A DNA stretch of 64,000 nucleotides from the NCBI GenBank assembly GCA_039802005.1, contig JBDRVV010000001.1:92352-156351 (forward strand), in the 5' to 3' direction. The first letter of the stretch is position 1; each line of letters opens with the position of its first letter. The DNA is from a candidate division WOR-3 bacterium. GTDB lineage: Bacteria; Hydrothermota; Tepidihabitantia; SM23-42; JAOAFX01. The notes beneath the pieces were generated by a model. It was not told where the DNA came from. It ran no database searches and saw nothing but the letters and a program-made list of their open reading frames with translations. This document shows positions 1 to 64,000 of the stretch, piece by piece. Both the position numbers and the translations under genes were made by a program.

Positions 1-641
1 ATTTCCAAATTATCGGCAAATTGCCAGTTTATACGATCCTTTATAAATACTGTTATGTCCTTATTTATTTTCAAAATACGCGGAACCGCAAATGTGATGT
101 TGATATCTTTAGAGATTCTTGCATGCCATTTTCCATCAGGATTGAATGATAGAGTAATGGTATCGCCTTCAGTAGTATAATCAACATAAGTCAATTCCTT
201 TAAATTGAGCAGTGTTGTAGTAACGAAGTATTTTAATTCATTGTAAGAAAGTGGCAGTCTGTATAATGCAAGTGTCATCAAGCTCTTTTTTTCGGTTTCA
301 AAGAATCTTTCTCTTTTGTCAATCAATGGATCATATTTATCAAAATATTCGTATACGAGTAAGTAGCCGCTACCAGCTATTTTTTCATAAGAAATCAATC
401 CAATTTGTGTGCTATCTTTTATAATGGCAAACTTGTAGAAAATTTTAGAATATTTTAGTTCTTCAGATGGTGCATATGAAACAACCAAAAATTCACCTAC
501 CTTGAAATCTTCTTTTGGATTTTCCGGCGTGACGAAATTTGCGTAATGACCCTGCCATAATATAGGTTTGCGTGCGCAGAATACAGACAGCAAGATTATT
601 GTGGCGATAAATAATTGTTTCAATAATGGTTTCTTTATCAT
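1..641 (-). CDS. Hypothetical exported protein, partial (C-terminus beyond window)
   Basis: An uninterrupted frame runs from an ATG at 641 (reading leftwards) to the window edge, giving at least 213 residues without a stop. The N-terminus has two lysines followed by a hydrophobic stretch ending in LLSVFC (Cys22), so it is an exported protein, possibly a lipoprotein, although Phe at -1 is unusual for a lipobox. The rest is rich in alternating polar and aromatic residues, with motifs such as ERFFETEKKS and LSFNPDGKW. I do not recognise the family. It is read from its own promoter (756-783), divergently from the lipoprotein gene at 932. Confidence 0.7.
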   Translation of the reverse strand, partial: MIKKPLLKQLFIATIILLSVFCARKPILWQGHYANFVTPENPKEDFKVGEFLVVSYAPSEELKYSKIFYKFAIIKDSTQIGLISYEKIAGSGYLLVYEYFDKYDPLIDKRERFFETEKKSLMTLALYRLPLSYNELKYFVTTTLLNLKELTYVDYTTEGDTITLSFNPDGKWHARISKDINITFAVPRILKINKDITVFIKDRINWQFADNLE

Positions 642-755
642 TTCTTAAAAACTTGCAATTTTTGATAGATATCTGTAAGCATTGTATATATGTCGTCAGT
701 AAGATTTTGAGCAAAAACCCTATTCAACTCAGGTTCCCTGTCTGTAAGATAATGT

Positions 756-783
756 ATTATATTCATTTAGACAAAATTGTCAA
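756..783 (-). promoter_or_regulatory. Sigma70-type promoter for the minus-strand gene ending at 641
   Basis: On the minus strand TTGACA (783-778) and TATAAT (761-756) are both perfect and separated by 16 bp. Transcription would start near 749, leaving a 5' UTR of about 110 nt. Confidence 0.75.
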
Positions 784-833
784 GTAATATGAGAATCAGA
801 TGTTTGTATATAAAATTGGGTACAGAATAGTAC

Positions 834-861
834 TTGACAGAAGGGTAGCGATCGATATTAT
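834..861 (+). promoter_or_regulatory. Sigma70-type promoter for the lipoprotein gene at 932
   Basis: TTGACA (834-839), 16 bp spacer, TATTAT (856-861). A second TATAAT at 864-869 is too far from the -35 box (24 bp). The gene downstream has an AGGAGG Shine-Dalgarno, so this transcript is not leaderless. Confidence 0.6.
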
Positions 862-931
862 TTTATAATGGGGTTTGATAATATAAAGTCTTGAAGGAGA
901 TAAATGCAGATAAAATTAACAGGAGGAAATT

Positions 932-2188
932 ATGAAAAGCATGATAAAAGATAAGGTGATTTTCATCATTCCCGGTATTGTAATACTGATGCTCTTTTTA
1001 TCATCCTGCAGAAAAGAAGTCGGAGAGATAGCCAAACTTGACCTTTCAGGTGCAAAATACCTTTTTATAAAAAAATCTGGCAGCGGTTCTTCGCTTCTAA
1101 ATACTCAGCAGGATGGCAATGAAGGTGGTATTCTTTTCAAAATAAAAGAAGATGGTACGATTGAACAGGTTATAGTCTATGATGAAAATGGAAAGATCAT
1201 TAAGGACGTTCTTGTAAAATACTGTGTACGGGTGGGCACAAAATTTATTTCAATAGGGCTAATTATTTCCGGGGAAGAGCGCAGATATCTGGTAAGGGTC
1301 TCGGATGGCGCAGTCTTTAGCGGCGATTGTGCCCTACCTGATGACTACGCAGATAAAGTTCTTGAAGACGGTGCAGGTAATTATTATTATAAAGCAATGG
1401 TGGGTCCAGACCCATATACCTTGACCAGTGGTGTGGTAAAACTTGACCCGGTGGCGATGACAACGCAGATAATAAGTGCCCAGGAAGATTATGTTTATGA
1501 TTTTGATGTGGACAAATATGGCAATTTGATTTATTATACTTCAGTCATTTATCTTACTTACCGAGCAGCAAGTAATGGTCGTATTTATCGTCTTTATGAA
1601 GGATATAGTTTAGAAGGAACCGATATTAACCGGGATACTATTTATCTCTTTGATGCCTATGTAGAGCGAATTTTAAAGTTGACTCATCCTGCTGATTCTT
1701 TAAAAATGGACTCGGTTATTATCTCACCTCCTGCCATACCATACGCTGGTGGAAGAGAAATAATAGGAAAAGGAAATAGAGTGGTATTGTTTCTAAATAC
1801 TGATGTGAGTATTATAAGATTTATAAAGGTCAGTCTTCTTGATGGCTCAAACGACTGCGATTCTGTTAATCTGAGTGGTTTTTCTTTAATAGACTATGAG
1901 ATGGTTTCCAGCGATCTTGTTTATGTGCTTTTGACAAGTGGACAATCGCCTTACAAGAAATATACTTTTATTTCTGTTGATATACCAACAATTACTTACA
2001 ATACTATTTACGAAACGACTGATTTTGAGATAAAATCATTCTGGATCGATGAGAACGGTGATATTATCGCCAATGCATTGAACCTTAATAATGGAAAGAG
2101 TTGTGTTATAAAAATAACACCATCAGGTCAGATGACAATAATTGAAGAAGGCGAAGACACGATTTCTTATTTGGTCCGGATTGGTTAA
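932..2188 (+). CDS. Predicted beta-propeller lipoprotein of unknown function
   Basis: 418 residues. The start is supported by an AGGAGG ribosome-binding site about 7 nt upstream. The N-terminus is a lipoprotein signal: charged n-region, hydrophobic core at residues 9-23, and lipobox LSSC with the modified Cys26. The mature part shows repeated blade-like stretches (DFDVDKYGNLIYYTS, FWIDENGDIIANAL, with Asp-x-x-Gly turns) typical of NHL/6-bladed propeller proteins, but no family can be named. It is monocistronic with its own promoter. A surface or periplasmic binding role is inference from fold and lipidation only. Confidence 0.75.
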   Translation: MKSMIKDKVIFIIPGIVILMLFLSSCRKEVGEIAKLDLSGAKYLFIKKSGSGSSLLNTQQDGNEGGILFKIKEDGTIEQVIVYDENGKIIKDVLVKYCVRVGTKFISIGLIISGEERRYLVRVSDGAVFSGDCALPDDYADKVLEDGAGNYYYKAMVGPDPYTLTSGVVKLDPVAMTTQIISAQEDYVYDFDVDKYGNLIYYTSVIYLTYRAASNGRIYRLYEGYSLEGTDINRDTIYLFDAYVERILKLTHPADSLKMDSVIISPPAIPYAGGREIIGKGNRVVLFLNTDVSIIRFIKVSLLDGSNDCDSVNLSGFSLIDYEMVSSDLVYVLLTSGQSPYKKYTFISVDIPTITYNTIYETTDFEIKSFWIDENGDIIANALNLNNGKSCVIKITPSGQMTIIEEGEDTISYLVRIG

Positions 2189-2305
2189 AAAACGATTTAC
2201 ACTAAATTCTGATAAATTAGAAAACTATAGATTTAAAAACAAGTCTGCGGTGTGCAATTACACGCTAAAGTTTTAATATAAACTGCTTATAGCCTAATAA
2301 AATCA

Positions 2306-2333
2306 TTGACAGGAATTAATTTATATATATAAT
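2306..2333 (+). promoter_or_regulatory. Promoter giving a leaderless mRNA for the gene at 2339
   Basis: TTGACA (2306-2311), 16 bp, TATAAT (2328-2333). The ATG begins only 5 nt after the -10 box, so the transcript should begin at or within 1-2 nt of the start codon. Confidence 0.75.
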
Positions 2334-2338
2334 ACGCT

Positions 2339-2761
2339 ATGGATAAGGGGAGGTTTAGAGAGGTTTATGAAACAATGCAAAAAAATATTGAAGAAATAAA
2401 AACGGTGGTTGAAAAACTTAACAAATATAGCCCTGAAGACCAGATTAAATTGTGCGAAAAGATAAAATACTTATTTTATGGATTGGCTAAGACCCTTGTG
2501 GATATTGGCAACAGGATAATCGTTGAGAATGACTTCCGCCAACCATTGAATAATGCAGATGTATTCATTAGTCTCGCAGAAAATGATATAATTAATTCTA
2601 ATCTTGTTCCTGGCATCAAAAAAGCAGTTCTGGTAATTCCAAAGGTTATGCAGAGCAATAAAGATGATGTTGTTGCCCTTATTAAAGAAAGTATGGAATC
2701 TATCTGTAAATGCTTGGATTCATTTGCAGTTTATTATGATTTAAAAGACAAAGGCATATAA
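2339..2761 (+). CDS. DUF86/HepT-like helical protein lacking the RNase motif
   Basis: 140 residues, all-helical. The middle (about residues 50-95: LAKTLVDIGNRII, then FRQPLNNADVFISLAE, then NSNLVPGIKKAV) follows the pattern of DUF86/HepT proteins, the toxin partner of MntA-type nucleotidyltransferases. Known HepT toxins carry an RNxxxH-type motif directly after this block; here that position reads VLVIPKVMQSNKDD, with no such Arg or His, so catalytic activity is unlikely. No MntA-like antitoxin gene lies nearby. The gene abuts the prepilin peptidase gene (1 nt gap) and is read from a leaderless-type promoter. The family call is from pattern recognition and moderately sure. Confidence 0.55.
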   Translation: MDKGRFREVYETMQKNIEEIKTVVEKLNKYSPEDQIKLCEKIKYLFYGLAKTLVDIGNRIIVENDFRQPLNNADVFISLAENDIINSNLVPGIKKAVLVIPKVMQSNKDDVVALIKESMESICKCLDSFAVYYDLKDKGI

Positions 2762-2762
2762 T

Positions 2763-3533
2763 TTGAAAATTTTTTATTCAATTGTTATTTTTATTTTCGG
2801 CTCGGCGCTGGGAAGTTTTCTTAATGTCTTGATTTACAGAATGCCCAGGGGTTTATCTATCGTGAATCCCGGCTCATTTTGTCCCCACTGTAAGAAGCCA
2901 ATAAAATGGTATGAGAATATTCCGATATTGAGTTTTATATTTTTAGGTGGTAAATGCAATAAGTGTAAAAATTCGATTTCAATTCAATATCCAATTGTTG
3001 AGTTATTGACTGCACTGCTTCTACTCTGGTCATTTACAAAATTTTCGTTTAGGATAGAATTCTTTTTTATCGCAATATTTTTCATAATTCTGATTGTAAT
3101 TTCTGGCATTGATTTTAAACATCAAGTCATACCGGATATTTTTTCAATTCCCGGAATATTTGTTGGATTAGTCTATCAATTTATAAATCATAATTTTTTA
3201 CCTGGTTTGGTTGGTGCATTTTTTGGTGGTGGTATTATTTTTCTGATAAGGGTTCTGGGTGGTTGGGCTTATAAAAAAGAGGTGATGGGGATGGGGGATG
3301 TTTATCTTGTCGCATTGATTGGTGCTTTTGTGGGATTTCCAATGATAATCCCCGCAATATTTATTGCTGCATTGGTTGGTACAATTTTCGGCATAATTTA
3401 TCTCGCTGTAACACATCAGAGCAAAGATAACCCTATACCGTTTGGTCCGTTTTTAAGTGCTGGTGGTGCGATTGTAGTAATATTTCACCACCAAATAATA
3501 CACTTTTTGCGAAGTTTAGGTATCTACTTTTGA
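2763..3533 (+). CDS. pilD: Prepilin peptidase (type IV leader peptidase / N-methyltransferase)
   Basis: 256 residues with a TTG start right after the preceding stop. The N-terminal domain has the cytoplasmic zinc-type double CxxC (FCPHCKKP, then KCNKCKNS) associated with the methyltransferase part. The peptidase has the two catalytic aspartates of the GxGD aspartyl protease family: GIDFKHQVIPD and MGMGDVYL. About seven to eight membrane segments follow the usual PilD/GspO layout, and the length is normal. It would cleave type IV pilin or type II secretion pseudopilin leaders at the inner membrane; no pilin genes lie in this window. Its 3' end overlaps the convergent polX gene by 10 bp. Confidence 0.9.
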   Translation: MKIFYSIVIFIFGSALGSFLNVLIYRMPRGLSIVNPGSFCPHCKKPIKWYENIPILSFIFLGGKCNKCKNSISIQYPIVELLTALLLLWSFTKFSFRIEFFFIAIFFIILIVISGIDFKHQVIPDIFSIPGIFVGLVYQFINHNFLPGLVGAFFGGGIIFLIRVLGGWAYKKEVMGMGDVYLVALIGAFVGFPMIIPAIFIAALVGTIFGIIYLAVTHQSKDNPIPFGPFLSAGGAIVVIFHHQIIHFLRSLGIYF

Positions 3534-5236
3534 TTAATTTTTCTCGACTTAAGTAATTTTTCTAGGGGGTAAGTATTTACAACGTCATTCTTTTCAAGCC
3601 AACCGCGGCGACAGGTTGCAACCCCAAACTTCATCCATTTTAATTCTTCTACACCATGGGCATCGGTTCCTATACTGACTTTTGCACCAAGTTCTTTGCA
3701 CCTTTTTAAATTTATATCATTTAAATCAAGCCGGTCAGGATAGGCATTACATTCTAAAAATGTTTTCGTTTCGGCTGCCTTTTTAATTATTTTTTCAATA
3801 TCAACCGCATAACCTTCTCGTTTAGAAATAAGCCTTCCAGTTGGATGTCCTATTATGTCAACATACGGGTTTTCCATTGCAGAACATATCCGTTCAGTAA
3901 CATTTTTTGTAAATCCCTGGTGGACTGATGCTACAACCACATCAAGCTCCTCCAAAATTTTGTCGGGATAATCAAGTTTCCCATTCGGTAGTATATCAAC
4001 CTCAATGCCTTTTAGAATTTTAAAATTTTTAAATTTTTTATTCAATAAATCTATCTCTTCCCATTGTTTGTATAATCGGTCAATCTCAAGCCCATGTGCA
4101 TATTTTGCCGAGCGGGAATGGTCAGTAATTAAAATATATTCGTATCCCATTTTCTGTGCAGCCAAAGCCAGTTCTTCAATTGTGGCTGAAGAATCAGAGT
4201 AATTAGAATGCATCTGGAGGTCACCTTTTATGTCGGAAAGTTCTACAAGTTTTGGCAATTCATTTTTTTGTGCAAGTTCTACTTCACCACGGTCCTCACG
4301 CAATTCCGGTGGTATCCATTGCAAACCAAGTTTTTTATAGACATCTTCTTCATCTTCTCCAGCAATGGCTTTTTCACCTTCAAAAAGTCCATATTCATTT
4401 AGTTTCCATTTTTTACTTACTGCTATGCCACGTAATTTCACATTGTGTGCCTTTGAACCTGTAAAATATTGCAATGCCGCACCATATGATTTTTTATCAA
4501 CGATTCTTATATCAACCTGAATACCACCCTGGACAAGGATTGAACTCTTTGTCTCGCCGGCGGAGATAATCTGCTCTGCTTCTGGATATTTAGTAAACGC
4601 ATCAACAATCTTTTTATGGTCTTTTCCGGTGACAAGAATATCAATATCACCAATGGTTTCTTTCCATCTTCTTAAAGAGCCGGCTGGTGAGATCTGTAAT
4701 ATTGGTGCGTTTTTTTTAAGATATTCAACTACATTTGAAGCAATTGATTCAGCAACTGCAATAGAGAGACGCTCGTGACTTCTTTCATACAACTCAATAC
4801 CCTTTTTTATATTTTCTACCTTCTTTTCACCCATCTGGGGAAGTTTTGCAAGACTGCCATCCGCGATAACCCTTTTTAAGTCTTCAAGATTTTTAACACC
4901 AAGATGCTTATTTGCAAGGGCAAGTGTTTTTGGTCCGAGATTCTGGATATTGAGTAATTCAAGTAAAGATGGAGGAATCCCTTTTGTTGCCTCTATATAT
5001 TTCTGGATTTTTCCGGTTTTTAAATATTCTTCTATCTTTTCGGCCATACCCTCACCAATTCCAGGGAGGCTCTTTAGTCTTCCAGACTTCAAAAGTTCTT
5101 CAACATCTTCTGTTAATTCTTCAAGAATTCTTGCTGCCTTGCGATATGCCACAACCCTGAATACATTCTCACCTTTATATTCAAGGGCATCAGCGATTTG
5201 ATTAAAGATATCGGCAATTTCCCTGTTCTTTTTCAT
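3524..5236 (-). CDS. polX: PolX-type DNA polymerase/3'-5' exonuclease
   Basis: 570 residues from the chosen start. The frame extends 55-56 codons further upstream, but homology begins at MKKNREIADIF and the promoter at 5243-5271 places transcription start at this ATG. Domain order: helix-hairpin-helix DNA-binding N-terminus (LKSLPGIGEGMAEKI, PQMGEKKVENIKKG), a Pol beta nucleotidyltransferase with the GSLRRWKETIGDIDILV signature, and a C-terminal PHP phosphoesterase domain (MHSNYSD, ITDHS, IGHPTGR, IGTDAH). This is the standard bacterial PolX layout, used in base-excision and gap-filling repair with the PHP domain giving Mn-dependent exonuclease activity. All key metal ligands appear present. 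It is monocistronic and divergent from the sirtuin gene. Confidence 0.92.
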   Translation of the reverse strand: MKKNREIADIFNQIADALEYKGENVFRVVAYRKAARILEELTEDVEELLKSGRLKSLPGIGEGMAEKIEEYLKTGKIQKYIEATKGIPPSLLELLNIQNLGPKTLALANKHLGVKNLEDLKRVIADGSLAKLPQMGEKKVENIKKGIELYERSHERLSIAVAESIASNVVEYLKKNAPILQISPAGSLRRWKETIGDIDILVTGKDHKKIVDAFTKYPEAEQIISAGETKSSILVQGGIQVDIRIVDKKSYGAALQYFTGSKAHNVKLRGIAVSKKWKLNEYGLFEGEKAIAGEDEEDVYKKLGLQWIPPELREDRGEVELAQKNELPKLVELSDIKGDLQMHSNYSDSSATIEELALAAQKMGYEYILITDHSRSAKYAHGLEIDRLYKQWEEIDLLNKKFKNFKILKGIEVDILPNGKLDYPDKILEELDVVVASVHQGFTKNVTERICSAMENPYVDIIGHPTGRLISKREGYAVDIEKIIKKAAETKTFLECNAYPDRLDLNDINLKRCKELGAKVSIGTDAHGVEELKWMKFGVATCRRGWLEKNDVVNTYPLEKLLKSRKINQK

Positions 5237-5242
5237 CATTGA

Positions 5243-5271
5243 ATTATAATGTAAGGGAGCTATTTTGTCAA
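5243..5271 (-). promoter_or_regulatory. Promoter giving a leaderless polX mRNA
   Basis: On the minus strand TTGACA (5271-5266), 17 bp, TATAAT (5248-5243). The second of two tandem ATGs (5236) lies 6 nt downstream, at the expected transcription start. Confidence 0.75.
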
Positions 5272-5354
5272 TATTACCACATAACATTGTTTTTACCAAT
5301 AAATTTGCTGAAAATGCTTTGAAACTAAGTTTTACGCATAGAATAAAATCAATC

Positions 5355-5382
5355 TTGAAATATAAATTTTTTTTGTTATAAT
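5355..5382 (+). promoter_or_regulatory. Promoter giving a leaderless sirtuin mRNA
   Basis: TTGAAA (5355-5360), 16 bp, TATAAT (5377-5382), then 6 nt to the ATG at 5389. There is no Shine-Dalgarno between. Confidence 0.75.
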
Positions 5383-5388
5383 CATTCA

Positions 5389-6111
5389 ATGATTGATAAC
5401 GCAATTAGAATATTAAAGAGTTCAAAAAGTTTGTTTGTGCTCACCGGTGCAGGGATTTCTGCGGAGAGTGGGATTCCTACATTCCGGGGCAAAGATGGAT
5501 TATGGAAGAATTATTCAGCAACTGATCTGGCAACACCCGAGGCATTTGAGAGAAATCCAGAACTGGTCTGGGAATGGTACAGGTGGCGGCAGGAGATTAT
5601 TTCCAGGGCACAACCCAATCTTGGACATTATGCGCTCGTTGATTTAGAAAATCATTTTGAAAGATTTTTGCTCCTGACCCAGAATGTTGATAATCTCCAC
5701 CAGCGTGCGGGTTCAAAAAATGTCTTAGAACTGCATGGCAATATATTCAGAACCAGATGTTTGAAATGTGGAAAAATAGACAAGATTGAAAATGCCAGGA
5801 TTGAAAAGATGCCTTATTGTAAATGTGGTGGTTTATTAAGGCCGGATGTTGTCTGGTTTGGTGAGGCAATACCTCAGGATGCATGGCAAAAGTCAATTGA
5901 GTTTTTAACTTCCGCGGATACCGCAATTATCTGTGGTACATCCGGGGTGGTTTGGCCTGCTGCTGGTATCCCTGAAATTGCTGGAAACTACGGGGTCAAG
6001 ACGATAGAAATAAATCTTGAACCCACACCTATAACTTCGGTTGTGGATGTAAGTATTGTTTCTCCAGCAGGTAAGATTCTGCCCGAAATAGTCAGGGTTT
6101 TAATCAATTAA
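5389..6111 (+). CDS. cobB: NAD-dependent protein deacylase, SIRT5/CobB-like sirtuin
   Basis: 240 residues, full length. Sirtuin motifs in order: GAGISAESGIPTFRG (NAD binding), TQNVDNLHQRAG, catalytic His in ELHGN, and a four-cysteine zinc site (CLKCG, then CKCGG). The helix after the NAD motif contains WEWYRWR; a Tyr and Arg spaced this way form the acyl-binding pair of class III sirtuins, so succinyl- or malonyl-lysine removal is more likely than simple deacetylation (family knowledge, not tested here). It is monocistronic from a leaderless-type promoter. Confidence 0.92.
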   Translation: MIDNAIRILKSSKSLFVLTGAGISAESGIPTFRGKDGLWKNYSATDLATPEAFERNPELVWEWYRWRQEIISRAQPNLGHYALVDLENHFERFLLLTQNVDNLHQRAGSKNVLELHGNIFRTRCLKCGKIDKIENARIEKMPYCKCGGLLRPDVVWFGEAIPQDAWQKSIEFLTSADTAIICGTSGVVWPAAGIPEIAGNYGVKTIEINLEPTPITSVVDVSIVSPAGKILPEIVRVLIN

Positions 6112-6332
6112 TAATCTGGGTCATTTCCTTTTTCCATACTCTGATTGAGTAATTTTTTCTGTTGGTTATGCAATTCATTGGGTTCCATAGTTAATCAAGT
6201 AAACAATGTTTATCCTTACATTTGTAGAAAAAATGCTAAAATTTGTAGAAAGGGTTTCCAACTCGATAAAATTGGCAATAGAGTGTCTCCTAACAATTGC
6301 TTATTATCTTCAAGATATCTATATAACTAAAT

Positions 6333-6420
6333 GTAGTGGCCGAGTTTACTCGGCTTTTAAATATCTGCAGACCAAGGTCTGCCACTACTGGTCTGGATGC
6401 AGACCAAGGTCTGCCACTAC
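6333..6420. repeat. Three 22-bp dispersed palindromic elements
   Basis: In the otherwise gene-free stretch 6112-6549 lie three copies of one design: a GTAGTG tag next to a perfect 7+2+7 palindrome. Copy 1 (6333-6354) is GTAGTG followed by GCCGAGT-TT-ACTCGGC. Copies 2 (6367-6388) and 3 (6399-6420) are in the opposite orientation: GCAGACC-AA-GGTCTGC followed by CACTAC. Copies 2 and 3 are identical. A related element occurs at 17522-17540. They resemble REP-type or miniature mobile repeats. I see no gene in the rest of 6112-6500. Confidence 0.8.
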
Positions 6421-6501
6421 AAGTCCTGCTGAATTTCTTCGATTTATTGAACCTGAATAAAGCATTCTATTAAGACGGCGAAGATTCAGAGCGGCAGTAT
6501 C

Positions 6502-6529
6502 TTGACATTAGAGAAAATCTAAATATAAT
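6502..6529 (+). promoter_or_regulatory. Promoter of tRNA-Lys
   Basis: TTGACA (6502-6507), 16 bp, TATAAT (6524-6529), with the tRNA starting 20 nt further on. The same transcript probably continues into the gene at 6631. Confidence 0.75.
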
Positions 6530-6549
6530 AGAAAATAATTGCAGAATCC

Positions 6550-6622
6550 GGGTCATTAGCTCAGGTGGCAGAGCATCGGATTTTTAATCCGGTGGCCGCA
6601 GGTTCGAATCCTGCATGACCCA
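6550..6622 (+). tRNA. tRNA-Lys (anticodon TTT)
   Basis: Complete cloverleaf: acceptor GGGTCAT pairs with ATGACCC, D arm AGCTCAGGTGGCAGAGC, anticodon stem CGGAT/ATCCG around loop TTTTTAA with anticodon TTT, and T arm GCAGGTTCGAATCCTGC. CCA is not encoded. The next coding region begins 8 nt after the discriminator base. Confidence 0.93.
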
Positions 6623-6630
6623 CTTCTTTT

Positions 6631-8172
6631 ATGAAGAAATTCCAAATTTCAAATTCCAAATTCCAAACCAAATCTAAAACCCAAGATTTTACGATACTCA
6701 TTTGTCGTTTGTCATTTGTCATTGGGATTTTGGGCTTAGCGAATCTTGCTTACTGTTCAGATACCCTTAAACAAAAGTTGGTTGTCCATTTTTTCTATTC
6801 CCCTGATTGTGGTCATTGTATGGATATACTACTTGATGATATTCCACGATTGCAAAACAAATATGATTTTCAATTAAAAAAATATGACCTGAACAATCTT
6901 GATAATTACAAATTGCTTGAACAATGGGAAAAGGAAAAAAATATCAAGAATATCGGTGAGGATTTGCCCGTAGTATTTGTTGACGATTTGGCATTTTATG
7001 GACCAGAAGAGGTCAGAGAAAAACTGGAACCAGCACTAAAAAAATATGCAGGTATTAAAAAGCCAATCATAAAAAAAGATACGATAGAAATAAAACCTGA
7101 TACTTTGCAGGTTAAAACTCAGGATATCAATTTATATTATTTTTATCAACCATCCTGTCCTGAATGTAATCGTGTTGAGGCATTATTAAATGGTCTTGCA
7201 AAAAAATATCTGAATCTTATTATTTATCGTTATAATATCTTTAATGATACCAGCAAAGTTTTCTACGAAGGGCTCAGTGATTTGCAAAAAATTCCTGAAG
7301 AAAAGCGATTGATTATTCCCGCAATATTTATTGGTGAGGATTATATAGTAAAAGACATTTCCGCAGAGAGATTGGAAAATTTGATACAGAAATATTCTGC
7401 AGGCAGTCCCAGGCTTGATACATTAAAATTTACTACTGCGGAAAAGAATATTATTCAGAGATTTTCTAAATTTTCAATAATTGGTATAATGATTGCCGGT
7501 CTTTTAGATGGTGTAAACCCGTGTGCATTTGCCACGATTATCTTTTTTATAAGCTATTTATTATTCATCGGAAGGCAGAGAAAAACAATAATCTTAATGT
7601 CAATATCTTTTATTATCGCTGTTTTCTTATGTTATCTTGCTATCGGGCTTGGTGCATATACTGTCCTTAATGTAGTAACCGGAATAAAAATAGTCGGACG
7701 GATAATATTTTTATCCTTTGGCATTCTGGCGATTGTTCTCGGTGTATTGAGTTTTTATGATTACTTTGTTGCCCGTACCGGTGCCACAAATAAAATGCTT
7801 CTACAACTTCCTTTAATAATCAAACAAAAAATCCATAAAGAAATAAAAGAAAAAACCAGTATCGGGGGTATAATGATTGGGTCTTTCGTAGCCGGCATTC
7901 TCGTCTCTTTTCTTGAATTCGGCTGCACCGGGCAGGTCTATCTGCCCACGATTACATTTGCTATCTCAAAGGGGAACTTTGGTTTGAGACCATTCTTTCT
8001 CTTAATTATTTACAACATCATGTTCGTCCTCCCCTTGATAGTAATTGCACTTCTGGCAAATCTTTTTTCCCGTGAGAATGTTGCAAATACTTTATCAAAA
8101 AAGATTCCACTCATTAAGCTTCTCACCGCCCTGCTCTTTTTTGTATTGGGTATTTTATTACTTTTATCATGA
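6631..8172 (+). CDS. Double-thioredoxin plus CcdA/DsbD-type membrane thiol-disulfide protein
   Basis: 513 residues. After an export signal come two thioredoxin-like domains: one with SPDCGHC (about residue 50-60) and a second with QPSCPEC (about 180). A CcdA/DsbD-like membrane domain follows (residues about 280-513) with the two conserved membrane cysteines in VNPCAFA and FGCTGQVYLP. Such proteins carry electrons from cytoplasmic thioredoxin across the inner membrane to periplasmic thiols; fusing two redox domains to CcdA makes this a self-contained relay (inference). The first 40 residues are odd: they are translated from repeat-like DNA (see findings). The next gene overlaps by ATGA. Confidence 0.85.
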   Translation: MKKFQISNSKFQTKSKTQDFTILICRLSFVIGILGLANLAYCSDTLKQKLVVHFFYSPDCGHCMDILLDDIPRLQNKYDFQLKKYDLNNLDNYKLLEQWEKEKNIKNIGEDLPVVFVDDLAFYGPEEVREKLEPALKKYAGIKKPIIKKDTIEIKPDTLQVKTQDINLYYFYQPSCPECNRVEALLNGLAKKYLNLIIYRYNIFNDTSKVFYEGLSDLQKIPEEKRLIIPAIFIGEDYIVKDISAERLENLIQKYSAGSPRLDTLKFTTAEKNIIQRFSKFSIIGIMIAGLLDGVNPCAFATIIFFISYLLFIGRQRKTIILMSISFIIAVFLCYLAIGLGAYTVLNVVTGIKIVGRIIFLSFGILAIVLGVLSFYDYFVARTGATNKMLLQLPLIIKQKIHKEIKEKTSIGGIMIGSFVAGILVSFLEFGCTGQVYLPTITFAISKGNFGLRPFFLLIIYNIMFVLPLIVIALLANLFSRENVANTLSKKIPLIKLLTALLFFVLGILLLLS

Positions 8173-8624
8173 AATTTATACGGATTATTTTATTTGGATT
8201 ACTTATAATTTTTATTTTATTTATGATCATAAAATTACTACCCGATGAAAAGAAGAACTTGATAAGGGATATAAATGCCCTAAAAAATGCAGTGGAAAAA
8301 GAAGATGCAGGCAGAGTCTTGAATTACCTTGATAAAGACTACCTTGATAAACATCAACTTGATTTTAATGGATTGAAATCAACGATAAATGAATTTCTGA
8401 ATGCTGCGGACTCAATAAACATAATGATGTCCGGACTGAAAGTCTGGATTGATTCCAGCTCCCATAATGCCATTTATGCACATTGCAGTCTTGGCTTGAG
8501 GGTGATTGCTAAATATGAAAATGAAAAGGTGCTGGTATTTGGTGGTGTGATACAGCCTGCATCAGTCAAAGGATATTTCCGAAAGCAAAGAGAAAATTAT
8601 AAAATATATTCAGCCGAGTATTGA
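8169..8624 (+). CDS. Membrane-anchored periplasmic protein, possibly NTF2-like
   Basis: 151 residues. It starts with ATG overlapping the previous stop (ATGA), so it is translationally coupled to the thiol-disulfide gene. Residues 4-20 form one membrane segment. The remainder is soluble, beginning with a helical INALKNAVEKEDAGRVLNYL region and continuing into beta strands, the general shape of an NTF2/SnoaL-like fold. No catalytic motif is visible and I cannot assign a family with confidence. Confidence 0.6.
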   Translation: MKFIRIILFGLLIIFILFMIIKLLPDEKKNLIRDINALKNAVEKEDAGRVLNYLDKDYLDKHQLDFNGLKSTINEFLNAADSINIMMSGLKVWIDSSSHNAIYAHCSLGLRVIAKYENEKVLVFGGVIQPASVKGYFRKQRENYKIYSAEY

Positions 8625-8625
8625 T

Positions 8626-9300
8626 ATGAAGAATTGGATAAATGAGATAATCGCTGAGCTCAAAAAATTTGATTTAGAGGTTCTGGTGATTATCTGTTAT
8701 TCAACTTTTGTATTACTATTTTCGCTCTACCTCAAGCGAACAAGAATATTCTTCCCCAATGAATCTTTTTTTGAAAAAATGCTTGTGCTCGGAATAATGT
8801 ATGGAACCTCACCGGTGATTCCAATGCTCCTATTTAAAAATAAACCAAAAGATTATGGAATACGAATCGGTGATTATAAGGTTTGGGCCAAAGATATTTT
8901 GATAATCCTTTGTATAATGATTCCTATTCTGCTGGTTGCATTCATATTCACTAATTTCAAGACGGTATATCCGCTCTCTCACACTGCCCGACGGGGAATC
9001 AACAATCTTTTAATCTATGAGTTTGTCCATTTATGTTATATGTTTGGCTGGGAACTATTCTTCCGCGGATTTATGCTCTTTGGTCTTTCAAAAAAGATTG
9101 ACCACAGATTGGCAATACTAATTCAGACCATTCCATTTGCCTTGCTCCACTACCGTAAACCACCCCTTGAAGCATATGGCTCAATCATTGCGGGAATTTT
9201 CCTGGGAATGATTGCCATTCGCGGCAAGAGTTTTTTGCCCTGTGCAATACTACATTTTTCAGTAGCATTAATCGCGGATATTTTGGGATTGATATTTTAA
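8626..9300 (+). CDS. CPBP (Abi/CAAX-like) family intramembrane metalloprotease
   Basis: 224 residues, hydrophobic, with about six membrane segments. CPBP signatures: a WELFFRGFM motif (normally EExxxR), FALLHYRKP (FxxxH) and a third His in ILHFSVAL. The first Glu of the usual EE pair is Trp here, a variant also seen in part of the family, so proteolytic activity is uncertain. It follows the NTF2-like gene after 1 nt and is probably in the same operon as the thiol-disulfide protein. The substrate is unknown. Confidence 0.8.
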   Translation: MKNWINEIIAELKKFDLEVLVIICYSTFVLLFSLYLKRTRIFFPNESFFEKMLVLGIMYGTSPVIPMLLFKNKPKDYGIRIGDYKVWAKDILIILCIMIPILLVAFIFTNFKTVYPLSHTARRGINNLLIYEFVHLCYMFGWELFFRGFMLFGLSKKIDHRLAILIQTIPFALLHYRKPPLEAYGSIIAGIFLGMIAIRGKSFLPCAILHFSVALIADILGLIF

Positions 9301-9341
9301 GATATGTAAGAGCCGATTCCAGCGGGGATTTGAGAATATTT

Positions 9342-10574
9342 CTATTTCAAAAATGGAGACCAGTCGGGTGCGTAGGCAACAAGCCCCTGGGTTAATTTGC
9401 GCTGCCTTGTGCCATCCCAGTTCATTGTCCAGAGTTCATACTGGCCAGTGCGGTTTGAGGTAAATACAATATGCAATCCATCCGGTGACCAGGATGGTTC
9501 TTCGTTATTGCCTTCAAAGGTTAATTGAATGGGTTGAAAATCATTCGGGTCAGTGACACAAATCTGCTGGGAATAATTTGATTGTCTTGATACATAGGCA
9601 ATCAAATCACCCCTTGGTGACCACGCAGGAGAAGTATTATAGTCACCGTGGTATGTCAATCTTCTAACATTGGTGCCATAAATATCCATTATATAAATCT
9701 GTGGCATTCCAGAGCGGTCAGAGACAAAGGCGATTTCACGGCTATTTGGTGAAAATACGGGTGAGCAATCAATCGCACGATTGTTGGTAAGTCTGTATAA
9801 CTGTTTACTTTCTAAATCAAGAAGATAAATTTCGGCATTCCCATCTTTGGTTAAGGTCAGGGCAATCTTTGTGCCATCCGGAGACCAGTCCGGTGCGTAA
9901 TTCAATCCCGCATGGGTGGAAATGATTGTCAGTGTTTTCTGATTCAGGTCAAGAAGATTTAGATTCAATCGGTCTTTTATATAAGTTGAATAAAGAACCC
10001 TGCTACCATCAGGTGCCCAGCAGGGAAAGAGATTGAAATTGTTATTTTTTGTCAGCGGTGTAAAATTATAGCCGTCATAATCAATCATTGCCAGTTCTTT
10101 ACCTGTTCCTGAGCGATATGAAAAGACAATCTTGGTTGTTGATATTCCCTTTTCCCCGGTTATTGTTTCAATAATTTTATCAGAAAGGGTGTGGGCATAA
10201 TGCCTTAATTCACCGGATAGGGGTGAGGTAAATTCACCGATTTTCTGCTTGGTTTCAAAGTCAATGAGGCTGATCGTCAGATTTGGTTCCTTCCCCGATG
10301 CCTTTATTATCACCCCACTCTTTTTGGGATTGCCGGTTAGTGCATTTGTATCAGATAGTATCTCAAAATACAAAGAATAATCAAGGTCAAATTTTATTAT
10401 TGATTCAATATTTTTTATCTTGGTGATAAAATCAGGTGTGCCCTGGACACTGAACGGTTCAATAACTACATTTGTCTTTCCGCCCGCATAGTCGGTAAGC
10501 CTAAGATATACTTCCTGGGCTGAGAGGATAAGGATTAACGAAGTTGTGATAATGGTTGCTTTTTTGATTCCCAT
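9342..10574 (-). CDS. tolB: TolB, periplasmic propeller of the Tol-Pal system
   Basis: 410 residues with an N-terminal signal peptide (about 1-20). An N-terminal alpha/beta domain (residues about 30-140) precedes a six-bladed propeller with repeated PDGSRVLYST, PDGTKIALTL, NSREIAFVSD, PRGDLIAYVS and PDGLHIVFTS motifs, the WD40-like/TolB pattern. TolB binds Pal and links the outer membrane and peptidoglycan with TolA during cell division. It is the last gene of the tol operon, but two restriction-modification genes separate it from tolA; it begins 1 nt after the endonuclease stop, so it must be co-transcribed with them. Confidence 0.93.
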   Translation of the reverse strand: MGIKKATIITTSLILILSAQEVYLRLTDYAGGKTNVVIEPFSVQGTPDFITKIKNIESIIKFDLDYSLYFEILSDTNALTGNPKKSGVIIKASGKEPNLTISLIDFETKQKIGEFTSPLSGELRHYAHTLSDKIIETITGEKGISTTKIVFSYRSGTGKELAMIDYDGYNFTPLTKNNNFNLFPCWAPDGSRVLYSTYIKDRLNLNLLDLNQKTLTIISTHAGLNYAPDWSPDGTKIALTLTKDGNAEIYLLDLESKQLYRLTNNRAIDCSPVFSPNSREIAFVSDRSGMPQIYIMDIYGTNVRRLTYHGDYNTSPAWSPRGDLIAYVSRQSNYSQQICVTDPNDFQPIQLTFEGNNEEPSWSPDGLHIVFTSNRTGQYELWTMNWDGTRQRKLTQGLVAYAPDWSPFLK

Positions 10575-10575
10575 A

Positions 10576-11649
10576 TTAAGTTAAAATGTCGTTTAAATCA
10601 ATACCATTTATCTTTACATGAAAATTATTAACCGTAGATTCTTTATTAAGCAGCGTTAAATATTGTATCTTGATTGGTGGCAATTTGTCTTTAATCAACT
10701 TTTTATCCGTTGTAAGTTTAAGTATTGGAGATGGATTATATTTTTTTTCATTAACTTTTACATCTTTTAAGTTTGTAAATAAAATCATTTTAAGTAAACC
10801 ATCCTTTATGTCTTCTAAAGAAGGTAAAATACTTTGCTTACTATGTTTACCTTCAATCAAATAAATTGAATTATCCATTATAAATACCTCATCACATGTG
10901 AAAAAATATTGCCCACCAAGAAAGTTTTTTATGTTTAATATTGCTTTTTTGCCTGTTAATTTTTCTTTAGGCTGATTGGTCACCAATTCTCTATGTTGAG
11001 CTTTGCGTGCTAAATCTCGGGATAAATTCATAAAAGAATCCTTACTTTTGACTAATTCTTGAATCCGCCTTTCTACGGTCATTGTTGAGTGCATTGAGAC
11101 CTTTAAATTTTTTGATATGATTTCATAACTCTGCAAAGCCCTATTAGCGATTTCACCGACTCTACCAATGTGCGAAAGATTCCAGTGTAAAGCATCTGAT
11201 TGAAAATATCTAATCTCATTTAATTTATTTTTAATGTAATTAATATCAAATTTTTGATTCGTTATTTTATTTTTAAACTTTAGATTTTTTTCAGCATCTA
11301 CATAATAAGCGATAATTGTATATACGCCCAGTAAGCTCATCAGTGAGATGGTATCCCATTGGAGAAAATCTCGGTCGCCATCTTTACCTTCATCTTTCAT
11401 CACCGGTATAATTGTTATCTTCTTACCCTGAAAGTTTAATGAATCATATACTCTTGCATAGGGATAAGACCTTGTTCTTTTAGGTGAAACCCACCAGCTT
11501 ACAGCAACCTGCGTATTATTATCAATTTGCAAAATAAAGGTGCCATCGTGTGAGAAGGCATTGCTCAAATCTTCAATGAAATAAGTCTTTAATGTACGAC
11601 ATAGAAATGGAGAATATTTTATGCCGGTAATTTTAGCGGATACAACCAT
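10576..11649 (-). CDS. Putative type II restriction endonuclease
   Basis: 357 residues. I do not recognise the specificity. The C-terminal half contains DEVFIMDNSIYLIEGKHSK, which fits a PD-(D/E)xK nuclease core (Asp in MDNS, then a hydrophobic strand, then ExK in IEGK). The N-terminal part carries DEGKDGDRDFLQWD and helical segments of unknown role. Its start overlaps the end of the adjacent DNA methyltransferase gene by 17 bp, the classic coupled M-then-R arrangement, which is the strongest support for the function. No control (C) protein is present. The role (cutting unmethylated foreign DNA) is inference from motif plus context. Confidence 0.7.
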   Translation of the reverse strand: MVVSAKITGIKYSPFLCRTLKTYFIEDLSNAFSHDGTFILQIDNNTQVAVSWWVSPKRTRSYPYARVYDSLNFQGKKITIIPVMKDEGKDGDRDFLQWDTISLMSLLGVYTIIAYYVDAEKNLKFKNKITNQKFDINYIKNKLNEIRYFQSDALHWNLSHIGRVGEIANRALQSYEIISKNLKVSMHSTMTVERRIQELVKSKDSFMNLSRDLARKAQHRELVTNQPKEKLTGKKAILNIKNFLGGQYFFTCDEVFIMDNSIYLIEGKHSKQSILPSLEDIKDGLLKMILFTNLKDVKVNEKKYNPSPILKLTTDKKLIKDKLPPIKIQYLTLLNKESTVNNFHVKINGIDLNDILT

Positions 11650-12484
11650 ATTTCACACCTTCTCTAACAATGACTTCAAAGGTATCATTCTGATTGTTAA
11701 AATCCATCTGACCCTCAAAACCAACTTTTTTTCTGATTATTGGTATAAGTGATTTTTTTATTTCAATACCAATACTATTTCGCCCTAATGCCCTCGCTAC
11801 TTTCATTGTGGTACCACTCCCGACGAATGGGTCTAATACCGTCTCTCCCACATATGAAAATAATTTTATTATTCTATAAGGCAATTCCTCAGGGAATGCA
11901 GCAATTTCTTTTTCCAATTCCGAACCCGGCAGTACGTTCACCATCTCCCACAATGTCATATACCATTTATTATCTGAAAATTCTTTAATATCAATTTTTG
12001 ATGCTTCTCGAATATCTTTTGGAATAGACCTATAATTAAATTTCCCTTTTTGGAAAATTATTATACTCTCCAGTAGGTTATCAGGGTAATAATACATAGG
12101 ATAAGGATTCTGTAATAGTACGCCACTCCTTCTGCTAATTCTCAAATATCCATCGGGTTTTTTCCAGATTATTCTGTCTCGGTATCTAAAGCCAGCACTC
12201 TGGAAAATTTTTATAGCATCGGCTACAATCGGAAATTTTTCGCCATTCACTAACATATCATCAATATTTAAAACCGCAATTCTTCCATCTTTTAAAACCC
12301 TATAAACTTCTCGTGCCACTTTATTAAGAACTCCAAGATATTGTCCGTAATTTTTGAATAAACCATTGTAGTCAAAAGGTGCATTAAAATAGGGTGGAGA
12401 GGTAACCATCAAATGTACACTTTCATCGGCAATTTCTGCCATACTCATACAGTTACCGATTATCAACTTGTGGTGAGTGCCCAT
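11633..12484 (-). CDS. Site-specific DNA methyltransferase (N4-cytosine/N6-adenine, beta class)
   Basis: 283 residues. The catalytic motif TSPPYFN is near the N-terminus (about residue 30) and the SAM-binding motif FVGSGTT near the C-terminus (about 220), the beta-class order. An SPPY catalytic motif is most often found in N4-cytosine enzymes, but adenine methylation cannot be excluded. The RVLKDGRIAVLNIDD strand and IIWKKP block match the family. It begins 2 nt after the tolA/tonB stop and overlaps the endonuclease gene, so the R-M pair has no visible promoter of its own and depends on tol transcription. Confidence 0.88.
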   Translation of the reverse strand: MGTHHKLIIGNCMSMAEIADESVHLMVTSPPYFNAPFDYNGLFKNYGQYLGVLNKVAREVYRVLKDGRIAVLNIDDMLVNGEKFPIVADAIKIFQSAGFRYRDRIIWKKPDGYLRISRRSGVLLQNPYPMYYYPDNLLESIIIFQKGKFNYRSIPKDIREASKIDIKEFSDNKWYMTLWEMVNVLPGSELEKEIAAFPEELPYRIIKLFSYVGETVLDPFVGSGTTMKVARALGRNSIGIEIKKSLIPIIRKKVGFEGQMDFNNQNDTFEVIVREGVKYGCIR

Positions 12485-12486
12485 TT

Positions 12487-13131
12487 TTACCTTGCGGTTA
12501 GAAATTCTAAATGTACCTTAAGATAGTCATCAGAAAACTCCTCGGGTAAGGGCGGGAGTTTTTTGGTCAATGCGACCGCGCGGATTGTTGATTCATTATA
12601 GATTTCATCGCCTGAGTCTTCTTCAACCCTGATATTAGAAATCACACCATTTTTATCAACTTCAAAATAGACAATTGACTTTAATATTACATCTTTATCC
12701 CGGTATGGATTATTCCAGTTCTGGGCAATTTTGTTTAATAAGATATTCAAATAATATGAATATGTAAATCCCCGACCACTGCCGGTATAAATCTGGGGTC
12801 TGATATCGGGAAGTCCATCAGGTAAGCCTTTCTTTTTTGTCTCCTTGGTCGGTTTGGACTCCTTTGTTCCTTTACTATCTTTTGTAGTTACCGCCTTCTT
12901 TTCTTCAGGTGGCTTCTTTTCTTCAACCTTTTTCTCAGGTTCTTTTATTGTAGGTGGTGGCTCGGCAGGTGGCTCAGGAATACCTGCAACCTTTGGTTGG
13001 GGTAAAGGCGCAAGGCTTACTTTATAGACTTCCATTTTGGGAATTGACTTGAATGTATTCCTTGAAGAAAGGGCAATTGTGCCAAATAAAAGAAGGTGGA
13101 GCAAAATGGAAAGGAGTGTAAAACGGTTCAT
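12487..13131 (-). CDS. tolA: TolA/TonB-type energy-transducing protein
   Basis: 214 residues. One N-terminal membrane anchor (residues about 5-24) is followed by a Pro/Lys/Glu-rich spacer (PPAEPPPTIKEPEKKVEEKKPPEEKK region) and a C-terminal TonB/TolA-like domain with VYFEVDKNGVISNIRVEEDSG and LPPLPEEF. It lies in the Tol operon after tolR with a 4-bp ATGA overlap, so TolA is the likely role; the short spacer is TonB-like, and it might also energise the TonB-dependent receptor at 59169 (inference). Confidence 0.85.
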   Translation of the reverse strand: MNRFTLLSILLHLLLFGTIALSSRNTFKSIPKMEVYKVSLAPLPQPKVAGIPEPPAEPPPTIKEPEKKVEEKKPPEEKKAVTTKDSKGTKESKPTKETKKKGLPDGLPDIRPQIYTGSGRGFTYSYYLNILLNKIAQNWNNPYRDKDVILKSIVYFEVDKNGVISNIRVEEDSGDEIYNESTIRAVALTKKLPPLPEEFSDDYLKVHLEFLTAR

Positions 13132-13535
13132 TCTTCCTGTGGTATTTCAGCAACGAGTCCTAAATCCTTTACCCCTGCCTTTCTCATTCTGCCGATCACT
13201 TCAATAACAAATCCATAATCAATATCCTTATCGGCACGAAGATAAACCATAACTCCAGGTGGTTTTTTATCAAGAATCTTTTTTAATTTTGATTCAAAAT
13301 CTTCGGGTTTGACCCCTTCATTTTCAATAAATACCTGTTTGTTTTCTTTTATAGATATTGTTATTCCTTCTTCGTCATGGGGCAGCGATGCATCAGTCCT
13401 TGGAAGATTGACATCGATACCTGGCGTCATCATTGGCGCGGTGATAATAAAAACGACAAGAACAGTTAAAGCAACATCAACAAGATTGGTAAAGTTTAAG
13501 TCCTGAATCAAACCGCTATTTCTATTGTTTTTCAT
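13128..13535 (-). CDS. tolR: TolR/ExbD biopolymer transport protein
   Basis: 135 residues. A single membrane segment (about residues 18-38) contains the proton-carrying Asp in NLVDVALTVLVVFI. It is followed by PMMTPGIDVNLPRTDA and a periplasmic ExbD/TolR domain with VYLRADKDIDYGFVIEVIGRM-type sequence. It works with TolQ to couple the proton motive force to TolA. It overlaps tolQ and tolA by 4 bp each. Confidence 0.92.
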   Translation of the reverse strand: MKNNRNSGLIQDLNFTNLVDVALTVLVVFIITAPMMTPGIDVNLPRTDASLPHDEEGITISIKENKQVFIENEGVKPEDFESKLKKILDKKPPGVMVYLRADKDIDYGFVIEVIGRMRKAGVKDLGLVAEIPQEE

Positions 13536-14209
13536 AATGGCGGATTGGTAGGTGTTTCAATCAATCCTTTTTTCATCTTTGCAAAGACTTCACTGATAAA
13601 ATTGTCAAGTTGTGAATCCAGTTTAATTATTCTACTACGTAATAGATTATTGAAAATTAATGCCGGAATTGCAACAAGGAGTCCATAAACAGTAGTAATC
13701 AATGCATCAGAAATTCCCGGTGCAACAACCGTGATATGGGCAGAGCCACGGGCACGAATCTGCAAAAATGATTCCATAATACCCCATACTGTTCCTAAAA
13801 GTCCCAAAAATGGGCTCGCAGCAACAATCGTTCCGAGTATCGGCAACCCGGATTCAAGGGTTTCTATCTCTTTAGCCTTTGTCCGTTCCATTGCAAGTTT
13901 TATATTTTCAGCAAGTTGCAGGTTGACGGGGTTGCTTGAAAATTTGAGCGATTTAAATTCATCAATGCCGTCTTTTAATATCTTCCCATATGGATTATCC
14001 ATTAGCAAATGTCCAAGATTTTCCATTTCTCTTATATTTTTATGGAATTGATAACTCATCAAAAATGCCTTGCTCCGCCTGTTGGTCAGTGCCAGTTCAT
14101 ATAACTTTTTAAAAAACAGCGCCCAGGACCAGATAGAGAAAATAACTAAAATAATCATTATAATCTGGGCAGCAAGTCCGGATTCAATGAAGACACGGAA
14201 TATATTCAC
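13532..14209 (-). CDS. tolQ: TolQ/ExbB proton channel protein
   Basis: 225 residues with three membrane segments (about 12-32, 125-150 and 165-190). The typical MotA/TolQ/ExbB signature GLLGTVWGIMESF and the third segment GISDALITTVYGLLVAIPALIFNNLL are both present. It forms the inner-membrane proton channel with TolR. Overlaps of 4 bp with cpoB and tolR show tight translational coupling. Confidence 0.93.
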   Translation of the reverse strand: MNIFRVFIESGLAAQIIMIILVIFSIWSWALFFKKLYELALTNRRSKAFLMSYQFHKNIREMENLGHLLMDNPYGKILKDGIDEFKSLKFSSNPVNLQLAENIKLAMERTKAKEIETLESGLPILGTIVAASPFLGLLGTVWGIMESFLQIRARGSAHITVVAPGISDALITTVYGLLVAIPALIFNNLLRSRIIKLDSQLDNFISEVFAKMKKGLIETPTNPPL

Positions 14210-14973
14210 TTTTTCAACCTTTCTTTTGCAAGTGAGGCTTCAGGGGCATTGGGAAACTCCTGAATTACCCTTTCAAAATATGTCTTTGCAGTCTTGGTAT
14301 CTTTTGCCTCCTCGTAAATTATACCGATTTTATACAAGGCGGTGGGACGTTTGTTACTCTGGGGATATTTGTTAATTAACTCATTGAAGGTATCAACTGC
14401 GTCCTGTCTTTTTCCGAGCGAATAGTAGCATTCACCAATCCAGTACATAGCATTATCAGAAAGCGGCGAATCAGGGGCAACTTTTAGATAGGAACGAAAC
14501 CCGGTTATTGCTTCGTTATAATTACCCTTCACATAATTATGATAAGCAGATTCATAAATCAATCTTGCTTCAGGGCTTACCGAAGACACATCTTCTGAAT
14601 CGGCAGATACTTTTTTGCCGCGGGATAATCTTTCATTTATTTGGGTTAATTGTGATTCTTGTTCACTTAGCCTTGTATTTAACATCTCAAGTTTTTCTGC
14701 AAGTTCTTCGGATTTTGTATAATAATCCGTGCGTAATTGGGACATTTCTTTTGATTGTTGTTGTAAGATACTATCAAACTTTGCTGTATAGTATCTCAGA
14801 CTATCCATTTGCCAGTTGAAATTGTTGAATCGGGTGCGACTCAGACATCCAAAACAGCAAAGGTAAATAGAAGGTAGAATAATAAGCCAGGGCTTAAAAG
14901 GGGTAATCAGGGACAGAAATCTTAAATTTCCCTGATTCCCCCTGATATTCCCTGATACTTCGTGTTCTTCCAT
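14206..14973 (-). CDS. cpoB: CpoB/YbgF-like periplasmic coiled-coil TPR protein
   Basis: 255 residues. A hydrophobic export segment (about residues 28-44, ending in a Cys-rich LCCFGC that may be a lipobox) is followed by a coiled coil (about 60-110, SEELAEKLEMLNTRLSEQE type). Three TPR-like repeats (about 130-250) contain AIYRSYLKVAP-like and YWIGECYYSLGKRQDAV sequence. This is the YbgF/CpoB layout, coordinating peptidoglycan synthesis with Tol. The first 25 codons come from a palindromic repeat (14900-14956), so the N-terminus is unusual and the real start is uncertain. It sits between pal and tolQ. Confidence 0.85.
   Translation of the reverse strand: MEEHEVSGNIRGNQGNLRFLSLITPFKPWLIILPSIYLCCFGCLSRTRFNNFNWQMDSLRYYTAKFDSILQQQSKEMSQLRTDYYTKSEELAEKLEMLNTRLSEQESQLTQINERLSRGKKVSADSEDVSSVSPEARLIYESAYHNYVKGNYNEAITGFRSYLKVAPDSPLSDNAMYWIGECYYSLGKRQDAVDTFNELINKYPQSNKRPTALYKIGIIYEEAKDTKTAKTYFERVIQEFPNAPEASLAKERLKK
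14900..14956. repeat. Palindromic ATCAGGG repeat inside the 5' end of cpoB
   Basis: The plus strand reads GGGG-TAATCAGGGA, a 15-nt loop, then TCCCTGATT-CCCC, a long inverted repeat. It is followed by further CCTGATATTCCCTGATA copies. ATCAGGG/CCCTGAT occurs five times in 57 bp. The whole element lies within the first codons of cpoB. Confidence 0.75.
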
Positions 14974-14978
14974 TTTTT

Positions 14979-15455
14979 CTACTTCATTATTACAAATTCA
15001 CAACGTCGGTTTCTTTCTAATACCTTCGGGTCTAAAGGTCTTTCTTCACCATAACTCACCGTAGATAATCTATCCGATGCAATCCCCAACATGATTAGAT
15101 AATCCCTTGCTGATTTTGCCCTGCGCTCACCAAGAGCCATATTATACTCGGCAGTTCCGATCTCACAGCAGTGTCCTTCTATTATTACTTTTACTTCTGG
15201 ATATATTTTAAGCATCTCGGCATTCTTTTTCAGGGTCTCAGCTGCATCCTGTCTGATGTCGGATTTATCAAAGTCAAAGAATATTCGCTCCAAAACAAGT
15301 TGTGGTCTGGTCTCCACAACGGTTGTTTCTTGAGGAACAACGACGGTTGTTTCCTCTGGAGCAGGTTCTACAGGTTTTACCACCTGCTTCTTTGGGCAAC
15401 CAAAAAATACAACAGCAATTAATATTATAGGGATAGTTAGTTTAATATAGCGCAT
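14979..15455 (-). CDS. pal: Pal, peptidoglycan-associated OmpA-domain lipoprotein
   Basis: 158 residues from the ATG at 15455, chosen because an AAAGGAGG Shine-Dalgarno lies 5 nt upstream; an earlier in-frame ATG at 15470 has none. The signal ends in lipobox VFFGC with Cys about 20. A Pro/Glu/Val-rich linker follows, then an OmpA-like domain: LERIFFDFDKSDIR, VIIEGHCCEIGTAEYN, LGERRAKSARDYL and DRLSTVSYGEERP. The usual Pal sequence is EGHTDERG; here Cys-Cys replaces the Thr-Asp that commonly follows His. It is the first gene of the tol operon. Confidence 0.93.
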   Translation of the reverse strand: MRYIKLTIPIILIAVVFFGCPKKQVVKPVEPAPEETTVVVPQETTVVETRPQLVLERIFFDFDKSDIRQDAAETLKKNAEMLKIYPEVKVIIEGHCCEIGTAEYNMALGERRAKSARDYLIMLGIASDRLSTVSYGEERPLDPKVLERNRRCEFVIMK

Positions 15456-15476
15456 TATGCCTCCTTTCATAGGTTA

Positions 15477-15504
15477 ATTATATTAAAATTGCATTCAAAG
15501 TCAA
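15477..15504 (-). promoter_or_regulatory. Promoter of the pal-cpoB-tolQRA-[RM]-tolB operon
   Basis: On the minus strand TTGACT (15504-15499), 16 bp, TATAAT (15482-15477). It gives a short UTR carrying the pal Shine-Dalgarno. Confidence 0.75.
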
Positions 15505-15623
15505 GAAAAATCGGTTCTGCAATGTCCTATTATTCAAAGGCTTAAATATCGGTATACCTTTTTAGACATTAAGGTATATACTGGAGTTAATTTTTTTGTG
15601 ACTGGAAATCGTTTCTGTAAAAA

Positions 15624-16622
15624 CTATTGGATAATCAGAACCGATGAACCCGAGACCTTTGAATATTTTATATTCAGTAGCGCCTGATTCGCATCTTCTA
15701 ATTTGTATTCATTTATTTCAGTTCTAATCTTGAATTTCCCTACAAGATTTAAAAATTCCCGTACATTCTCTCTTGATGTATGGGCGACCGAGGTCAAAGT
15801 CTTTTCCGGATAGATATGGGAATAATCAAAGCCAGGCAAGGGCGTGGTATAGATACCCGCTGAGACCACAATCCCTCCTTTATCAATCTTTTTCAACGCC
15901 TTGACCAGCAGTTCGCCGCTGGGAGCAAAGACAATAACGGCATCGAGTAAAATTCCCATCTCGTCATCAATCCTCCCTGTCCATCTTGCCCCGAGTCTTT
16001 CGGCGAGTTTAAGTTCTTTTTCTGTCCGTGATACGACATATGTTTCTATACCGAGATGGTTACAAACCTGTAACAAGATATGGGCGCTTGAGCCAAAGCC
16101 GAATAAACCCAATTTTCCGGAATTTTTCAACCCCGTTGCCTTAAATGCCTGATAACCAATGACCCCCGCGCACAACAGTGGGGCAACTTCTTTATCATTG
16201 TAATTTTCTGGAAGCGGATATGCGAAATCTTCTTCAATAATCACATATTCAGCAAATCCACCGTCCGCATCATAGCCCGTAAACTTTGGGTTATCGCATA
16301 AATTTTCTCTTTCTGATTTACAATATTTACACTTCCCACAGGTCTTATACAACCAGGGGATACCGAGTCGGTCACCCAGTTTGTAATTTTTTGCTTCTTT
16401 ACCAAGTTTATCGACCCTTCCTACAATTTGATGTCCTATAATGACCGGCATTTTATGGGCGGGTAATTCACCCTCGACTATATGCAAATCGGTTCTACAT
16501 ACACCACAGACATTTATCTTCAATCTAATTTCGTTATCTTTGGGCTCGGGAACAGGAAGTTTTTTGAGTATTAATGGCCGATTTTCAATTAGATCCTGTT
16601 TTTCTAACACCATTGCCTTCAT
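15624..16622 (-). CDS. Zinc-dependent alcohol dehydrogenase (MDR family)
   Basis: 332 residues. Catalytic-zinc motif CGVCRTDLHIVEG with GHQIVGRV, structural zinc Cys cluster CGKCKYCKSERENLC, and a Rossmann segment GLFGFGSSAHILLQV (glycine-rich NAD(P) site, slightly atypical). The layout and length match zinc alcohol dehydrogenases of the AdhA/AdhP type. The substrate cannot be told from sequence. It overlaps the msrA stop by 1 nt (TAATG), so the two genes are coupled; pairing with MsrA suggests a stress or redox context (inference). Confidence 0.88.
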   Translation of the reverse strand: MKAMVLEKQDLIENRPLILKKLPVPEPKDNEIRLKINVCGVCRTDLHIVEGELPAHKMPVIIGHQIVGRVDKLGKEAKNYKLGDRLGIPWLYKTCGKCKYCKSERENLCDNPKFTGYDADGGFAEYVIIEEDFAYPLPENYNDKEVAPLLCAGVIGYQAFKATGLKNSGKLGLFGFGSSAHILLQVCNHLGIETYVVSRTEKELKLAERLGARWTGRIDDEMGILLDAVIVFAPSGELLVKALKKIDKGGIVVSAGIYTTPLPGFDYSHIYPEKTLTSVAHTSRENVREFLNLVGKFKIRTEINEYKLEDANQALLNIKYSKVSGSSVLIIQ

Positions 16623-17107
16623 TAAAACCTCTTTTTATAAATATGGCAGACTGGTTGTTGCCCTTTTTTCTCGTAATAATCCTGGTGATAATCTTCGGCT
16701 TTATAAAATTTAGAGGCGGGGAGAATTTTTGTGACGACATTATAGCCTTTTGTCCTCAATATACCGATTAATTTTTCCGCAATTTTCTTTTCTTCTTCAT
16801 CATTGTAAAAAATAACGGATTTATATTGTTCGCCAATATCCGGTCCCTGTCCATCGGGCTGGGTTGGGTCATGGATCTCAAAGAATAGTTTTGCCAATTC
16901 TTCGTATGACACTTTTTCAGGGTCGTAGGTTACTTCAACGGTTTCATAATGACCGGTCTTACCGGTCTTTACATCCTGATAATTAGGATTTTGTAGCGAG
17001 CCACCCATATAACCCGATACTGCTGAGACGACCCCTTCTTTTTTGTCAAAATAATATTCAACACCCCAAAAACATCCACCAGCAAAATATGCCTTTTTCA
17101 TCTTCAT
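16622..17107 (-). CDS. msrA: Peptide methionine sulfoxide reductase MsrA
   Basis: 161 residues from the ATG at 17107. This start is preferred over one 27 bp upstream because a promoter (17115-17142) ends 7 nt before it. The catalytic motif YFAGGCFWGVEYYF is present with Cys in GCFWG, followed by EVTYDPEKVSYEEL, HDPTQPDGQGPD and YHQDYYEK near the end. It reduces methionine-S-sulfoxide in proteins. First gene of a two-gene operon with the alcohol dehydrogenase. Confidence 0.94.
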   Translation of the reverse strand: MKMKKAYFAGGCFWGVEYYFDKKEGVVSAVSGYMGGSLQNPNYQDVKTGKTGHYETVEVTYDPEKVSYEELAKLFFEIHDPTQPDGQGPDIGEQYKSVIFYNDEEEKKIAEKLIGILRTKGYNVVTKILPASKFYKAEDYHQDYYEKKGQQPVCHIYKKRF

Positions 17108-17114
17108 AAGTTTT

Positions 17115-17142
17115 ATTTTATCTTTTTTTACCAAAAAATCAA
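17115..17142 (-). promoter_or_regulatory. Promoter of msrA (leaderless)
   Basis: On the minus strand TTGATT (17142-17137), 16 bp, TAAAAT (17120-17115), then 7 nt to ATG at 17107. Confidence 0.55.
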
Positions 17143-17170
17143 TACATTTTGGGCAATATAAGGAGTTTGG

Positions 17171-17198
17171 TTGACAATTCCATTAATTTGGTTATAAT
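17171..17198 (+). promoter_or_regulatory. Promoter of tRNA-Ser pair
   Basis: TTGACA (17171-17176), 16 bp, TATAAT (17193-17198). The first tRNA starts at 17211. Confidence 0.78.
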
Positions 17199-17210
17199 AT
17201 AGAGTTATAA

Positions 17211-17294
17211 GGAGGGCTAGTCCTAATCGGTAAGGCAGCGGACTTGAAATCCGCCGGGAGCAATCCCTTGGGGGTTCGAATCCCTCGCCCTCCG
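17211..17294 (+). tRNA. tRNA-Ser (anticodon TGA)
   Basis: Class II tRNA with acceptor GGAGGGC/GCCCTCC and discriminator G. The anticodon loop is CTTGAAA with TGA, and the variable arm (GGGAGCAATCCC) is long. CCA is not encoded. Confidence 0.93.
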
Positions 17295-17348
17295 TGCATA
17301 GTAAGAAAAGAAGATAAAAAGTGGTTCGTGGATTAGGGTTGAGAAGTT

Positions 17349-17437
17349 GGAGAGGTGGCCGAGTGGTCGAAGGCACCCGCTTGCTAAGCGGTTTCTCATC
17401 GAGAGATGGGACGGGAGTTCGAATCTCCCCCTCTCCG
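17349..17437 (+). tRNA. tRNA-Ser (anticodon GCT)
   Basis: Class II tRNA with acceptor GGAGAGG/CCTCTCC and discriminator G. The anticodon loop holds GCT between CCGCTT and AAGCGG, with a long variable arm around CATCGAGAGATG. No CCA encoded. It is 54 nt after the other tRNA-Ser and probably shares its transcript. Confidence 0.93.
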
Positions 17438-17521
17438 TTTGTAAGTGGTTATTCTGTGGGCTGTGGATATATAGAGATATTTGCTGTGGGTAAGTCTTAT
17501 TTGATAATTTTTTAAAGCTTA

Positions 17522-17540
17522 GTAGCAGAGTTTACTCTGC
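17522..17540. repeat. Single dispersed palindromic element
   Basis: GTA followed by GCAGAGT-TT-ACTCTGC, the same 7+2+7 palindrome design as the elements at 6333-6420 but with a shorter tag. It lies 20 bp before the gltX start. Confidence 0.65.
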
Positions 17541-17560
17541 AGTTAATTATCATAAATTTT

Positions 17561-19030
17561 ATGAAGCAAGAAATAAGAGTCAGGATAGCGCCGAGCCCTA
17601 CCGGTTTTTTTCACATTGGTAGCGCAAGAACTGCTTTATACAACTGGCTATTCGCACGCCATCATAATGGTAAATTTATTTTAAGAATTGAAGATACAGA
17701 TGCAACCCGTTCTTCAAAAGAAATGACAAAAGTAATCATTGATTCATTAAACTGGCTTAAACTTGATTGGGATGAGGGACCGGAAAAAGGTGGAGATTAC
17801 AGTCCTTATTTTCAGTCAGAGCGCAAAGAGATATATAAAGAATATGCAAAAAAACTTATTGAGGAAAATAAGGCATACTGGTGCTATTGTACTCCAGAAG
17901 AAATAGAAAGAGAAAGAGCCGAATTTTTCAATAAAAAAATGAACTGGCAACATCGTTGTCGCGAGAAATTTTCACAAGAAGAAATAAATAGACGAAAAAA
18001 TACCGGGATAGTTCCAGCATTGAGATTTGTTGTGCCACTTGATAAAAAAATTATATTTACTGATATCATACACGGAGAAGTTGAAAAAGAATCTGCCGCT
18101 ATTGAAGATTTTGTAATTATGAAATCCGATGGAATGCCAACATACAATTTTGCATGTGTAATAGACGACTTCCTAATGAAGATCAATTATGTTATTCGTG
18201 GTGTTGAACATATCGCTAATACACCAAAACAAATACTACTATATAATGCATTTAATATGCCTGTCCCACATTTTGCCCATTTGCCGGTAATTCTTGGTAA
18301 AGACAAAAAGAAACTATCAAAAAGACTCGGTGCCCGTTCGGTCCTCGAATATAAAGAAGAAGGGTATCTATCAGATGCCCTGATAAATTTTCTTGCATTA
18401 CTCGGTTGGTCTCCAGGTGGTGATGAAGAAATTATGACCCGAGAGCGAATGGTAGAGCTTTTTTCTCTTGAGAGGATAAACCCCGCAAACGCAATATACG
18501 ATGAGGCAAAATTAGAATGGTTGAATAACCATTATATAATTAATCGCATTGACGAAAAAAGCTTTCTTACAAACATATTGCCGTTTTTATTTTCAACCGG
18601 ATTTTTAACTGAAGATGATTATAATAAAAGAAAAGAATGGGTTGACCGTGTATGTCTATTGATGAGACCAAGATTGAAGGTTTTTAAAGATATTGCCAAG
18701 GCAAAATATTTTTTCACCGATGATTTTGAATATGAGCCCGAGGCATTAAAAAAATATTTCAATGAAAAAAGTGTATTATTGGTTAAGGAATTCAATCAAA
18801 GATTAGAAATAATAAAAGACTTTAATGCCAAGGACATAGAAGAAACTTTGAGAGATTATTGTACTAATAAACAGATAAAGGCAAAAGAGTTAATCCATCC
18901 ATTAAGGGTTTATATTACGGGCACTGAGGCAGGGCCAGGACTTTTTGAAACTATGGAATTAATCGGTAGGGAAAGATGTATAAAAAGGATAACACAGATA
19001 ATCGAAAAATATGAAAATAGAGCAATTTGA
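17561..19030 (+). CDS. gltX: Glutamyl-tRNA synthetase
   Basis: 489 residues, full length. Class I signatures are HIGSARTALYNWLFAR (HIGH) and KKLSKRLGARSV (KMSKS). The catalytic core has FILRIEDTDATRS, and a Cys-rich insertion YWCYC...HRC sits where many GluRS bind zinc. The C-terminal anticodon-binding domain ends with the typical LRVYITGTEAGPGLFETMELIGRER. Whether it also charges tRNA-Gln cannot be decided from this window. The following JAMM gene overlaps it by 20 bp. Confidence 0.95.
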   Translation: MKQEIRVRIAPSPTGFFHIGSARTALYNWLFARHHNGKFILRIEDTDATRSSKEMTKVIIDSLNWLKLDWDEGPEKGGDYSPYFQSERKEIYKEYAKKLIEENKAYWCYCTPEEIERERAEFFNKKMNWQHRCREKFSQEEINRRKNTGIVPALRFVVPLDKKIIFTDIIHGEVEKESAAIEDFVIMKSDGMPTYNFACVIDDFLMKINYVIRGVEHIANTPKQILLYNAFNMPVPHFAHLPVILGKDKKKLSKRLGARSVLEYKEEGYLSDALINFLALLGWSPGGDEEIMTRERMVELFSLERINPANAIYDEAKLEWLNNHYIINRIDEKSFLTNILPFLFSTGFLTEDDYNKRKEWVDRVCLLMRPRLKVFKDIAKAKYFFTDDFEYEPEALKKYFNEKSVLLVKEFNQRLEIIKDFNAKDIEETLRDYCTNKQIKAKELIHPLRVYITGTEAGPGLFETMELIGRERCIKRITQIIEKYENRAI

Positions 19031-19583
19031 AAATAATGTTCAGAAAAGGGGAATTGAGGCGTATCTTAGTCTTCCCGCATTTTTATCCATTGTTTCATCG
19101 GCAATTGAAACATTTAAGAAAGAAACTATCGGCTATCTGGTCGGGGTTAAAGGGGAAAATAAATATGTTGTTGAGTATGCAATACCATATCAAACTGCGG
19201 ATAGTGGATTTGCCCATGTTACGGTTGATTTAAAAAGGGTGGAAAGGGTTAATTCAATATTAAGATTATTATCTGAGGGATTAGAATATATTGGTGAGTT
19301 TCATTCTCACACTGCATTTGGAGAGACAAAGGCATATACCACACCCTCGGGAGAGGATTTGTTGACAACCGTTCCGGGTGAATTGAATATTATCTGTGCG
19401 GTAAATTCAAAGAAACGGTCTGTGAAGTGGTATGAAGATAAAAGGGGTGTACTTATCGGGACTGTGGATGAATACAGGATTGAAATTGGCGGTTATTTTG
19501 TCAAAAAACCTACGGTGGGCAAAAAATACCAAAGGGTGCGAATAAAATGTCCGTCCGTAACCGGAATCGGAGCGAAAAAATAG
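19011..19583 (+). CDS. JAMM/MPN-domain metalloprotease-like protein
   Basis: 190 residues, starting inside the end of gltX. It has a JAMM-like zinc site: EFHSHTAFG (His-x-His) followed by PSGEDL (SxxD), and an upstream Glu in ETIGYLVGV-like sequence at the position of the family's catalytic Glu. The spacing between HSH and SxxD (12 residues) is longer than the usual 6-7. Family members cleave isopeptide bonds or process small beta-grasp proteins; no such partner is nearby. The gene is tightly packed between gltX and acpS. Confidence 0.75.
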   Translation: MKIEQFENNVQKRGIEAYLSLPAFLSIVSSAIETFKKETIGYLVGVKGENKYVVEYAIPYQTADSGFAHVTVDLKRVERVNSILRLLSEGLEYIGEFHSHTAFGETKAYTTPSGEDLLTTVPGELNIICAVNSKKRSVKWYEDKRGVLIGTVDEYRIEIGGYFVKKPTVGKKYQRVRIKCPSVTGIGAKK

Positions 19584-19961
19584 ATGGAGATATTTGGTAT
19601 TGGTATTGACTTAATTGAGGTTGCAAGGATAAAATTGGCGATTGAAAAACATAAAAAATTTGTTGATAAAATATTTTCACCTGAAGAACTCAGATACTCC
19701 GAGCGAGGTGTTTTTCGTTATGAAGAACTTGCCGGAAGGTTTGCGGCGAAAGAGGCCGTTTTAAAATCAATTAAAGTTGGATGGCGTCAAGGTATAAGTT
19801 TCCGAAATGTTGTGGTGTTGAATGAGAAAAGCGGTGCCCCTTATGTTGTTTTATCCGGTCGGGCAAAAGAGATATGTGAGGAATTAAGGATAACCAAAAT
19901 ATTTGTCAGTATTAGCCATACCAAAGAACTGGCAATAGGAATGGCAATATCAACAATTTAA
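19584..19961 (+). CDS. acpS: Holo-[acyl-carrier-protein] synthase AcpS
   Basis: 125 residues. Motifs GIGIDLIEVARI (Mg-binding Asp) and GRFAAKEAVLKSI (Glu/Lys of the active site), with a late VSISHTKELAIGMA strand, define the AcpS family. It transfers phosphopantetheine from CoA to acyl carrier protein. It begins directly at the JAMM stop and is followed 14 nt later by fabD, a sensible fatty-acid synthesis pairing. Confidence 0.95.
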   Translation: MEIFGIGIDLIEVARIKLAIEKHKKFVDKIFSPEELRYSERGVFRYEELAGRFAAKEAVLKSIKVGWRQGISFRNVVVLNEKSGAPYVVLSGRAKEICEELRITKIFVSISHTKELAIGMAISTI

Positions 19962-19975
19962 GAAAGGAGTGATAA

Positions 19976-20908
19976 ATGAAAAAAATCGTATTTTTATTTG
20001 ATGGACAGGGTGCGTTTAAACCCGGCATAGGCAGGGAATTGTATAATAAATATCCACAGGCAAAACAAATAATTGAACAGGGCTGTGAGGTTCTTGGTTA
20101 TGACATAAAAGAATATCTATGGGGTGAAAAGGTGAGTCAGACAAGCAGCCTAACGAGTATTGCCCAGCCTGCGATTAGCCTTGTTTCACTTGCCTATGCA
20201 AACATTTTAATGGATAGAGGAATTGCGGGCGATGTGTCATTGGGACATAGTTTAGGTGAGGCAACTGCAATAGTTTATTGCGGCATAACAAATTTTACGG
20301 ACGGAATCCTTATGATTAAAAAAAGAGGTGAGGTTATGGAAAAAGGTGGAAAACAGGGTGGAATGATGGCGATAATCAACCTTGACCCGAATGTTCTTGA
20401 ACAGGAATGCCGCAGAGTGAGTGATGAGATTAAAGAGCCCGTGGTGATTGCAAATATAAATGCACCAAATCAGATTGTGATATCTGGTTCAAAGGCGGGG
20501 ATTCAAATGGTCGCTCAATTTGCCGCAAAAAATCGTGCACGGGGAATTCCGCTTGATGTCGGGGGTGCGTGGCATAGCCCTTATCTTAAAGAAGCATCAG
20601 AGGAATTCAGCTCATTTCTCGACAAAATTGAATTCAAATCACCGCAACATAAATTTTATTCTGTAGTTGAACAAAAGCTCCTTTCGTCTGCTGGAGAAGT
20701 GAAAGATTCTCTGAAAAAACAGATGCTGGCAAGGGTTGACTGGGTTGGTGCAATAAATAATTTAAAATCATTGGGTTATGAAAATTTTCTTGAGATTGGT
20801 CCAAGTAAAATATTAAAAGATCTGGTGAACAAAATTGATCCAGCATTAAAGTGTGAGTCGGTTGCCCTTTATACCGATATAGAAACAGTTATTCAGAATT
20901 TAGGATAA
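19976..20908 (+). CDS. fabD: Malonyl-CoA:ACP transacylase FabD
   Basis: 310 residues, preceded by AAAGGAG 6 nt upstream of the ATG. Motifs: FLFDGQGAFKPG (family FPGQG), nucleophile Ser in LGHSLGEATAIVY, and AWHSPYL containing the catalytic His. The C-terminal FLEIGPSKILKDLV also matches. It loads malonyl onto acyl carrier protein in fatty-acid synthesis. In the normal FPGQG motif Pro is replaced by Asp here, which is not catalytic. Confidence 0.94.
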   Translation: MKKIVFLFDGQGAFKPGIGRELYNKYPQAKQIIEQGCEVLGYDIKEYLWGEKVSQTSSLTSIAQPAISLVSLAYANILMDRGIAGDVSLGHSLGEATAIVYCGITNFTDGILMIKKRGEVMEKGGKQGGMMAIINLDPNVLEQECRRVSDEIKEPVVIANINAPNQIVISGSKAGIQMVAQFAAKNRARGIPLDVGGAWHSPYLKEASEEFSSFLDKIEFKSPQHKFYSVVEQKLLSSAGEVKDSLKKQMLARVDWVGAINNLKSLGYENFLEIGPSKILKDLVNKIDPALKCESVALYTDIETVIQNLG

Positions 20909-20911
20909 AGA

Positions 20912-21739
20912 ATGAAAATCGGACTCATTGGTTGTGGCCGTGTTGGGTTGACCTTCGCCTATTTTTTAAGAAAGAAAGATATTCTTTACGGTGTTTTTGA
21001 CAAAAATAAAAATGCATTAAAGAGAGCGGTGCAGATTCTTCAGATAAAAAGGAATCCTGAATATGTAGATTTGATAAGAAACTCCAATGTTCTACTATTT
21101 GCCACACCGGATGACGAACTAATAAATGCCTATAATAAAGCAGAAAGGTATATAACTGAAACGAAACATTTATTCCATTTCAGCGGGGTATTACCAGCAG
21201 AAATATTTCCAAAAAAAAAGAAAATCTATCGGGCATCGCTCCATCCTTTTGCTTCTTTTCCAAAGGTCGTAATACCGCCGAGAAGAAATAGATATATCCT
21301 TTTTGTCCAGGGTGACAAAGAGTCAATTAAAGTCGCGCACGCTATTTTCCCTAAAAAGAATTTTAAAATGCGCAAAATAGACAAAAGGCAAAAACCGCTA
21401 TATCATTTATTGGGCGTATTTTCAAGTAATTTTGTGGTTAGTTTGAGCGAGGCGATACATATATTGCTAAAGAAATTAAGGTGGAAGGACACAGAATTTG
21501 AAGAGGTCGTTCTGCCAATGATTTTTGATTCTTTCAATAATGTTAAAAAATATGGTGTAAAAATGGGGTTGACCGGCCCCCTTATTCGTGGTGATTTGAA
21601 AACGATTGAGAAACATTTAGAAACATTGAAAAAGGACCAAGAATTGTCTTACATATATCGCGCCCTTTCTTACTTAATAATAAAATATGCACCGGCTAAA
21701 ACTCAAAAGCGATTAAAGGAAATTCTAAATATCAATTGA
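20912..21739 (+). CDS. Rossmann-fold plus DUF2520 protein
   Basis: 275 residues. An N-terminal NAD(P)-binding motif GLIGCGRVGLTFAYFL (GxGxxG type) and the VLLFATPDDEL strand resemble ProC-like reductases. The C-terminal half, beginning about residue 125 with YHLLGVFSSNFVVSLSEA, matches DUF2520. The substrate is unknown. It starts 3 nt after fabD and is probably in the gltX operon. Confidence 0.82.
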   Translation: MKIGLIGCGRVGLTFAYFLRKKDILYGVFDKNKNALKRAVQILQIKRNPEYVDLIRNSNVLLFATPDDELINAYNKAERYITETKHLFHFSGVLPAEIFPKKKKIYRASLHPFASFPKVVIPPRRNRYILFVQGDKESIKVAHAIFPKKNFKMRKIDKRQKPLYHLLGVFSSNFVVSLSEAIHILLKKLRWKDTEFEEVVLPMIFDSFNNVKKYGVKMGLTGPLIRGDLKTIEKHLETLKKDQELSYIYRALSYLIIKYAPAKTQKRLKEILNIN

Positions 21740-21763
21740 CTTTTTCATAAAAAGAAATAGAAT
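21736..21763 (+). promoter_or_regulatory. Promoter giving a leaderless mRNA for the gene at 21769
   Basis: TTGACT (21736-21741; its TGA is the stop of the preceding gene), 16 bp, TAGAAT (21758-21763), 5 nt, ATG. Confidence 0.68.
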
Positions 21764-21768
21764 ATGCT

Positions 21769-22689
21769 ATGTTCAGAATTTTTAAGTATTTTGTTGGTCT
21801 GATTGTTATTTCATTTTTATTCTGCGCCCATAAAGGTCCGCCACTGCGCATAGACCGCATAGACCCCGGGTTAAAAAAAATTACCCCAATAAATGAGCAT
21901 CAAATTCTTCTATTTTTTTCTGAAGAACTTGATACGCTTAGTATTAAACCTGAAAATTTTACAATCTATACCGAACAGGATACCTTAAAAATAATATCGG
22001 TAACTCCTGGCAATACTCCAGACCAGATCTCTTTATATACACAAAAGATGACAAAGATTGAATATTTTATAGAAGGGCGGGTTTATGATTTAGCAAAGAG
22101 GGTTGGCATTTTTAAAACAAAATTTACTGGCTCAATAAAACCTGACACAATTTCGCCTGTAATATACAGTTATTCAAAAGGATTTAAACTAAAAAATTTT
22201 TATATTGAATTCTCTGAACCGGTTGACACGACTGCTATTATATTTTATGTCTTTCCCAAGCGGAAGATGGCTAAAGACTGGTATTATATGAAAAAACTAT
22301 ATCTTAAACCTGAAAGTGATTCATTAAATTATGATACTACATATTATCTATTTCTCAAGGAAATAAAAGATTTGAGCGGCAATCCCGGGGCACCTTTTGT
22401 TACAACAATTACGCCCGACACCATTTATAATCCAATTTTTATAAGAGGCAGGGCGGTATTAAATGATACGTTGCTTATCAGGGGGATAGCGCTGATTGGT
22501 TATGAAAAGATTTTAGGTATAAGCATGATTGAGCGCGGTGAGTTTTTGTTTGAGGTGCGTGATAGTTTGAAATATTTGATTCAAGTCTTCGGCGAAGGGT
22601 GTTATGGTGTTGACTCGGTATCCGCATCAGATACGAATATAATCAGGGTCGCGCCTGGAGTCTTTAACCTTGATTCAATTATTAATTAG
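21769..22689 (+). CDS. Exported SbsA-Ig-like domain protein
   Basis: 306 residues. The N-terminal signal ends in ISFLFCAHKGPP, with Cys20 a likely lipidated residue. The sequence that follows (RIDRIDPGLKKITPINEHQILLFFSEELDT, cut here, then VYDLAKRVG and LSGNPGAPF) has the 'asp-leu-x-gly-asn' turn typical of SbsA-type bacterial Ig domains, apparently two tandem copies (about residues 30-130 and 135-215). Function unknown; it probably sits on the cell surface or in the periplasm. It overlaps the next gene by 20 bp. Confidence 0.72.
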   Translation: MFRIFKYFVGLIVISFLFCAHKGPPLRIDRIDPGLKKITPINEHQILLFFSEELDTLSIKPENFTIYTEQDTLKIISVTPGNTPDQISLYTQKMTKIEYFIEGRVYDLAKRVGIFKTKFTGSIKPDTISPVIYSYSKGFKLKNFYIEFSEPVDTTAIIFYVFPKRKMAKDWYYMKKLYLKPESDSLNYDTTYYLFLKEIKDLSGNPGAPFVTTITPDTIYNPIFIRGRAVLNDTLLIRGIALIGYEKILGISMIERGEFLFEVRDSLKYLIQVFGEGCYGVDSVSASDTNIIRVAPGVFNLDSIIN

Positions 22690-24583
22690 TATCTCTGCAA
22701 TCGTTTTATGTATAATGCTATACCACAAAAGATTAATACAATTATTACTAAGAGTTTTCGCCATAATCTTATTATACCTTTTGATAACGAACTTCTCCAT
22801 TCATTTTACAAAAACAACTGAATTATCATCCCCGGTATTACTCATGGATGTTTCGCCAAGTATGAAAAGATATTTCAGAGAAATATTATCGGAAGTTGAT
22901 TCGATGAGATTAACATTCAATAAGCTTTTCTTCAGCGAGGCGGTTTATTCAGACACAATTGGTATAAAGCCAAGGTTTACCAACATTACTGGTGCATTGC
23001 GATACGCTGAAGAACTTTCCCCGTCAAGTATTATTCTGATTTCGGATGGCAATCACAATTTTGGACCTGCACCAGAAGAGATTTTTGACAATTTCAAGAC
23101 GCCTGTTTATTGTTTTGCTGCAGGCAATAAATATATTAAAGACCAGTCAATTGTAGATGTATTTTATTCTGATTACACATTTCTAAATGATACGGTTAAA
23201 ATTGAGGTTGTACTCGAAACAAGGGGGTTAGGTGGTAAGATCGGTAGGATTGATTTAAAAAGTGATGGGATACAAATTACGAGGGATTATAAGTTATCTG
23301 AAGAGGTGTCACGACAATCAATTGAATTTAGGGTTTTGCCCAATAAAATTGGTGAACAAAAATTTAATGTTGTTCTCAGACCTCAGGTTGATGAATCTGA
23401 TTATAACAACAATGATTTTAATTTTGTAATAAAGGTATTTGAACGTAAGATTTTAGTGCTTTATTATACAGACCATCCTTCTTTCAACACACAATTTATC
23501 ATAAATTTTCTTAAAAGAAATATTGATGTGGAATATGCGGAGATAATTCGTATTTCAAAAGATAAGTACCTTACTAAAGGGAGAGGTGTTAATAATGGTA
23601 ATATAGATTTAAACAAGTTTGATATAATGATTATTGATAATGTTGATGGAAATTTAAATTGGGATTTAAAAGATTTTCTTAATGGTGGTAAGGGAATTCT
23701 TATTATGGGAAATATCACCGGGATGAATAATGTTTTAAACGAAATTCTACCTTTTTCGGTAACTGGTTCGCAACTTGAGGAAGAATTACGGATTAAGATT
23801 TTATTACCGTTTTCGGTACTTTCACCTAAAGAAGAATATGCACCAGTCTCAAAGATAAATCGTGCCCTGGGTGTGAAACAGAATACAACACTTATAGCCC
23901 GGGCAGGTGAATTCCCTTTGATTGGCTACCGAAAGGTTGGCAATGGCGTTGTTTTTCAAATCAATGTTTCAGAACTTGGCATATGGCATTTTACGCAAAT
24001 TAATTTAAAAAATAAAGATATTTTGAATCCGTTGATTGAGGATGTTTTAAGATTTCTCTCACCTTATGGAAAAAGTGAACGGTTATTAATGAGAACAGCA
24101 AAAAATCAGTATCGGATTGGTGAACAGATAAAGATTGAATTGAAGGCATATGACCAAAATCTTCTGCCCGGCACGGGAGGCGAATTTTATATTAATTTTC
24201 AAAATAAAAAAATTCCTTTCTTTGAGGTAAAACCAGGAATATATGAAACATCCTTTTTTTCTGAGAACCCCGGCGAATTTGTTATATCTGCAATGGGCAA
24301 TCTTTATAATGATACATTGAGGAGTAATAAATTAAATTTAAAGATTGTTGAAATCGAGACCGAGCCCGAGGAATTGGTCAATGAGCAATTGCTTGAAAAA
24401 ATTGCATTGAAAACCAACGGCGGATATTACGATATTTCTCAATTGAAGAAATTTAATCTCATTGAAAATAAAAAAAGATATGAACTTGTAAAATTTTCCT
24501 TTGATAGACCGATTTTTTATTTTTTGATATTTCTCTTAATTCTTATTGACTGGATTATCAGAAAAAAAGGAGGTTCGATATGA
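22670..24583 (+). CDS. Membrane protein with VWA-like domain (BatA-like family)
   Basis: 637 residues. Two N-terminal membrane segments (about 1-20 and 25-45) come before VLLMDVSPSMKRYF, a MIDAS-like DxSxS of a von Willebrand A fold (here D-V-S-P-S), with IILISDGNHNFG as the second VWA element. A glutamine-amidotransferase-like beta-sandwich middle follows. The C-terminus has one membrane segment (FYFLIFLLILIDWII) and a basic tail. This is the general layout of large 'aerotolerance/BatA-like' membrane proteins found in FCB bacteria; its exact role is unknown. Confidence 0.75.
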   Translation: MIQLLISISAIVLCIMLYHKRLIQLLLRVFAIILLYLLITNFSIHFTKTTELSSPVLLMDVSPSMKRYFREILSEVDSMRLTFNKLFFSEAVYSDTIGIKPRFTNITGALRYAEELSPSSIILISDGNHNFGPAPEEIFDNFKTPVYCFAAGNKYIKDQSIVDVFYSDYTFLNDTVKIEVVLETRGLGGKIGRIDLKSDGIQITRDYKLSEEVSRQSIEFRVLPNKIGEQKFNVVLRPQVDESDYNNNDFNFVIKVFERKILVLYYTDHPSFNTQFIINFLKRNIDVEYAEIIRISKDKYLTKGRGVNNGNIDLNKFDIMIIDNVDGNLNWDLKDFLNGGKGILIMGNITGMNNVLNEILPFSVTGSQLEEELRIKILLPFSVLSPKEEYAPVSKINRALGVKQNTTLIARAGEFPLIGYRKVGNGVVFQINVSELGIWHFTQINLKNKDILNPLIEDVLRFLSPYGKSERLLMRTAKNQYRIGEQIKIELKAYDQNLLPGTGGEFYINFQNKKIPFFEVKPGIYETSFFSENPGEFVISAMGNLYNDTLRSNKLNLKIVEIETEPEELVNEQLLEKIALKTNGGYYDISQLKKFNLIENKKRYELVKFSFDRPIFYFLIFLLILIDWIIRKKGGSI

Positions 24584-25113
24584 CACCGCAAGACCTTGTT
24601 GCAAAAGGATTCACTCCTGAATGGGCAGTTTTTTTCACCTCAATGATTCCGGTTGTGGAATTGCGTGGTGCATTACCACTGGCGATAAATCTATTCAAAA
24701 TTCCCTGGCAAAAGGCATTTATTATCTCTTTTATTGGGAATATACTTCCTGTTCCTTTTATTTTACTTTTTTTAAAACCGGTTACTGATTTATTATGTAA
24801 GGTATATCTGTTTAAAAGATTTTTTGACTGGTTATTTAGCAAAACCAGAAAGAAGAGCAGGGTGATTGAAAAATATGAAGAACTTGGACTTCTTATATTT
24901 GTTGCAATTCCTCTGCCGGGGACTGGAGCCTGGACTGGTGCCCTGCTTGCTTATTTAATGGGGCTTGATTTCAAAAAGTCAATATTTTTCATCGGTATTG
25001 GAGTATTTATTGCGGGTGTGATTGTAACTTCTCTATGTCTTATCGGCTGGATAGGTGCAATAATTGCTGTATGTGCAATGGTGATTTTTGTATTGATAAG
25101 GATATTTTATTAA
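24580..25113 (+). CDS. COG2426-type small multidrug export family membrane protein
   Basis: 177 residues, strongly hydrophobic with about four membrane segments. It begins by ATGA overlap with the VWA gene and an AAAGGAGG ribosome-binding site. Family signatures are MIPVVELRGALPLAINLF near the N-terminus and AIPLPGTGAWTGALLAYLMG in the middle. The name 'small multidrug export' is historical; transport substrates are not established. It ends 3 bp before a convergent gene. Confidence 0.85.
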   Translation: MTPQDLVAKGFTPEWAVFFTSMIPVVELRGALPLAINLFKIPWQKAFIISFIGNILPVPFILLFLKPVTDLLCKVYLFKRFFDWLFSKTRKKSRVIEKYEELGLLIFVAIPLPGTGAWTGALLAYLMGLDFKKSIFFIGIGVFIAGVIVTSLCLIGWIGAIIAVCAMVIFVLIRIFY

Positions 25114-25116
25114 AAA

Positions 25117-25689
25117 CTACATAATCAAACTCATTCCAATACCGGTGAGTATTGGAACTGAAAAATTGTCATCCCAGGGAAGAGGCAGGGCTTCAAATAT
25201 CGTTGACATAAGAGCACCAGAAAAGAGAATCCATAACGGTACGTTTAATAAAGAATGGAGAATAATAACAACAATTAAATTTGAACAAAAATAGGCTATG
25301 CTTCCAATGAGTGTTTTTTTAAATAATTTTGGTCCTCTTATATTCTGTCCGAACATTGCAGCAAATGTATCGCCGACAATGACAAAAGTACAGGCAGAAA
25401 TTACAATGGGACGGGAGAATAGTAATGCCGTAATCAAACAACCTAATAATAAAAATGTTGCACCGCTAAGATTTGTTAATTCTCTTCTCCTTAAAAAAGA
25501 ACCGAAGAAAAGGATAAATCCTTCTTTCACACCATTTACATGAAGACGAATAAAGTCAACCGCAACAATGACTACTGTTACAATGATTAGTAAAGATCTT
25601 GCTGATGGCTGGGGTAGAAGATAATATAAGACTGGTATAAAGATTGCCCAGAGGTTCATTAATTTACGAAAAATTTCAGCCTTAAGCAT
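25117..25689 (-). CDS. SEC59/DGK1/VTE5-type lipid (polyprenol or diacylglycerol) kinase-like membrane protein
   Basis: 190 residues with about six membrane helices. The block RRRELTNLSGATFLLLGC, then FVIVGDTFAAMFGQN (GDxxAxxxG motif), then FKKTLIGSIAYF is characteristic of the CTP-dependent dolichol/phytol/diacylglycerol kinase superfamily. The C-terminal FEALPLPWDDNFSVPI also matches. The substrate in bacteria is not known. It follows the barrel gene in the same direction. Confidence 0.82.
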   Translation of the reverse strand: MLKAEIFRKLMNLWAIFIPVLYYLLPQPSARSLLIIVTVVIVAVDFIRLHVNGVKEGFILFFGSFLRRRELTNLSGATFLLLGCLITALLFSRPIVISACTFVIVGDTFAAMFGQNIRGPKLFKKTLIGSIAYFCSNLIVVIILHSLLNVPLWILFSGALMSTIFEALPLPWDDNFSVPILTGIGMSLIM

Positions 25690-25698
25690 TATTTTTTA

Positions 25699-26631
25699 TT
25701 AAAATTCAATACCGGCAGAGAATTTGTTTGATATCCCAAGATCCTGGTGGGTTATGAGACCATAATCAAAGGTTAGTTTTTTATATTTTAAACCCACACC
25801 TGCGGTATAACGATTATTACTTTTACCCAGCCTTCCATAAATTTTATTTTGATATGCAATTTCTATTCCATTATTCAACATAAAATCATTTAAAGAAAGG
25901 TCTTTTACAATATCTGATTCTATTGTCAAAACTAAATTCATTTTTGTTATAGGAATATTCGGTGCTATGCCAAGGCATATCTTGGGTGATATATACTCCT
26001 TTGTTTCGCTTTCCCAGTAGATAGGGGCAAGAACAAAATCACGTATGCTAATACCGGCATTTAGATTGCTTAAATTCAATTTCAATCCGATATCAAACCC
26101 GCCACCAATACCGGTGAGTACCGCGAGGTCGCGATAATATATTTTCAGATTCATTCCATAAGAAAAAATATTTTTTAATTTACTGAAATTTAGATAAAAG
26201 ACCATATCCTTTGTTGATACTGTATCATAAGGAATGGGTATATTTTCATCCCCGGGCTGTTTGGTTGTATCGGGAAGGGTTGTTAATTTAATGCTGCCGA
26301 CATAAACCATTTGAGCCCCGACACCATAAATAATACTTTCCTTTGGAATAACTATAGCACCAAACTCATTTTTTACAATACCGGCAAAATTCTCTGCATG
26401 CATAATGTGAAGGGATTTATTAATGAGAAACGAACCTGCAGGGTTTAAAACAATATAACTTGGGTCAATGCCCTGTGCAACGCCGGTACCACCCATACCG
26501 CAAGTCCTTCCGCCAACGATTAACTCCTGAAATTCACCTGCATATTTTGTGCCGAAACAAAGACTGACACAAAAAAAGATTGTGCCCATAAAACAAAGAC
26601 AAAAATTATTAATTTTTATGTTCCTATACAT
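25699..26631 (-). CDS. PorV/UPF0164-like outer-membrane beta-barrel protein
   Basis: 310 residues. Signal peptide about 1-27. The mature start EFQELIVGGRTCGMGGTGVAQGIDPSYIVLNPAG (shortened here to GGRTCGMGGTGVA and YIVLNPAG) is typical of PorV/UPF0164/FadL-like barrels in FCB bacteria. Alternating amphipathic strands end with a Phe (FSAGIEF), the usual outer-membrane insertion signal. PorV-like proteins act as shuttle or porin parts of type 9 secretion, but this gene may simply be a related porin. It overlaps the NHL gene by 16 bp. Confidence 0.75.
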   Translation of the reverse strand: MYRNIKINNFCLCFMGTIFFCVSLCFGTKYAGEFQELIVGGRTCGMGGTGVAQGIDPSYIVLNPAGSFLINKSLHIMHAENFAGIVKNEFGAIVIPKESIIYGVGAQMVYVGSIKLTTLPDTTKQPGDENIPIPYDTVSTKDMVFYLNFSKLKNIFSYGMNLKIYYRDLAVLTGIGGGFDIGLKLNLSNLNAGISIRDFVLAPIYWESETKEYISPKICLGIAPNIPITKMNLVLTIESDIVKDLSLNDFMLNNGIEIAYQNKIYGRLGKSNNRYTAGVGLKYKKLTFDYGLITHQDLGISNKFSAGIEF

Positions 26632-27905
26632 TTTACAACACCCCTTAAATATTTTTTTACCCTTGCGCCATGCCCGTGGCGAGCCCTGACAGTTATTCTG
26701 AATTCATATTCCCCGGGTGGCACAACATTACCTTTATCATCCAGTCCATCCCAGACAATTAGAACTTCACCGGCAGGTTTTTTTAATCCGTCTATCAAAT
26801 TTGCTATTTTCTGTCCTGCCTGATTATAGATATCAATATCAATCCTTGCTTCGTCTGTAACATATAGTGCCAGTGTTGTTCCTGGTTGTTTCGCCGAGAA
26901 AACGGATGGGAAACAACCAACAAATATTGCGTCTATTGAAATCCAGAGATACTGTCCGCCTTCTTTTTCGGTGATAAAAACCTGACCATATCGTCTTCCA
27001 ATAGTAATACCACGCGGTGAATGGAATTCTCCCTGTCCAACCCCGGTTCTTCCTTCAGATATTATATATGTTAAATTACGATCAAACTTATGTATCTGGT
27101 CATTTTTCTCATCGGTCACATATATATTCCCAAAGTAATCAATCGCGCAATACAGAAAGTTCGCTTCAGCAAGACCAATTTCAAAACTATATAATGAGTT
27201 CAAAAATCTCCCAGAAGTCGCAAATCTGGATACCCTTTTACCATCGTTATCAATTATCACAATAAACTCATCTTTATAATGGTTATTAGGTGCATCTGCA
27301 TCAATTACTTCAATGCCCATTGGATGGAAGATTTCACCATAAGATTGCCCTTCTCTGCCAAAAGATCTCAATAGAGAATCTGCAGGAGAATAAACATATA
27401 TTTTTGAGTTATCGTAATCTGTGATATATAAGTTATTCTTTGAATCAAGGGATACATCAAATGGCCTGCCTGGAAGTTGTATCTCGCCAATCAACTCTAA
27501 TTTACCTTTTGCGTATTGCAATTTTACAACCCTCTTATTTCCAAAATCAGCAACACATACTAAACCATCTTCATTGGCAGTTATTCCTTTGGGCTGGGAA
27601 AACATTTTCTCATTTCCAAATAATTTTACAGCCGATAACCCAATATTATAAACAATTTGTCCTGAGCCGGAATTCACTGCAAAGACGGTTAATTCATCAT
27701 CGTCTTTCTTTGTCTTTGGGTCATCAAGTTCTTTTAACTTTACTGCGGCAATACCCTGAGGGTCATTGTAATCGAAATTTGGTCCGATATACAATCTTAA
27801 ATAATACTTTGATGCACGATAAAAACCAAATGTATGTTCAAATGGTGGTACTGCCAGGGTTTGGGGCTGATACTGGCAGATAATGAAAAAAATTAACCTG
27901 AACAC
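26616..27905 (-). CDS. Exported NHL-repeat beta-propeller with C-terminal FlgD-like Ig domain
   Basis: 429 residues from the GTG at 27905. A longer frame reaches ATG 27932, but that ATG lies inside the promoter (-35 at 27934-27939, -10 at 27912-27917), and from the GTG the protein begins with a good signal peptide (FRLIFFIICQYQPQTLA). Repeated NHL blades include GLVCVADFGNKRVVKL, NNLYITDYDNSKIYV, IVIIDNDGKRVSRF and GNIYVTDEKNDQIHKF. The C-terminal 90 residues form a FlgD/sorting-like Ig domain: YNQAGQKIANL and DDKGNVVPPGEYEFRI. Probably a surface or secreted protein working with the adjacent barrel. Confidence 0.8.
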   Translation of the reverse strand: MFRLIFFIICQYQPQTLAVPPFEHTFGFYRASKYYLRLYIGPNFDYNDPQGIAAVKLKELDDPKTKKDDDELTVFAVNSGSGQIVYNIGLSAVKLFGNEKMFSQPKGITANEDGLVCVADFGNKRVVKLQYAKGKLELIGEIQLPGRPFDVSLDSKNNLYITDYDNSKIYVYSPADSLLRSFGREGQSYGEIFHPMGIEVIDADAPNNHYKDEFIVIIDNDGKRVSRFATSGRFLNSLYSFEIGLAEANFLYCAIDYFGNIYVTDEKNDQIHKFDRNLTYIISEGRTGVGQGEFHSPRGITIGRRYGQVFITEKEGGQYLWISIDAIFVGCFPSVFSAKQPGTTLALYVTDEARIDIDIYNQAGQKIANLIDGLKKPAGEVLIVWDGLDDKGNVVPPGEYEFRITVRARHGHGARVKKYLRGVVKCIGT

Positions 27906-27911
27906 TTGATA

Positions 27912-27939
27912 ATTATAAAGATTTTTTGCCATTTGTCAA
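27912..27939 (-). promoter_or_regulatory. Promoter giving a leaderless GTG-start mRNA
   Basis: On the minus strand TTGACA (27939-27934), 16 bp, TATAAT (27917-27912), 6 nt, GTG at 27905. The -10 box lies within the otherwise open upstream frame and so decides the start. Confidence 0.75.
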
Positions 27940-27952
27940 TAAACAAATACCA

Positions 27953-27980
27953 TTGACATTATAATAAAAATTTATAAAAT
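27953..27980 (+). promoter_or_regulatory. Promoter for the small ORF and GGDEF gene
   Basis: TTGACA (27953-27958), 16 bp, TAAAAT (27975-27980). Start codon of the small ORF is 9 nt downstream, so the UTR would be only 2-4 nt. Confidence 0.65.
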
Positions 27981-27989
27981 AATCAATAT

Positions 27990-28163
27990 ATGCAACAGAC
28001 GATAGTTTTAGATAATAATATAGAAGGGCTAGTTGAAATTATTGTTTCAAGGGGACAGACCTGGGGATCTCCATTGATTATCGGTTATTTAAGAAATTGT
28101 ACAAATGTTTCTGATATATTCCTGGCTGATTTGGTACCACATTTGATAAAAAGAACCGGTTGA
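27990..28163 (+). CDS. Small hypothetical protein (57 aa)
   Basis: ATG 27990 to TGA 28161-28163. It begins MQQTIVLDNNIEGLVEIIVS, continues with GQTWGSPLIIGYLRNCTNVSDIFLADL and ends HLIKRTG. It is placed exactly between a promoter and the GGDEF gene, which starts 6 nt later, so translation coupling is likely. I do not recognise a family. The composition is ordinary and the coding call rests on position and uninterrupted frame. Confidence 0.5.
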   Translation: MQQTIVLDNNIEGLVEIIVSRGQTWGSPLIIGYLRNCTNVSDIFLADLVPHLIKRTG

Positions 28164-28169
28164 AGCAGA

Positions 28170-30131
28170 ATGATATTTTTTTATATTGCCGCCCTTATCT
28201 ATGCCATTATATCGGCGCGGGGAATTTTACAATATAATATTGATATCAGATTTGGCTATGTATTACTGGGTGTAGTAATTGCATATTTTTTACTATACAC
28301 GCTGAGAAAAAAAATTCAATTACATCACACGTTAATTGCGGGTATCATACTGAATCTATTAATTCAGTTAACGGGTGGATTAAAATCGCCATTTTTTTTA
28401 CTGTACTTTCCAGCCATACCAATTATTGGTTATAAAGAAACTCAAAAACATTACTGGATTTTTGCTGGTATATTGTGTTTGACGGAATTAAGTTCAAGTA
28501 TCTTTAAAAAACAATTTAACCCCTTTTCTATTATATTTTTTGTAATTACCATTATTGTGACAGCGGTAATAATTGATAAGATAACTAAACGTGAAGATAA
28601 ACTAAAAAAATCTTTAGCACGATATGAAGCAAGGGATTATTTCTTTGGACCCGCAAATTTTGAAGCAAAAAATCTTATCACATCAATAAAGGATATTGAC
28701 CGTCATCCCGGGATTGAAAGGCCATTACTTTTTTATGTAAAATTTGTTCATAGTATTTTTAAATCTCATACCACTGCAATTTTTTCTTATAATGAAGATA
28801 AACTCATTCTTGTGCAGGGTTTTTCTTGTTCAGAATTATTCCTCTCTGACTCTGTAATAAATGTGGAGAGGGGACTATATCGCCAGATAATCTTAGAAAA
28901 GAAATCTGTGCTTATAAAAGAATTTGTTCAGAGCTCGGAAGAACTCGGTTATTATCGTGGTGATGTCAGAATTAATTCGGTAATGATTGCGCCAGTTTTA
29001 ATACTCGATAGAGTGGAAGGTATTTTTGTTGTTGACCGCAGGGGAGATGGTTTCACCGATGAAGACAAGATTCTTTTTGATGAAGCAACGAAGGGAATAG
29101 GATTTTTGATTTCAATGCTGAGATTGTATGAAAAAGAACGATATGAATCTAAATATCTTTCTTCTATTGCAGAACTTGCGCGCAGATTGCAACGCGGATT
29201 GGAATTAAAGACCATTGTTAGCGATACAGTAAGATCGTTTAAAGCCGTCTTAAATTGTGATGAGTTATCCATTGCCTCAGTAGATGAATTGAATAATCAG
29301 GGAACGGTTCTTGAATCTACCTATCTCAAAGAAAATACAAAATTCGGGCTCGATGAAGGGCTTGTGGGATTGGTTGTTAGACATCGTAACTATATAATGA
29401 AAGAAGATTTGAGTGAAGGTAATCTGATTGTATTAAAGAAAGGTGAGAAGAAAAATCGCGGGTCATTTCTTGGTGTACCGGTCAAGGGAGATAATGAAGT
29501 CCTCGGGGTGATATGGCTTGAGGACCACAGACGAAAAAGATTTGGTGAGGAGGATGTTGAGGCATTACACATACTCGCCTCTCAGCTTACCCTTGCCTGG
29601 CAGAGGGCAATCCTTTATGAGAGGGTAAAAGAACTTTCAATAAGGGATGGCCTTACTGGTTTATATAACCACAGGCATTTTCAGGAATTGCTTGAACAGG
29701 AGATAAAAAAACAAAAAGAATTTGTCCTTATGTTATTTGACATAGATTATTTTAAAAAGATAAATGATACATATGGACATCAGGCAGGTGACGAGGTTTT
29801 GAAATTCATCGGAAGATTGATTTCGCAAACTGGCATTGCCGGTCGATATGGTGGAGAAGAATTTGCAATAATACTTCCTAATAGTAATTTGAAGAAAGGG
29901 GTTGAAATTGCGGTGAGGTTAAAGGACCATATCAATAAATCTGAGGTGCTATTTAATCAGGTGAAGATAAAATTTACAATAAGTGTTGGTATTGCTCACT
30001 ATCCAAAAGATGCAAAGAATAGGGTTGATCTCATAGAGCAGGCTGACCGGGCCCTATATTCAGCAAAAGAAACAGGCAGGAATAAAATCGTTATTGCAAA
30101 ATCATTGAATGAAAAAAAATCTAATAATTGA
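28170..30131 (+). CDS. Membrane GAF-GAF-GGDEF diguanylate cyclase
   Basis: 653 residues. About five N-terminal membrane segments (1-140), a short coiled linker, two GAF-like sensory domains (about 185-325 and 335-480) and a C-terminal GGDEF domain: LSIRDGLTGLYNHRHF, LFDIDYFKKINDTYGHQAGDEVL (Mg-binding Asp), and active-site RYGGEEF. It would make cyclic di-GMP. The inhibitory I-site (RxxD five residues before GGEEF) reads SQTG, so product inhibition through that site is not expected. No EAL phosphodiesterase is in the window. Confidence 0.92.
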   Translation: MIFFYIAALIYAIISARGILQYNIDIRFGYVLLGVVIAYFLLYTLRKKIQLHHTLIAGIILNLLIQLTGGLKSPFFLLYFPAIPIIGYKETQKHYWIFAGILCLTELSSSIFKKQFNPFSIIFFVITIIVTAVIIDKITKREDKLKKSLARYEARDYFFGPANFEAKNLITSIKDIDRHPGIERPLLFYVKFVHSIFKSHTTAIFSYNEDKLILVQGFSCSELFLSDSVINVERGLYRQIILEKKSVLIKEFVQSSEELGYYRGDVRINSVMIAPVLILDRVEGIFVVDRRGDGFTDEDKILFDEATKGIGFLISMLRLYEKERYESKYLSSIAELARRLQRGLELKTIVSDTVRSFKAVLNCDELSIASVDELNNQGTVLESTYLKENTKFGLDEGLVGLVVRHRNYIMKEDLSEGNLIVLKKGEKKNRGSFLGVPVKGDNEVLGVIWLEDHRRKRFGEEDVEALHILASQLTLAWQRAILYERVKELSIRDGLTGLYNHRHFQELLEQEIKKQKEFVLMLFDIDYFKKINDTYGHQAGDEVLKFIGRLISQTGIAGRYGGEEFAIILPNSNLKKGVEIAVRLKDHINKSEVLFNQVKIKFTISVGIAHYPKDAKNRVDLIEQADRALYSAKETGRNKIVIAKSLNEKKSNN

Positions 30132-30155
30132 CAAAATTGTTTTGATAAATATAAT
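30128..30155 (+). promoter_or_regulatory. Promoter of selC
   Basis: TTGACA (30128-30133; its TGA is the stop of the GGDEF gene), 16 bp, TATAAT (30150-30155). The tRNA begins 11 nt later. Confidence 0.78.
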
Positions 30156-30166
30156 ACAATATGTTT

Positions 30167-30260
30167 GGAGGCGGATGGGTGCTGGTGTGCCTGACGGGCT
30201 TCAAACCCGGTTATCCCTCGAAAGGGGGATGGTAGGTTCGATTCCTACACGCCTCCGCCA
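30167..30260 (+). tRNA. selC: tRNA-Sec (anticodon TCA), selC
   Basis: Long class II tRNA with acceptor GGAGGCG/CGCCTCC, anticodon loop CTTCAAA (TCA) on stem GACGGG/CCCGGT-like pairing, a very long variable arm (TATCCCTCGAAAGGGGGATG) and T arm TAGGTTCGATTCCTA. Discriminator G at 30257 and an encoded CCA at 30258-30260. The last 16 bases lie on the opposite strand of the 3' end of selB. With SelA and SelB next to it, the organism inserts selenocysteine at some UGA codons. Confidence 0.95.
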
Positions 30261-32167
30261 GTTCCTAACACTCTGATTTCTCCTCGTTTAATGGTGATGC
30301 CTTTTGAATCAAAATAAATCAAAAGTGGAAGTGCAAATTTTCTGCTGGCGTTTAATAAATCCCTGAATTCAGAAACCCTAATTTCTTTATGCTCCATCAG
30401 GAAATTGATTATCTTCTTTTTTGCTTCTTCAACCATTTCTTTGTGGAATACAACACCTTCCCCAACGTTGACAAGGGTCCCATTATCAAGGAGATAACGG
30501 TATGCCTTCTTTACGAGTTCAGGGGGTCCAATTCTTTGTTCTATTATTTTTTCTAACTCCGGGGGCTGAAACCTTGCATCAATATATATATTTTCCAGTT
30601 TTTTAACCATTCTGCCAAGTTCTTCATCAAGGGCAACTTGAAAATCATAAAGGCTTATTTTCCCATCGTTGGAAATCTTAATCTTAGATACCTCTTTTAA
30701 ATGCTGTATGGTAAAATTAAATAAGGTATTATCCAATCCTTTGGGCAATTTATTTAACAATTCAAGTCTTGGTATGCCAACAAGGGTTGGGTTATTCTGA
30801 TGAAAGGTTTTAACAATTCCTACTATCATCTCTTCAAGTTTATCTAAATTTTTACGGGAGTAATATAAGTTGCGTTTTTCATCTACCACAAGCAATGTTT
30901 TTTGATTCAATAAATCTTGAATTATATTTTTCACATTATCAACCGGAAGATTTATATCATGCGCAATTTCTTCGGGTCTTAAGGGCAAGGTAAAACTTTG
31001 ATTCAAATTTTCTTCTACGATTACCGCAGGCTCCTGGGTTTCAATTTTTTGCAAGTGTGATAAAATCTCTTCATCGAATTCTTTTATTTTATCCGCTTTT
31101 GGAACCAATATAACACCACCACCGATTGTCACCGGTGGGGAATAGGTTCGGATTACAAATCTGTCTCCAATATCACAAACTGCAGGTGTTTCAAGCCGGA
31201 ATTGTACCATTAACTTTTCGCCGGGTTCCATTGTTTTCTTTTCTAAAATCACAACCCTTGCGAGAATTTCGCTCGTCCCGAGATGCAGTCTTATTCGCGA
31301 GAAGGTTTTTAATGGATGTGATGAATGCAAAAGGTACAGGGAGCCATTCATAAATAGAGAAGGTTCAAAAAATCCCGGCTGGGCAATTACATTGCCTCTT
31401 TCAATTTCTTCTTTCTCAGCACCCGCAATATTAATTGCGGCACGAAATCCGGTACCAACTTCTTCAACTTTTTTGTTATGAACTTCTATGCCGCGTATTT
31501 TTAATTCCCTTTTTTGGGGAAGCAGTTCTACTGTGTCGCCGACTTTTATCTTACCTGAAAGTACTGTTCCAGCAACAACTGTGCCAAAACCCTTCATTGT
31601 AAAACATCTATCAATCGGCATTCTAAAAATGCCTTTGTCCGTTTTTGGCTCGGTCTGTTCAATCATCTGTTGGAGAATCATTTTTAAAGTATCAATGCCA
31701 TCTCCAGAAACATTTGATACAGGGATTATAGGTGCTTCTTGTAGAAATGAATCTTTAGTTAAATGTTTTATATCATCTACCACCAGGTCAAGTTGTTGGT
31801 TGTCTACCAGATCAATCTTGGTTATGACAATGACCCCCCTTTTTATCTGAAGTAATTTTAATATTTCAAAATGTTCAATTGTCTGGGGCATTACCCCGTC
31901 ATCCGCAGCAACAACAAATAATACAAAATCTATTGTGCTGGCACCAGCAAGCATATGACGGACAAACTTTTCGTGTCCTGGAACATCAATTATTGTGACA
32001 TCATCACCATAAAATGCAAAACCCAGATCCGTAGTCATTCCCCTTTCTTTTTCTTCCTTCAATCGGTCCGGGTCTGTCCCGGTCAAAGACTTTATCAATG
32101 CACTTTTGCCATGGTCTATGTGTCCTGCTGTTCCAATGACGATGTGCTTCTTAATTGACTCGATCAT
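30245..32167 (-). CDS. selB: Selenocysteine-specific elongation factor SelB
   Basis: 640 residues. GTPase motifs are GHIDHGKSALIKSL (P-loop), DVPGHEKFVRHML and TKIDLVD; the switch region EKERGMTTDLGFAFY is that of SelB, not EF-Tu. Domains II-III follow, and the C-terminal third (about 390-640) has winged-helix repeats that bind the SECIS element. It delivers Sec-tRNA to the ribosome. Its stop codon region (30245-30260) overlaps the 3' end of the convergent selC. The gene overlaps selA by 4 bp. Confidence 0.95.
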   Translation of the reverse strand: MIESIKKHIVIGTAGHIDHGKSALIKSLTGTDPDRLKEEKERGMTTDLGFAFYGDDVTIIDVPGHEKFVRHMLAGASTIDFVLFVVAADDGVMPQTIEHFEILKLLQIKRGVIVITKIDLVDNQQLDLVVDDIKHLTKDSFLQEAPIIPVSNVSGDGIDTLKMILQQMIEQTEPKTDKGIFRMPIDRCFTMKGFGTVVAGTVLSGKIKVGDTVELLPQKRELKIRGIEVHNKKVEEVGTGFRAAINIAGAEKEEIERGNVIAQPGFFEPSLFMNGSLYLLHSSHPLKTFSRIRLHLGTSEILARVVILEKKTMEPGEKLMVQFRLETPAVCDIGDRFVIRTYSPPVTIGGGVILVPKADKIKEFDEEILSHLQKIETQEPAVIVEENLNQSFTLPLRPEEIAHDINLPVDNVKNIIQDLLNQKTLLVVDEKRNLYYSRKNLDKLEEMIVGIVKTFHQNNPTLVGIPRLELLNKLPKGLDNTLFNFTIQHLKEVSKIKISNDGKISLYDFQVALDEELGRMVKKLENIYIDARFQPPELEKIIEQRIGPPELVKKAYRYLLDNGTLVNVGEGVVFHKEMVEEAKKKIINFLMEHKEIRVSEFRDLLNASRKFALPLLIYFDSKGITIKRGEIRVLGTGGGV

Positions 32168-33549
32168 TTATTACTCAAAATATTTAATATTTTATCAATG
32201 ATAATTTTTTCCTCTCCCTTAAATATGGTTCGGAAATCAAGTAAATAATGGCCATTTTCAATCCTGCCAAATATTGGTGGATTAGAAAGGCGCAATCTTT
32301 TTGCAAGATGCTCAACCGAAAAATTTTTGGGCTTGATTGCTAAAACATATGTTGGCAATTGTTCAGTGCTCAATGAACCACCACCTATTTCAGATACCGA
32401 CCATCTGACCTCCAATTTTAGATCAGGTAAATCCTGTAATTTTTTTGCACACCACCGTGCCTGTTTTTTAATATCCTGAATTGGTTTTAAAAGTAATGAC
32501 ATAACGCCGTGATTTTCTAAGATTATTTCTTCCTTTCTTAAAAATAACTGGAGTGTTGCTTCAAGGACAGCACTCGTTAGTTTGTCACATCTCAATGCCC
32601 TTGTCAGCGGGTTCTTTTTTATTTTTTCAATATATTCTTTTTTGCCAATGATTATTCCACACTGGGGACCACCAATCAACTTATCACCGCTGAAACAAAT
32701 TATATCTGCACCGATCTTTACGCTTTCCTGAACCAGGGGTTCTTTAGGTAGATTATATTTTGAGAAATCAATCAAAGCGCCACTTCCTAAATCATCAATC
32801 ACCGGTAAATTATATTTCTTTCCCAGCATGACGAGTTCTTCAAGTGGCACCTGTTTAGTGAAACCCGATATCCGATAATTTGATTGATGAACCCTCAAAA
32901 TTGCAGCAGTATTTTCGTTTATCGCTGACTCATAATCTTTCAAGTGGGTCCGATTTGTTGTTCCAACCTCACGCAATATCGCACCGCTCTGAGCCATTAC
33001 ATCAGGAATTCTAAACGAACCGCCGATTTCAATTAATTGCCCGCGGGAAATAATAATTTCTTTGCCTTTACCAATGGTATTGAGTATCAATAATGTTGCT
33101 CCGGCATTGTTATTTACAAACATTCCAGCCTCTGCACCCGTTATGATCTGGAGTAATCTGCTTATTTTTTTATAGCGGTCAGCCCTTTTCCCTTCTTCAT
33201 CTATCTGTAGTTTTGAATACCCGATACTAACAGAATACAATGATTGTAATATACCTTCAATATATGGTGCCCTACCCAATCCAGTGTGAAGGATAACTCC
33301 CAATCCGTTTATTGCGTAGGTGTAATAAGGCTTTATTAAATCATTTAATTCCTCAATAATTGAGTTTTTTAAATCATCAATACTTAAAGTTTCTTTATCA
33401 ATTATCCTTTTTCTAAAATCTTCTGTTTTCTCACGAATAACTTTTATTATATATGCATGCTCTAATTCGTCAGTAAAATCTTTTAATTCAGGAAAATTCA
33501 ATATTTTATCAACAGAAGGAATTTCCCTTACATCTTTTATTTCATTCAT
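32164..33549 (-). CDS. selA: L-seryl-tRNA(Sec) selenium transferase SelA
   Basis: 461 residues, full length. PLP-enzyme signatures include the lysine motif FSGDKLIGGPQCGIIIG (Lys carrying PLP) and VIDDLGSGAL. The N-terminal NGLGVILHTGLGRAP is typical of SelA. It converts seryl-tRNA(Sec) to selenocysteyl-tRNA with selenophosphate. selD is not in the window. It starts by ATGA overlap with pyrC, making it part of the pyrR-pyrB-pyrC-selA-selB operon. Confidence 0.95.
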   Translation of the reverse strand: MNEIKDVREIPSVDKILNFPELKDFTDELEHAYIIKVIREKTEDFRKRIIDKETLSIDDLKNSIIEELNDLIKPYYTYAINGLGVILHTGLGRAPYIEGILQSLYSVSIGYSKLQIDEEGKRADRYKKISRLLQIITGAEAGMFVNNNAGATLLILNTIGKGKEIIISRGQLIEIGGSFRIPDVMAQSGAILREVGTTNRTHLKDYESAINENTAAILRVHQSNYRISGFTKQVPLEELVMLGKKYNLPVIDDLGSGALIDFSKYNLPKEPLVQESVKIGADIICFSGDKLIGGPQCGIIIGKKEYIEKIKKNPLTRALRCDKLTSAVLEATLQLFLRKEEIILENHGVMSLLLKPIQDIKKQARWCAKKLQDLPDLKLEVRWSVSEIGGGSLSTEQLPTYVLAIKPKNFSVEHLAKRLRLSNPPIFGRIENGHYLLDFRTIFKGEEKIIIDKILNILSNK

Positions 33550-34844
33550 ATTTGAGCTTGATATTTTATCTCGCCATTTCTAATTACATATTCGGCTCGG
33601 CCGGTGAGTTCTTTATTCAAAAATGGCGTATTTCTTGATTTTGATTTTATATTTTCCGAACTTAATATCCATTTGATACCTGGATTGATTATTACAATAT
33701 CGGCAATTGTCCCTTCTTTTATTACACCAAGTTTTTCTTTTAATATCTGAGCGGGCTTCACGGTAAGTTTATCAAGGACCTCAAGCCAGGAAAATCTTTC
33801 CAGATTAATCAGTTGCATTATTATCATAGAGAGTGCGGTCTCAAATCCAATAATCCCAAATGGTGCTAAGGCAAATTCAAGTTCTTTCTCAGCCTGTGTA
33901 TGTGGGGCATGGTCAGTGCTGATGCAATCTATAGTTCCGTCGCGCAATCCTTCAATTATTGCCCTTCGGTCAATCTCGGTCCTTATCGGTGGATTTACTT
34001 TGTAATTTGTGTTATATGTTTCAAGGACGCTGTCATTGAAGAAAAAATAATGGGGACAGGTTTCGCAGGTTACATCAATGCCTTCTTTTTTTGCCTTTCT
34101 TATCAGTTCTACAGAACCCTTTGTGGAAATATGACAGAGGTGGAGTTTTGCACCGGTAAATTTACTAAGCATCAAATCCCTCGCCACGATTACCTCTTCT
34201 GCAATGGCTGGTGACCCTGAGAGCCCGAGTCTGGTTGATACTTCACTTTCATTCATCACCCCGCCCTTACTCAAATTTTCATCAATGGGATGTTCAAATA
34301 TTGGTACGTCAAAAATCTTTGAATACTCCATAGCATAGCGCAGGACCCGCGCATCGCTGACAGTATTGCCATCATCAGAAAAACCTTTAACTCCGGCTCT
34401 TATTAACTCACCGAATTCAGAAATTTCTTTCCCTTCCCGTTTTTTGGTGATTGTTCCAATCGGGAAGACCCTGCAGAGATTTACCCTTTCTGCCTCTTTT
34501 ATTATATAATTTACAATACCTTCGTTATCGATTGGTGGTTCTGTGTTGGGCATACAACAGATAGTAGTAAATCCACCGGCGATTGCCGCCCGTGAACCAC
34601 TTTCAATAGTCTCTTCATCGGGACGACCCGGATCACGGAGATGACAATGAAGGTCGATAAAGCCCGGACTTATAATCATTCCGCTTGCGTCAATAATTTT
34701 GTCGGCATCAATCTTAAGATTACGCTCAATCTTCTGTATTTTATTTCCTTCAATTAGTATATCAGTAATGCGGTCAAATTTTGATTTTGGATCAATCACC
34801 CGTCCATTTTTGATCAACAGGCTATTCAATTTTACCCCCCGCAT
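33546..34844 (-). CDS. pyrC: Dihydroorotase PyrC
   Basis: 432 residues. Metal motifs: PGFIDLHCHLRDPG (HxHxR), and the catalytic-loop region ISTDHAPH. LHLCHISTKGS and CETCPHYFFF also match class I dihydroorotases. It cyclises carbamoyl-aspartate in pyrimidine synthesis. Its start overlaps pyrB by 23 bp; a slightly later start is possible because homology begins near LLIKNGRVIDP. Confidence 0.94.
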   Translation of the reverse strand: MRGVKLNSLLIKNGRVIDPKSKFDRITDILIEGNKIQKIERNLKIDADKIIDASGMIISPGFIDLHCHLRDPGRPDEETIESGSRAAIAGGFTTICCMPNTEPPIDNEGIVNYIIKEAERVNLCRVFPIGTITKKREGKEISEFGELIRAGVKGFSDDGNTVSDARVLRYAMEYSKIFDVPIFEHPIDENLSKGGVMNESEVSTRLGLSGSPAIAEEVIVARDLMLSKFTGAKLHLCHISTKGSVELIRKAKKEGIDVTCETCPHYFFFNDSVLETYNTNYKVNPPIRTEIDRRAIIEGLRDGTIDCISTDHAPHTQAEKELEFALAPFGIIGFETALSMIIMQLINLERFSWLEVLDKLTVKPAQILKEKLGVIKEGTIADIVIINPGIKWILSSENIKSKSRNTPFLNKELTGRAEYVIRNGEIKYQAQI

Positions 34845-35745
34845 GGATAAATAGTATTCCCATCCTCATTGCCACTCCGTTCTTTACCTGTTTTAGAATT
34901 ACCGATTTTGGTCCATCTGCTACCTCCGGGTCTATCTCTATGCCGCGATTAGTTGGACCCGGGTGCATAACGATACTCTTTGGTTTCATTTTCTTAACGC
35001 GTTCAACAGTCAAACCATACAAATTGCGATATTCTCTAACCGAAGGGAAAAGTCCTGATTCCTGTCTTTCCAACTGTATTCTTAATACCATTACAACATC
35101 AAAATCACCAATAATTTCATCAAGATTATAAAAGACTTCTACACTTAACTTATCAATATCAATCGGTATAAGGGTTGGTGGCGCGCAGACCGCGACATTT
35201 GCCCCGAGCGTTTTTAATCCAAAGATATTGGAACGGGCGACCCTTGAATGAAGTATATCCCCTACAATCAATACATTGAGATTTTTAATATAACCAAAAT
35301 GCTGACGCATCGTCATTATATCAAGTAATGCCTGAGTAGGATGTTCATGTGTTCCATCCCCGGCGTTTATGACAAATGCATTAAGGTTATCAGCGAGAAT
35401 CTTTGGCGCACCTGAAGCAAAGTGTCTCACAACTACACCATCAACCTTCATTGCTTCAATATTCTTTGCGGTATCTAAGAGTGTTTCTCCTTTTTTAACG
35501 CTTGATGTACTTGATGAAAAATTTACAATATCTGCAGATAATCTTTTTGCGGCCATGCTAAATGAAATTTGGGTTCTGGTGGATGGTTCAAAAAAAAGTG
35601 TGAGTATTGTTTTACCACGTAACGCAGGAATGATGGGAATGGGACGTTCCAATACTTCAAGAAATTTTTCTCCAGTATCTAAATAATTGATTATATCTTT
35701 GCTACTTAACCCCTCAATCCCCAAAAGGTCTTTTTTTGGATTCAT
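34822..35745 (-). CDS. pyrB: Aspartate carbamoyltransferase catalytic subunit PyrB
   Basis: 307 residues. Carbamoyl-phosphate motif FFEPSTRTQISFSMAAKRL, HPTQALLDIMTM, and a C-terminal HPGPTNRGIEID are diagnostic. It makes carbamoyl-aspartate. No pyrI regulatory subunit follows. The start overlaps the pyrR stop by one base (TAATG). Confidence 0.95.
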   Translation of the reverse strand: MNPKKDLLGIEGLSSKDIINYLDTGEKFLEVLERPIPIIPALRGKTILTLFFEPSTRTQISFSMAAKRLSADIVNFSSSTSSVKKGETLLDTAKNIEAMKVDGVVVRHFASGAPKILADNLNAFVINAGDGTHEHPTQALLDIMTMRQHFGYIKNLNVLIVGDILHSRVARSNIFGLKTLGANVAVCAPPTLIPIDIDKLSVEVFYNLDEIIGDFDVVMVLRIQLERQESGLFPSVREYRNLYGLTVERVKKMKPKSIVMHPGPTNRGIEIDPEVADGPKSVILKQVKNGVAMRMGILFIHAGGKIE

Positions 35746-36365
35746 TATTTTTCAGTTATTTTTAATTGTTCAATTTTTGGTCGGGAATGATGAGCCATCT
35801 TTATCCGACCTTTTTTTACCTTTATATTTTTTGTCTTTGCTTTTCTGTGGACAAATACGAGGTCCTTACCATCAATTTCTTTAAGATATACATCCACAAT
35901 TTCTTTTTCTAATGTTGTTATCCGTTTACCAACATAATCTGCCTGGATGGGAAGTTCTCTATGCCCGCGGTCAATGAGGACCGCAAGTTGAATCTTTTTT
36001 GGTCTACCAAAATCAAGGATTTCTTCTATTGCGGCACGAATCGTTCGGCCGGTGAATAAAACATCATCAACGAGGACTACGATGCGATTATTTATATCAA
36101 AATTTATATCAGTTCCTTCTATTATCGGTGTTTCTGATACAAGCTGCAGGTCATCACGATAAAGGGTTATATCAAGGGCACCAATCGGAACTCTTGTCTT
36201 TTCACAATCATCAATCTCCGTACCAATACGCTGGGCGAGTATATCACCGCGCCTTTTTATGCCGATCAGTGCTAAATCCTTTGTTCCTTTATTTCTTTCA
36301 ACTATTTCACGGGCAATCCTGGTGGTAATCCTTTTTATATCAGTGGCTTCAAGAATTTTTTTCAT
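35745..36365 (-). CDS. pyrR: PyrR bifunctional regulator/uracil phosphoribosyltransferase
   Basis: 206 residues, longer than the usual ~180 because of a basic C-terminal tail (about 180-206, rich in Lys). The PRPP motif [17 protein letters not shown] and the N-terminal [15 protein letters not shown] are diagnostic. In Firmicutes PyrR binds pyr mRNA and promotes attenuation; here the leader is only about 15 nt and no attenuator is visible, so it may act as an enzyme or elsewhere. First gene of the pyr-sel operon. Confidence 0.93.
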
Positions 36366-36376
36366 AACTGAATTTA

Positions 36377-36404
36377 ATTATAAATAAAAATTGACCGAAG
36401 TCAA
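36377..36404 (-). promoter_or_regulatory. Promoter of the pyrRBC-selAB operon
   Basis: On the minus strand TTGACT (36404-36399), 16 bp, TATAAT (36382-36377), then 11 nt to the pyrR ATG. Its -35 box lies 3 bp from that of the divergent arcC promoter. Confidence 0.75.
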
Positions 36405-36407
36405 GAC

Positions 36408-36435
36408 TTGACGAAAAAAAGGGATTGGGTATAAT
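36408..36435 (+). promoter_or_regulatory. Promoter giving a leaderless carbamate kinase mRNA
   Basis: TTGACG (36408-36413), 16 bp, TATAAT (36430-36435), 5 nt, ATG at 36441. The two divergent -35 boxes form the palindrome GTCAAG-A-CTTGAC. Confidence 0.75.
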
Positions 36436-36440
36436 AAAAA

Positions 36441-37379
36441 ATGAAGAAGGCAGTTATCGCCCTTGGCGGAAATGCTATTTCCATGACCGGAAGGGATGAT
36501 ATACATGTCCAGTTTGCCAATACGAGGAAAAGCCTTGAAATAGTTGTAGAGCTGATAAAGCAAGGATACCATATTGCTATTACCCACGGCAATGGTCCCC
36601 AGGTGGGTAATGCCCTTTTAAGGGTTGAGAGAACTGCCCAGGAGATTCCTGCCCTGCCACTCGGTGTGATTGTTGCGGATACCGAGGGTGGAATGGGATA
36701 TATGATTGAACAGAGTCTACAGAATAAATTGAAAAGATTGGGTATTGAAAGGGATGTTGTTACGATTGTAACGCAAATAATTGTGGATGCCAATGACCCA
36801 TCAATAATAAATCCTACAAAATTTGTAGGTCCTTTTTATAATGAAAAACAGGCAAATAAACTGGCTGAATTATTTAACTGGACAATAAAAGAAGACCCGG
36901 GACGGGGTTATCGCAGGGTTGTTCCTTCACCTAAGCCTGTAAAGGTAGTAAATTCCAAGATCATTAAACAGCTTGTTGATCAGGGGGTGATAGTGATTGC
37001 TGCCGGGGGCGGTGGGATTCCTGTTTATATTGAGATTGATGGTACCTATGAGGGTATTGATGGGGTAATTGATAAAGACCTTGCTTCGGCAGTCCTTGCT
37101 ATTGAAATAAAGGCACAGATTCTTGCTATCTTAACTGCTGTTGATTATGTATATTTAAATTTTAAAAAACCTGACCAGAAGAAACTTGATAGGATTACTT
37201 TAAGTGAGGCAAAAAAGTATTTAAGTGAGGGACATTTCCCAGCAGGCAGTATGGGGCCAAAGATTGAGGCCGCAATTAAATTTTTAGAGTCAGGGGGCCA
37301 AGAAGTAATAATAACTTCGCTTGAGAATGCTAAAAAAGCATTTTTTGGAGATTTCGGAACTAAGATCGTCTTAGATTAA
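36441..37379 (+). CDS. arcC: Carbamate kinase
   Basis: 312 residues, full length for the family. Motifs KAVIALGGNAIS, ITHGNGPQVGNALLR, VVPSPKP and VIAAGGGGIPV are diagnostic. It interconverts carbamoyl phosphate plus ADP with carbamate plus ATP. It sits divergently next to the pyrimidine operon and there is no arginine-deiminase cluster, so a role in supplying or draining carbamoyl phosphate for PyrB is plausible (inference). Confidence 0.94.
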   Translation: MKKAVIALGGNAISMTGRDDIHVQFANTRKSLEIVVELIKQGYHIAITHGNGPQVGNALLRVERTAQEIPALPLGVIVADTEGGMGYMIEQSLQNKLKRLGIERDVVTIVTQIIVDANDPSIINPTKFVGPFYNEKQANKLAELFNWTIKEDPGRGYRRVVPSPKPVKVVNSKIIKQLVDQGVIVIAAGGGGIPVYIEIDGTYEGIDGVIDKDLASAVLAIEIKAQILAILTAVDYVYLNFKKPDQKKLDRITLSEAKKYLSEGHFPAGSMGPKIEAAIKFLESGGQEVIITSLENAKKAFFGDFGTKIVLD

Positions 37380-37383
37380 TTTT

Positions 37384-37974
37384 TTAAAACCTCCAGATAG
37401 GACGATATGTTGCAGCAAGTATGCCACCAGCAATCGCGCCCACAATAATATTTATAACAAACATTACAATAATAGCGACGATCATATATCCAATAACCTT
37501 TTCTTTAGGGGTGGACATCATAACCGGCATTCCCAGATACATCAGATATAATCCGTAAAGTGAGGCGAGAAGAACGAGTATCCCGAGAACTGGAAAGATA
37601 TAAAGAACTCCAGCAACAAAATAAGGGGTCATAGAATAAACTGCAAGCTTAAATGCATTTGTAACATTTGGCGCTGAATCAAAAGATGGAGCAAGTGCAT
37701 TTATTACGATTCCTTCAATATAAAGCCCTATGAGTGTAAAAATAAACCAGACTATAGCCCAGACAATGGCAGATGCAAATGGGTATCTTATTACACCCAG
37801 CATTCCGAAATTAACACCAATGAGTACATAGCCCAAGAAACCGAATATTGCCGGGATTAAGGCAAGGGGTATTGCATAACCAGTCAATACCTGGGCTATA
37901 TTTGTTGGCTCTGATTTTATTTTTTCCCATTCAGTCTTTGGACTGAACAGAATTCCTTTAATTCTCTCAATCAT
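37384..37974 (-). CDS. Yip1-family membrane protein
   Basis: 196 residues. It begins with MIERIKGILFSPKTEWEKI, the amphipathic opening typical of bacterial YIP1-domain proteins, followed by five membrane segments. AGGAGG lies 7 nt before the ATG. Function unknown. It converges with carbamate kinase (4 bp gap). Confidence 0.85.
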   Translation of the reverse strand: MIERIKGILFSPKTEWEKIKSEPTNIAQVLTGYAIPLALIPAIFGFLGYVLIGVNFGMLGVIRYPFASAIVWAIVWFIFTLIGLYIEGIVINALAPSFDSAPNVTNAFKLAVYSMTPYFVAGVLYIFPVLGILVLLASLYGLYLMYLGMPVMMSTPKEKVIGYMIVAIIVMFVINIIVGAIAGGILAATYRPIWRF

Positions 37975-37994
37975 TAAAACCTCCTTATTGTCAA

Positions 37995-38022
37995 AGTATA
38001 TACAAGATTAATATAAAGTCAA
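37995..38022 (-). promoter_or_regulatory. Promoter of the Yip1-family gene
   Basis: On the minus strand TTGACT (38022-38017), 16 bp, TATACT (38000-37995). A short UTR carries the AGGAGG site. Confidence 0.65.
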
Positions 38023-38072
38023 TAGAAAGGTGTGGAGATTTAAGATACAATACGATTTTCTTTTTTGTGTTG

Positions 38073-38100
38073 TTGACTTTGAGGTTCTTTTGAATAAAAT
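38073..38100 (+). promoter_or_regulatory. Promoter giving a leaderless mRNA for the gene at 38106
   Basis: TTGACT (38073-38078), 16 bp, TAAAAT (38095-38100), 5 nt, ATG. The -10 box covers a possible TTG start at 38100, ruling that start out. Confidence 0.65.
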
Positions 38101-38105
38101 TGGAT

Positions 38106-39050
38106 ATGGAAGTAATCAAATTTACAGAGAAAGATCATAAGGTTTGGGAAGAATTTGTAAAACAGGCAAATAATGGAACAATCTTCCATACCTTGAAATT
38201 CCTGAGCTACCATCCACCGGAAAGATTCAAAAGTCATCATCTTTTAATAAAAGAAAAAGAGAACATAATTGCACTCTTTCCTGCAGTGATTGAGGATAAG
38301 ACCATTATCTCACATAAAGGTGCATCTTATGGCGGATTTGTTTTAAAGCAAGGAATTGGAATACATGATATCTATCTCTGTGTCGCACATCTAATTGAGT
38401 TTTTAAAAAAAGAAGGAATCAGACAGGTCGTGCTTACCCAGACCCCCCTTGTTTATTATCACCAGCCAAATCAATATATAGATTTTGCATTGATGAAGCA
38501 CGGATTTAAGTACAGAAAAAGAGAGATAACTGCAGTCATACCTTTGGATATCGCAGAACCACTCCTTGTGTTCCATCCGGATGCACGGCGCTCCACAAAA
38601 AAGGCAATTAGAGAAGGCGTGAAAGTAAGAATAACAGATGATTATGCACAATACTATGAGATATTGAAAAACAATCTTGGGATGCGACACAATGTATCGC
38701 CAACCCATACCTTGAGCGAACTTTTAAGACTGAAAAATCTGTTCCCGGATGATATCATTCTTTTTGGTGCCTATCTCAAAGAGAAGATGGTCGGTGGAAT
38801 GGTCATTTTTGTGACCAATCCCAGGGTGATACTTGCCTTTTATATCAGCCATGATAATCAATATCAAGCATACCGCCCGGTTAATTTATTATTCTATGAA
38901 GTGATAAAATGGGGCCGGCTAAGAGGTTTTCAATATCTTGATTTGGGTACATTTACTTTGAATATGGAACCAAACTGGGGACTCGGGAGGTTTAAAGAGA
39001 ACTTCAACGCGAGGGGATTTTTGAGGGATACATATGAGAAAGAGTTATGA
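38106..39050 (+). CDS. FemAB/GNAT-type peptidyl or acyl transferase
   Basis: 314 residues. The layout is two tandem GNAT-like folds, as in FemAB and lipid II:glycine transferases: GTIFHTLKFLSYHPPERF at the N-terminus, FHPDARRSTKKAIREGVKV in the centre (the basic helix typical of FemX-like proteins), and YLDLGTFTLNMEPNWGLGRFKENF at the C-terminus. Known relatives attach amino acids to peptidoglycan precursors or modify exported polymers; the substrate here is unknown. Confidence 0.82.
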   Translation: MEVIKFTEKDHKVWEEFVKQANNGTIFHTLKFLSYHPPERFKSHHLLIKEKENIIALFPAVIEDKTIISHKGASYGGFVLKQGIGIHDIYLCVAHLIEFLKKEGIRQVVLTQTPLVYYHQPNQYIDFALMKHGFKYRKREITAVIPLDIAEPLLVFHPDARRSTKKAIREGVKVRITDDYAQYYEILKNNLGMRHNVSPTHTLSELLRLKNLFPDDIILFGAYLKEKMVGGMVIFVTNPRVILAFYISHDNQYQAYRPVNLLFYEVIKWGRLRGFQYLDLGTFTLNMEPNWGLGRFKENFNARGFLRDTYEKEL

Positions 39051-39111
39051 AAATACCTTAAAGTCCAAAACTTTTTCTGATGAAAATCAGGAGCCCTAGA
39101 TACCTAAAACA

Positions 39112-39954
39112 ATGAAAGCTCTTTTTTTCATATTTCTATTTATATTCCAGTCATCTGGTGACAGAGTCAATATTTGTAAATTAGACAAACACCTTTGTTA
39201 TGAAAATCAGGTAGTCAATAACAATTCTGACAGTCGTCCTATAATTTATGGATTGGAATTTTTAGCCAGCAATGCAGGTGCTTTGATTTCACATTTTTCA
39301 CTATATTCGCTCAATAATAAAAAACAATGGACAAACGGGCCTGAGCCATGGATATATGGAACTGGATATGCGCTCACAACTACTGCACTGACAACCGCTG
39401 GAACACACCTAATTGGCAAATTATTTAAACAAGGTGGCAACTGGAAAAAGGCGGCTATTGGTGCGGGCATCGCCAGTTCTTTTGTTTCTTTTGTTGAATA
39501 TAATTTCCATCGGTTTGGTGTTGAATATTGTTTACTACCGAGTATCGGTGCAACAGTTGGATACAATTGGGACCGTAGTAGATTTTTTAGACAAACTGGA
39601 ATTTATATTTTTGAGTGTATGGGGGGATGTGCTGGTTTAGGGATTTCTATCTTTATTACAAGTTTTTATTGGGCCTTCAATTATGAATACAGCGAAATTG
39701 ATGCTTATATCCCAATATACACGATTTCAAATATGATTTTTACAAGTACAACAACGACAATCACTGGCAAATTGTTCAAAGAAAAGGGAACTTGGTGGAG
39801 GGCGGCGCTCGGTGCCGGTGCTGGGGCATTAATAAGTTCGTATGCGGCATATTATTGGGATTCCCATAATTGTAAACCCTGGCCAAAGATTGTTGTTATA
39901 CCGCTTGTATTACTTCCTTCTACGGGCGCAGTAATTGGATACAATCTGCGTTGA
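39112..39954 (+). CDS. Exported/membrane protein with an internal tandem duplication
   Basis: 280 residues. N-terminal signal peptide about 1-16. Two copies of a glycine-rich unit follow. Unit 1 (about 85-150) reads TTTALTTAGTHLIGKLFKQGGNWKKAAIGAG. Unit 2 (about 205-275) is similar, with TGKLFKEKGTWWRAALGAG. Each ends with a Tyr-rich segment and IGATVGYN or TGAVIGYN. GKLFKxxGxWxxAAxGAG is the repeated signature. I do not recognise the family. No clear ribosome-binding site or promoter precedes it. Confidence 0.65.
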   Translation: MKALFFIFLFIFQSSGDRVNICKLDKHLCYENQVVNNNSDSRPIIYGLEFLASNAGALISHFSLYSLNNKKQWTNGPEPWIYGTGYALTTTALTTAGTHLIGKLFKQGGNWKKAAIGAGIASSFVSFVEYNFHRFGVEYCLLPSIGATVGYNWDRSRFFRQTGIYIFECMGGCAGLGISIFITSFYWAFNYEYSEIDAYIPIYTISNMIFTSTTTTITGKLFKEKGTWWRAALGAGAGALISSYAAYYWDSHNCKPWPKIVVIPLVLLPSTGAVIGYNLR

Positions 39955-40002
39955 TCAGAATTTATTGATTCTTGGAAGAAAATTATAAAGGGGGGGTAAT
40001 CA

Positions 40003-40336
40003 ATGAAGAGAAAAGTAATTAGTATATTTATTTTCTTATCATCGTGTTTTTTGAATGGGCTGGAGATAGATACGGCACGCATATATCGTGTGCTGTCCTT
40101 ATGGCGTAGAAATAATGGTTAAAACGAGTTGTGGCTGAGGAGAAAGGGGATAGTGCAGAGTAATGCTTGGTGAAGATGAATTAGAACATAGAATAAAGGC
40201 AAATCTTGACGGACTAAATCAGTTAATCAAATCAGGAATCAGCGTTAGTTTTCAGGTTTATTCAGGTTATGGCCATACAATTCCGGGGGATGTGGAGCTT
40301 GAAATTAAGTGAGTGATTGATTGGTTAGAGAAATAG
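40003..40336 (+). pseudogene. Remnant of a secreted alpha/beta-hydrolase (esterase)
   Basis: A good ribosome-binding site (GGGGGGG) and a lipoprotein-like start (KRKVISIFIFLSSC) lead into GLEIDTARIY, which resembles the segment before the esterase nucleophile, but the frame stops at 40122. Further on, in another frame, MLGEDELEHRIKANL (from 40163) and VSFQVYSGYGHTIP match the C-terminal region of phospholipase/dienelactone-type esterases (His in GYGHTIP is the expected catalytic His). This frame is broken by TGA at 40310-40312 and then continues VIDWLEK to TAG. So deletion, frameshift and nonsense mutation have all occurred. Confidence 0.6.
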
Positions 40337-40349
40337 TCAATTTTCACCC

Positions 40350-40377
40350 TTGACAACAGTCTTTATTTGAATATTAT
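40350..40377 (+). promoter_or_regulatory. Promoter of the sorting-domain propeller gene
   Basis: TTGACA (40350-40355), 16 bp, TATTAT (40372-40377). The gene has an AAGGAGG site, so it is not leaderless. Confidence 0.6.
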
Positions 40378-40401
40378 ACTAATATAGATGAAGGAGGCAT
40401 T

Positions 40402-41532
40402 ATGAACAAAAAAATTATGTTGGGAAGCCTCATTCTATTGCTCTTTGCTACTTCTTTCTGCTTTGCGGCTGGTGAGAGATACTGGTTAAGAGGTGTATAT
40501 CCCCAGGGAACATACGGAATTACATATAATCCCAATACAGATCGTATCTATTATGTCAATTATACCACGCAGGTCATTTACATCGCCTCTTCAGATAGTT
40601 TCGTTACGAGTTATGGAACAATTCCAGCACCTAACAATGACAGTGGTTGTATTGATTTGAAATATTGCTCTTATGATAATACCTTCTGGGTTCTCAATAA
40701 GAGGCATAAAGCGGTTTATAAAATCAATACATCAGGAACCGTGCTGCGGTCATTCAGTGTATCATATATAGATTATCCCTGCGGTCTTGCCTGGGATAAT
40801 ACCAACCGTCAAATTTATATTTCGGATAGGAGAACGACCGGTGGCCAGACCCAATACATATATTGTGTTGACACGATGGGCACGGTAATAAGACAGATGA
40901 CCCATCCGTATCAGGGTGCCTATTATGGAGCAAGATGTCTTGATTATGTTCCAGCGATTGGCTCAAATCCTGCACATTTGTTGAATGCCTATACATTCTT
41001 TAATAGCAGTTCCACCCTTGATAGTGCGGGTGTCTTTGCACTCAACCCCTTGAATTGTCAGAAAATAAACTTTTTCAGATTGTACCCTGCGGATTCCTGT
41101 AATATTCGTGGTGTTGTAAGGGACCCAAGAGATGGAACATACTGGCTTACCCTCTATCAATATGGTACCTGAGCGTCCTGTCCAGGGGCGGTCCTAAAGG
41201 TCGCCGGCTTCTACGGTGTAGGAGCTCAGGAAGATGCAAAAAATAAAGATGTAAAAGTTACTACCCATTTAAGCGTATATCCCAATCCTGCGAAAAGAAC
41301 AGTTTACATCTCTTGTCCTGTTGAAAAGGGAATGTTAATAGAATGTAATATTTATGATATTACTGGAAAACTCGTGAGAAAATTGTATAAGGGAATTTAC
41401 AACTATGATTTCTTAAAACTTGTCTGGAATGGAAAGGATATAAATGGAGATGATGTGAAATCCGGAGTGTATTTTGTGCGATTGATTACACCAAAATCTT
41501 ATGACTGCGCCAAAATCGTGATTACAGAATAA
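40402..41532 (+). CDS. Secreted propeller protein with C-terminal sorting domain, interrupted by an in-frame TGA
   Basis: From ATG 40402 (AAGGAGG upstream) the frame is open for 256 codons to TGA at 41170-41172, then continues in the same frame for 119 codons to TAA 41530-41532. The first part has a signal peptide (to about residue 23) and propeller-like blades such as NPNTDRIYYVNYTT and DNTNRQIYISDRRT. The part after TGA starts ASCPGAVLKVAGFYG and contains a type 9-like sorting domain (VYPNPAKRT, YDITGKLVRKLYKG, GVYFVRLITP). The two halves clearly belong together. TGA may be a nonsense change of Trp TGG, an assembly error, or (given SelAB/selC nearby and a U-A-S-C spacing) selenocysteine; the eroded neighbour favours mutation. 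Confidence 0.65.
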
Positions 41533-41550
41533 TTCTGAACGAACCTGAAA

Positions 41551-41577
41551 GGGGGTGGTGAAGGCCACCCCTTTTTT
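41551..41577 (+). terminator. Rho-independent terminator
   Basis: GGGGTGG (41552-41558), loop TGAAGG, CCACCCC (41565-41571), then TTTTTT. It closes the propeller gene and insulates the his-aro operon. Confidence 0.88.
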
Positions 41578-41599
41578 ATTTTTGATATGAATTGCATAC

Positions 41600-41627
41600 T
41601 TGACAATAATGAATTTTTGAATATACT
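41600..41627 (+). promoter_or_regulatory. Promoter of the his-trp-tyr-aro supercluster
   Basis: TTGACA (41600-41605), 16 bp, TATACT (41622-41627), then 6 nt to a GTG at 41634, the spacing seen at other leaderless genes in this window. Confidence 0.8.
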
Positions 41628-41633
41628 TGCATC

Positions 41634-41771
41634 GTGGTTAAGATTTTAATGGATAAAAAAGTTCTCACCGATTGCTCTTTAAGGGCAATATCGGATATTA
41701 ATTGTCTTAACCACAACCACACTACATTCCACTTTAATCATTACTGGTATTGGCACTTCCGGGCCCAATAA
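41634..41771 (+). CDS. Leader peptide rich in His, Phe, Tyr and Trp codons (attenuator peptide)
   Basis: A 45-codon frame from GTG 41634 (or 40 codons from ATG 41649) to TAA 41769-41771. Starting at 41712 it reads HNHTTFHFNHYWYWHF: within 16 codons there are five His, three Phe, two Tyr and two Trp. The rest has no such bias. These are exactly the end products of the 17 genes downstream. There is no Shine-Dalgarno, but the GTG lies 6 nt after the -10 box, as at the leaderless gene starting at 27905. The last codons (His, Phe, Arg) form the 5' arm of the hairpin at 41745-41809. I infer a ribosome-mediated transcription attenuator. The frame and codon bias are seen directly; the mechanism is inference. 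Confidence 0.88.
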   Translation: MVKILMDKKVLTDCSLRAISDINCLNHNHTTFHFNHYWYWHFRAQ

Positions 41772-41816
41772 GGGTCAATAAATCCTTTTTGGTCCCGGAA
41801 GTGCAACCACTTTTTT
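41745..41816 (+). terminator. Attenuator hairpin of the his-aro operon
   Basis: GCACTTCCGGG (41753-41763) pairs perfectly with CCCGGAAGTGC (41794-41804). Inside it CCAATAAGG pairs with CCTTTTTGG with one mismatch. At the base TGG and TT (41745-41751) can pair with AACCA (41805-41809), followed by C and six T (41811-41816). A competing 9-bp pairing joins the transcript's first bases GTGGTTAAG (41634-41642) with CTTAACCAC (41706-41714), which covers the first His codon. AACCAC recurs at 41805-41810, so alternative structures are possible. Confidence 0.82.
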
Positions 41817-41892
41817 ACCACATACAAAAACCATAAACTTTAAAAAATAAAAAAACAAATCTTTAGAATTATTTAAACGAAAGGAGGTTTGA

Positions 41893-42747
41893 TTGAAGAG
41901 ATTGAAAATTGTCATTCCTAAAGGCAGTATCTTTGAGAACGTGATCAGACTTTTTAATGATGCCGGGATTTATATCAACATTGGTGAAAGGGTGTATAGG
42001 CCGTTCGTTAATGACCCTGAACTTCAAATAAAGATACTGAGGCCGCAGAATATACCGGATTTGATTGAGATCGGTTCGCATGACGCTGGGTTTACGGGTA
42101 AGGATTGGGTTATAGAATCTAATGCAGATGTGATTGAGGTTATGGATTTGAAATTAGACCCGGTAAAGATTGTCTCAGCGATTCCTGAAGATGCAGACAT
42201 TGCCACTTTGCATAAAAAGATAATAATAGTTGCGTCAGAATACGAAAGGTTGACGAAGAATTTTTTGAAAAAAGAGGGATTCAAATACAAATACCTGCGG
42301 ACCTATGGAGCAACAGAAGTCTTTCCGCCTGAAGACGCTGATATGATAATTGATAATACTGCCACAGGAAATACATTGAAAGAACACAAATTGAGAGTAT
42401 TTAAGGTAATTATGGAATCAACTACGAGATTTATAGTTGGTAAAAGAACACTTAAAGACCCCTGGAAATGCAATAAGATTGAAGAACTGAAAATGCTTTT
42501 TCAGGCAGTGCTTGACGCACGAGAAAGGGTAATGCTTGAAATGAATGTGCCCAGAGATAAATTTGATAAGATAGTAAAAATTCTTCCCTGTATGCGTTCA
42601 CCAACCGTTGCACCATTGTATGGAGAAAAAGGATTTGCGGTAAAAGTTGCGGTAAAAAAGAGTGAGGTTGTGAAATTAATTCCTAATTTAAAAAGGCTTG
42701 GTGCTACTGATATCCTTGAGTATGAATTCAGGAAGGTTGTAGTATGA
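41893..42747 (+). CDS. hisG: ATP phosphoribosyltransferase HisG (long form)
   Basis: 284 residues with a TTG start 7 nt after GGAGG. IVIPKGSIFENVIRLF opens the catalytic domain; DMIIDNTATGNTLKEHKL is the PRPP region. The C-terminal ~75 residues (from about 210) form the ACT-like regulatory domain of long-form HisG, which binds histidine, so no HisZ is needed. It catalyses the first step of histidine synthesis. It overlaps hisC by ATGA. Confidence 0.94.
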   Translation: MKRLKIVIPKGSIFENVIRLFNDAGIYINIGERVYRPFVNDPELQIKILRPQNIPDLIEIGSHDAGFTGKDWVIESNADVIEVMDLKLDPVKIVSAIPEDADIATLHKKIIIVASEYERLTKNFLKKEGFKYKYLRTYGATEVFPPEDADMIIDNTATGNTLKEHKLRVFKVIMESTTRFIVGKRTLKDPWKCNKIEELKMLFQAVLDARERVMLEMNVPRDKFDKIVKILPCMRSPTVAPLYGEKGFAVKVAVKKSEVVKLIPNLKRLGATDILEYEFRKVVV

Positions 42748-43802
42748 TAAATATTAAGGAAGCGATAATTACATTGCCTGCTTATGAAGTCCCCCAGCAG
42801 GCAAGGATAAAACTGAATCAGAATGAGTCTCCTTATGATATACCCGTTGAATATAAAAAAGAGATATTTAGCAGACTACAGAGGATACCCTGGAATCGCT
42901 ATCCGGTTGAGAATCCCGAAGGATTAAAGAGAGAACTTTCTGATTATACTAATTACCCTGCGGATGGAATTGTTGTCGGGAATGGTTCCAATGAATTGAT
43001 ACTTGCGATTATGCTTGCTATTTGCAATAAAGGAGATACCATTACCGTTATAAAGCCGGGTTTTGCAATTTATTCATATCTTGCGCGGGTTCTACAATTG
43101 AAGGTTGACCAGGTACCATTGAAAAGTGATTTCACATTTGATGTAAAGGCATTCTGTCGTAGCGCATATAATTCAAAATTGGTAATCTTCGCATCACCAA
43201 ATAATCCAACTGGTACTGCAATGGATATTGATGGGATAGAAGAGGTTGTGAAAATGAAGAAATGTATAGTAGCTGTGGATGAGGCGTATTATGAATTTCA
43301 TAGATTGACCTGTCAGAAACTGCTTGACAGATACCGCAATCTTATAATTCTCAGAACTTTTTCTAAAGCATTTGGCATTGCTGGAATAAGGCTGGGCTAT
43401 TTGCTCTGCCAGTCTGAAGTTGCAAAACAACTTGTCAAGGCAAAACTTCCATTTTCCGTTGGAATATTCCAGCAGATATCTGCGCAATATTTGCTTACAA
43501 AAAAACGATTTTTTTATGCGACGGTGCAGAAGATTGTTGCTGAGAGAGAAAATGTCTTCAATAAATTGAAGGATATTTCTGGTATAGTTCCAATTCCATC
43601 TCGAGCAAATTTTATTCTTTTTGGGATAAAAAATAGTTCATCAGTCCGACTTTTTGAAGAACTTTATAAAAGAGGAATTCTCGTTCGCAGATTTAGTGAT
43701 CCTGCTTTAGAGAATATGTTGAGGGTAACCATGGGAAAACCAGAGGAGAATAAGGAATTTATAAAAGTAATGAAACAATTAATGAAAAAAATTGGGGGTT
43801 AA
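42744..43802 (+). CDS. hisC: Histidinol-phosphate aminotransferase HisC
   Basis: 352 residues. Opening KLNQNESPYDIP, GNGSNELILAIM, FASPNNPTGTAMD, PLP lysine in RTFSKAFGIAGIRLGY and final GILVRRF are diagnostic. HisC enzymes also often transaminate aromatic amino acids; since no other aromatic aminotransferase is in the cluster, it may serve Tyr/Phe synthesis too (inference). Confidence 0.94.
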   Translation: MINIKEAIITLPAYEVPQQARIKLNQNESPYDIPVEYKKEIFSRLQRIPWNRYPVENPEGLKRELSDYTNYPADGIVVGNGSNELILAIMLAICNKGDTITVIKPGFAIYSYLARVLQLKVDQVPLKSDFTFDVKAFCRSAYNSKLVIFASPNNPTGTAMDIDGIEEVVKMKKCIVAVDEAYYEFHRLTCQKLLDRYRNLIILRTFSKAFGIAGIRLGYLLCQSEVAKQLVKAKLPFSVGIFQQISAQYLLTKKRFFYATVQKIVAERENVFNKLKDISGIVPIPSRANFILFGIKNSSSVRLFEELYKRGILVRRFSDPALENMLRVTMGKPEENKEFIKVMKQLMKKIGG

Positions 43803-43803
43803 A

Positions 43804-44388
43804 ATGCGTAAATCTGAGATAAAACGCAAAACAAAAGAGACCGATATTACAATTAAATTAAAGATTGAAGGTACTGGAAAAAGCACTATTGATTCTCCTA
43901 TAGGATTTTTTAAACATATGCTTGAGACATTAGCCAAACACAGCGGATTTGATATTGTAGCAAGAATAAAGGGAGATATTGAAGTTGACCAGCACCACAT
44001 CATTGAAGATACGGGTATCTGTTTAGGTCTTGCATTAAACAAAGCGCTTGGTGATAAAAAAAGTATGAATCGCGTTGGGTTTTTTATCCATCCAATGGAC
44101 GAGGCACTGGCAATGGCGTCGTTAGATATATCGGGGAGGACTTTCTTAAAATTCTCGGGGAATTTCAAAAAGCAAAGAGTCGGCGATTTACAGACAGATT
44201 CAATTGAAGATTTCTTTGCAGGATTTACAAATGGTTGTCCCTGTACATTACATATCAAATTGTTTTCAGGGAGGTCTGATCACCACAAGATTGAAGCGAT
44301 ATTCAAGGCATTTGCCAGGGCACTGAGCCAGGCATGTTTGATTAATAAAAAAATAAAAGACATTCCGAGCACAAAGGGTGTCTTATGA
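43804..44388 (+). CDS. hisB: Imidazoleglycerol-phosphate dehydratase HisB
   Basis: 194 residues from the ATG at 43804; a TTG at 43792 is in frame but overlaps hisC. Metal-binding repeats FFKHMLETLAKHSGFD, DQHHIIEDTGI, and SGRSDHHKIEAIFKAFARAL are all present. It is the single-domain form without a histidinol-phosphatase half. Confidence 0.94.
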   Translation: MRKSEIKRKTKETDITIKLKIEGTGKSTIDSPIGFFKHMLETLAKHSGFDIVARIKGDIEVDQHHIIEDTGICLGLALNKALGDKKSMNRVGFFIHPMDEALAMASLDISGRTFLKFSGNFKKQRVGDLQTDSIEDFFAGFTNGCPCTLHIKLFSGRSDHHKIEAIFKAFARALSQACLINKKIKDIPSTKGVL

Positions 44389-44981
44389 TTGGCATAATAG
44401 ATTATGGTGCAGGCAATATTCATTCGGTTAAGAATGCGCTTGATTTTCTTAAATTCAAAAATTGCATAATAAAAGAGCCTGAAGATATGAAAATTGCAGA
44501 TAGGATTATCCTGCCCGGGGTCGGTGCCTTTGGTTTCGCTGTGAAAAAACTTAAGCAAACAGGACTATTTGAAAAAATCATGGAATGGCTTAAAAGAGAC
44601 CGTCCCTTTCTGGGAATATGCCTTGGTCTTCAGTTATTATTTGAATCAAGCGAAGAGTCAAAAAAAATTAGAGGATTTGGCATATTTAAAGGCTGCATAA
44701 AAAGATTTGATGAAAATAAAGTTCCCCAGATCGGATGGAATAATGTTGATATTCTTAAAAAATCACGAATCTTTCATTTTAGAAAAAGTCAATTTTTTTA
44801 CTTTCTCCATAGTTATTATGTAGATACACCAGAAAAGGAACTGATCGTTGGCATTACTGAATACGGCATAAAGTACCCATCAGTAATTAACCGAGATAAT
44901 ATCTATGGGGTTCAGTTCCATCCTGAAAAGAGTGGAAGGGTCGGTCTTGCATTATTAAAGAACTGGGTGGAAAGATGTTGA
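44385..44981 (+). CDS. hisH: Imidazole glycerol phosphate synthase, glutaminase subunit HisH
   Basis: 198 residues. IIDYGAGNIHSV N-terminus, nucleophile Cys in LGICLGLQLLFE and the His-Glu pair in GVQFHPEKSG form the triad of class I glutaminases. It supplies ammonia to HisF, whose gene overlaps it by 7 bp. Confidence 0.95.
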   Translation: MIGIIDYGAGNIHSVKNALDFLKFKNCIIKEPEDMKIADRIILPGVGAFGFAVKKLKQTGLFEKIMEWLKRDRPFLGICLGLQLLFESSEESKKIRGFGIFKGCIKRFDENKVPQIGWNNVDILKKSRIFHFRKSQFFYFLHSYYVDTPEKELIVGITEYGIKYPSVINRDNIYGVQFHPEKSGRVGLALLKNWVERC

Positions 44982-45730
44982 CCGTAAGAATTATCCCCTG
45001 TCTTGATGTGGATAAGGGACGGGTCGTGAAAGGAATAAGATTCAAAAATTTAAAGACGGCTGGAGACCCTGTAGAATTTGCCCGATACTACAATGACCAG
45101 GGTGCAGATGAACTTGTATTTCTTGATATCACCGCCTCTTTTGAGCGTAGAAAGACTATGGTAGATATTGTAAATGAAGTGGCAAAGAATGTCTTTATAC
45201 CATTTTGTGTTGGTGGTGGTATTAGGAATGTAGATGATATGCGCAATCTGTTAAATGCTGGTGCGGACAAGATTGCAATCTGCACTGCAGGGATACAAAA
45301 CCCGGCTTTGATAAGAGAAGGTGCGGTGCTATTCGGTTCCCAGTGTATAGTCGTTTCAATTGATGCAAAGAGGGTAAAGAATGGATGGCATTGTTATACA
45401 CACGGTGGAAGGTTTGATTCGGGCATTGATGTTCTAAAATGGGCGAAAGAATGTGAGAGGCTTGGTGCCGGCGAGATTTTACTGAATTCCATTGACCGCG
45501 ATGGGACAGAAAAGGGCTACGATATTGAATTGACAAGGGCAATAAGTTCCATTGTGAAAATTCCGGTTATTGCCTCGGGTGGTGCAGGGAATTTAGAACA
45601 GGTTTATGAGGTCGTAAAATATGGAAAGGCAGATGCAGTGCTTTTCGCATCAATCCTACATTTTAAAAAATATACGATCAAGAAAATAAAAAATTTTCTT
45701 TCAAAAAAAGGAGTTAATGTAAGATGGTAA
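44975..45730 (+). CDS. hisF: Imidazole glycerol phosphate synthase, cyclase subunit HisF
   Basis: 251 residues, TIM barrel. Catalytic Asp in [19 protein letters not shown], second Asp in [15 protein letters not shown], and phosphate loops [10 protein letters not shown] and [11 protein letters not shown]. It joins with HisH to make IGP and AICAR. Overlaps hisAI by 7 bp. Confidence 0.95.
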
Positions 45731-46716
45731 TAGGGTCTATAGATTTAATGGACGGAAAGGTCGTCCAATTAAGACAGGGTAGAGAGAAAATTCTTGAGTT
45801 TGATGATGCCCTAAATTTTGCAAAGGAATTCAATAAATACAATGAGGTTGCAGTGATTGACCTTGATGCCGCAATGGGCAGCGGTGATAACCTGAGTACC
45901 ATTAAAGAATTATTAAGGGTGGCTGATTGTCGTGTTGGAGGTGGCATAAGAACAATTGAAAAGGCTAAAGAATTGATTGACTATGGTGCAAATAAAATAA
46001 TTATTGGTTCAAAGGCATTTGAAGAGAAGAAGATTAATCACGAATTTCTTTCTGCCTTGAAACAAAAATTGGGAAAGGATAAAATTGTGATTGCACTTGA
46101 TACATACAATAGTAAAGTGGTTGTGAGTGGCTGGAGAGATTACACCGGTATAGACCTTTTTGATGTAATAAAAGAATTTGAACCATATACAAACGAATTT
46201 CTCTTTACATTTATAGAAAGCGAAGGAATGATGCAGGGTATTGATATTGCGAAGGCAAAAAAAATTCGTGAGAAGACCGATAGAAAGATAGTGGTAGCGG
46301 GTGGGGTATCTTCAGTAAGTGAAGTAAAAATCCTTGCTGAAATGAGTATTGATGTTCAGTTGGGAATGGCATTGTATACAAAAAGAATTTCACTCGCTGA
46401 TGCATTTATAGAATCATTGAATTGGAAAAACGAATTGATTCCAACTATAGCTCAGGACATATCGGGTGCTGTATTGATGCTTGCGTATTCAAATAAGGAA
46501 TCATTGAGAAAGATATTTGAGACCGGTAATATGTGGTATTTTTCAAGAAGCAGACAGGAGTTATGGTTTAAAGGCAAGACATCAGGCAATATACAAAATT
46601 TAATTAAATTAAGAGTTGATTGCGACCGCGATGCGATCCTCGCGGTTGTAAGACAGAATGGCAATGCCTGCCATAACGGAAATTTTTCCTGTTTCAATAT
46701 AAGGAGGCCAGAATGA
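45724..46716 (+). CDS. hisAI: HisA-HisI fusion: ProFAR isomerase plus phosphoribosyl-AMP cyclohydrolase
   Basis: 330 residues, longer than HisA alone (~240). Residues 1-235 are His[17 protein letters not shown] with the catalytic Asp, [23 protein letters not shown] and [11 protein letters not shown]. From about 238 a full HisI cyclohydrolase domain follows: [20 protein letters not shown], metal-binding DCDRDAI, and [12 protein letters not shown]. There is no stop or frameshift between. HisI is usually alone or fused to HisE; a fusion to HisA is unusual. HisE itself is absent here. Confidence 0.92.
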
Positions 46717-47759
46717 ACTACGAGCATAAGAAAATTACTGAGACAATAAAAAAATTGGTTGATAACCAATCCTTAAGTGAAAAAGAATCTTATGATATTT
46801 GTACAATGATAATGGATGGCAAAGTATCACCGGCACAGATTGGTTCCTTGCTCACTGCACTCAGGATCAAGGGCGAAACGGTTGATGAAATAACTGGATT
46901 TTGCAGGGCAATGCGTGAGAAGATGGTATCAATTAAACCTTCCGCAACTACAATAATTGATACTTGTGGTACCGGTGGCGATGGCATGCGCACCTTCAAT
47001 ATATCAACAACCTCGGCATTTATTGCCGCGGGGGCAGGTTGTTTTGTGGCAAAACACGGCAACCGGTCAGTTTCAAGTCTCTGTGGAAGTGCTGATTTAA
47101 TATCAGGACTCGGAATCAAGATTGAACTTGAGCCAGAATTGGTAAAAGAGTGTATTGATAATATTGGTGTTGGGTTTCTCTTTGCTCCATTATTCCATCC
47201 TGCAATGAAATATGCAGTCGTGCCGCGGAAAGATATCGGTATCAGGACAATCTTCAACTTATTAGGTCCGTTATGTAACCCGGCAGGTGTAAAGAATCAG
47301 ATTATTGGTGTGTGCAGGAAAGAATTTATGGAAAAAATCGCAAAGGCACTAATAAATCTAAATATCGAAAGGGCACTGATTGTATATGGTGGTGACGGGC
47401 TTGATGAGATAACGACCACCACCAAAACATATGTTTTGGAGATAAAACATGGCAATATGACAGATTACGAAATTTCACCTGAAGAATTTGGTATGAAAAG
47501 GTGCCGTATGGAGGATTTGGTAGTGAACGATAATAAAGAAAATCTTGAGGTATTTATGTCAATTTTAGAGGGCAAACCAGGTGCTAAAACCGATACCGCC
47601 GTATTAAATGCAGGTGCCGCAATATATATTGCGGGAAAGGCTGAGTCTATTAAAGATGGGATTGAAATTGCGCGGCAATCAATATTGTCGGGTTCGGCAT
47701 TGAATAAACTAAAAGAATTAAGGAGGTTTGTAAATGAACATGCTAAGCGTGATAATTGA
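46713..47759 (+). CDS. trpD: Anthranilate phosphoribosyltransferase TrpD
   Basis: 348 residues. Diagnostic [20 protein letters not shown] (phosphate loop), [16 protein letters not shown] and [17 protein letters not shown]. Second step of tryptophan synthesis. trpE and trpG, which make its substrate, are not in this window. ATGA overlap with hisAI. Confidence 0.95.
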
Positions 47760-48507
47760 GGAAACAAAAAAAGATTTATACAAAAAAAAGAGTCAACATC
47801 CGATGGAACATTTTTTAAAAGCCACCAATAAGATCAAAAATGATTTTAAAAAGATTTTTAAAGAGAAATCACTGGCACTGATTGCTGAGATAAAAAATGC
47901 ATCTCCATCAACCGGAATAATCAGGGATGATTTGAATCCGGAAAAAGTTGCCCGTATTTATGAATCAGCAGGTGTGAATGCTATATCGGTCGTAACTAAC
48001 GAGAAGTTTTTTAAAGGGAAAAAAGAATATATTGAAATAGTAAAGAAATCAACAACCCTACCAGTTCTGAGAAAGGATTTTATCATTGATGAGTATCAGA
48101 TTTACGAATCATACGCGGTAGGTGCTGATGCAATACTATTCATTAGTTGTATATTGCCACCTGTAAAGTTAAAAAAATTTGTAAAACTCGCTCACAAACT
48201 TAGTATGGCGACAATTGTAGAGATTCATACAATTAATGATTTAAAAAAGGCATTAGATACAGAAACCGAGATAATCGGTATTAACAATCGGAATCTGAAT
48301 AATTTTTCAGTTGATATCAATAACTCTCTGCACCTGATACAGAAAGTGCCAGAACATTATTACACGGTTAGTGAAAGTGGAATAAAAGATCAGGATGATG
48401 TGCAAAAGTTGAAAAACGCTGGTTTTGATGGTTTGCTTGTGGGAACTTCTATCTTAAAGGCAGATAATATGGTAGCAAAAATAAAGGAACTAAAATGGAT
48501 AAATTAA
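47734..48507 (+). CDS. trpC: Indole-3-glycerol phosphate synthase TrpC
   Basis: 257 residues. The start at 47734 is supported by AGGAGG with 7-nt spacing, inside the end of trpD. Motifs: LIAEIKNASPSTGIIRDD (catalytic Glu/Lys), LPVLRKDFIIDEYQIYE, INNRNLNNFSVD, SESGIKDQDDVQKL and GLLVGTSIL. TIM-barrel enzyme of tryptophan synthesis. Confidence 0.95.
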   Translation: MNMLSVIIEETKKDLYKKKSQHPMEHFLKATNKIKNDFKKIFKEKSLALIAEIKNASPSTGIIRDDLNPEKVARIYESAGVNAISVVTNEKFFKGKKEYIEIVKKSTTLPVLRKDFIIDEYQIYESYAVGADAILFISCILPPVKLKKFVKLAHKLSMATIVEIHTINDLKKALDTETEIIGINNRNLNNFSVDINNSLHLIQKVPEHYYTVSESGIKDQDDVQKLKNAGFDGLLVGTSILKADNMVAKIKELKWIN

Positions 48508-49583
48508 GCTCTTTAAGGAAAGAAATAAAAAAATTGGATCGTAAAATATTAAAATTAATCCAAAATCGAATGATATTAAGTGAAAAGATTGGCAAAATAA
48601 AGAAAAAGAATGATATCCCACTTTTGGATTGGAGTGTGGAAAAAGAGGTGATTAACAATGCAATTCAATATGCTGAAGAACATAATCTTAATAAAAACTT
48701 TGCCCGAGCAATCATCACTAAAATAATTGAATACTCCAGAATCGGGCAGGAAAGACTGCATTTTTCAGCATATTCAGGAAAAAGAGAAGATATACTCATC
48801 GTAGGGGGACTGGGTGGAATGGGACGCTGGTTTGCTTATTTCTTTCAGAATCAGGGGCACAGGGTGTCGATCAATGACTTAAAAAGTTCTGGTCTCCCTA
48901 ATTTTAAATATTATCGTAATCTTGAACAGGCATTAAAGGAAAAATCAATTGTTATTATTGCTACACCTCTATCAACCGTGCCCGCTATTATTGAAAAAAT
49001 TGCTAAATTAAAATGCGATTCGGTGGTTTGTGATATTGCGAGTGTTAAGAGTCATATAATCCCCGCGATAAAGAAGGCAATGCAGAAAGATATTAAAATT
49101 ACAAGTATTCATCCAATGTTTGGCCCTGCCTGTCATACCTTGAGTGATAAGATTATCTGTCTATGCGATTGCGGTTCTCCAGAGGCGAATAATAAAATTT
49201 TGGGTCTTTTTAAAGATACCGCAGCAAGACTTATTAAACTTCCATTTGATGAACATGATAAGCGCATTGCTTATGTCCTCGGACTCTCCCATTTCTTGAA
49301 TATTCTTTTTGCTAAGTGTCTTATAAATAGTGGTTATACAATAAAAGATTTAGAAAATATTGCCAGCACTACATTTAATGCCCAGTTAGAGACAACGAAG
49401 AGCGTGATCAAAGAAAATCCAGAACTTTATTATGAAATCCAGGCGCTAAACCCCTATAATGATGATTTATTTAGCAATTTAAAAGTCTGTGTTGACTCAT
49501 TGGTGGAGACGATTAAAGCCGGTAAAAAGTATGCATTTATAGATATTTTTAAAGAAGGGAGCAGGTGGCTTGGTCAGTATTAA
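48495..49583 (+). CDS. tyrA: Chorismate mutase / prephenate dehydrogenase TyrA
   Basis: 362 residues. Residues 1-90 form an AroQ-type chorismate mutase helix domain (LRKEIKKLDRKILKLIQNRM, VEKEVINNAI). From about 97 comes a dinucleotide-binding fold IVGGLGGMGRWFAYFF. SIHPMFGPACHTLSDKI holds the catalytic His region. This is the bifunctional T-protein layout, leading to tyrosine. No pheA (prephenate dehydratase) is nearby. Overlaps trpC and trpF. Confidence 0.93.
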   Translation: MDKLSSLRKEIKKLDRKILKLIQNRMILSEKIGKIKKKNDIPLLDWSVEKEVINNAIQYAEEHNLNKNFARAIITKIIEYSRIGQERLHFSAYSGKREDILIVGGLGGMGRWFAYFFQNQGHRVSINDLKSSGLPNFKYYRNLEQALKEKSIVIIATPLSTVPAIIEKIAKLKCDSVVCDIASVKSHIIPAIKKAMQKDIKITSIHPMFGPACHTLSDKIICLCDCGSPEANNKILGLFKDTAARLIKLPFDEHDKRIAYVLGLSHFLNILFAKCLINSGYTIKDLENIASTTFNAQLETTKSVIKENPELYYEIQALNPYNDDLFSNLKVCVDSLVETIKAGKKYAFIDIFKEGSRWLGQY

Positions 49584-50193
49584 GATAAAAATCTGCGGAA
49601 TAACCAATCTTGATGATGCATTAATGGTATCAAAATTTGGAGTTGATGCTTTGGGTTTTATCTTTGCTCCATCTCCGAGAAATATTGAGCCTGTGATTGC
49701 AAAAAATATTATCCGGAAGCTTCCTCCTTTTATAATAACGGTCGGAGTATTTAAAGACCAAGAACTTGAACTGGTAAATAAAGTGGTTCGTTTAACCGGG
49801 ATTGATGTAGTTCAGTTACATGGTTCTGAATCCCCGGAATACTGCAGGTTCATAAAGAATGCCCGAATAATCAAGAGGATTAAAATTGATGATGATAAAG
49901 TAAAAGTGAAGAAAGTTATTAGTGATATTGATAAATATTCGGTAGCAGGCTATCTATTTGATCCTGGAGAAGGAAGTGGTAAGGTATTCGATTGGAACAT
50001 GGTAAAAGGAGTAGGAGGTAACATAATCATCGGTGGTGGACTTAATCAAGACAATGTAAAAGATATGATTGGTTTATTGAAACCTTATGGAGTTGATGTG
50101 TGTTCCGGAGTAGAAAAATTTCCCGGGAAAAAAGACCCAACAAAAGTTAAAGAATTTATAAAAGAGGTGAGGAAATGTTCATTACAGGTGTGA
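49570..50193 (+). CDS. trpF: Phosphoribosylanthranilate isomerase TrpF
   Basis: 207 residues with a TTG start overlapping tyrA by 14 bp. KICGITNLDDALMVSKFGVDALGFIF has the catalytic Cys; the catalytic Asp is in LFDPGEGSGKVFDW. Phosphate loop IIGGGLNQDNV. Third step of tryptophan synthesis. No strong ribosome-binding site, so translation may be coupled. Confidence 0.94.
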   Translation: MVSIKIKICGITNLDDALMVSKFGVDALGFIFAPSPRNIEPVIAKNIIRKLPPFIITVGVFKDQELELVNKVVRLTGIDVVQLHGSESPEYCRFIKNARIIKRIKIDDDKVKVKKVISDIDKYSVAGYLFDPGEGSGKVFDWNMVKGVGGNIIIGGGLNQDNVKDMIGLLKPYGVDVCSGVEKFPGKKDPTKVKEFIKEVRKCSLQV

Positions 50194-50954
50194 TTGGTTA
50201 TCCTTTAAAAATGACTTTTTCTCCACTACTCCATAATAATGCATTTATACATTTGGGCTTGAGTGGACAATATTTTCCGTTATCTGTTCCAGAGCAGGAT
50301 TTTGAAACGATAATCAAAACTATTAAAAAACTAAAATTCGCAGGGTTAAATATAACCAATCCGTATAAAATGAGAATTTTGAAATATCTTGATGGAGTAA
50401 GTCCAGTAGCGAAGAAAATCGGTGCGGTGAATACGGTGGTTATTAGAAAAAATAAATTATTTGGTGAGAATACAGATATCTACGGGTTTGATAAGTCGCT
50501 TAAAGAACACAATATAAATATTACTGGGAAAAAAATAATGCTTATCGGTGCGGGCGGGGTTGCCCGGGCAATCGCCTATGTAATTTTTAGAAAAAAACCA
50601 CAGTCTTTTTTCATTACAAACCGCACAAAAATAAAATCTCTATATCTTACAAAAAAATACAATGGCCAGCCAATAGATTTTAAAGATATTTTCACTATCA
50701 TACGAAATGTTGATGTAGTAATAAATGGAACATCAATTGATATTCATAATTTAATCTTCCCTCATATGAAAGATGGAAGTGTGTATTATGACACTAATTA
50801 TCGTTTTAATTTATTGAACTCACAAAATATATTGGTGGTTAATGGAATCACAATGTTGGTTTACCAGGCGGCATTTTCATTCAGTATCTGGACTGGAAGA
50901 ATGCCGCCGGTAAACATAATGAAGAATGCAATCAAGGAGGTGCAGATTGGTTAG
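50175..50954 (+). CDS. aroE: Shikimate dehydrogenase AroE
   Basis: 259 residues; GAGG lies just before the ATG. GYPLKMTFSPLLHNNAF (substrate site), GLNITNPYKM with the catalytic Lys, AVNTVV, and NADP motif LIGAGGVARAIAYV with FITNRTK. Fourth step of the shikimate pathway. Overlaps trpF by 19 bp. Confidence 0.94.
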   Translation: MFITGVIGYPLKMTFSPLLHNNAFIHLGLSGQYFPLSVPEQDFETIIKTIKKLKFAGLNITNPYKMRILKYLDGVSPVAKKIGAVNTVVIRKNKLFGENTDIYGFDKSLKEHNINITGKKIMLIGAGGVARAIAYVIFRKKPQSFFITNRTKIKSLYLTKKYNGQPIDFKDIFTIIRNVDVVINGTSIDIHNLIFPHMKDGSVYYDTNYRFNLLNSQNILVVNGITMLVYQAAFSFSIWTGRMPPVNIMKNAIKEVQIG

Positions 50955-52014
50955 AATCTTAACGGCTGGTGAATCCCATGGGCCAGGATTGACAGCGATA
51001 ATAGATGGGATGCCGGCAGGCATAAAAATAGAGGTTGATTTTATAAACAAAGAATTAAAAAGACGTCAATCCGGTATGGGCAGAAGTGAAAGGATGAAGA
51101 TAGAAAATGATGAGATTGAAATCATTTCTGGTGTTAAAAACGGAAAAACGATTGGTTCGCCTATCACGCTTTTTATAAGAAATACCGATTACCGAAAAGC
51201 CCATTTTTTATTAGAAAAGAAAAAAGACAAAGTGGTTACAATTCCAAGACCGGGGCACGCAGACCTGCCGGGTCTATTAAAATTTGGTTTTTTTGATATT
51301 CAAGATGTTCTGGAAAGGGCTTCCGCAAGAGAAACCGCTATGAGGGTTGCAGCGGGCGCTGTTTTTAAAATTTTTTTGAATGAGTTTGAGATCAATATTG
51401 GTTCAAGGGTTGTCTCAATTGGTTCTGCAAAAAAGAAAAACCAGTTCTTGAATTTAATAAAAAGGGCACAAAAAATCGGTGAAACAGTTGGTGGGATTGT
51501 TGAAGTTTATGCTGATAATGTATGCCCTGGACTTGGAAGTTATACACAATTTGACAAAAGACTTGATGCATTGATTGGGCTGGCAATGCTGTCAATACCA
51601 TCGGTAAAAGGAATTGAAATAGGCGAGGCAATAAAAAGTACTATTATTTTTGGCTCAAAATTCCACGATGAAATATTTTTTAGTAAAAACAATGGTTTCT
51701 ATAGAAGGACGAATAACGCAGGTGGAATTGAAGGGGGCGTAAGCAATGGCGAAAGGATTTTGATAAGGCTCTATGCAAAACCAATTCCTACCCTCGGGAA
51801 TCCTTTGTATTCGGTTGATATAAAGACCAAAAAAAGAACTTTAGCTCCAAAACCCAGGGCGGATGTATGCGTTGTCGAATCAATTTGCGTGATTGCTGAA
51901 GCAATGCTTGCGTATGTTATCGCCTCTGCAATTTGTGAAAAATTTGGAGGTGATTGTCTTGCCGATATAAAAAAGAATTATCGTTTTTATCAAAAGAGGA
52001 TAAAGAATGTCTGA
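50947..52014 (+). CDS. aroC: Chorismate synthase AroC
   Basis: 355 residues. TTG at 50947 is preferred to an in-frame ATG at 50926, because AAGGAGG lies 6 nt before the TTG and homology begins RILTAGESHGPGLTAI. Other signatures: RRQSGMGRSERM, RPGHADLPGLLKFG, RASARETAMRVAAGA and NNAGGIEGGVSNGE. FMN-dependent last step to chorismate. Confidence 0.94.
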   Translation: MVRILTAGESHGPGLTAIIDGMPAGIKIEVDFINKELKRRQSGMGRSERMKIENDEIEIISGVKNGKTIGSPITLFIRNTDYRKAHFLLEKKKDKVVTIPRPGHADLPGLLKFGFFDIQDVLERASARETAMRVAAGAVFKIFLNEFEINIGSRVVSIGSAKKKNQFLNLIKRAQKIGETVGGIVEVYADNVCPGLGSYTQFDKRLDALIGLAMLSIPSVKGIEIGEAIKSTIIFGSKFHDEIFFSKNNGFYRRTNNAGGIEGGVSNGERILIRLYAKPIPTLGNPLYSVDIKTKKRTLAPKPRADVCVVESICVIAEAMLAYVIASAICEKFGGDCLADIKKNYRFYQKRIKNV

Positions 52015-53557
52015 AAATATCATTTTAACAGGATTTATGGGTTCGGGCAAGGATACCATAGGAAGATTGCTCGCAAGTAGATTAAATATGGGTTTTATTT
52101 CCACTGACCAAATGATTGAACTGGCTGAGCAGAAGTCGATTAAAAAGATTTTTGAAGAGAAGGGCGAAGTTTATTTCCGAAAAAAAGAAAAATGGGTGAT
52201 TGAGAAGATAAAGGGATTGAAAAATGTTGTTATAGCCACCGGTGGCGGTATGGTGATTGATATGAAAAACAGAAAAGAATTGCAAAAAATGGGAAATGTG
52301 ATACAACTATCAGCAAATATTGAAACCTTGAAAAAAAGGATTATCACCAATGGAGAAAGACCGTTGATAAGAAATGTTTTTGACATTGATAGATTATACA
52401 GAAAAAGAAAGGGTATATATGACTTTGCCAAGATAAAGATTGATAATTCAGAAAAAAAGCCAGAAATGGTTGTAAATAAGATTATTGAAGAACTGAATTT
52501 TGAAAAACCTCAATCGTTTAAAGAAAAAGCAGAGATACGAATTAAAACGAAATTAAAAAATTACCCGGTAATCATTGGTTATGATATTATGGAGCATTTA
52601 CCCATTTTTAATAATAAGGTGGTGATAATCACAAATCCACTGGTGGGCACACTTTATATGAACGAACTCATAAATTATCTCAAAAAAGGAAATAATGAAA
52701 TAGATTATTTTATCATCCCGGATGGAGAGGAATTTAAGAATTTTGATACTGTGGAGAAAATATATGACTTTCTTTTTAGGACCAATTTCCAGCGACAAAA
52801 TTTTATAATAAGTTTAGGGGGTGGTGTTATCACGGATATTGCAGGTTTTGTTGCATCCACATTCAAAAGGGGATGTAGAGTAATCCATATTCCGACAACA
52901 CTTCTCTGCCAGGTAGACGCAGCAATCGGTGGTAAGACTGGTATAAACACAGATTACGGCAAAAATATGCTGGGTACATTTTACCAGCCTGAACTCGTCC
53001 TATGCGATTTGAAAAAATTACTAACCCTTTCGGACAAAGAATTTTTAAACGGTATCGCCGAAGTCATAAAATATAGTATAATACATTCCAAAAGATTGTT
53101 TTACATTCTTCAAAAAAAGAAAGAACAGGTCAAAAATCGCAATTTACAGCTCTTATTTGAGATTGTGAAGGCGTGTGTATCTATAAAGGGTGTGATAATA
53201 AATCAAGATGAAACCGAAGAAAAGGGGATAAGGGAGATTTTAAATTTTGGTCATACAATCGGACATATCATTGAAACGATAACGAATTATAATATCTATT
53301 CCCATGGTGAGGCAATATCAATGGGAATGGTTGAAGAAATGAAACTATTTGGCAGAAAAATAAACGAGATGCGCGAAGTTAAAGAACTGCTGAAGGAATA
53401 TTGCCTACCAATATATGTGCCGTGTGATCTTAAAAACAAGATGAAGAAATTAATCTCACATGATAAGAAAATGAAAGGTAAATATATAACCATCGCTGTT
53501 TTTGAAGGGATTGGCAAAATAAAGATAAAGGAGGTTTTATGCAGAAAATTCTTTTAA
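52007..53557 (+). CDS. aroKB: AroK-AroB fusion: shikimate kinase plus 3-dehydroquinate synthase
   Basis: 516 residues. Residues 1-165 are shikimate kinase (GFMGSGKDTIGRLLASRL P-loop, FISTDQMIE, FRKKEKWVIE, ATGGGMV). From about 175 a 3-dehydroquinate synthase follows: IPDGEEFKNFDTVEKIYDF, SLGGGVITDIAGFVASTFKRG, IPTTLLCQVDAAIGGKTGIN, and zinc ligands in FLNGIAEVIKYSI, FGHTIGHIIE and SHGEAISMGM. The same fusion is known in Thermotoga. Both active sites look intact. Confidence 0.94.
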   Translation: MSENIILTGFMGSGKDTIGRLLASRLNMGFISTDQMIELAEQKSIKKIFEEKGEVYFRKKEKWVIEKIKGLKNVVIATGGGMVIDMKNRKELQKMGNVIQLSANIETLKKRIITNGERPLIRNVFDIDRLYRKRKGIYDFAKIKIDNSEKKPEMVVNKIIEELNFEKPQSFKEKAEIRIKTKLKNYPVIIGYDIMEHLPIFNNKVVIITNPLVGTLYMNELINYLKKGNNEIDYFIIPDGEEFKNFDTVEKIYDFLFRTNFQRQNFIISLGGGVITDIAGFVASTFKRGCRVIHIPTTLLCQVDAAIGGKTGINTDYGKNMLGTFYQPELVLCDLKKLLTLSDKEFLNGIAEVIKYSIIHSKRLFYILQKKKEQVKNRNLQLLFEIVKACVSIKGVIINQDETEEKGIREILNFGHTIGHIIETITNYNIYSHGEAISMGMVEEMKLFGRKINEMREVKELLKEYCLPIYVPCDLKNKMKKLISHDKKMKGKYITIAVFEGIGKIKIKEVLCRKFF

Positions 53558-53997
53558 TAAATGGTCCTAATTTAAATCTTCTGGGCAAGAGAAATCGATT
53601 TTTTTACGGGGATTTATCGCTTAAAGAAATAAATGAGAAAATTCTTAACCATGCAAAGCAGATGGGAATAATGGTTGATATATACCAATCAAATTCCGAG
53701 GGTGCGATAATTGAAATCATACAGAATGCGGAAGGATATGATGGACTCATTATAAATCCTGGTGCCTACACCCATACTTCGGTAGCAATAAGGGATGCAA
53801 TTGAGTCGGTTGGTATTAAAACGATAGAGGTTCATATCAGCAATATCTATGCTCGAGAATCATTCAGACACAAAAGTTTTATTGCACCAGTATGTATCGG
53901 GCAAATAGCGGGGCTGGGTTGGTATGGATATATTCTGGCAATTGAATTTTTTATTCATTTTCATTACGGAGAAGAAAATGTATCGCCAGCCGAATAA
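53539..53997 (+). CDS. aroQ: Type II 3-dehydroquinate dehydratase AroQ
   Basis: 152 residues. [13 protein letters not shown], catalytic Tyr in [50 protein letters not shown] and the final [11 protein letters not shown] are diagnostic. AAGGAGG lies 7 nt upstream, inside aroKB. Third step of the shikimate pathway. Confidence 0.95.
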
Positions 53998-55165
53998 AAG
54001 TGGTTATTTCGGAATATTTGGTGGTAGATTTATACCTGAAACATTGATGCCGGCATTGATAGAACTTGAGAAGGCTTATAGAAATTTTAAAAATAATAGT
54101 GAATTCAAAAGAGAATTAAATTTTTATTTAAAACATTATGCTGGCAGGCCGACACCACTATACTTTGCAAAAAATTTATCAGAAAAGATGAATGGGGCAA
54201 GGATATTTTTCAAACGGGAGGATCTTCTTCATACCGGTGCCCATAAGATAAATAATACAATCGGTCAGGTTTTGCTTGCAAAGAAAATGGGCAAAAAAAG
54301 AGTAATCGCTGAGACCGGTGCCGGACAGCATGGTGTTGCCACTGCGACTGCCTGTGCCCTTTTAGGATTGAAATGTATTGTATATATGGGGAAAAAAGAT
54401 ATGAGTAGACAGAAGATGAATGTCTTGAAAATGAGGCTTCTTGGTGCCGAAGTTATTCCTGTAAATAGTGGAACAGAGACCCTGAAAGACGCAATAAATG
54501 AGGCAATAAGGGATTGGGTTACAAATATCAAGACCACCCATTATTGTATTGGCTCGGTTGTGGGACCACATCCCTACCCAATGCTTGTGCGTGATTTCCA
54601 AACGGTAATAGGCAAAGAAGTAAAAATACAGATAAAAAAAATAGTGGGTAGATTACCCGACCTACTCATTGCCTGTGTTGGCGGTGGAAGTAATGCCCTT
54701 GGCTTCTTCTATCCATTTTTAGATACAAGTGTAAAGATGTTAGGGGTTGAGGCCGGTGGGTTTGGTATACATACAAAGAGACATTCTGCAACACTATCTT
54801 GTGGAACGGTCGGAGTTCTACATGGAGCAATGAGCCTTGTTCTACAGAATAAATACGGGCAGATTATGTCTGCTCATTCCATTGCCCCGGGGCTTGATTA
54901 TCCAGGAGTCGGTCCGGAGCACTCCTTTCTAAAAACAAGCAAGATAGTAAATTATACAACCTGCACCGATAGGCAGGCGATTAAGGCATTTAAAATTCTA
55001 TCGGAAACCGAAGGGATTATCCCCGCCTTAGAAAGTTCTCATGCCCTTTATATTGCAATCCAGAAGGCAAAAGAAATGGACCGAAAAAAAATTATAGTTG
55101 TTAACCTTTCGGGCAGGGGTGATAAAGATTTAGAGATTGCGGAGGAATTTTATGAGCGCGATTAA
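53978..55165 (+). CDS. trpB: Tryptophan synthase beta subunit TrpB
   Basis: 395 residues from the ATG at 53978 (GGAGAAG upstream); the frame is open further upstream but homology starts [16 protein letters not shown] lysine in [32 protein letters not shown], and [12 protein letters not shown]. Canonical TrpB1 type. It overlaps aroQ by 20 bp and trpA by 14 bp. Confidence 0.95.
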
Positions 55166-55919
55166 AGAAAGATTTAAAATACTTGAAGAAAATAACGAAG
55201 CAGCGCTCATCGCATATCTAACTGCTGGATATCCCACACTTGAAAAATCAATGAGATACATTCAGACAATTGGGAAATATGCTGATATAATTGAAATCGG
55301 TATTCCTTTTTCAGATCCGATTGCAGATGGTAAAGTGATACAACATGCTTCACAAATTGCCCTGGAAAAAGGGACAAATTTATTTTCTATATTTGGCGCA
55401 CTTGCAAAGATAAGGATTGATAAACCCCTTGTGATTATGTCCTATTTGAATCCATTGCTCTCTTTCGGTATTGATAGATTCTTTATGGAAAGCAGTAAGA
55501 TCGGTATTTCAGGTGTGATTGTGCCGGACCTTGTGGTTGAAGAGACGGGATTATTAAAAAAATATGCTCATAAATACTCAATTGATCTGATTCAACTAAT
55601 TGCACCTACATCAAATAAGGATAGAATAAATTTGATTGGTAAAATTTCTGATGGCTTTGTCTATTGCGTATCTATAACCGGTACAACAGGGATGAAAAAA
55701 AGTCTGCCTGATACACTTCCATTATTTATTCAGAGGGTGAAATCAATGGTGGATAAACCCGTGGTTGTAGGATTTGGAATATCAAGAGCAAGTCAAATAA
55801 AAGAACTGTGTAGATTTGCAGACGGCGTGGTAATAGGCAGTCGGATAATTGAGGCAATTAAAAACCGTGAGGATATGAACGCATTGTTGAAAAGTTTTAA
55901 AAGGTCCACAATTAGATGA
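55152..55919 (+). CDS. trpA: Tryptophan synthase alpha subunit TrpA
   Basis: 255 residues from ATG 55152 with GGAGG 6 nt upstream. [21 protein letters not shown] holds one catalytic acid; the second is in [21 protein letters not shown] and [11 protein letters not shown] are phosphate-loop regions. It makes indole and passes it to TrpB. Confidence 0.95.
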
Positions 55920-55971
55920 ATTTATATTTTGATATTTGTGACCTTTGAATAATCTATGTAAAGGAGGTTTT

Positions 55972-56982
55972 ATGCTCGTTGTTATGCATAAAGATGCAAC
56001 ACAAAGACAGATACGAAAAGTTTGTAAACTAATAAAGGAAATGGGACTAACACCCCACCCAATAAAAGGTGCCCAGCGTGTAGCAATCGGCATAACCGGT
56101 AATAAAGAAATGGTTGATACAAGAAGGATAGAAAATCTGGAGGGTGTAATAAATATCATTCATGTTACACAACCTTATAAATTGACCGGCAGAGAAATGA
56201 AGCCCGATGATACAAAAATAAAGATTGGTAATGTGGTGATTGGTGGTAAAAAGGCAGTAATCATTGCTGGTCCCTGTGCTGTGGAGTCTGAAAGGCAGAT
56301 GATTAATATTGCCAGGGCAGTGAAGTCAATCGGTGCTGATATGCTACGGGGTGGGGCATTCAAACCGAGGACATCCCCATACTCATTCCAGGGACTGGGT
56401 GAAGAAGGGCTGAAGATACTTGCTCGGGCAGGTAAAGAAAACAAACTGCCAGTCGTATCTGAGGTAGTTGATACAGAAATGTTTTCGCTTGTTGAAGAAT
56501 ATGTTGATGTAATTCAAATCGGAGCAAGGAATATGCAGAATTATGCCCTGCTAAAAAGGGCGGGTAAAAGTAAAAAACCAATATTATTAAAAAGGGGGAT
56601 GGCTTCAACAATCCAGGAATTTCTACTTGCCGCAGAATATATTATGTCTGAAGGGAATTATAATGTTATTCTCTGCGAACGGGGGATAAGGACTTTCAGT
56701 GATTTTACAAGATTTACGCTTGATATTAGTAGTATTCCTGAACTCAAGAAAATATCACATCTGCCTGTTATTGTGGACCCAAGCCATGCGTCAGGAAAAA
56801 GAGATATGGTATTGCCACTTTCAAGGGCGGCGATTGCTGCAGGTGCAGATGGAATCATAGTTGAAGTTCACAACAATCCTGAAAGGGCACTTTCTGATGG
56901 CCCGCAATCTTTAACAATAAAAGGGTTTGAGATTTTAATGAATGAAATAAAAACGATTGCAAATGCAATCAACAGAATTTAA
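55972..56982 (+). CDS. aroF: DAHP synthase, type I-beta, with N-terminal regulatory domain
   Basis: 336 residues from ATG 55972, chosen for AAAGGAGG 6 nt upstream. Residues 1-75 form a ferredoxin-like (ACT-like) domain, as in Thermotoga maritima DAHP synthase, where it gives feedback inhibition by Tyr/Phe. The barrel has AGPCAVESERQM, RGGAFKPRTSPYSFQGLG, KRGMASTIQEFLLAAEY and PVIVDPSHASGKRDMV. First step of the shikimate pathway, placed last in the operon after a 52-nt gap. Confidence 0.95.
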   Translation: MLVVMHKDATQRQIRKVCKLIKEMGLTPHPIKGAQRVAIGITGNKEMVDTRRIENLEGVINIIHVTQPYKLTGREMKPDDTKIKIGNVVIGGKKAVIIAGPCAVESERQMINIARAVKSIGADMLRGGAFKPRTSPYSFQGLGEEGLKILARAGKENKLPVVSEVVDTEMFSLVEEYVDVIQIGARNMQNYALLKRAGKSKKPILLKRGMASTIQEFLLAAEYIMSEGNYNVILCERGIRTFSDFTRFTLDISSIPELKKISHLPVIVDPSHASGKRDMVLPLSRAAIAAGADGIIVEVHNNPERALSDGPQSLTIKGFEILMNEIKTIANAINRI

Positions 56983-56988
56983 TAGACC

Positions 56989-57017
56989 TTGACAGCTGTG
57001 CATTTTTCTTATATAAT
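56989..57017 (+). promoter_or_regulatory. Promoter of the phasin-like/ubiB operon
   Basis: TTGACA (56989-56994), 17 bp, TATAAT (57012-57017). A short UTR carries the AAAGGAG of the next gene. It marks the end of the his-aro unit. Confidence 0.72.
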
Positions 57018-57035
57018 TTAATGAAAGGAGTGGCT

Positions 57036-57323
57036 ATGCAGGAAATTATTAAAAATTCAATATTGGTTGGATTGGGTATCGCCGCCGTAGGGAGGAAAAA
57101 ATTTAAAAAGGTGTATGAAACATTAAAGGATGAAGGTGAGAAATTCAGGGATGAAATCCCTGTGATCCAAAAACGGTGGCAGAGGATAGAAATGATTTCC
57201 GATAGAATGGAACAGATAGGGCAGAAAGTAATGCAGAGGTTGAATATTGCTACACAGAAAGAACTCTCTGAATTGAGTAAAAAAATTGAAAAGATTTTAA
57301 AACAAAAATCTGTTGTTGAGTAA
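57036..57323 (+). CDS. Phasin-like small helical protein
   Basis: 95 residues from the ATG at 57036, chosen because AAAGGAG lies 5 nt upstream; an in-frame ATG at 57021 lies on top of that site. A short hydrophobic N-terminus (ILVGLGIAAVG) is followed by long amphipathic helices (EKFRDEIPVIQKRWQRIEMI). The pattern resembles small phasin-family proteins often encoded next to UbiB/AarF kinases. Function unknown. Confidence 0.65.
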   Translation: MQEIIKNSILVGLGIAAVGRKKFKKVYETLKDEGEKFRDEIPVIQKRWQRIEMISDRMEQIGQKVMQRLNIATQKELSELSKKIEKILKQKSVVE

Positions 57324-57335
57324 AATTCATAATAA

Positions 57336-58937
57336 ATGTTCATCAATCCATTCAGGCGGTTTAACCGCTATTTCCAAATTACCCACACACTCTTAAAATA
57401 TGGATTTGGTGAATATGTAAAGACAATTCATCCCGCATACCTTCTTGCCCGTCTGGGAATTAAGAAAAGTAAGATTTCAATCCGTCCTATACCTGAACGC
57501 ATAAAACTCGTCTGTGAGGAACTCGGTCCAACTTTTATAAAACTCGGACAGATTGCGTCTACAAGAACCGATATTTTTTCTGAAGAACTGACTGAGGTAC
57601 TCAGTCTTTTACAGGATCAGGTCAAACCAGAACCATTTTCCATAATGAAAGGTGTAATAGAGAATGAAATTGGACCGATTAATGAGGTGTTTACAGAGTT
57701 CAATAAAAATCCGATAGGGTCTGCATCTATTGCCCAGGTATATTTTGCTAAATATAAAGATATTCCCGTTATTGTTAAGGTGCGCCGACCTAATATTGAA
57801 AAGATAATAGAACTGGATATTGATATGCTTAAAAGAATTATAACAATTGCGGAAATAAATATTCCCGGAGTAAAAGAAAGAAATCCTAAGGAAATGATTG
57901 ATGCATTTGCACGAACTATATTTAAGGAAATTGATTTTTTGAATGAAGTGGCAAATGCCGAGAAGTTCAGCGAAAATTTTTCAAAAGATCCGAGGATAAA
58001 AATCCCTAAAGTTTTTAAAGAAATCTCTACCTCAAAAGTTTTGATTCAAGAATACATTGATGGAATAAAAATAACCGACCTTAAAAGAATAAAAGAAAAT
58101 GGGATAGATCCCAGAATCATTGCTGAAAATGGTGCTGATATCTTTCTTAAACAAGTTCTCATAGATGGATTTTTCCATGCGGATCCCCACCCGGGGAATA
58201 TCTTTGTGTTAAAAGACAATGTAATAGTACCGATTGATTTTGGAATGGTTGGTAGAATAACACCACAATTGAAAGAAAAACTTGTAGCTCTTGTCATTGG
58301 TGTAGTCAATCGTGATGCTTATCAGGTTGCACGGGTGATATTAAAGATGGGAATTGTAAATAAAAATGTAGATGTGAATATGTTTCAGGAAGATATTCTT
58401 TATATACTTGATAAGTTTGAAGGGAGGTCAATAAAACATATTTCAATAAAAGACTTTATAACTGATATAAATCGGGTCATTAGAAGGTATCAAATCATTA
58501 TTCCACAGGACTTGCTTTATTTAGGAAAATCTTTATCCCAGCTTGAATCAATCGGCAGGGAACTTGATGAAGATTTTGATATCATAAATTTTGCAAGAAA
58601 TTTTGCACACAGGCACCGTCTTGGTAGGGTATCATTCGATTTAATGATTAATAAAAGTAAAAAATGGTTTGAAGATATGATAAATGCAATATTTGACTTA
58701 CCTGAGAATATAAACAATTTATTTGAAACCATAAAAAGGATTGATAAAAAAGAAAATGATAAAAAACCCGAAAGGTATTTGCACTGGTATCTTAGTGGTT
58801 TCGGAATAATGTTTATTTCGATGTTTATAATAATGGTGATAAACCATCCTGTAGCAAAAATTGCTGGTATTGCTGGAATTGTCGTTGCCTTTCTCATATT
58901 TATGATACAGTTATTGAATTCTTTTATTTCATATTGA
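57336..58937 (+). CDS. ubiB: UbiB/ABC1/AarF family atypical kinase
   Basis: 533 residues. Family motifs: GPTFIKLGQIASTRTD (KxGQ), GSASIAQVYFAKY (Ala-rich loop), VKVRRPNIEKII, FLNEVANAEKF, FHADPHPGNIFVL (catalytic Asp region) and PIDFGMVGRI. Two C-terminal membrane segments (about 485-530). Members support isoprenoid lipid or quinone metabolism through ATPase activity; the partner pathway is not in the window. Its TGA stop lies in the -35 box of the riboswitch promoter. Confidence 0.92.
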   Translation: MFINPFRRFNRYFQITHTLLKYGFGEYVKTIHPAYLLARLGIKKSKISIRPIPERIKLVCEELGPTFIKLGQIASTRTDIFSEELTEVLSLLQDQVKPEPFSIMKGVIENEIGPINEVFTEFNKNPIGSASIAQVYFAKYKDIPVIVKVRRPNIEKIIELDIDMLKRIITIAEINIPGVKERNPKEMIDAFARTIFKEIDFLNEVANAEKFSENFSKDPRIKIPKVFKEISTSKVLIQEYIDGIKITDLKRIKENGIDPRIIAENGADIFLKQVLIDGFFHADPHPGNIFVLKDNVIVPIDFGMVGRITPQLKEKLVALVIGVVNRDAYQVARVILKMGIVNKNVDVNMFQEDILYILDKFEGRSIKHISIKDFITDINRVIRRYQIIIPQDLLYLGKSLSQLESIGRELDEDFDIINFARNFAHRHRLGRVSFDLMINKSKKWFEDMINAIFDLPENINNLFETIKRIDKKENDKKPERYLHWYLSGFGIMFISMFIIMVINHPVAKIAGIAGIVVAFLIFMIQLLNSFISY

Positions 58938-58961
58938 CACTTTTCCTTTTTTAAATATAAT
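58934..58961 (+). promoter_or_regulatory. Promoter upstream of the cobalamin riboswitch
   Basis: TTGACA (58934-58939), 16 bp, TATAAT (58956-58961). Transcription should begin near 58968. Confidence 0.78.
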
Positions 58962-58967
58962 CGTCTG

Positions 58968-59160
58968 CTGAGGGATGTAAGGGAAGTGCCGTGAAAATCG
59001 GCCGCAGTCGCCGCTACTGTAACCCCAACCTTTTCCAAAAGAAAAGGGACTCTTTTAGCATTTAAAAGCCACTGCCCTTTTGGGTGGGAAGGCTGCTAAA
59101 AGAGTGGGGAAGCCAGGAGACCTATCCCCAGTAAATAGGGAAGTCCTTCGGACGAAAGGA
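58968..59160 (+). ncRNA. Cobalamin (B12) riboswitch
   Basis: The leader has the cobalamin-element landmarks: GGGAAGTGCCGTGAAAATCGGC, then GCAGTCGCCGCTACTGTAA (core), and GAAGCCAGGAGACCTA (B12 box). Between them a long arm pairs GGGACTCTTTTAGCA-like and TGCTAAAAGAGTGGGG sequence. It ends at a small GTCC-TTCG-GGAC hairpin and the AAAGGAGG of the receptor gene, so control of translation initiation is likely. B12 would switch the receptor off. Confidence 0.92.
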
Positions 59161-59168
59161 GGTACCTT

Positions 59169-60872
59169 TTGATTTCCCTGATATTTTTAATTTCATCTAT
59201 ATTCTTTGTTGGGGACTCAACCTATGAGTTAGAACCATTATACATTACTGCCTCGCGTTATAAATTAGACATATTACATACTCCTTTCAATGTTGAACTT
59301 CTTCCTAAGGATGTGACTTCGCTTTCCGAACAACTGACAAAAATTCCAGGTATCTCTTTGCTTGACTATGGCAATCTTTCCACTATCTCTATAAAAGGAC
59401 CAAATAGTAAATCTACCACAGTCTCTCTCAATGATATACCGCTGAACTCAGTCCAGTCAGGAGATTTTGATATCTCACTAATTCCTTCTTATTTTATAGA
59501 AGAAGGTTATATCACCAATATCAGTCTTGCTGGTTTGCATCTCTCCGGGAATCTTGGAAATACGGCGGCTCTTTATATAAAAGATAAAGAAAAGAGTGCA
59601 TTTCTAAAAAATGGAAGTTTTGGAAAAATCGCATTTGGTAGTATCTTTGGTTGCTACTCAATGGCAGGTGGATTTTACATTGAAAAAAACAAGAATAGAT
59701 ATCCATTCAAGGATGAATTTAATAATCTCTATTACCGAGATAATGCCCAATACTGCCATTGTGCAGGTTATCTTATATCAAATTCGCCTGTTAGAATTAA
59801 TCTCTTTTCCACATTTCGTGACGCTGATGTCCCCGAAAAATTGGGAAGTATTGCAGGACTGCCTCATAAAAACGAAGGTTCTATCGTCGGCTCAATTTTC
59901 TATGACACAAAGACTTTAAGAATCGGTAGTTATGGAAATTTTTACGCTCTTAATTATGAAGATACTATCTTTGGCAACGACCAACACAAAAGTTTTTTTG
60001 AAGGATTGGATTGTTCTTTTAAAACAGGAGAGCGAGATTGGGGATTTTACTTAACACAAGAACAGACATCATCGACAAAAATCGGACAGCACTCAAGAAC
60101 TATTGCGGGGATAAATTACCTTCAGAGAACAAATATCAAATTTATATCCATTCTGCCTTCAGCAAAAATCGCAGTCGCAAATGACAAATCTTATGGAATG
60201 AGCATAGTATTACCATTTTCATTTTTCTTTAAGAATAACCTCGGGACATATCATAATATTTCAATTGGTTACAGATATCCAACGATGAATGAACTCTATT
60301 GGCCCGAAGATAATTTTTCTGAAGGTAATCCTGATTTAAAAAACGAGACTGAAATTACAATTGAATCTGGATTACGGAGACTTTCATCATACTATTTTAA
60401 ATGTGGAGGATTTATTAAATTGGGCAGAGATATAATCGTTTGGATGCCTGACTATGATGGAAAATGGCGACCGTTCAATTCAGCCAAGTTCCGTGCATGG
60501 GGCACAGATTTTAGTGTTTCATTTATACATCCATTGAAAACATCTTTTGGTTATAGCTTTTTGTTTGCCAGAATTGATGAAGGCGTACTGCCTTACCGAC
60601 CAAACCATAACATTATTTTTAATATTGAAAAATGGGGATTTTTTAGCGATTTCGTGTTTTTGTTAAAAAGGCCAGCAAATGCATCTGGTGTTTTGTTCTT
60701 AGAAGATATTTACCTTATAAACACAGGTTACCATTTGACCCGAAAGGTAATGAATCTCCTTTTAGCATTGGATCTCAGAATTAAAAATATTGTTAACAAA
60801 AATTACCAATTTGTTGAAGGGTACCCCCAGCCAGGAAGACATTACGAAATAACCCTTAAGATAAATTGGTGA
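59169..60872 (+). CDS. btuB: TonB-dependent cobalamin receptor (BtuB-like)
   Basis: 567 residues with a TTG start 6 nt after AAAGGAGG. After a signal peptide (about 1-17) come a TonB-box-like region (YELEPLYITASRY) and a plug domain (LSEQLTKIPGISLLDYGNLS, ISIKGPNSKSTTVSLNDIPLN). Beta strands follow, ending ITLKINW with a terminal Trp, an outer-membrane insertion signal. The riboswitch in front makes cobalamin or a related corrinoid the probable ligand. The lipoprotein gene 60884 follows 11 nt later. Confidence 0.88.
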   Translation: MISLIFLISSIFFVGDSTYELEPLYITASRYKLDILHTPFNVELLPKDVTSLSEQLTKIPGISLLDYGNLSTISIKGPNSKSTTVSLNDIPLNSVQSGDFDISLIPSYFIEEGYITNISLAGLHLSGNLGNTAALYIKDKEKSAFLKNGSFGKIAFGSIFGCYSMAGGFYIEKNKNRYPFKDEFNNLYYRDNAQYCHCAGYLISNSPVRINLFSTFRDADVPEKLGSIAGLPHKNEGSIVGSIFYDTKTLRIGSYGNFYALNYEDTIFGNDQHKSFFEGLDCSFKTGERDWGFYLTQEQTSSTKIGQHSRTIAGINYLQRTNIKFISILPSAKIAVANDKSYGMSIVLPFSFFFKNNLGTYHNISIGYRYPTMNELYWPEDNFSEGNPDLKNETEITIESGLRRLSSYYFKCGGFIKLGRDIIVWMPDYDGKWRPFNSAKFRAWGTDFSVSFIHPLKTSFGYSFLFARIDEGVLPYRPNHNIIFNIEKWGFFSDFVFLLKRPANASGVLFLEDIYLINTGYHLTRKVMNLLLALDLRIKNIVNKNYQFVEGYPQPGRHYEITLKINW

Positions 60873-60883
60873 AAGGAGAAAAT

Positions 60884-61870
60884 ATGAAAAGATACTACAT
60901 TATTTTGTTTACCTTTCTTTACTTTTTGGCGTGTGCACATAAAGAAACAGGGAAAGGAGATGTTTATATTCTTCTTCAGAATATAAAGGGTGTTGATATA
61001 TACGACCCCAAAGAAGATTCTCTTTATACCGGGGTCATTTTAACCGGAACTACTCCGAACTACCTTCTTTTCTCTGATGAACGGGGTTATATTGTAAACT
61101 CCGGCTTTGGTGGCACACCGAGTATTCAAGTTTTCAAAATTGAAAATAACGAATTGATTGCCACTTATCCGCTTCCTCAAGGTTCAAATCCTTATGCCGT
61201 TGCCCTGTTAGAAAATGAAATGTATATAACTTCGTATCTTTTTAATAAGGTGTACATCCTTAATGAAAATGGAACAATCACTGATTCTTTGAATGTGGGT
61301 CGCTCACCAGAAGGAATAATAAGTGATAGTAGTAGGATCTATGTTGCTTGTGCAAATGTTTCTTATGATACTGCGGGATATCCTGTGTATGGTGATGCAT
61401 ATCTTTATGTGATTGAGAATAGGAATGTAATAGATAGTATAAGGGTTGGCAAGAATGCCCAGTGGGTGCAGAATAACGGTAATGAGATTGTTGTCCTCTC
61501 CACCGGTGATTATGGAATGACCCAGGCGGGCAGGTTATACATCGTTCAGGATCGGCAATTGAAGGATTCCATTGATATCGGCGGTTCACCAGGGTATTTT
61601 GTGGTAAAAAACAGTAAGGCATATGTTGTGGGTTGGTCCGATTCTTTAAAGGTCGTGGATTTAAAAAACAAACAGGTCAATAAAATTTCACTTGATACTC
61701 TGGGCGGATTTATGGGCTGTGATGTTGATGAGGATGGAAGGATATTCGTGGTTCAGGGAGATTGGACTGGTCAGAATAATAATCTTATTGTTATAGAAAA
61801 TGGTGTTATAACAAAGAGAATTCCCTTGGGAAATGCAACTGGTGCAAGTTTTGTCAGAGTAAAGGATTAA
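60884..61870 (+). CDS. YncE-like beta-propeller lipoprotein, possible BtuG-like partner
   Basis: 328 residues from ATG 60884 (AAAGGAGAA upstream). Signal with lipobox YFLACAHKE. The propeller repeats contain IYDPKEDSLYTGVIL-like, NKVYILNENGTITDSLNVGRSPEG and RLYIVQDRQLKDSIDIGGSPGYF, the YncE/DUF5074 pattern. In Bacteroides, BtuG is a surface propeller lipoprotein that captures B12 for BtuB; the same gene order and shared riboswitch suggest an analogous role here (inference). Confidence 0.78.
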   Translation: MKRYYIILFTFLYFLACAHKETGKGDVYILLQNIKGVDIYDPKEDSLYTGVILTGTTPNYLLFSDERGYIVNSGFGGTPSIQVFKIENNELIATYPLPQGSNPYAVALLENEMYITSYLFNKVYILNENGTITDSLNVGRSPEGIISDSSRIYVACANVSYDTAGYPVYGDAYLYVIENRNVIDSIRVGKNAQWVQNNGNEIVVLSTGDYGMTQAGRLYIVQDRQLKDSIDIGGSPGYFVVKNSKAYVVGWSDSLKVVDLKNKQVNKISLDTLGGFMGCDVDEDGRIFVVQGDWTGQNNNLIVIENGVITKRIPLGNATGASFVRVKD

Positions 61871-61968
61871 AATGTTGATATCCCTGGCTGGGGCATAAAT
61901 AAACGAAGAGACCTAAGTGCCTGAGTGAAAAATGGTTAAGGGTTAAGATATTACCCCATTAGGATAGA

Positions 61969-61996
61969 TTGACTATTTTAATAAAATTTATATAAT
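61969..61996 (+). promoter_or_regulatory. Promoter of a truncated tRNA-Arg
   Basis: TTGACT (61969-61974), 16 bp, TATAAT (61991-61996), 7 nt before the tRNA 5' end. The promoter is intact although the tRNA is not. Confidence 0.72.
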
Positions 61997-62003
61997 ATCT
62001 TAT

Positions 62004-62046
62004 GCGCCCGTAGTTCAATTGGATAGAACGGCGGACTCCGGCTCCA
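62004..62046 (+). pseudogene. 5' half of tRNA-Arg (anticodon CCG)
   Basis: GCGCCCG acceptor strand, D arm GTTC-AATTGGATA-GAAC, then anticodon stem GCGGA and loop CTCCGGC with CCG, followed by TCC. After 62045 the sequence no longer pairs: there is no T arm and no CGGGCGC acceptor partner in the next 200 nt. The tRNA is cut within the 3' side of the anticodon stem, a common site of integrase crossover. Confidence 0.8.
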
Positions 62047-62164
62047 ATTCCACCCCTTTTTAATACCTCTGAAATTCCGTCAGAAATCGCACAAACATAG
62101 GCCAGTCCTTGATTTGCACAATTCTGTCCATTTTTGGGGAATTCTGTCTATTACCATACATTTT

Positions 62165-62193
62165 GGCACAAAAATGGCACAAATCTGGCACAA
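62165..62193 (+). repeat. Three 11-bp iterons (TGGCACAA)
   Basis: GGCACAA occurs at 62165, 62176 and 62187, exactly 11 bp apart, each preceded by T. The stretch 61871-62244 contains no gene; apart from the tRNA half, these iterons and the hairpin after them, I see nothing in it. Such iterons are often integrase or excisionase arm sites. Confidence 0.65.
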
Positions 62194-62215
62194 GGGGTCG
62201 GCGTAAACCGACCCC
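62194..62215. terminator. Strong hairpin, possible terminator for the minus-strand remnant
   Basis: GGGGTCGG (62194-62201), loop CGTAAA, CCGACCCC (62208-62215). On the minus strand it lies about 30 nt after the stop at 62245. The following T-tract is weak (TTGTGCC). Confidence 0.5.
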
Positions 62216-62244
62216 CATTGAATTTATTGCGAATCAAAATTTCT

Positions 62245-62535
62245 TTATTTAGCCAAAATGACTTTCTGATTAATCTTCTTACCCCCAGTTTCAAGCCTTA
62301 CAAAACAAATTCCGTTGGAGATTTCCCCTCTCTGTTCATCAGTGCCCTGCTGAGTAATGTGGTTGGATTGCCCGCTTGTCTTATCATTCCATTGTTTAAC
62401 CAATCTGCCTATTGCATCATATATTGAGAGATTGACTATTCCTGCTTTAGCAGTGCATATCCAATTATTATAAATTCCTCGGTATTTTTCAGTCTGCTTG
62501 AGAAACACTAACTTTTGAATCCCTTTTCGCCTCAA
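62245..62535 (-). pseudogene. Orphan C-terminal sorting domain (type 9-like) fragment
   Basis: About 96 residues. VNLSIYDAIGRLVKQW, then EISNGICFVRLETGG and INQKVILAK are the standard ending of FCB/WOR-3 secreted proteins with a type A sorting domain (compare the sequence at 41332-41532). No signal peptide or passenger domain is attached, and the upstream DNA is repeat-like. It is therefore a remnant of a larger gene, probably lost in the same rearrangement that cut the tRNA. Confidence 0.65.
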
Positions 62536-62592
62536 TCGCCTTATTGCCTTTTGTGCCTTGTATTGCCCTCTCTTGCCCTCAATTGCCTTGAA
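62530..62592. repeat. Degenerate tandem repeat (TTGCCCT-type units)
   Basis: TTGCC recurs at roughly 10-11 bp steps: ATTGCCTTTTGTGCC, TATTGCCCTCTC, TTGCCCTCAA, TTGCCTTGAA. On the other strand it reads GGCAA/AGGGCAA. No coding sense. Confidence 0.6.
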
Positions 62593-62682
62593 GTGCCCTA
62601 TCCGTGTTTCCTACTATACCTTTCACCTTAAACTTTTCACTATTCTACCACTCATAACCCTTCATACCCCTTAATTACCCAA

Positions 62683-64000
62683 TTAGAAATAGAGGAGATA
62701 CTTCGCCTTTATTGCCCCGACCTGATTTTGAAGTTGTAGTCCTCGCCCTTGATTTTCCCGGTAATCATTTAAGGCAATGTAAACCCAGCTCTTGGGCTTG
62801 AAGTTGTAAGAGAATAAAAAGCCAAAACGGTTGGATAAATATTCGGTTTTGTTAAAATCCGCTCCTGGTGTATTAAAGACAAATTCATTGAAGATTCCAA
62901 AGGTAATCGTTGGCGTGATTGTAAAATCTATCCTCGGTGTTGCTGAAGGCCAAATGGTGATGATTACATCTAAAGTATCCCATTCAAACCAGAAATAGGA
63001 ATCAAAATTCATTGAAAGCCTCGGTATAATCGTCCAGTAAAAACCATGATAGGTGTCTGCCTGATACGCAAGAAATCGGCGATAGTAGTTATAAGAGTAG
63101 TTAATTTTAGCACCACCCCAGATACTATACTTTGATCCATTTCCCCAAATAGATAGATTCGCACAGCGAAACAAAAAGTTTGTATCTGCCTCACAATATG
63201 GACCTGCCTCAAGTTCTATATTACCACCCCAGTTATTCCTGAAATTGGGATTAAAACAGAAGAATCCCACTTTTGACCATTTGGTATTCCCAGGTTCCTG
63301 AATAACAATGCCACCAAAAGAAGTCCAGAGATTGCTTAAAAACCCTTTTTGATATGTTTTATATGGTCCGGTAAACAACATAATCTTCTTCATTCCTGCC
63401 CAAGGAACATAGCCAATATCCCGAACATCAAATGAATCCCCAATCACTTGGATACCAGAGAGCGTAAGAAAATTCTTTATAAATCCCATAAAACCAGATG
63501 TAAATCCAAATCCCCTTTTATTATTTTTGTCACTAAACGCACTCTGAATGATAAGTTGACTCGGTCCTGACCGATATACCCCATCAACACCAATCGCATA
63601 ATTGTATGTATCACTATTCACCGCTGTCCCACTGAATAATATCCCCATATCCGAATTCTCTAAGACCTTATATTTTCCACGAAACACACCAAACCCACGC
63701 CTCGGCTCAATGACTATATTGTTATCTCTAACCTCATCGGTATAGGCACCAAATAGGCCATAGTTTAGTTTCTCTGATTTACTGGTCAATTTTAAGCCAC
63801 CAATTATCGGTACAACTTCACCATCAACAGATTTACCAATCCTTCGGGAATAAAAGATTCTCAAAGGCGAGAAGAACCCTTTACCTTCACCAAAATCCGA
63901 CATCCTGAATATCTCTGAACCCTCAATGAAAAAAGGCCTCCGCTCGCTCAAATATGTCTCATACCTTGATAGATTCAGAATAAATGGGTCGGATTCAATC
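62683..64000 (-). CDS. DUF5916-domain outer-membrane protein, partial (N-terminus beyond window)
   Basis: The frame is open to the window edge, giving at least 438 residues. The signature NLSRYETYLSERRPFFIEG, then SEIFRMSDFG and LRIFYSRRIG is typical of DUF5916 proteins, which normally have a preceding CBM9-like domain (outside the window). The rest is amphipathic beta strands ending KAKYLLYF with a terminal Phe, so a C-terminal barrel. Function unknown; the family is common in FCB and WOR-3 genomes. Confidence 0.88.
   Translation of the reverse strand, partial: IESDPFILNLSRYETYLSERRPFFIEGSEIFRMSDFGEGKGFFSPLRIFYSRRIGKSVDGEVVPIIGGLKLTSKSEKLNYGLFGAYTDEVRDNNIVIEPRRGFGVFRGKYKVLENSDMGILFSGTAVNSDTYNYAIGVDGVYRSGPSQLIIQSAFSDKNNKRGFGFTSGFMGFIKNFLTLSGIQVIGDSFDVRDIGYVPWAGMKKIMLFTGPYKTYQKGFLSNLWTSFGGIVIQEPGNTKWSKVGFFCFNPNFRNNWGGNIELEAGPYCEADTNFLFRCANLSIWGNGSKYSIWGGAKINYSYNYYRRFLAYQADTYHGFYWTIIPRLSMNFDSYFWFEWDTLDVIITIWPSATPRIDFTITPTITFGIFNEFVFNTPGADFNKTEYLSNRFGFLFSYNFKPKSWVYIALNDYRENQGRGLQLQNQVGAIKAKYLLYF

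Follow-up and report, generated by a model that had tools for sequence, protein, structure and literature searches.

The window, a 64-kb stretch of DNA from a candidate division WOR-3 bacterium, includes a 17-gene operon on the + strand (41893..56982), read by NCBIfam as hisG-hisC-hisB-hisH-hisF-hisA/I-trpD-trpC-tyrA(CM)-trpF-aroE-aroC-aroKB-aroQ-trpB-trpA-aroF, with several of the names coming from matches below the curated cut-off of the best model. Among them are hisA fused to hisI, a chorismate mutase/prephenate dehydrogenase, aroK-aroB, and, as the last gene, a DAHP synthase. Between hisG and a promoter (TTGACA-16-TATACT, 41600..41627, +; an 11/12 match) is a 45-codon reading frame running from GTG at 41634 to TAA at 41771 (+), open throughout, with the translation VVKILMDKKVLTDCSLRAISDINCLNHNHTTFHFNHYWYWHFRAQ. 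Its C-terminal block, HNHTTFHFNHYWYWHF, contains 5 His, 3 Phe, 2 Tyr, and 2 Trp (12/16 residues) and runs into a hairpin (41753-41804), whose loop holds the stop codon. The sensor block as delimited here, LNHNHTTFHFNHYWYWHF (41706..41759, +), ends in a core, HYWYWHF (41739..41759, +), with all four amino acids; these are the codons at which a stalled ribosome should block folding of the hairpin, going by the 10-15 nt threshold of PMC4824070. Upstream of the promoter, a canonical intrinsic-terminator-like site (41547..41576, +), with its T-tract adjacent to the stem and accepted by a terminator scan, marks the operon border. Elsewhere in the window are a selenocysteine tRNA (30167-30256) with promoter-like sequence just before it, and a cobalamin riboswitch (58955-59143) upstream of a long frame (59169-60872) that by eye is outer-membrane receptor-like.

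The original prediction, that codons for His, Phe, Tyr, and Trp make up a leader ahead of a his-trp-tyr-aro cluster, holds as to the open frame, its 12/16 composition, and the identities of the genes, and its positions for promoter, frame, and hairpin are those given above. Three further features were absent from it: a start codon at the predicted +1, a leader copy at a second operon, and pairing between the 5′ end and the sensor block.

Leader frame and its start

None of 4000 dinucleotide shuffles of the region reached 12/16, and 12/16 is attained at three places in the 64 kb (59,748 open 16-codon windows, both strands), the leader included. The other two (3194 on the + strand and 54646-54652 on the − strand) lie within other frames of longer open frames and were discarded. 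The composition of the sensor block alone is thus not unique in the window; the weight is carried by its position and conservation.

Transcription usually begins at a set distance from the −10 box, and by this measure the start codon of the frame would itself be +1. The distance from −10 box to start codon is 6 nt in 9/9 leaders from six genomes, as is the −35/−10 spacer of 16; the start codon is GTG in the window's genus and ATG elsewhere. The transcript is therefore predicted to be leaderless, starting at the G of GTG. There is an in-frame ATG at 41649, but it has no counterpart in the first-operon leaders of two congeneric genomes, which keep GTG, so that GTG 41634 is the best start. We infer that the frame is translated. 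Two WOR-3 protein records carry close relatives of it under the name of a 45-aa hypothetical protein, one of them identical to the second-operon leader of a congeneric genome (G001) and the other one residue off that genome's first leader; a second protein search, with the leader alignment, returned the same two proteins as the first.

Allowing up to two mismatches, the pattern TTGACA-16-TATANT-6-RTG occurs 12 times in the window, where 2.0 occurrences are expected. Several longer open frames (2339, 15470 on the − strand, 21769, 27905 on the − strand, 36441, and 38106) also have a −35/−10 pattern with ATG or GTG 5-6 nt after the −10 box, which suggests that leaderless transcripts may be common in this genome.

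Distribution and conservation

A second operon, aroF-pheA-aroA-trpE-trpG-hisD, lies on another contig of the window's own genome (L107 5158-11769; G000:C6) with a copy of the leader in front of it: GTG 6 nt after TATACT, 45 codons, an end reading FNHYWYWRFRAQ, and the same hairpin. Together the 17 and 6 genes account for the shikimate, Phe, Tyr, and Trp pathways and for the greater part of the His pathway, in a survey that did not extend to hisE or a histidinol-phosphate phosphatase. The second operon with its leader is also found in G001 and G002. The nearest named relatives are the candidate division WOR-3 genomes SKW300, 4484_100, Zod_Metabat.699, and Zod_Metabat.145.

Of 147 genomes of the WOR-3 phylum searched, 11 gave a hisG match. 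Six of these, namely the window's genome (G000), G001, G002, G024, G025, and G126, carry the his-trp-tyr-aro cluster, with the gene order unchanged over the extent of each contig or stretch; all 17 genes were recovered in G001, G002, and G126, 16 in G025, and seven in G024 before the contig ends. These six genomes hold the nine leaders. A seventh, G127, carries the cluster on a single contig, running from hisC to hisD and lacking hisG; this genome and G087 gave only weak HisG matches. A weak candidate frame following a promoter in G127, MINSIFLLKSKNLERRSLFIPPKREFFYLHFQITLLLKRKISL, contains Phe, Tyr, and His codons, no Trp, and has its ATG 9 nt past the −10 box; it was not counted as a leader, which leaves the leader in 6/7 genomes with the cluster.

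Genes of the two operons form one contiguous cluster in G126 and in G127, where the trpA-aroF gaps of about 125 and 40 nt, respectively, are too short for such a leader. Two contig ends of G024 are compatible with a single cluster, and no pheA match was found there. Because these relatives hold the genes as one cluster, an ancestral single cluster with one leader was probably split in the window's genus, the second half receiving a copy of the leader; we infer this order of events from the gene arrangements. By eye, the two leaders of G001 (L149 200-371 and L002 1244-1413) are closer to each other than are those of the G000 or G002 pair, as if converted within the genome.

A comparison of the leader among relatives, as the original prediction had proposed, bears it out: in the last 12 codons, change is mostly synonymous. 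Among codon pairs of the six congeneric leaders, this part has 154 identical, 21 synonymous, and five nonsynonymous, all five being a single His-to-Arg change in the second-operon leader of the window's genome. For codons −22 to −13, which make up the block's upstream half, the counts are 61 identical, seven synonymous, and 82 nonsynonymous pairs, and for the spacer 24, 18, and 228. Within the genus, then, the last 12 codons are conserved, and drift affects both the spacer and the block's upstream half; despite this drift the length of 45 codons is kept in 6/9 leaders, the others having 46, 38, and 56. Since the last codons overlap an arm of the hairpin, part of their conservation may be due to it. 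Outside the genus the same residues are found before the hairpin in different DNA: FVYFFNYFWHPGH in G025, NHFEHHYWYWRF in G024, and YYVYPYIFYYSWWH in G126.

Genomes and loci of other kinds were surveyed for comparison. Three WOR-3 genomes (G083, G085, and G086) have hisG with a distant hisC and no trp or aro match on 4.3-12 kb; in all three, the 244-450 nt upstream of hisG contain no such leader. One frame upstream of hisG in G083 reaches 7/16, in a block without Trp, and was not counted. The 75 hisG loci from outside the phylum (80 loci minus five from WOR-3) include two with an upstream stretch shorter than 150 nt. A frame with four or more His in eight residues occurs within 400 nt at 16 of the 75, mostly in spirochaetes, and one locus has a four-residue frame, at 8/16, which resembles a piece of a membrane protein. 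Operon content was inspected at eight of these loci; at one of them, L026, trp genes lie ~4 kb downstream of the his genes. In these surveys the four-residue leader was seen only alongside the merged cluster, and elsewhere hisG has a His-run leader or none of this kind. The pattern HYWYW occurs at 18 places in 13 of the 147 WOR-3 genomes, seven of which are leaders (two each in G000, G001, and G002, and one in G024); the remaining 11 are excluded by their frames.

Hairpin, T-runs, and pairing of the 5′ end

The hairpin (E:F; 41753..41804, +) overlaps the end of the leader frame. It has a perfect 11-bp stem, 41753-41763 with 41794-41804, and is a 21-bp hairpin with the inner pairs counted; in leader coordinates the stop is at nt 136 and the stem at 120-130/161-171. 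The fold of 41634-41820 has z = −7.7 (200 shuffles). A hairpin is found in 9/9 leaders, weaker in G025 and G126. No Rfam family, T-box or other described RNA, matches at the gathering threshold within 41600-41900.

The original prediction had a T-tract following the hairpin, which does not hold in general. In the window a T6 tract (41811..41816, +) starts 6 nt past the 11-bp stem, and the terminator scan does not score the hairpin as terminator-like. An extension of the stem to 41745-41809, also part of that prediction, would add TGGT/ACCA and does bring the tract within 1 nt, but by eye these pairs are not kept in G001. Across the leaders, 4/9 have a run of at least five T within 10 nt of the stem (gaps of 5, 6, 7, and 10), never adjacent to it, and in G126 the run is 14 nt away. 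Within 30 nt of the hairpin there is no T-run in the three second-operon copies (G000_2, G001_2, and G002_2) or in G024, and the second-operon copies lack even a run of four T.

No antiterminator was found: by duplex energies, none of the 8-16 nt segments upstream of the 5′ arm in six leaders is a competitive partner for it, the best in the window leader reaching −6.1 vs. −21.3 kcal/mol for E:F. By eye, TATTGG and CCAATA could pair in the window leader, but changes in G002 break this pairing, and a pairing of the 5′ end with ACCAC past the T-tract, also by eye, is too short to distinguish from chance; both were set aside.

In most leaders a pairing is possible between the 5′ end and the sensor block. 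Arm A (41634..41643, +), which contains the start codon, can pair with arm S at the head of the block (41705..41714, +; Leu-Asn-His codons). In 7/9 leaders the first 20 nt, start codon included, pair better than shuffled 5′ ends, only 1 to 20 of 500 doing as well; the advantage is less clear in G126 (41/500) and absent in G002_2 (138/500). The partners are the Leu-Asn-His codons in four leaders of the genus, the YWYW codons in G024, and the block head in G025. Because four of the seven leaders are near copies of each other, there are about four independent cases. None of 31 pairs in the congeneric alignment has a compensatory double change, and this alignment thus lends the helices no covariation support.

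Possible mode of action

Attenuation is the textbook case of an operon measuring its own product, and the leaders of ilvGMEDA, ilvB, and thr carry codons for two to three related amino acids. In those, as here, one leader would serve several products of its operon; theirs share a pathway, whereas the WOR-3 leader would combine His with the aromatic family. The His and aromatic pathways do have PRPP use and aminotransferases in common. As described in PMC9413887 and PMC1183508, enterobacterial hisL, trpL, and pheL are likewise short frames rich in codons for the product, acting through ribosome stalling and a terminator hairpin; each addresses one amino acid, in contrast to the four amino acids of two pathways here, and the WOR-3 leader differs further in a hairpin that overlaps the frame, the lack of a detectable antiterminator, and a predicted leaderless start.

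Single elements of this arrangement have precedents. Codon runs (Ile, Val, Leu) overlap a candidate terminator hairpin in actinobacterial ilvB, whose mode of regulation is also called unclear in PMC1262725; that leader is branched-chain only, is followed by a poly-U run, and belongs to another phylum. In Sinorhizobium meliloti (PMC7298713) the trpL transcript begins at the start codon of the leader peptide and is leaderless, but it is a Trp attenuator of 14 residues starting with ATG, and the WOR-3 5′ end is only predicted. The mycobacterial upstream small frames described in PMC4633059 are rich in cysteine only, unlike the four-residue leader. Leaderless leader peptides, leaders overlapping hairpins, and leaders for two to three related amino acids are thus already known. 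The authors of PMC2965389 knew of no demonstrated leader-peptide systems outside Proteobacteria and Actinobacteria, and add Firmicutes to these. Among the matches listed in a literature search (subscription papers being mostly outside it), none described a leader with the His and aromatic combination, and none an attenuator in the WOR-3 phylum.

The leader is probably a ribosome-mediated attenuator answering to His, Phe, Tyr, and Trp of two pathways, in front of both operons, in which a ribosome stalled in the core covers the 5′ arm of the hairpin. At HYWYWHF the ribosome would wait for whichever charged tRNA of the four is lacking; by covering the arm it would allow RNA polymerase to continue into the operon, and starvation would raise expression. 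Left free, the hairpin would fold and end transcription. With no ribosome loaded, the 5′ end could pair with the sensor block and hide the start codon, so that the leader would probably be closed, in an off state.

Escherichia coli pyrBI has a comparable overlap of hairpin and leader gene, its terminator lying inside a 135-bp leader gene on which the ribosome acts directly, although it answers UTP via polymerase pausing and involves no amino-acid sensing, as set out in PMC4824070. That paper also argues that termination near a stop codon becomes more frequent when translation is slower, and that in amino-acid attenuators the terminator is kept >20 bp past the end of the leader gene. The window hairpin begins before the stop codon; it overlaps the leader gene as in direct occlusion of the pyrBI type, and is a putative terminator.

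The main argument for direct occlusion is that conservation in the peptide falls largely on the stretch from which a stalled ribosome would affect the hairpin. The original prediction placed a ribosome on the 5′ arm by slow translation anywhere in the block. This applies to the HYWYWHF core, which lies inside the hairpin or no more than 11 nt away, but not to the block as a whole: with a footprint of −15..+11, 4/5 His and 2/3 Phe codons of the window leader are upstream of the blocking zone. By the limits of PMC4824070, all four residues are within the zone in 8/9 leaders at 15 nt and 6/9 at 10 nt, where His is lost in G000_2 and G024 and only Phe remains in G126. Under the stricter footprint (−15..+11) all four are in the zone in 4/6 leaders, G024 being without His and G126 with only Phe.

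Three points speak against a simple occlusion of a terminator. At the His and Phe codons further upstream, a stalled ribosome would leave the hairpin free; a well-fed ribosome pausing at the stop codon, which is in the hairpin loop, would also cover the arm; and 4/9 leaders have no T-run within 30 nt. In a kinetic version, which is possible, the upstream codons would delay the ribosome so that the arm is occupied as the 3′ arm emerges.

The main rival keeps the same four-amino-acid sensor with a hairpin that is not a terminator, and instead hides a Rho loading region or protects the mRNA: after a stall upstream the hairpin would form and the operon would be on, and a fast ribosome would open the arm and expose the RNA to Rho. 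This has the correct sign for the upstream His and Phe codons and would account for the persistence of the hairpin in G024 and the three second-operon copies, which have no U-tract. Rho is encoded, and from hairpin to Shine-Dalgarno sequence C exceeds G in 8/9 leaders (107 C vs. 38 G summed), the ninth, G126, having 24 of each in a fixed 150 nt. The C excess is however a count over these leaders alone and not a contrast with the genome's other leaders; runs of 5-6 T do lie within 10 nt of the hairpin in 4/9 leaders; and no known example with such a sign is in hand, all of which leaves this version unlikely. Control of hisG translation, with sequence past the hairpin pairing to the Shine-Dalgarno sequence unless a ribosome disturbs it, is suggested by G025, where 11 bp can form between the T-rich ATCTCCTTTTT downstream of the hairpin and AGAAAGGAGGT of hisG (L008 2891-2946), and by G001_1, where one predicted stem extends up to the nucleotides directly preceding the Shine-Dalgarno core. 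At −8.7 kcal/mol, though, the G025 structure is weak, and inspection by eye of the window, G002, G024, and the second-operon copies brings out nothing comparable; we think such control very improbable.

The remaining alternatives do without sensing. If the short protein itself were functional, as a small aromatic peptide, its annotation as a 45-aa hypothetical protein and the near invariance of its 12 C-terminal residues in one genus would be expected. Across families, however, it is the residue classes and not the peptide sequence that are kept, the invariant end overlaps a hairpin arm that constrains the DNA, and all nine copies precede his/aromatic operons, which makes a peptide function highly improbable. 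Least credible is chance, an AT-rich intergenic stretch rich in Phe and Tyr codons beside an ordinary hairpin: 12/16 is indeed reached at two other places in the window, but nine conserved leaders, synonymous drift in the last 12 codons, a fixed promoter-start distance, and the fold at z = −7.7 would all have to be coincidental.

Returning to attenuation by a ribosome stalled in the core, its fullest form would be a four-input OR gate, a proposal we hold in even balance: through one leaderless frame, shortage of any of His, Phe, Tyr, or Trp would turn on the histidine and aromatic programme, by a ribosome sitting on the hairpin, with no antiterminator and in some copies no U-tract. The sensor would have been duplicated when an ancestral 22-gene cluster split, keeping both halves under four-way control.

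If the attenuator reading is true, two separate pathways have one sensor in common. The leader would also be a test case for attenuation by direct ribosome occlusion, with a leaderless start and no antiterminator. The pair of operons amounts to a natural experiment, the cluster being in two pieces in one genus with the leader on both, and its presence on both halves suggests that joint control of His and aromatic synthesis has itself been selected.
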